This document shows positions 1 to 27,397 of a stretch of DNA of 27,397 nucleotides, piece after piece (positions within the stretch are counted from its first letter, which is position 1; each line of letters begins with the position of its first letter). The DNA comes from Saccoglossus kowalevskii (Eukaryota > Hemichordata > Enteropneusta > Harrimaniidae), in NCBI RefSeq assembly GCF_000003605.2, contig NW_003154748.1, forward strand, positions 24,186-51,582, read 5' to 3'. The translations under genes were made by a program, and so were the position numbers. The notes under the pieces are model-generated. The model did not search any database and had not been told where the DNA came from. It worked only from the letters and a program-made list of their open reading frames with translations.

Positions 1-343
1 AAATTTTCTGGGTGTGTACTGGGTTACATTGTATATAGAGCAGCACAGTACAGCATTGCATCCAAAGCTTCATGCATGAGTTTGACTTACCGTGAACATG
101 ACTATCTTTTTTATATTTGAGGAAGTCCTTTCTATGTTTCTTGGTGAAATAATAGTTGCAAAGTGTTATTTACCGAGTTCTGTTTCATAAAGTATGGAGT
201 TCACAAGATTCCTTTGTATAAAATAGTGCTTAGAGTTTGGAGTTTCTGGAATGAAATAATTTTAGTAAAAGAAAATACAGCAACATTACAAAATGACATC
301 AAAAAATTCAAAAAAATGTATTAATTTATTTTCTCTATCACAG
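1..343. other. Non-coding stretch, probable intron upstream of the receptor exons
   Basis: I see no exon that I can support here. A short open stretch runs from the left edge to about 117 in frame 1, but it has no convincing donor and no resemblance I recognise. Because the first clear receptor exon opens after an acceptor at 342-343, this is most likely an intron, with earlier exons to the left of the window. Confidence 0.4.
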
Positions 344-1806
344 GATATATTGAGAGTAAGACAGTCAATATCAAGATTGAATGGTCCAATTGCTAGAATG
401 ACCTCATTATGTGTTGTAAACTTTGCTGAACTCACTGTCATTGGTATGTTCCAAATTAGTCAATGTTAAAACAAAAATAGAGACTTGTAGATTCGATTCA
501 CCTGTGCGTACAATATATCTGTATATCTGTCTATACCTTATATAATTGTCCTAATCATGTTTAGACAAAAGTACATCACATATCATTTCACTCATATGCA
601 CATGTATTCATTTTGAGATTGAATTACAGATTGCTGAATATCAGCCATTTAAGTGCAGAAATTGCATCAAAGTTTAGCATTTTAGAATAATATGTCAGCC
701 ATGAATGGATAAATTAAATAAGATTATTATACATATTACGATTACATTACATATATGATATAAATGTCTGTGCATTCATTTAGCAATCTAATACATTATG
801 ACTTGCTGGTGGTAAATTGTATTTTTATTTCAGGTCTGTGTTTACTTATTCTCAACAAATTTACTGAGACATTAGTATGGCTATATAGAGGATTTTTTGT
901 TCTGGTTTGGATTGTTTACTTATTATTTCCTTTAATACAGGTTAGTATTATTGTATGGGCATAATTTACTGGAGGATTGACCTATGACCTATGATCAGAG
1001 GGTGTATAGTTTATTACTTCTAGCTCATCATAAACAGACTAATGGCTATTTTTTCCCCAAAAACATGCAAACGGTTTCTCAGGCAATTGCCTGAGCCAAT
1101 TTGAATTTGGTATAAACATTACACATGATGAGTTTTGTGATTTGATTCAAACTGGTTGACTGGCTTATGTGTGAGGTATGCAATTTTGTGTGATGTGAAA
1201 ATGAACTTTGCTGAACAAGATGTGTCCAAATTATCAGAACCATTCATTATATATTTTATGAAATATAAAAAAATGTGTCATATCTTAATTTATTTGTTTA
1301 CAGGCAGCAAGACTGAATTCTCATTGTGAGCGATTTAAGCATGCTGCCCTCGAAGTCAGAGTATTTGGTTATCAAAATTGTACTGTGGAAGACCTGGATT
1401 CATTTCTTTTATTCTTGTCATCAACTAAATTCTCAGTAAGTTTTATCAAATTCAGGCCATAGGATAATTATTTACTACTATACTGACTATCATTGTAGAA
1501 ACCACAATAACTTCAGATGATATATTAAGACCATTGCTTCCTTCTGCAATTGCAAGAAATTGCTTCCACAAGTAGTTGGTACTTTTCTTTCAGATGTCTG
1601 GTGTTTAACTTATAAAAGATTACTTTGAAAAAATACCAACAAGGACTTGTCATTTTCAATTATTTGTTATTCTTCTTTTTCAGGCCAAGTTATTCCATAT
1701 TCCTGTGAAGCCATCCTATTTACTTGGTATTACTGTCTTATCCACATTTACAATGCTTATATTGTTACAAACTGGTGTTATAGGGGAATCACATTTATTT
1801 TTTTGA
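344..1806 (+). CDS. Gustatory-receptor-like 7TM protein, 3' end (partial, 4 exons)
   Basis: Exons: 344-443, 834-940, 1304-1435 and 1684-1806, stop TGA 1804-1806. Intron phases are 1, 0, 0, and every junction has a CAG acceptor and a good donor (gtatgt, gttagt, gtaagt). The joined frame stays open for 153 codons. It begins DILRVRQSISRLNGP, then has hydrophobic segments around CVVNFAELTVIGLCLLIL and GFFVLVWIVYLLFPLIQ. A charged stretch (NSHCERFKHAALEVR) follows, and the last exon ends AKLFHIP...TFTMLILLQTG. This order (helix, helix, polar loop, final helix ending in a T...Q motif) matches the C-terminus of insect gustatory receptors and the GR-like family of other animals, which also has several introns near the C-terminus. 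The T-to-Q spacing is one residue off the insect TYhhhhhQF pattern. An AATAAA lies at 1885-1890. The N-terminal transmembrane segments are outside the window. Membrane location is inferred; ligand unknown. Another divergent 7TM family cannot be excluded. Confidence 0.65.
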
Positions 1807-1884
1807 AATATTGTTTTTAACATTATTTAGTTTTCTAGTAATTTATTTTAAATGTATGCCCTGAGTTGTTCACTCAAGTGTAAT

Positions 1885-1890
1885 AATAAA
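1885..1890 (+). terminator. Poly(A) signal AATAAA of the receptor-like gene
   Basis: A canonical AATAAA lies about 80 bases after the stop codon at 1804-1806, on the same strand. This supports 1804-1806 as a true gene end. Confidence 0.5.
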
Positions 1891-2585
1891 GGGAATTTAG
1901 TTAACAACATAATTATGATATGACAGTACGTTTAGACTACATCACAGAACCAAACCTAAAATTGTGTCCTCATGGTATGCCTTATGTACAACAGCTGGTC
2001 AGGACATTTCTATGAAGTACTACAGTTGCTGACAGTCTATTGCCACCACGACTAATTAGTTAATTAGTTCACGACTAATGCTGCTCATTGATCATCGCTC
2101 ACTTATTTTCTGTTGTGACAACATTGTTTTATTAACTTGGGACATGTATGTGTACAAGAATTTAGTTGTCTTAAAATCAGCTTAGAACATTTCGTCTAAA
2201 ATGGAAACTAACATCATTTCTAATTATTTACCATAAAAGACTAAATTTGAGAGAAAACATCTAGGTGTTTTTTTGAAATGATTGAAATAAATTTAGGACA
2301 TTTAAAAAAAATACTATCAAATTCCTGATCACCGATGTATACATTTAATAGCAATTATTTGTTGTCACTGCACATGAACACAAAGCATAAACACATGTGA
2401 CCTTCTTTTAGGCATATTCAAATCATACTTGCGATGGCACTATAATTTACTGATAGTAAGAGGAGTGTCCAAGTCTTGTATATGTGATGTTTGGTGTGTG
2501 AATATAATAATTAACACATTATAATTGAAAACTCATTAATTACTTGTACCATTACTCCAACTGAGAAGAATATAGATAATTAATT
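1891..2585. other. Intergenic, nothing recognised
   Basis: AT-rich sequence between the receptor-like gene and the Helentron-like element. A small local repetition of ACTAATTAGTT-type words occurs near 2049-2080. I see no exon, RNA gene or mobile element that I can support. Confidence 0.4.
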
Positions 2586-3436
2586 TTTAGCTCCGCTGTC
2601 GACTTTGTCGAGCAGAGCTTATCATATGAGTGATTGTCCGTCGTCGTCCGTGTCAATGTTTTACTTTTTCGACTTCTTCTTGAAAACTACTAGCCTGAAT
2701 GCTTTGATACTTGGTGTATATGTACCTTGAGTAGACCTCTCTTAGGTTTGTTCATTTCATGTTGATATCTTTAATTCTCTAATTTTGGTCAATATTTTTG
2801 TCATTTTTGGTAAAAAGTGATATTTTTGACTTCTTGTTAAAAACTGCAAGTCCAATTGCTTTGATATTACATATATAGGTACTATATGTGGACCTCTCTC
2901 AGATTTGTTGATTTTGTAATGATATCTTTAATTCTCTAATTTTGGTGAATATTTTTGTCATTTTTAGTAAAAAGTGATATTTTCCACTTCTTGTTAAAAA
3001 CCGCAAGTCCAATTGCTTTGATATTACATATATAGGTACTACATGTGGACCTCTTTCAGATTTGTTAATTTTGTGGCGATATCTTTAATTCTCTAATTTT
3101 GGTGATAATTTTTGTCATTTTTGGTAAAAAGTGATATTTTCGACTTCTTGTTAAAAACCGCAAGTCCAATTGCTTTGATATTACATATATAGGTACTACA
3201 TGTGGACCTATTTCAGATTTGTTAATTTTGTAGTGATATTTTCAATTATTTAATTTTGATGATTATTTTTGTCATTGTTGGTGAAAAGTGATATTTTTGA
3301 CTCCTTGTTGAAAACAGCAAGTCCCATTGCTTTGATACTATACATATTGTTCATTTTCTAATGATATCTTCTGTTCTTTAATTGAAATGTGCATTGCTAA
3401 CAGCGGAGCTATCTCAGCCGACAGGCTGCTTGTTTG
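2586..3436 (+). mobile_element. Helentron/pearl-like non-autonomous element with 157-bp core repeats
   Basis: The word TTGATA inside a conserved block recurs at 2704, 2861, 3018, 3175 and 3332, exactly 157 bases apart each time, so the core is a tandem array of a 157-bp unit. The array is bounded by a perfect 12-bp inverted pair, TAGCTCCGCTGT at 2588-2599 and ACAGCGGAGCTA at 3400-3411. The left end can fold (AGCTC..GTCGAC ttt GTCGA..GAGCT). Just past the right inverted repeat is a CAGCC-gaca-GGCTG hairpin at 3415-3428. Subterminal inverted repeats, a 3' hairpin and tandem core repeats of about nucleosome length are the hallmarks of Helentron-associated elements (HINE/DINE-1, and the pearl elements of oysters). 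No protein is encoded, so movement would need an enzyme supplied elsewhere. Exact outer ends are uncertain. Confidence 0.65.
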
Positions 3437-4523
3437 AAATTAATTTCAGCTTTAACTACCGCTGTAAGTAAAATAATTTTGTTATATGAAACAACAATTT
3501 TCATCGATTTTCGAAATGATTTGTCGTAACATTTAAAAGTATTATTGGCAGACAATGAGCTTATACAAAACTTGTATACAAAATGGTTTACTACAGCGGT
3601 CAGAACCTAGTTATTCTGTAAAGATTAAACCGAGGCAATGACCAAATGCATGATGGCGACAAAGACGAGAAAGTCGCAAGATTAATGTACACTGGAAACT
3701 AATGAAGACGGATTGTACGAATAGCCAGTTCTATATAATACTATATGTGGAGGAGCACGTCGAGCCATTATTAGTGTACTAATTATTTGAAATCTCCTGA
3801 CACTGATTCTCGGATGAAGTCATTTATACTTTGGCGTGTTTGCCGTGGACCAAAGAGGTTATGGCTTTGTTATCATAATTAAAGACTAAGACTAAAGACT
3901 AAAAAAACACCTGGATTAGGGGATAACACTTTTGGCCATATATGCCATCACGCAGGTTAAATAAACCAGGAATCTACTGTGGTAAATGGTTACGTACTAT
4001 GTCATGTCAGTGGATGGAAAGGTTGTTTGTTGTCAGTTGGATATACTTCAGTAAGCTCATACAGTGCCGGATCAATTTGTTTTTGTATAATATAAAAAAA
4101 CTTAGTCTGGTGATTTTAAAGTTTGGACCCCCCCCCCCATAAAAAAAATCCTGTATCCGCCCCTGTCATATAGTTTCAATAAATGGTTAACAAAAACCTC
4201 CCCGGAACTTATTGATTGGTGCACATCTAAAAGTAGTACCGCGAACATAATTTATTTGTCACAAAATGATTCTTTAACACAATACCTCCCAGATCAGTGA
4301 TACAACGCTTTGCCTGTTGATCAAGCAATAACAACATATTAAATGTAATATTTGTCTGCACTGAGGGCTAGATCACTTATGAATGACAAATTTGGAAACA
4401 AATCAGTCCTTATAGAGTAGTTGGTATTCGAAGTGGAAAACTGGATCTTTTGGCAAGTAGGGTTGTGGTTCAATCGGATGCAATGGAAACTATGGTTACC
4501 AATGTTGAATGTGAATGTCTAAT
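3437..4523. other. Intergenic, probable decayed repeats
   Basis: No gene is supported. Features seen are short AGACTAA repetitions at 3883-3901, a poly-C tract near 4127-4138, and following text (AATCCTGTATCCGCCCCTG) of a kind I recall from repeats in molluscan DNA. The short open frame at 3942-4142 ends in poly-C and looks like chance. Confidence 0.35.
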
Positions 4524-4674
4524 ATTATAGGTAGCGACATTTGTGGATTTTATATGGTGAAAAACTGAAATTGTTCAAAGCAGATTTTGGCGATTCATAC
4601 TAAAGTTACATAAACACTGCATCCAATTTGACTACCAGAGGAGAACCTTGAAGAGTTACAATCTGCAGTTATAG
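4524..4674 (+). pseudogene. Decayed LINE reverse-transcriptase C-terminal fragment
   Basis: From 4524 one frame reads IIGSDICGFYMVKN and stops. A second frame about 4567-4674 reads EIVQSRFWRFILKLHK, then CIQFDYQRRTLKSYNLQL and a stop. In many animal LINEs the segment after the reverse-transcriptase palm reads like 'YGSE.WGF...iE.v..rFck.iL...k', and both pieces fit that pattern, with a frameshift and a stop between them. I judge it a relic, not an active gene. The match is from memory of the family pattern and would need a protein search. Confidence 0.45.
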
Positions 4675-5218
4675 ATCATTCAAAGTTATTAAGTACTTGT
4701 TTCGTCTATTATTATCTTTGTCGTTTGCCTCACAAATCCCATTTGTTCCTATATGCAGAAGCCGAAAACAATTGTGGGCTTTGGAAGTAAAAATGTTATC
4801 TTCAGGAATGAGCGATGCTTCGCATATCCAAAGAGTGGATGCCAATTAGTTTGTTTACCTGTTTACCTATTTACATATGCTGTTCAGATATCAGCGAATA
4901 GCATGCTAACTTGGCTATATGTGAAAAGCTAGTTCTGTATTTGAAATGCAAATTTGCGTTGTTGCTTTCGAATTAGAAAAATAATATAGATCAACTGTCA
5001 CAACAGTATCAGTATTTTCTGCATTTTAACCTGTGTTATGAATGCAATTTATATATAATTTGTTCACTGTATTGACATAAGATGTGATTGTATACCTAAG
5101 TGACATGTTTTACACAAACAAATTTGTATTTAATCCCGCCTGGCATGTAATATATCAGTAGATACCAAGAAAAAGACAATTATGAATTCAACTAATAATA
5201 TGCATCACATCAAATAGT
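4675..5218. other. Intergenic, 3' side of gene A, nothing recognised
   Basis: AT-rich spacer. No exon-like stretch with splice sites was found on either strand. It may include more of the decayed LINE on its left and the end of the gene A transcript on its right. Confidence 0.35.
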
Positions 5219-5224
5219 TTTATT
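5219..5224 (-). terminator. Poly(A) signal AATAAA for gene A
   Basis: TTTATT on the plus strand, hence AATAAA on the minus strand, 62 bases past the stop codon proposed for gene A (5286-5288). The spacing suits a short 3' untranslated region. Confidence 0.45.
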
Positions 5225-5285
5225 TGCCTAATAACATGTATCCTTTCCATGGTTCTCTGGAAATTGACTGATGACAAACACTGTA

Positions 5286-8200
5286 TTAATAGAACACAGA
5301 TATAGTCATGGCGTCTGCAAATGTAGTATCTGAAAAATACAATGGGAACAAATAAAACCGTTATCTGTATCTGCACATTCACCATTTCAAGTAACACAAA
5401 AATCCACATTTTCTTAGTGATGTTTTACCTGTCATGCTGTTCCAATTCGAAGCCGTGTCTCTTGTACTATACAGAATAGTTGGTCTATTGACTGTCCGGT
5501 TTTCCCAATCACAAATATCTAATACATTTTCTATTATCACAAACCAGCCTGAATCATGTTGACAGTTTGTTGTGTTCTGGAAAGCTGAAAATCCATGGTC
5601 ACGTCTAGCAATAGAACACGCAATGTCAATGTTCCATTTATGTTCACCTTGAACAATGTCTTATTCACATGGCAACTCTAATTCACATGACAGTTCTAAT
5701 TATTCTCCATATATTTAAAATAGCACACTTCTATGCATGATGGAAATGGGGATCAAAACTATACCATATGGGGATGTGAATAACCAACCCATTCAATATA
5801 TATGATTAAAAGCTGTAATATTAATGGTGTGAATGTTAAGGGGGTTGGTCATTATTCAAATTAAAGAAAGGTTAAAAAAAAGAGGAAATTCTAGGGATAT
5901 ATATGGAAATATTACAGAGATTATACATATTGCGATATTAGTTTTAACATACATTTAATATTGCAGCAAAATTACATTAACTACTCTATACATCATCACC
6001 TGCACCGTAATAACCACGTTTTAATGCACCGTAACAATAACCACGTTTTAATGTACCGTAACAATAACCACGTTTTAATGCACCGTAACAATAACCACGT
6101 TTTAATGCACCGTAACAATAACCACGTTTTAATGCACCGTAACAATAACCACGTTTTAATGTACCGTAACAATAACCACGTTTTAATGCACCGTAACAAT
6201 AACCACGTTTTAATGCACCATAACAATAACCACGTTTTAATGCACCGTAACAATAAACACGTTTTAATGCACCGTAACAATAACCACGTTTTAATGCGAA
6301 CAAAAATACTTTTCCAATACTTCTTCACTAATTACTAAATGACAACGTTTTAAAGCATTGATACTGTCAATCACGAATGAATTTTACTTGACTCTGTAGA
6401 AGTGATTTATGTTATTGCTACCTGAGACCACGTACCACACCATAGCACAATGCATGATAGGATCTGCAACACCTTTACTTTGATTTGAAATCTATCGTGA
6501 TTGTCAGCTGTCCATATGTGTCAATGCAGGCAGGGTGAGATACGTAAATGAAGAAGAGTTTGATTTCTATTTAAATTTCACTTGCATTGTGATTTTGAAT
6601 TTGATTGAATTTTGATTTTCATTTGCATTTTTTAGTTCTGAATCGCATTGACCTTGAATTGTTATTTGACAATTTTACAATTCGTTTACCTCTGGTTGCG
6701 GGTGTGATACTTGAACAATAATGAACGAACGAACAGCCAACCCATAATAGACACGCATAAGCTGGTATTGATAATACATAGCAAGTCAATAGCTAGCAGT
6801 CGGTGAATTTTATGACTTCGCGAATACTTTGTCACCAACTGACCGTTGATGAATATAACAAGATGCCATGCTATATTCCAATATTCCAACTTTCTGAACA
6901 ATGGCTGCAGTTAAGGGGCGGTGGTCGTTGCGTTGCGCATGTGCAACATTTGTGTTGATAAATGTTGATTTCCCGCAATCCAATACGCTCTTCTAATGGA
7001 AATCACAAGTATGACGTTTGACCTGGGCGCGACTTGTACTAATTACCACCAGTGACTCATTCGATACCTTCTAACCAGCTAAAATAACTAGTTAAAGTTT
7101 GGTAACGTCTCAGTTTGTATACAAAATCTGTGTTACCAATCTTTGTTTATATGAGACCCTTATATCTCGCGCATGCGTGGCGCGCCGACTATCGCCCTTT
7201 AAGATGCGCTGCATTTACTGCTAGTAGCCACCGAGACAAAAGTGTGATCACTCCATTATTTTGACGTTGAAATACATTTATACGGTTATGGTAGACCCAT
7301 GGACTCGCGAAATATTACGAAGACATCCAGGTTAGAGTATGTTGTACGCTGTTTTCACCACTACTCTATGTCTATCCAGTCCATTGGCGGATCTGGCATA
7401 CGCCTACTCGCCGACCTACCTACGCCTACTCGCCGACCTACCTACGCCTACTCGCCGACCTAAACTTGGTAAGTATTCTCCAGACTTTCAGTGGCGTGAC
7501 AAATATTTCAATCCTAGTTGTTATTTAGTTGCCAACACCCGAATTGCCAATGCTGCTAAGGAGGAGGGGATGATGTAGCCAGTACGACGAGTCTGACACC
7601 CATCACTTATTAGTCGTCCGTTCACTGAAAAGTTAAACGGCGATAATCGTCGCGCCGTGTGCTGTTCGATATGGAACTCATATCGACGTACACAGCGCAT
7701 GTAAAATACATGAAATTCGAACACTCGCTACGCGACGACCACCGCCCTTTGAACGCCGTAAAATTAAAATTATTGTCGTATGAATGTATCGAATCTAGTT
7801 TGTGATCTGTGATTGAAATTACATTATTGAAATAAATAACGTAACTTTATTACACAACTTAACGTTCTTGGGAACAGTAAGGTAACTATAGCAATCAAAT
7901 GTAAAAACATAAACTCAAAAAGTGAAATGAAGGAATACAGATAAGTAGTAAAATCTGTCAGTTCATTCTGACATTTTCTCTCAATGTTTTGTTAAAGGTA
8001 ATGACATTGGTAATCCTGCTTTAAAATGTCTGACACATAATTTAAGTCTCACAAGTGCACTTTAGTATATGGGTTGGCGGTTTGTCTATTATTGCTGAAG
8101 TATTACGTCCGCATGAAAACACGAATATAAATGAAAGTAAGTGCCAACAACTCAAAATTCAAACTCGCTTACCCGTGACGATCTCCGACATTCATAACAA

Positions 8201-11200
8201 CTGATGAGTTTTGTTGCAAATCAAGCCATGTAGAAGTAATTATTCGTTCAGAAGTATACCAACTATTCTTGCTGCTACCATTAGCATCAAATACAATAGA
8301 GGAAACTTGATCGTTATTTTTGAACAAGGAGAGTTTCACCTATTAATGCAACATGTAATACGAATGCTAATACACATTTTTAAATATCGTAACATTTTAT
8401 TTTTCCACAATCTACCACTCTCACATATTGTTATCTGTCGGACGATTTTTTGTATTATCGTTTCTTTCAACTTGTACTTGGTGAAATAGAATAACATCCC
8501 ACCCCTACACATATATACACGTTGCAGATTACCATATACTTCCTAACCGTTCCAATGAATTACGTTTGCTGATTGTTTCCGATGACATACTGGTGAGTTC
8601 GATTAATTTGTTTATTTGAATACTACTTACATATTGAATATTCAGCGAATCCCACTCCTGTACGCGGACGCTCTTATAATTTCCTGTCCCATTTATAGAT
8701 TTATCAGATGTACTACCCGTGGAGTCCGTACTTAACCATAGTTTATGTAGATTCACACCACTCTCAGAAACACCCCTAAATAGAATGTCCCATTCTATAT
8801 ATATATCGCGAAAAAAAGTAAGAATTTACATTTTTGTTGAGATATGAATTCGGTGACACAAACAATAAATCATCATATCAGAATGAATGTAACATATATT
8901 TGCAACATTTGTGGAAAAAAAACTAGTTATTGTATATTAATAAATGAATACACTTTTACAATGAGTCGCCCCTTGTCGGCACCATGGCGTAAAAAATGTC
9001 GTTCAAATGGAGAAATCTGTATGTCTGTTTAGTTGTTCTCATTTCTCTTTATCATGCTGTAAATAGCGTCAACTATATCCATTTACGTTGCTAGAGGGCG
9101 TTAGTTGGTAATGAATGGTAGAGCATGTACCTGTTATGTCTGCGTATACCTGTACTTCACATAGAGACATTACTGTCTCAGTTTCACTAAATTTCTGAAC
9201 ACCAACATAACGTCCGAGCATTCGTTGACAGTCGAATAAGTATGTGATATTAAATACGTCAATGGTTTCGCCACACTGTCTATTTTCTTTAATTGTGGTT
9301 GACAATCCAATATGTAATTCACTATCTAGTATACGATTATCTGCAATGATAAAATGGGAAGTGTTAAACACGCACTATATATATATGACTGTATTATGAC
9401 AAACTATTTACCACATATTTTCCTAGGAAATATGACTTGCAGAAACAAAAACTGATATTATAAGTATTAGTCGTCTTAAGTTCCATGCAAGATAATTTCA
9501 CATTTTAAATGTCCGATGCTCGTCCATATCATAAATGAACAACCAACTGAACATATGAATACTTACTTATCTTATTGGCACTGTGCATTCTATTTGTAAT
9601 GTTTACCCATTTAATAATATAAACATCTTGTAAGTCTACCATCCACCATGGATTAACAGTTTTATTCGTATGAGTGCATGATGTATTTGGGTAATTAAAC
9701 CATTGATAGGTATTTCCGTCAATTGCATTCTTGGCATATCCATTCCATCTCCAAGCTGTATTAATCTGATGAGCTGTTTTACCTTCGGCAACTTCATTGT
9801 ATTCTATCACTGTAAATGTTGGAAATTATTATTAAGTTTATTGCGAAACATAACGGTGGGGTTAAATGCAATGGTCTATTTCATCAACAATAAGATATGA
9901 ACTCGTAGTTCACTACAGGTAAAGCTACCTATCAGGCATGACTTGATTCCTAGCTATGGTGTGTTTGCTACTAACACTCGTACAATAACGCAAGGTAAGT
10001 TACGATGACATGCCATAACCTAACACTAGTGTTTTATGAAAGACCATGTACCTACGGGAGATACATATCATCTGTCGCAACATAAATCATATTATTATAC
10101 ATCCGTCATCGTAAAGCCATAAGTTACAGCGTGCCGTAATTTTGCGGTATTTCACGGGGTATTTTAATCCTACCATTTTAGGAAATGCGAATTCCAAATA
10201 TGGAATGATTACGCGCGTAAGCGTCCTCTAATAAAAACAAACATGACTGCCACCAGAGTTTGACCGGACTCAACAAAATGAAGTTTGCTGATTCTGTTCT
10301 AAACTTTTTTGAATTTCGGCATTCCCATGGTGTATCCTTGGTAGGAAAAGATGTATAATAATAAGGTTATTACGAGAATGCATCAAAGTATGCACTCAGA
10401 CAGTACGCCGCGCATAATCAGCTGTACTGTCTTCGTGCATAATTTGAGGTATTATATTATTGCCATTCTGTCTATGAGTTACTCACTGTTATTTGACTTA
10501 CCTATATCGCAATTCAAACCACGGGTACCCTCGGGACAGTTACATATGTATAATAGGTAATCATTGGGAACAGAACACGACTCTATATGGGCATCAGAAC
10601 AGTGTCCTCCATTCAAACATGGTCCACTTGAACAACCTCTTTGATACAAATTAGCCTGTAGAGTATAACACAACGGAACAATCCCTTTAACATTGACAAG
10701 ATAATAAAATAAAAACCTAAACTTAAAGGAACAATCTCTTGGTAGTGGCTAGTTAAAAGCAATTGATAGGAACTCAACATAAAAGAAGAACCAACTTGAT
10801 AGTAGTTAATTGATAGACGTTGATAGAAACTAACTTATGGAAACAATATACTTGATAGTGGTTATTAGAAATTCATAGAAATTATTACCAGTTAAAATGT
10901 TTCTGCAGGAATATGAGCTACATTGATAATGCTGTATTGTCTCCTAATTGTTTTTGAAAAAGCCATTTCTGGTAATACATTTTACCTGTCAAAATTCTGA
11001 AAGTTAGGCGTATCATGGTCCCTAATATTCGCGGTGAGGTATCAGGTGTGTATGTAATAAGGTGTCTTAGTCCACGCCAAAAATAAAAAAAAAACATGAT
11101 CAAAACAATAAGTTACAAACTGACTTGCGCCCTAACAATGCAGAGAAATAATTCTCAAACAAAAACCATACAAAAAAATATAAAAGCATCATTCTTGAAC

Positions 11201-14043
11201 TTTGAACTGAGATGTGATGGTTATGTCAAAGGCATAATATTAGACGTTCACGCTCAAAGCCAAGTATATTGAAACAGTATGACATAACTCTCATGTAAAT
11301 ATCATTATTGCAATATAATAATTGCAAGAAAAATATTGTACACATATTGTCATTTTCAATTAAAATGTATTTTGTATGTAAAGCAATGGACATCTTGTGT
11401 TGTAGCATCTTTAATAATTGGGCTAATCACAAATGGTTGCTTAGTCTATGGTGTACGGAATACTGACTGTAACATAAAAATATTCGTTGTGAACATACCT
11501 CATTATAATCGCTTTTAATATCTAAATAGATATAATCGCTATCGTTGTACAGTTGTATATTTTGGTTGACAGTCACACTTTCGTCATTTAACTCACATAC
11601 GCCTTGTGTTAAATGGTAATTTACAGAAATGCATCTTGGTAAATTGGAACAAGCAAGTCCACAACTCAGTATCGTTCCAAGTCTCCGTCTTTGAAACACA
11701 TGTCCAGAAAGGTAGTGACCATCGCTTTCATACTGTGTGTATGGGGATTCCACCTTTCTCTCTGCTGATGTAGGATATGAAGACATTATGTTTTATAAAA
11801 TATTTGTTGTTAAAAAAGAAACAAAACGACACATAACCTAACATAACTGAATCGCTTTTATTGGCAGCAACCGTGTCAATAAGACAACTATTATAATAAC
11901 CAATCACATAGGGCTGACAATTTATACAATCTCCCGTCCAAGAAAAAGAAGCTTGCTAAAACAACGTACAAAATAGGGTTAATTTTGTGCACTGTGCAAA
12001 TGATATAGACATACGGGATAGGCCATGTTGTGATCTCAATCATTAGTTAAAATACTAAATATGCCCATTTTTGTGATGTATACCATAGTGCAGTCATTGA
12101 TGATTGGTGCCGCTTGGCTTTACTTGTTTCGTTGGTACAGATTCATGTCAATGAAATAAAACAATTAATAAAGATATGATCCCAAAATTATCCCACACAA
12201 TCAGAAGGTCACGTCCTAATTTCAAGAACATGGAACACGAGTCTTCGTGATGGGTGATATATATATATAATATCAGGTATATATTAAAAAAATGGAAAAT
12301 ATATATTCAAAAAAATGGAAAAGTATGTGATCTAACTAACAATGAAAAAATCACTGTTGGAAAATTATGTGAACGACAACAATAAATGTAGTAATATTGG
12401 ATGCTGTATGGAATTGGGCATATTAGCATTTTTATCAATTGTGTATTACAGAGTAATAAAATAACAACATATTATTAAAAGAGGTTAAAAAATGTAAGCA
12501 ACTTATTATTGAAATTAAACTGGCACCATATTTAGAAAATCAACTAAACTTTATGATATTAAAGTAATTAAGCCTTGGTTGTCGCAAACTATAAAGTGAA
12601 ACATGAAGACATGACTGCCACTGCTCGGTCAAAGGCTACGCAAAACGTGTAGAATACTTGAAGATGTAAACCATTTTATTATTTGTGTGTTGCTGAACTT
12701 TAAAACTGTATTAATTGTATTTGTGAATTTGTATTTATTGATTAATTATTTGTGATTTTGTGGTTTTCATTCCATTTCAACAGGCATCCTTTCTATCAAC
12801 TACCTTGTCACAAAAGTAGGCAGTCAAAATGGTATTGGTGACACGTTTATAATCAATTTAGACTTAAGGTAGAGATGCAGGTGCGTGGACACTTGGCTAT
12901 AGACTGTTACAATTTTGTAAAATTGTGAATAGTGGAAGATACTCAAAAAACGATTTTAAAATATAGATAACAGGTGCAAACATTCTCTCTTTTGAATGCT
13001 TAGCAAGATTTAGCAAGACCGTACATAAATAATAAAAAAAGAAACATGGTGAAAAAAGAAACGATGGGATCTCCATATTTGCACTATATTTAACATTTAA
13101 CAAAAAGATAATAGGTTTAAATTTGGAACTGTTACAGCCATTTTAATTATGAGCATTAGCAAACTTCTTACTAGGTGAATTGTTATGCAAATTAGCATAT
13201 ATCTCAGCTTCCTTTTAGTGCACATCCCAGAACTTTAAAACAAAAAATAGCTCCTAGATGATTTGACTTTTTGTTTTGAAATGTTCACAAATGATTGACA
13301 ATGTGTTTATCTTCAAAACGCCGTTGGGGCATTGTTGTTGGTTGAACAGTGTTACAACAATCGTACAGACAACTAGCCTGGGTGTAAATTTATGCATAAA
13401 CTTGAAGTAGTAAAATTTGAGCTGCTGCCCTGCAAAATTGACAACTGGTAGACAGTTTTCAAGACGGCACTTTCTTCATAGTAAACAGATGTACCCATAA
13501 ACCAATTTTGACAGGAAACAGAAGCATGGTTTAGAAGCTATTTTTTTTTAAATCACTTTTGACCGAAAAAGCACATAAAAAAATACTAACAAAATTTTAA
13601 AATTCATACAATAAGCTTCCCGAAAATATATAGTTTTGTGGACAAGGTAGGTCATCTTGGTTTCCTAATTAACTAATAAAAATACCTGTCAGGTAAACTG
13701 CATCTCTACCTTAATTGTTTTGTCTTCTCATTTGCTAATTAACATACCCTTTTGATCAACTGGCCAATACGTATATGAGTAACATATTGGTTGGATGTAG
13801 TGAGGCGTGATGCGAGTCATTCTGCCGAGACAGTTTTCATCTAGCCTATGTCTCTATATTAAACGTTTTGACTAACTAAAGTCATATAGTGTGGTTATTT
13901 TCGCGTGAAAGTCCATGCATGTGAGATCTATGTACAAGTCAATACAGTTAAAAAAACAAATATATACATGTAATTGAGATCTACTCACCTGTTGCAATAG
14001 ACACAATAACGACAAGCGTTTGAAAGAAAAACCACAGCGACAT
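5286..14043 (-). CDS. Gene A: secreted PAN-EGF-F-type lectin protein, 492 aa, 9 exons
   Basis: Exons 5'->3' on the minus strand: 14043-13989, 11764-11499, 10655-10502, 9809-9567, 9340-9131, 8794-8631, 8339-8173, 5604-5429, 5329-5286. Lengths total 1479 bases and the frame is continuous. Residues 1-18 are a signal peptide (MSLWFFFQTLVVIVSIAT). About 28-100 are PAN/apple-like, with SCGLAC, PRC and GVCELND. About 113-157 are EGF-like (GCSSGPCLNGGHC...CNC...GLNC). About 159-309 are an F-type lectin domain with AIDGN, NPWWMVDL, CGE, GRYV and LCEVQVY. About 310-492 are a C-terminal module (LFRG, NYKS, W, C..GW, C.WE, LYS, NWNS, ADAMTISVF). It is likely a secreted glycan-binding protein: N-glycosylation sequons NKT, NIT and NGT are visible. 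The fucose-site Asp is His here (RMH) and the CC pair is missing, so sugar binding is doubtful. The 5' UTR is unplaced; ATG 14043 was chosen because it starts the signal peptide and matches gene B. Reading past 5429 instead would give a stop at 5379-5381. Confidence 0.78.
6003..6296. repeat. 27-bp minisatellite in gene A intron 7
   Basis: Ten copies of a 27-bp unit (CACCGTAACAATAACCACG plus TTTTAATG) run from 6027 to 6296, preceded by one 24-bp copy (6003-6026) that lacks an ACA triplet. Copies differ by single bases, for example TACCG at 6054 and 6162, CACCAT at 6216 and AAACAC at 6243. Because 27 is a multiple of three with no stop in some frames, three long artefact ORFs arise here on both strands. 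I do not regard them as genes. Confidence 0.95.
6911..7202 (-). mobile_element. Kolobok-like MITE, 292 bp
   Basis: TTAA borders at 6911-6914 and 7199-7202 enclose inverted ends: left GGGGCGGTGGTCGTTGCG, right (reverse complement) AGGGCGATAGTCGGCGCG. The inner text near the right end (GAGATATAAGGGTCTCAT on the minus strand) resembles the GATATGGGACTCAT of the copies at 7633 and 16642, so this is a longer family member in the opposite orientation. TTAA target duplication plus RRG-like termini suggests the Kolobok group. No coding sequence. Confidence 0.55.
7400..7465. repeat. 22-bp tandem repeat, three copies
   Basis: ACGCCTACTCGCCGACCTAC plus CT is repeated at 7400-7421 and 7422-7443, with a third copy at 7444-7465 that diverges at the last bases. 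It lies in gene A intron 7 between two MITEs and is more GC-rich than its surroundings. Confidence 0.85.
7633..7753 (+). mobile_element. Kolobok-like MITE, about 121 bp
   Basis: Starts TTAA at 7633 and ends CCCTTTGAA, a mutated TTTAA, at 7753. The ends are inverted relative to each other (left CGGCGATAATCGTCGCG; right reverse complement AGGGCGGTGGTCGTCGCG). The interior (CTGTTCGATATGGAACTCAT, GTAAAATACAT, GAAATTCGAACAC) matches the copy at 16642-16774 closely. Its right end also pairs well with the left end at 6911, so 6911-7753 may be a composite. Confidence 0.6.
12864..13714. mobile_element. 851-bp TTAA-flanked element with inverted termini
   Basis: TTAAGGTAGAGATGCAG at 12864-12880 is the exact reverse complement of CTGCATCTCTACCTTAA at 13698-13714. 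This reads as TTAA target duplications around a 13-bp perfect terminal inverted repeat GGTAGAGATGCAG. The interior has no long ORF, so it would be a non-autonomous DNA transposon of a TTAA-targeting group (piggyBac- or Kolobok-like). It sits in intron 1 of gene A and has no counterpart in intron 1 of gene B. Confidence 0.65.
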
Positions 14044-14531
14044 TGTGTCCACTAGCATGGACGTTTTCCAGTGAACAAAACTAATCAGTGCATTCAGTTT
14101 CCTATTAAATGTTCAATCAATCTGATTGTCTCCTTGTTCGGAAATTACGATTGTTCAAGGCAGGATATTGAAAAAATAATAAACCAACAAACTATGCATA
14201 TTTTAGGTATAACTACACATAAGTTGTAATATTGTGTTTCTTATAAGATATTATATGTTACTGAAAAAACGAGAACATATTTAAAACATATTTAAAATTT
14301 ACCTCAAATGTATCAAAAATGTAGTTTTTGTTAAAAATAGTTGGATGTTTATACAAGTGTATCAATATACTAGTCAAAATGCAAATTAGCATATATATTT
14401 CTAATGAACGTTTTTACATTCACAATAGACCACTGATTATTTAGAGTTTTCAGAGTATATCTACTACTGAATTTATTTTTCTTTAATGCATAACTTAATG
14501 TGAAATATAAATAACAGCATGTAAACAGCCG

Positions 14532-14921
14532 TCAAAAGAAATATACATTTTCCACATAAAAAAAAACCTCTGAAGCAGTTCTATCACAACATTTGTCAAA
14601 GGCTCTATCACAACATTTGTCAAAGGCTCTATCACAACATTTGTCAAAGGCTCTATCACAATATTTGTCAAAACCTTTTTCTATAGTCCTTGTTGAAAAT
14701 TGAATATATTCTTTATAAATAGGGCAATTGATGCTAGATAATAATACACTACATACTGAACAAATAACTTTCAAAATTCCTTCTTTTGTAATAACCAGTG
14801 TGTTCATTTCTGTCAAAAACAGTGATACAATGATTACTGGAACCCACGTTACATAACTAAAAGATGTTTGGAAAAGAGTTGACCACATACTGTTCAACAT
14901 GTGGCACTCACCACATATCAT
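14532..14921 (-). CDS. Doubtful 129-codon ORF with octapeptide repeats
   Basis: A 129-codon open frame starts at ATG 14921. It has two hydrophobic stretches (about residues 20-40 and 51-62) and, near the end, four copies of an 8-residue unit FDKCCDRA (first copy FDKYCDRA) encoded by a 24-bp tandem repeat. It lies in a block inserted between gene A's coding start and its probable distal upstream region. I recognise no family and see no neighbouring exons that join it. It may be chance or a fragment of a repeat. Confidence 0.15.
   Translation of the reverse strand: MICGECHMLNSMWSTLFQTSFSYVTWVPVIIVSLFLTEMNTLVITKEGILKVICSVCSVLLSSINCPIYKEYIQFSTRTIEKGFDKYCDRAFDKCCDRAFDKCCDRAFDKCCDRTASEVFFYVENVYFF
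14580..14675. repeat. 24-bp tandem repeat, four copies
   Basis: TCTATCACAACATTTGTCAA plus AGGC repeats at 14580, 14604, 14628 and 14652, with the last copy diverged (CAATATTTG, AAACC). A 24-base period keeps any reading frame through it. Confidence 0.9.
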
Positions 14922-14989
14922 TCATAATGAAATGTTATCTGTAAGGAGTCCAAGGTTTGCATAAGATAATTGACATTAGTTAAATTCAC

Positions 14990-15060
14990 GACTGTGACTC
15001 AGACAGATGTATGGTGGAGCAGGATGTGCTCACTCTTTTCGAAACACCTGACATCACCTC
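14990..15060 (+). repeat. Dispersed repeat tail, copy 1
   Basis: TGGAGCAGGATGTGCTCACT and the following TTTTCGAAACACCTGACATC match the stretch at 19174-19216 at most positions. I recall a very similar motif followed by T-rich text in bivalve repeats thought to be retroelement-derived; that link is recall, not a search. The T-rich sequence to about 15270 may belong to the same element. Confidence 0.5.
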
Positions 15061-15636
15061 TTGGCTTGTGCCTTGAGGTCCATGTATCTCTCTCACTGAT
15101 TTGACAGTGTGTTGTTTTTTTGTTTTTTTGTGTTCCCTGTGTGTTCTCGGATTTGTAAATATTGCCTTTTAACATTGGTTGTTTGGATTATAGTTGGGTA
15201 TTGTTGCTTGGATTTTCCATATAGAATAATTTATGTTCGAGTGTTAATTGTAGCCGTTCCCTACTTTTTTATCATATAGTGTGGTAGAAAGCTGGCCCTT
15301 ATAGTCAAATTTCACCACAAGGATCTAATGTCAAGACATATTGTGGACTGTAAACGGAAGTATGGTATGAACTGGTGATCTTTATTCGGATTGTGACATC
15401 GGGAAGACGAGTCTATAGACGGAGCATAAAGTTGTCCCTGGGCGTTGGCCAAACGACCAAGTCTAGAGATCATACAAGTGAACTCAGTAATATGTATCTG
15501 TGTGTATTTCTAAGTCTGTCTGAAGTAATATGTCTTTTTATGAGGTAAATCACGGGATCAAAATTGATTCATCAATGACTCAAAATACCTTTTACGATAG
15601 GACAGTGGTTCAATACACAGCATAATCACGTTTCCC
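15061..15636. other. Spacer upstream of gene A, nothing firm
   Basis: A T-rich section to about 15270 may continue the dispersed repeat. The remainder (to 15636) holds no exon or recognisable motif that I can support. Confidence 0.35.
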
Positions 15637-15696
15637 GAAAATACATTAAATAAAAATACATTGAATAAAAATACATTGAATGAAAATACATTGAAT
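15637..15696. repeat. 15-bp tandem repeat, four copies
   Basis: The unit RAAAATACATTGAAT occurs four times head to tail with one variant (ATTAAAT in the first copy). It lies in the block that separates gene A's coding start from the upstream region shared with gene B. Confidence 0.85.
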
Positions 15697-16061
15697 AAAA
15701 TGTGTAGCATCTCCACATTGTGGTGAAATGTTCATTTTCCAGGCATTGTAACTATCGAGATTTGACTTTCAAATACGGAAGAACAACTGTAGAAATTGTT
15801 TTGCGCATGCAGCAATCCAAACGCAGCGTCTTCTAAATCCTACTTATCGTAATCTGCTGTAATCCGCGAAGTTGAATCGCAAACAGTGAAGCTAAGTCGA
15901 TATATCCTGAGATATGTTATTTATCATATTTTGATTCAGAAAATAAAAAAAAATTATTAAAATAAAAAATTAAAATTAGTCACGAACTCGTTTCATGCAT
16001 CATGTTCCTCTAGATGTCATTTATTGTGCGATATAGTGGTCGGCAACTGAGATAAACTAAA

Positions 16062-16400
16062 ACTAATTCAATATATGGTCGTCCTATATCTCAGGTGATT
16101 ATTTTGTCAATTAATATCCGGAGTATTTTTGGGAAATTGGCCACGTTCATGTCGTCCAATAAGATTGAGCGATTACATGCATTTAATCTCGTGTACATAA
16201 GCAAGTAATGGAAGTTGATTGGAAAGAATACACCCTCTCTGTTTCACTTGTATAGCAGACAAAAACTCATTTCATTTATCAAATACAATTTTTTTTGTGA
16301 ATCTTCATCTATCTGGCAATACAAATGGAAAATTTCCAATATTTTTTTTTCAGTGTAATCGTAATGTGTTCTGCAGTCAATACTTCATTTACTGATTCGA
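16062..16400 (-). promoter_or_regulatory. Upstream region of gene A shared with gene B (putative promoter)
   Basis: Blocks here match the region just upstream of gene B in the same order: CTATATCTCAGGTGATTATT, GAAATTGGCCACGTTCATG (gene B: GAAATTGACCACTTTCATG), GGCAATACAAAT and TGTAATCGTAATGTGTTCTG followed by CAGTCAAT. Gene B's copy starts about 250 bases from its ATG; this one starts about 2 kb away. Retention after duplication suggests promoter or 5' UTR exon function, but the duplicated segment may simply extend this far. Confidence 0.4.
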
Positions 16401-16641
16401 CTATGTTGTGTTATGAAATTATCGGTCATTTTTATGTGTTCAACAATATATGGTTGTGTATGTTATTTCTACTTTTCTACTGGTGCAGACATCTTTCTAT
16501 TTTGCACGATTCCATAATTGTTAAAACAGTAATTTGGGTATTCACAATATGAGCGCTTAAATTTGGAACTTAACTTGGGTTGAAACACGGGGTGCTTGGC
16601 TTTTAACTCCCAAACTGCAATTACAATTGCCTACGCCTTTG
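16401..16641. other. Intergenic between genes A and B, nothing recognised
   Basis: A 75-codon open frame covering 16325-16552 is rich in Phe, Tyr and Cys and overlaps the conserved upstream block. It has no family resemblance or splice partner, and I leave it uncalled. Confidence 0.3.
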
Positions 16642-16774
16642 TTAAAGGGCGGCAGTCGTCGTGCCGCGTCCTGTTCGATATGGGACTCATAACGAGGTAT
16701 ACAATGCGTGTAAAATACATTGTTTATTTACATGAAATTCGAACACGCGCTGCGCGACGACCACCGCGCTTTAA
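16642..16774 (+). mobile_element. Kolobok-like MITE, 133 bp
   Basis: Exact TTAA at both borders (16642-16645 and 16771-16774). Inverted ends are AGGGCGGCAGTCGTCGTG on the left and, reverse-complemented on the right, AGCGCGGTGGTCGTCGCG. The interior has CTGTTCGATATGGGACTCAT, GTAAAATACAT and GAAATTCGAACACGCGC, shared with the copy at 7633-7753. The AGG/AGC termini with TTAA duplication fit a Kolobok-like MITE. This is the cleanest copy in the window. Confidence 0.7.
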
Positions 16775-17841
16775 ATATCTAAGCGTATGTTATATGTTAT
16801 CCACCAATATTAGTCTGCAAGATATGGACGAATAACATAGGTCTCGACTCTTAAATGTGAATAGCCTTCCAAATGCTAAACATAGTATTGTTTACCATTT
16901 GGTAGGATATACGCCCATGATATAATTGCTGATTCATTGCTTAAAAACATCATAGAGAAGCAACATATACGTGATTCTTTATCAATAAATAATTCCCATT
17001 ATAGTAAATTGTTCATTTTTCTTTTATTTAACTTGACTACACATATACAATAATACACATACACACTCTTACTGTGTTCCGACAACTACACTGTCAACTA
17101 TTTTACTATGTAAGAATTAAATTATACTAAATAACCATAATCATAACCAAGATAGAGTATAACGTATATATTTTAATCACCTTCTCCGAACAACTATTAT
17201 CAGGTTATTATGTTGAAATAGCCCTGGCTACTATAATCAAGGCTAACATGACAGCAATTGACAGTATCTAAGGATGTATCTAAAACTACTGACATTCTCA
17301 CATAGACTATGTCAGCCGATGTTACATGTAGCCATGTAATAAACAAATATATTAATGCTCAGTTTATTAAGTTATGGCGTGCCATAGTAAGCATTCCACG
17401 AAATTTAATCTGCATCAACACAGACGAACCATGCAACATTGTCAAATTACGGTTTTACAATTCACACCGGGTAATAAACCAAGTACACATTAATGGGTTA
17501 ATGTCACACAGCAAAGGCAAATACAGCAACAATGTTAAATGCTAAATAACAAGTTTATATAGAGAAACTAATATGATCACAATGGCTTGGGTTTCAAGAA
17601 CAAATAACTATCAATAACCTAGACAGCTTTGAACATTTAATTAACTGTCATATAGCGCATACACGGGCCACACTGCCTTGTAAGTACAACTAATTACTTT
17701 ATCTCATAACTAACTAAAGACATCAGTAACAGAAAATTGCTTAATTAGACACATTCGTATCGTATATTATTAGTCAAATATTATGTAACATTAATTGCTA
17801 TTCATGAGCCAATCGTGCATATTCTTTATTGTTCATGACAG
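16775..17841. other. Intergenic between genes A and B, nothing firm
   Basis: AT-rich spacer past the 3' end of gene B. No exon or RNA gene is supported. An AATAAA on the minus strand occurs at 17830-17825, only 12 bases past the gene B stop, and another near 17367-17362; which one serves gene B is unclear. Confidence 0.35.
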
Positions 17842-20800
17842 TTACAATTTGTGATAAAACACAGATATAACCATTGTATCAGCTTCTTTTCTGTCTGAAA
17901 GAAAATAAACACTATTGTTATTTCGGTGACATTTATGTATAATTACTATTCAATTTATTCGAAACGTTCTATAAAAGTAGGGTCAAATGGTATGTTTCAC
18001 CGTTTAAGACAAAGAAGGTTAAAAATAATTACGTATTTGTGAGAAGATAGACGTTCAGTCAATGTAATAACACAGTTGTCAACCCAGTATTGATGTGTTG
18101 TTATTATATGATGTATATTATTTACTTATGCTTGATATCGTACATAAATTGTCGCAAACCTTGCTTTGAATTCCAGTTGATGGACGTCTCTGTTCCACTA
18201 TATAAAATAGCTGGTCTATCAATGACTGATATTTCCCAAGGACATTTAAATGTATAGTCATCTAGTACAACAATCCATCCACGTTCAGTGGCGCAGTCAT
18301 CGGGATCTTCATGAATTGAAAAACTGTGGTTTCTGCTTGGGCTAGTGAATTAATAAAATGTTATAACACATGCATGAACTGATATTTGCTGTGTTTTTGT
18401 GATTGTGCTTAAAACACGATTCATAAATATTTGTACTATTTCGATTCAAAACATTTTTTAAAATTTCGATACTATGTACCATAACTTATTGACCTTTGAT
18501 ATTTTTACAAACCTTTTCAATTACATGCAATTGAAATCAATGGACAGAATATATCTGAACCCAAATGAAAACCACCATGTGAATAAAAAATATATAAAAG
18601 ACTCGTACCAATCAATTGTTGCGGACGCATTTTTCATTAGATCATGCCACGATGAAGCAAGTATTCGATTAGAATTAAACCAGTTATTTGCGTTGCTATT
18701 AACGCCATCAAATAATACTGTAGCCACCTCGGTGTAATTCTTGAAAAGTGCCAATTTTACCTGAAGTTAGAGTGTAATGTGTCTGTTATATGTAAATGCA
18801 AGCACACAAAAATCAATGACCAACGTCATATGACATTGTGACTGATGTATCTTGCACGCATATTTCGTACATTCTACATGTCAGTTTAGATATGTGCATT
18901 GAATTAGATTCTAATGGCTACCTTTTTACCATAATGTGAAATCTTCACTATCTTCAATTGTTCACGCTTTTACAGCATTGTCTCAGATTCTCCTACCTAA
19001 ATCATATATTTCTCTAATAATTCATTATTCCTGGACCTGTAGTACATAACCAGACTTTTCTCAAAAAAGTATTCTTTCATCGAAACTATTATACGAAGGG
19101 TTTTATAGAAAGAACGGCTAGCCTTAACAATCAACAAGTATGTAGGCACATGTGATTAGCACTGGTGCCACATGTGGAGCAAGATATGCTCATTCTTTTC
19201 AAAACACCGTCCATCACAACCCACATATTATTATTTACAGAGAAATTTTATTGTTTGCGTCAAACTGGGAACATTTATTTTTAATATAAATATACTTCAA
19301 CCCTATTTAAAACGAATTCTCACCAAGGTAATGTCATCTACAAGTTTTATAAATCAGTTATATGAACTCCACGGTCATCTTTCAAATTGTTGAAGTTAAG
19401 GTTAAGGCTTAATTAGGTGTCATTGCTAGAAGATTCCGCATATATCATCGCACTACAAATACTTACATAGTTAATATCAAGGTGTTCCCACTCCGTGGTC
19501 ATATTGCTCTTGTATTGTGTGCTCGTGTCGGCATTATTGCCAACTTCTTCTGTTCCCATCCATAACTGACTAAATGACGTAGTAGTATCATTGTTGCTTA
19601 CACCTCGAAAAAGCATCTCCCATTCTGAAATTATTATCACAGTTGTTACAAATAAATAATAATCTACTATCTACTAATCCAATACTATCATTAAAAATGC
19701 TATGAAAATATTAGGAGTTACGTAATATAATTTTTTTCTTTTTTTTAAAAACAAATGTAGCAACAAATGTGAAACAGAAATTGTCTATGATGCCATGGCC
19801 ATCTACTCATGTTCTTATGGCAAAATACATTTTCTTATTACTCTATGTTTAAAGGTTAAAGGTCAACTAAATAGGTGTATTGAAAAGAAATCATTCTACT
19901 TAAGTTATGTAATTTAGTTTACGTTTTAAAATTTTGAGTTACAGTAATTGAACGGTATTTCTATAACAATTGCATTGGGTTGAATCGGGTGATTGTATAT
20001 GACATCAAAAGAAAAGTTCTTGAGAGACTGCTCCAAAATGAACATTTCCCAATTTTGCTCGGCGTGCACTAAGAGCCACACAGTAACATAGAGGTATCTA
20101 CGTACATTGGACCTCGTTCTCTGTATACACATGAATGAAATCGAAAATTGCAAACTCCCGAAGTAAGTTTTATTTTAAATTTGTTCATAATTTCAATTTG
20201 TCTTTGCATTTCCGGTTTCTCAAGACGATTCGTGGGCTCAAATCAAAACAGTCACATGCATGAAATGTTCAGCTTGTTATTCACTTTGCCCTGCTCCGAA
20301 ATATTAATAACCATCATCACAGTGTTGATGCCAGTTAAAATATGCTAGTATTGATAATGGCTGACCAAATGTATCAAAATACTGACTGAAGTACTGACTT
20401 TAAATGTATCATACTATATAAATAGTTATACTAATGGCGGAAGTATGTTGTTATATGAGGGTAATAATCAGATTAATATGTCAAGCCCTTTTCATATTTT
20501 TCATATTTGCAATAAAGTGTTGCTTTAATATTATCGTGATATTTCAGTACATAGTTTACTAACCATAGTTCGTTTCGTCCCACAGTAATATATGAGTGTC
20601 TTTGAATCATAGTATTTTTGTTGTATGTATGCGGAATGTTGTTGACCCATGCATGTTGTATACTACGAAAGGATTGTTAAGGTAGTAGTAATCGGAAACA
20701 ACAGAAATGCATATACCGGCATATCACCAATAATTATTATATCGGGCGTGTTTCAATCCATTTTATTATTATTTTGTTTGTTAACAGAGACGTGTATAAA

Positions 20801-23800
20801 CTCCACATGTAATACGTAGAGTATGTCTCGTAAGCGACGTTTCAATATCAAACTTGTAAAATGTTGAATAAACTGTTTTATAAACAATTTTCGAATTTAA
20901 AACGTCACTATCACAACACAACACAACACAACACAACACAGAAAAGGTAGGTCAAGCGATTTTTCTTTTAAGTAGGCCTAATTATAGGAGAGAATTGGCT
21001 TGCCTGTATCATCTGCGTATACCTGAAGCTCACAAAAACACAACGTTTCGTAGACTATTCTTTGTACACTAACATAACGCCCAATCATAAACTGACAATC
21101 AAGTATAACATTGGTTAAAACTTCAGATACTCGTTCACCACACATTGTGTTCTTCTGAAAATTGTTTGATAATCCAACTCTTACTTCGTTGTCAAGGATA
21201 CGTTCTGCTGTGAATAAATAAAACACAATATATGTAAATATTTGATAATGTGTAGTTCATATAATCATGTTTTGTTTATTAGATTTTGGGGTTTCAAAGA
21301 AAATCATGTAATTATTCAATATTACTAAACTGACTGACTTAGATGTTCTATAATTCAATTAAAGATTTCCCAAATGATTTTTGATCAAAGTGCACCATTG
21401 TAAGACTTTATATACAATAAATGTCATGTTTCTGAATCTGGTAGATGTTTTTGAAATGGCTTAGGATCAATTAGGATGAGAATCAAGTCAACACCTTTTG
21501 CAAATTGTTTGCTTTGTTCTAGAACTGTTATGCATATCACGTTATATCGGTAATAAATTCGTGCAGAATCACTGAATGCCTATAAAAGTATGAGACTTTT
21601 GTAGATGGTTCGGGTCAGATAAACCCGCCTAATCCTTTATCTTGTACATAAATCAGCAAAATGGCATGTCCACTCAAGTATTCTGCCTCAAAGGTAACAA
21701 CTATATGAGGCCGGCTAGAATTGCTCACAGTGTAATTACGTTCTTTTTGTCGTTCATAATTTTTAACTAATTAACAACTTCTCGTCGAATGAGCATATCG
21801 AATATAATTGCAGCATCTCTAAAACATAAAATGCATCATATATATGTAGGTACAATTTGTTGTATGTAAAACTTACGACAACAATCGATTCTGTTTGTTA
21901 TATTGATCCATCTCACGATGTAGCTGACTTGTAAATCCACCATCCACCAAGGGTGGTTATAAATTTTGGTATGCATACATGATTTATTTGGATAAAAGTT
22001 GGGATCTGTATTTCCATCCACTGCTTTGTCAGGGGTTCCACCATGCTGTATGCTAACTGATGTAGCTACCTTACCTTTAGCCACTTCAACGTAAGGAATT
22101 ACTACATGGAATAATAATTACACATGTTTGAATATATGAACATCGATTTTAAATTATTCACACCAACATCAGATGACTTATTGTGGACATTTTGTTTGAC
22201 TAAAACAATTGAATACATGAATTGTGTAAAATATCTCCTATGGCATTAGCCCTTTCTCTGTATTGTAATATTCTAAGAAAAGGGCCAGTATTTGAGAAAT
22301 AGACAAACAAACTGAATAGAGACATCCCATAATACCGTGTTTTCGATTTGTTTATTTAGTTCATGTTCTTACATTTGTATATGAAATTTGCACCTCAGTG
22401 TTCGTAATCCTTCACTAATTGTAGAGTTCATAATTCATTATAGCCAATTAAAAAAATGAGATATACACTTTTGATAATATCATTTTTGATTTACTTTCTA
22501 CTGTATACTTGATGAAGATGGGGATCGCATGGCGTCGCCTTCGTATCTACTCGTTTTGAATTTAATAATCCATTTGGTGATTTGCTTAATTATAATTTCT
22601 GTATATTATTTAAACGGTGCGGCCATATCCCGCACGTCGACAGTAGTACAGCTAAAACAACACATTTCTTTTACATTTAGAATTTTAATTCTACTATTAG
22701 TGAGTTGTTTTAGTTAAAAGTACACACGAAAATTGCTGCTTAGAGATACATTTTTATTGGTTTTACACTAAAATTCTAATAACGCACGAAACACCATGAA
22801 TCCTTGGGCGAAACTGGAGCTCAAAAGTAATTTCATTTCGTATACATATTTTGAATCCAGCGAATGTTCGTTGCCCAGGTAATTTGCGCCCGTTCATTGT
22901 CCGTGAGTAAATTAGCATAATAATGTTTAGCAGTCTATAGACTATATCTTAATCCATCATGTAATACAGTTTAAATAGTGACATTCATGTTTGATTTACA
23001 AAAATTGAAGTGCTTCTGGCTCAATACATTCGTACTTCCCCTCTATGCGCCATAATAAAACATACAATCTTAATTCACTAAATTATTGTGCGTTATTGTT
23101 GGTAATGATCACATTCGACCCTATTGTAAGTAGCACTGTTCGCTTATCTTCGCTATCCCTCAATCTATAAATACAGTAGTTTTGGTCCTAGACACTGATC
23201 TCAGTGAATATATCTTGTACATTTAAAAAGTATAATATCCTTAGCGGAAAGCAATATATCCACCCAATTAACTAGACTTTCAATTACAACAATGGTGAAC
23301 ATTTTACTGAAAAAGCCTCTATTATAATTGGTCATATTACCCGTATCCCCTTGGTAGTAAGATAGAATAATATTTTTACCAGTTCCTAGCTTTCATTGCT
23401 CTGAGAATCTCAGCTTCTATAATAGGACAGTTTAGGGGGTATACCACAGTGTATTTGTGATCTCACTGAATATGGTATATTGGAATACTGCATGATATAA
23501 CGTAAGACTATAATATATTGAGCATACATGGCAGATATTAACAACTGTTGCAACACCACTTATTAACATCATGTATATAAATTGCATTATCGGCGCAACA
23601 GCAGTGTAATATCTACGTAATTGAACACAACATGATCGCGCTCATATCTGGTGACGCATTTTTTAAATATGTCTTTATATTAAGACTTTTATGTCTCGCA
23701 AGCTGATATGAGTGCGATCTGCAGTCACGGTATAATGAAATATACCAGTCTGAAAGGTCAGCTACTGACCCTTGTAACTCACAACTCACATTTATCGCAG

Positions 23801-26610
23801 TTCAAACCACGGAATCCTTCGGAACAGTTACATGTGTATAACAAGTAATCACTAGGAACAGAACACGAATCTATATTTGAACAGTGTCCTCCATTCAAAC
23901 ATGGCCCACTGGAACAACCTTTTTGATAGTGATTAACCTATGGGAAATATAGCGTAGTACGTCAATATATAATTAGATAATACATTACAAACAAGCGAAA
24001 CTAGATACTATTAATTTTTGTGGACTCGACGCGAGTTTTGCGACCCGAGGTAGTACAATTGATTCCATCCAATCGCGTTTAAGATAATTCAACCATTCAT
24101 AACGCCCTAAATGATAGTAACTCCATGGATGTAAACACTTTGTCAGCACTCATATTTCGATGAAGTAACTCGACGTTCTTCCTTCCTACGTAAAATAACG
24201 GCCGTTGAATTGATATTACTTTTAAAAGTGAATGAATGTCATATGTAAGGTGTATGAAATCACTTTTTAAGTAAACGCCAGTTATTTATTCGAAATACAG
24301 ATACAATATAAATGTAGAATGTAATCTTGTAACCACTTATAAACTTGTCTTTTGTAAATAATTTTGAAATATTGACATATCTGTAAATGTTTTGAAGTGA
24401 TAATAATATGCAGTGCACTCTGATTGCTTCAACAGACTGTGTATGTGTACAAGATAAAACACACCTTATTGTAGTCGTCTTCAATCTCTAAATAGACATA
24501 TTCGCCATAGTCCAGTTGTATATTTTTATCCAAAGTCACACTTTGATCATTTAACTCACATACGCCTTGTGTTAAATGGTAATTTGCAGAAATACATCTT
24601 GGTAAACTGGAACAAGCAAGACCACAACTCAGTATCGTACCAAACTTCTGTTTTTGAAACACATGCCCAGAAAGGTAGTGGCCATTGATGTGATACTGTA
24701 TGTATGGCGATTCCACTTTCCTCTGTGCTGAGTATGTATTAAAATAGAATATAAATATATCGGATGGAAATCGTCAGCAAAAGTAATCCCCTTTTCCTGT
24801 GCCCAATCGATTAGGCGTATATCGATGCCTTAAATATATCATGCAAAAATATTTCCAGCGTAATGATTAGTGTTGTTTAACCAGACATATGGTCATTTTT
24901 TATGTTGATTTGAGCTTACAATAACAATTTACAAAATATCTCATTGTAGAGATATCAAAAGAAATTGTTCTCGACAGTTATATTACTTATATACAGTTAT
25001 ATTACTTATATAAGTTTTACAGATTATTCCAGATGCATGACTTGTATTTGTCTGGTTTAAATATATTATGGGTGGTAAATATGGAGAGGGATAAGATGCT
25101 CATGCATTTTGACAATACAGATTTATCATACAGTGACATTAACTGATATACATATTCAACTGCCAATATAATATTGGCAAGGATACCAGTACAAACAGAA
25201 CTTGTCAAGAAAGAATATGGCATCAAAGACCCAAACTCTGATTAATGGAGACTCTATATTGAGTCATTGTTACCCAGACAAAATAATCGCCGATTTTGGG
25301 AAGTGTCCAGAGATGTCAATGCAGAATGTATACATCATTATATGGCTGCAGACAAACAGACAGACAGACATACACTTGTATGATAGAGTTCGCCTCAATA
25401 GTTTTGGAACAGCCATATTAGCCAAAAACTATTAAAGATAAAATAGGACTAAAATATGAACCATATTACTTCATCTTATCACTCCCACAGGTACTGGGGT
25501 ACTCCACAGGGCCAAAGGTCAGTTAAATACAATTCAAAATGAATAAAAACAGAAAGAAAGGAATTAAACCAGAGGAAAACGGCCCTTTCTATTTCATATT
25601 TGAACATACAGGGATAGGTAAAAGATAAAACACAGGACCAAAATGTTATTGATTATCGGACCATGATATATATAGATTTGGATATCAAAATAAAAACATA
25701 AATATTGCAAATTACTGGTTGTTCGTAAAGCAAAACAAAAAGGCGGTGGGGTAACCATTCTCAATTAAAAGTGGAATTCAAACTATGAATACTGGAAATG
25801 AAGACAAGATTTGGTTCCAATTAGGAAAAAGGTTTCTCAATTTATCAAATTCAAACAAATCAGATACTTTCTTTGAGCAACTGGAAACATTTTAAAGTGA
25901 AATAGATTCAATGGGTTGTGGGAGATATAACTGCAAGGACTGGATGGTAGTAAAAGACATGTTCTATGATATGTTCCAAGACATTACGCAATTGACACTA
26001 AACTAAATCGTTGTAGCATGGACAAAAATGACAATAAGTATGGTCAACTTTTAATTGATCCGTGTAAGCTTAGCAGGATGCGAATTCTAAATGGCAGAAT
26101 ATGCGGTGATATATAAGCTAACTACATGGCATGACAGAGTTAACTTAGCTACAAGAAATTTAATCAAATTATTAGAATTACTAGCAACAGGTATATTAAA
26201 TAAAATAAAATATGCGCAAAACGAAAAAAAGAAAAAAAATCTAAAATGGTTTGATAAACAATGCGATTTGTGTAAACGTGATTTTATGACTTCAACAAAG
26301 TTAGTAAATAGATATCCTTTTGATATGCAACTTAGCCGAATGTTTTATTCAAAATTATAGGGAACAGCCAAGCAAATACAACATGTTTACATGTATAATT
26401 CAATACAGTGTATGAAAATGTACATGAATTGATTGATTGTCATGTAAATAAAAATTTATATAAATTGTATAGATGAGTATTTTTAAAAGCACACAATAAG
26501 TTGTTGTTATCGTTAACTGACATTAAATGTACATATATATTTGAGATTTACTCACCTGTTGCAATCGACGCTGTAATAGCAAGCGATATAAAAAGGCAAT
26601 ACATCATCAT
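17842..26610 (-). CDS. Gene B: secreted PAN-EGF-F-type lectin protein, 477 aa, 9 exons
   Basis: Exons 5'->3' on the minus strand: 26610-26556, 24727-24465, 23937-23790, 22101-21877, 21207-21004, 19624-19467, 18760-18609, 18335-18160, 17894-17842. They total 1434 bases in one continuous frame, with the same intron phases as gene A. Residues 1-18 are a signal peptide (MMMYCLFISLAITASIAT). About 27-99 are PAN/apple-like. About 112-154 are EGF-like (GCSSGPCLNGGHC...CNCSEGF RGLNC). About 156-298 are an F-type lectin domain with AVDGN, HPWWMVDL, NRIDCCPERIL, CGE, GRYV and LCFCELQVY. About 299-477 are the C-terminal module (LFRG, QYKS, WF, C..RGW, C.WE, LYS, NWNS, EADTMVISVF). The motif HX26RXDX4R is intact, so fucose binding is predicted. 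Exon 5 uses a GC donor, and the exon 8 donor (CAAG|GTTTGC) is weak; reading on would stop at 18122-18124. A TTCTTTTCTATTCAG acceptor just before the ATG suggests a 5' UTR intron. Confidence 0.8.
19174..19216 (+). repeat. Dispersed repeat tail, copy 2
   Basis: TGGAGCAAGATATGCTCATT and TTTTCAAAACACCGTCCATC match the sequence at 15015-15056 with scattered differences. It lies inside gene B intron 6. Only about 45 bases are shared, so this copy is a short remnant. Confidence 0.5.
20911..20940. repeat. ACAAC pentanucleotide microsatellite
   Basis: About five and a half units of ACAAC in a row, in gene B intron 5. Confidence 0.9.
21002..21003 (-). other. GC splice donor of gene B intron 5
   Basis: Exon 5 ends ACAG and the intron starts GCAAGC. 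The homologous junction in gene A is ACAG|GTACAT. The next exon (from 19624) opens AATGGGA in both genes and needs a phase-1 join, which this site provides. No GT donor near here keeps the frame. AG|GCAAG is the usual form of rare GC-AG introns. Confidence 0.7.
23633..23718. repeat. Imperfect 15-bp inverted repeat
   Basis: GATCGCGCTCATATC at 23633-23647 pairs with GATATGAGTGCGATC at 23704-23718 with one mismatch, leaving a loop of about 56 bases. It lies in gene B intron 3. It could be the core of a small foldback element; nothing else supports a role. Confidence 0.5.
24974..25011. repeat. 19-bp direct duplication
   Basis: ACAGTTATATTACTTATAT occurs twice in perfect tandem, in gene B intron 1. 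Confidence 0.9.
25740..26360 (+). pseudogene. LINE endonuclease and linker relic in gene B intron 1
   Basis: Plus-strand pieces follow the order of an APE-type LINE endonuclease, broken by stops and frameshifts. GGGVTIL is at about 25743; EDKIWFQL and SDTFFEQLE lie at about 25800-25890; VGDITARTG (normally GDFNARTG) is at about 25919. RCSMDKNDNKYGQLL, then PCKLSRMRILNGRICGDI, lie at about 26010-26110 (normally R.S.D..N..G..L...C....L.I.NGR.GD). KKNLKWFDKQCDLCKRDF, typical of the linker before the reverse transcriptase, lies near 26235-26295. The segment that should hold the final SDH catalytic motif is missing, so there is an internal deletion. It is inactive and lies opposite in strand to gene B. 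Confidence 0.7.
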
Positions 26611-26861
26611 TGTATTAACTGAATAGAAAAGAATGTCATCTAAAAGTTGTGAACTCAACGAATGTGTGTATTCATTTGCAATTTAAAGTTCAACGAACAA
26701 TGGGATCAAGATTAATCAGGAAATGACACAGGGTATTAATCAATATTGATAAAATGAATAAGAAAGTAAATGTTCATTAAATTCTAACCACTGCTACAAT
26801 TGCACTCACTAAGTTGAATGCTAATTTGTTCAGTATACAAACGTGCTATATATCGGGTCAT

Positions 26862-27125
26862 TGTTCATATCCGTGTTATATCAATTACACAGAGTATGCT
26901 AGGAAATTGACCACTTTCATGATAGAGTAACTATGTAAATAAATAAATAGTGCATACAAAATGCAGTAATGTAAATGGTCTCTGTTTTACTATATGAGTA
27001 GATGACGACAATGTTTTGGTATCCACGCCAGGTGAATCGTGTGTGACAATACAAATCGGGCATTACCAAAATTGTTTATTTTAATGTAATCGCAATTTGT
27101 TTTGCAGTCAATGCCTGGTGGCGCT
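26862..27125 (-). promoter_or_regulatory. Upstream region of gene B shared with gene A (putative promoter)
   Basis: Contains GAAATTGACCACTTTCATG, GACAATACAAAT and TGTAATCGCAATTTGTTTTG followed by CAGTCAAT, in the same order as at 16062-16400 upstream of gene A. It begins about 250 bases from the gene B start codon. No clear TATA box can be assigned. The sequence could be promoter, 5' UTR exon or simply the edge of the duplicated block. Confidence 0.4.
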
Positions 27126-27397
27126 TACACTTCTTAGATATACATATGCTACGGATATTAAAATTGATTTGGCAAAGTGTACATTGACTCTTACTCATAG
27201 TAGCACAACACTGACAATAACAGTAAACGTTTTGTAACACTCATTATAATAATCAGTCTAATTGTTCCACTAATAATTATAGCCGTCATTAATAATTATT
27301 TTTACAATGTAGTACACTTGACATGTTCTTTGAATACAAAACATTTGTTGGACATATTAATGTATAAATGATTATGTATAAATAACACACTGCACAA
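27126..27397. other. Right end of window, nothing recognised
   Basis: AT-rich sequence with no exon-like frame, repeat or RNA gene that I can support. Confidence 0.35.

Follow-up and report, generated by a model that had tools for sequence, protein, structure and literature searches.

Tandem F-type lectin-domain genes with an unusual PAN-EGF-lectin order and a recurrent C-terminal module

Among proteins of known structure that carry F-type lectin domains (FTLDs), the closest to the genes described here are two fucolectins, the agglutinin of Anguilla anguilla (1K12) and FBP32 of Morone saxatilis (3CQO), whose chains consist of one or two FTLDs. Other arrangements are reported for invertebrates. 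According to the available portion of PMC5712786, a Nematostella protein combines an FTLD with CCP and EGF-like domains, oyster sperm bindin is a secreted protein with one to five FTLD repeats, and acorn worms and amphioxus have an expanded number and organisation of FTLDs; that portion mentions neither a PAN domain nor a module such as ours for the Nematostella protein, and neither PAN-EGF nor the module for bindin. The two genes that we analysed, A and B, have the FTLD in common with 1K12 and 3CQO by sequence but differ from both in placing a single FTLD between a PAN-EGF part and a C-terminal module. A shares with these lectins the complete fucose motif as well as the DGN cation motif, whereas B lacks part of the sugar site. 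Like the Nematostella protein, compared by description only, A and B join an FTLD to an EGF-like domain in an invertebrate, and like bindin they are proposed to be secreted.

The window (the whole stretch of DNA analysed, 27,397 nucleotides, G000:C4416:24186-51582) lies on a contig of 74,407 bases in a 572-Mb assembly of 4830 contigs, which was the genome searched throughout. When one part of the window was compared with the other by tblastx, nine coding blocks paired in collinear order on the minus strand, and exon borders were set by the splice sites read at each block. The resulting models, both on the minus strand, have nine exons each and an open frame to a stop codon: gene A occupies 26610-17842 and encodes 479 aa, and gene B occupies 14043-5286 and encodes 492 aa. 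Their features, in window positions, are as follows.

26556-26610, minus strand: gene A exon 1, start codon and hydrophobic signal-peptide-like segment (tblastx; signal peptide by eye)
24465-24727, minus strand: gene A exon 2, PAN domain (PAN_1 29.7 bits, cut-off 21.4)
23790-23937, minus strand: gene A exon 3, EGF-like, seven Cys (EGF 26.8 bits as exon, 18.4 in whole protein)
21877-22101, minus strand: gene A exon 4, first half of FTLD with cation motif and H-X26-R-x-D-C-C (profile, PDB alignment)
21004-21207, minus strand: gene A exon 5, second half of FTLD
19467-19624, minus strand: gene A exon 6, C-terminal module part 1 (module HMM)
18609-18760, minus strand: gene A exon 7, C-terminal module part 2 (module HMM)
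18160-18341, minus strand: gene A exon 8, C-terminal module part 3 (module HMM)
17842-17894, minus strand: gene A exon 9, module end and stop codon (tblastx)
13989-14043, minus strand: gene B exon 1, start codon and hydrophobic signal-peptide-like segment (tblastx; signal peptide by eye)
11499-11764, minus strand: gene B exon 2, PAN domain (PAN_1 33.8 bits, cut-off 21.4)
10502-10655, minus strand: gene B exon 3, EGF-like, seven Cys (EGF 21.6 bits as exon, unlisted in whole protein)
9567-9809, minus strand: gene B exon 4, first half of FTLD; cation motif and His present, D-C-C lost
9131-9340, minus strand: gene B exon 5, second half of FTLD
8631-8794, minus strand: gene B exon 6, C-terminal module part 1 (module HMM)
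8173-8339, minus strand: gene B exon 7, C-terminal module part 2 (module HMM)
5429-5604, minus strand: gene B exon 8, C-terminal module part 3 (module HMM)
5286-5329, minus strand: gene B exon 9, module end and stop codon (tblastx)

A preliminary description of this DNA had proposed a tandem pair of nine-exon genes with equal exon order and intron phases. The pair was rebuilt from sequence on the minus strand with stop codons at the ends, and the recomputed phases were the same in A and B (1,0,1,1,1,0,2,1); the length given for B (492 aa) agreed with ours, and that given for A (477 aa) became 479 aa. Fifteen of the 16 introns are GT-AG, the exception being the GC-AG intron 5 of A (GC start at 21002-21003), whose counterpart in B starts with GT. 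Of 474 aligned residues in the two proteins, 254 are identical, and for the complete coding sequence NG86 and LWL85 put dN/dS at 0.32 and 0.48, respectively; with the collinear exons, these values indicate that A and B match more than by chance. A poly-A-type hexamer (AATAAA or ATTAAA) starts 12 nt past the stop codon in A and 62 nt past it in B. Judged from sequence, A and B are real genes of a known lectin family with an unusual, putatively shuffled architecture. Named RNA or tRNA genes were looked for in the window, and none was found.

Both proteins start with a hydrophobic segment that by eye resembles a signal peptide. In whole-protein Pfam scans, PAN_1 matched A at 26.1 bits and B at 30.7 bits (cut-off, 21.4), and the four core PAN cysteines lie at positions 53, 57, 63 and 75 in each. 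The EGF exon scanned alone passed its Pfam cut-off of 21.5 bits in both genes (26.8 for A and 21.6 for B); in the whole-protein scan, A scored 18.4 bits, below that cut-off, and B was unlisted. This exon encodes seven cysteines in both genes, compared with six in the EGF profile. The order previously described, namely PAN, EGF-like domain, FTLD and C-terminal module, was upheld, with PAN and FTLD passing Pfam cut-offs in both proteins, and so was the secreted, lectin-like design, which is predicted from the signal peptide seen by eye and from the FTLD profile.

The FTLD was recognised by F5_F8_type_C_2 (PF22633; cut-off, 27.8) at 60.4 bits in A and 46.0 bits in B, and by F5_F8_type_C (PF00754; cut-off, 28.2) at 33.5 bits in A, above the cut-off, and 20.9 bits in B, below it. 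In the PDB, the closest solved relatives of both domains are fucolectins: FBP32 (9.2e-34 for A and 1.8e-32 for B) and eel agglutinin (1e-18 and 1.4e-15, respectively). The fucose motif is given as HX24RXDX4(R/K) in the available text of PMC5712786 and as HX(26)RXDX(4)R/K in that of PMC5297725; the former gives the cation motif of the FTLD as h2DGx. Gene A carries the full fucose motif, with H199 followed by 26 residues and then R-I-D-C-C-P-E-R, and its alignment with the eel lectin is ungapped across H-X26-R-x-D-C-C-x-x-R with equal spacing. In gene B the motif is incomplete: the His and the first Arg are kept and are followed by M-H-S-A-N-K-I (RMHSANKI), so that the D, the C-C and the last basic position (R/K) of the sugar site are gone. 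The DGN cation motif is present in both, as AVDGN in A and AIDGN in B. Among the best 19 of 75 FTLD match rows outside the window, all of them first-half exons, R-x-D-C-C occurs in 19/19 and the His in 9/19; the loss in B therefore stands out in that sample, in which loss of the His is common. Membership in a family of fucose binders, previously proposed for both genes, is supported for A by its full motif and does not extend to B, in which D-C-C and the last R/K are lost. The product of A probably binds fucose and that of B probably does not; by its sequence, B is an FTLD protein that we do not class as a fucose lectin. Since it has neither D-C-C nor the last basic residue, B probably binds another ligand or none.

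Exons 6 to 9 encode a C-terminal module of ~180 aa that has no Pfam match above cut-off. No Pfam match was found for the module of A at E values up to 10 or for that of B at E values up to 5 (whole-protein scan), and no NCBIfam match was found for A. A genome search with the module of B recovered A, B and sequences on contigs C343 (5.4e-4) and C166 (0.12); reading of these loci revealed one module copy at C343 (placed in L052 and L054, G000:C343) and two at C166 (placed in L055 and L056, G000:C166). A search with the C343 copy gave at least seven matches at E values up to 1, and among the matches listed only C343, C166 and C4416 were represented. An HMM was then built from the C343, C166a and C166b copies only, with approximate joins and with A and B excluded. 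It matched A at 5.7e-21 and B at 5.5e-23, compared with 0.075 for the best of 2000 shuffled modules. Pfam at E values up to 10 returned nothing for the C343 copy or for C166a; C166b matched DUF2004 at 0.032, which is below the cut-off. By eye, the C343 copy and the first C166 copy have the same internal phases as A and B, 0 between parts 1 and 2 and 2 after part 2. About 8 kb 3' of the C343 copy, and on its strand, lies a VWD match of 29.1 bits; the C166 copies have TSP1 matches of 36.2, 46.3 and 23.8 bits beside them. The conserved C-terminal module noted earlier is therefore present in both genes, as claimed, and extends beyond them to related copies in other genes (C343 and C166). As a putatively extracellular module of ~180 aa without a Pfam family, it could be defined as a domain; this module and the uneven divergence of the two protein ends, described below, are the parts most worth follow-up.

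Phase-1 introns at module borders are an established hallmark of exon shuffling. In both A and B, the borders between signal peptide and PAN, between EGF and FTLD, and between FTLD and module coincide with introns 1, 3 and 5, all of phase 1, and from these borders and that general knowledge of phase-1 modules we infer that the genes were assembled from cassettes by exon shuffling. Shuffling of phase-1 cassettes accounts for the matching phases to which the preliminary description had drawn attention. The two FTLD halves also match separately elsewhere, for example at C2403, where query segments 159-235 and ~231-297 alternate.

The genome search yielded 52 PAN matches. Eight of these are preceded, within 6 kb and on their own strand, by an FTLD or F5/8 match; two have an FTLD 3' only and are the window's own two; and among the matches entered, 42 have no FTLD or F5/8 within 6 kb. 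Seven of the eight have two FTLD matches each (C2851, C3245, C309, two at C3786, C6 and C3226), and at the eighth, C4178, the 5' match comes from Pfam F5/8 rows and one such match also lies 3'. The 8/52 with an upstream FTLD or F5/8 match indicate that FTLD and PAN are paired repeatedly in this genome, with the FTLD first. The FTLD-FTLD-PAN places, which are known from matches and not from gene models, resemble A and B in that FTLD and PAN exons share a strand and lie no more than 6 kb apart but differ in that PAN follows the FTLDs; they are probably a small gene family. The single PAN read among them, that of C2851, is weakly like the window's, with 9/26 aligned residues identical. A PAN-EGF gene at C1344 (L039, G000:C1344:114500-124400, minus strand; PAN at 5105-4857 and EGF at ~4459-4320) is closer at its own end: 28/76 aligned PAN residues are identical to the window's, the phases are 1-0-1 by eye, and an extra EGF cysteine lies between the third and fourth, in a like place to that in A and B. 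It differs from A and B in that tblastn with both, over the 9.9 kb read, gave no convincing match to an FTLD or to the module. A Sushi-like exon lies downstream of this PAN-EGF pair (15.8 bits, below the cut-off of 20.7). In the genome-wide search, EGF and module matches were found at C4416 only, among the 89/177 candidates scored.

The claim of an unusual domain order consequently holds in a narrower form: among the PAN and FTLD matches of this genome, PAN followed by FTLD, with no FTLD before it, was seen in this pair only, and the pairing of FTLD and PAN as such recurs in reverse. No description of a PAN-EGF-FTLD architecture was found among the best-ranked literature matches, outside which lay the main survey of FTLD architectures (Bishnoi 2015). 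We consider the order unusual, and new within this genome's PAN and FTLD matches, and make no wider claim of novelty. The individual parts belong to known or recurring types; what is unusual is how they are ordered. The pair adds to the F-type lectins a new arrangement of three phase-1-bordered cassettes, each with relatives elsewhere in the same genome.

The two ends of the proteins have diverged unevenly. Identity between A and B is 73% in the PAN exon, 80% in the EGF exon and 37-64% in the other exons. At conserved residues (Met and Trp excluded), exons 2-3 use the same codon in both genes at 84/103 positions, as against 67/130 for exons 4-9, a significant difference (Fisher P = 2e-6); saturation would give ~42%. 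When only fourfold sites are counted, the corresponding values are 28/38 and 24/46, which do not differ significantly (P = 0.07). NG86 dS is 0.31 for PAN, 0.45 for EGF, 3.3 for FTLD and 2.2 for the module, the last two being saturated, and the LWL85 values are 0.19, 0.31, 1.19 and 1.20, respectively. By the identical-codon test, protein constraint alone does not explain the shared synonymous codons. A single gene-conversion tract over exons 2-3 was rejected, as intron 2 of A cannot be aligned with that of B (local score of 14, shuffled mean of 14.6). In alignments of the A and B introns, no pair scored above all of its own shuffles, intron 1 tying with its best shuffle; a 61-bp match of 79% runs from the end of exon 1 into intron 1, of which it takes in ~31 nt. 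Exon-confined gene conversion or selection on synonymous sites would each fit this comparison of two sequences. A bolder scheme, which we think quite unlikely, is a constant/variable system in which the PAN-EGF end is homogenised by exon-confined conversion as the lectin and module diverge, so that a common docking partner would present two heads, fucose-type (A) and other (B), with the module an old extracellular domain that has no name yet. Should the PAN-EGF exons prove to be homogenised, the pair would serve as a small and testable example of recognition ends that diverge while the docking end stays shared.

With reasonable though far from full confidence, we propose from the sequence that the duplicated gene encodes a secreted multidomain recognition protein, exon-shuffled from PAN-EGF, FTLD and C-terminal module cassettes. 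The gene would have been assembled from these three phase-1-bounded units, and the protein would leave the cell by way of its putative signal peptide. The FTLD of A may grip a fucosylated glycan by His199, Arg226 and Arg233, next to the cation site, while the PAN-EGF part and the C-terminal module may dock the protein to partner proteins or matrix; the seventh EGF cysteine may join chains. B keeps the scaffold but has lost part of the sugar site, and so would probably bind a different ligand or no ligand at all. We consider innate immunity, or recognition in mucus and extracellular matrix, the most likely setting; the immune reading follows family precedent, the locus itself holding no pointer to immunity.

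Other roles have to be weighed against a recognition protein. Acorn worms secrete abundant mucus, PAN and EGF domains are frequent in matrix proteins, and VWD and TSP1 matches lie near other copies of the module, all of which would suit glycan-binding structural or adhesive parts of mucus or extracellular matrix in place of microbe sensors. By eye, however, A and B lack the repeats and low-complexity linkers of structural mucus proteins, and each chain has one small FTLD, and we regard such a role as unlikely. The FTLD and module diverge far more between A and B than PAN-EGF does, as might be expected of fast-diverging lectin ends with species- or individual-specific binding in gamete recognition, and oyster sperm bindins are themselves FTLD proteins in the available text of PMC5712786; with dN/dS above 1 seen in no part of the A-B comparison and an architecture unlike that of bindin, this role seems very unlikely. 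The very different rates of the two halves could also mean that the PAN-EGF exons are transcribed apart from the FTLD-module exons, making four genes and not two. This we consider highly improbable, because strand, order, spacing class and splice phases are alike in both copies, and the end of the EGF exon and the start of the FTLD exon are both of phase 1 in A and in B. We thus continue to favour a shuffled recognition protein encoded by two genes.

The preliminary description had assumed a mollusc, an assumption that the hemichordate-like mitochondrial code of the assembly does not support. A genome search found a single COX1 match, on contig C4830. ND1 on this contig scored highest against Pfam, at 361.4 bits, when ATA was read as Ile and AAA as Lys (355.3 with ATA=Met and 340.9 with AAA=Asn), and COX2 likewise favoured ATA=Ile (198.8 versus 196.1; membrane part, 91.5 versus 83.3). 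One of the two AGA codons of ND1 sits where Ser is usual. In the available text of PMC2697986, ATA=Ile is common to echinoderms and hemichordates, and AAA encodes Lys in Saccoglossus and Asn in echinoderms; the code found here therefore indicates a hemichordate rather than a mollusc. The FTLD expansion reported for acorn worms (PMC5712786, available portion) fits a hemichordate. On C4830 (L065), COX1 (1333-2919, minus) lies on the strand opposite 186-1232 (plus) and 3301-3996 (plus), i.e., ND1 and COX2. According to the same portion of PMC2697986, hemichordate mitochondrial gene order is very similar to that of vertebrates, so the strand of COX1 counts against a hemichordate; the order would be unusual for that group if the contig is correctly assembled.

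A third copy of the gene, which a longer cluster of the kind previously suggested would contain, was sought by tblastn of A and B against the flanks (L040-L043), and nothing convincing was found; L040 and L042 are all N, 7320/9918 positions of L041 are N, and contig positions 1-4185 and 71501-74407 lay outside the search. As the flanks are largely N, this empty result is no evidence that a third copy is absent. Further out, L043 contains frames that by eye resemble short-chain dehydrogenases. Within the window, a 27-bp tandem repeat (10.7 copies, 96% matches) occupies 6009-6297 in intron 7 of gene B, and a 157-bp tandem repeat (3.9 copies, 91% matches) occupies 2734-3347, 3' of gene B. Two non-exonic DNA matches were also seen, between 27044-27112 and 16314-16381 (80% over 69 bp) and between 19174-19217 and 15014-15057 (84% over 44 bp). 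By eye, ARRPPPF-like translations at window positions ~7096-7846 and 16560-16835 and at 5802-5948 of L054 resemble one another, and these stretches are perhaps one dispersed repeat.
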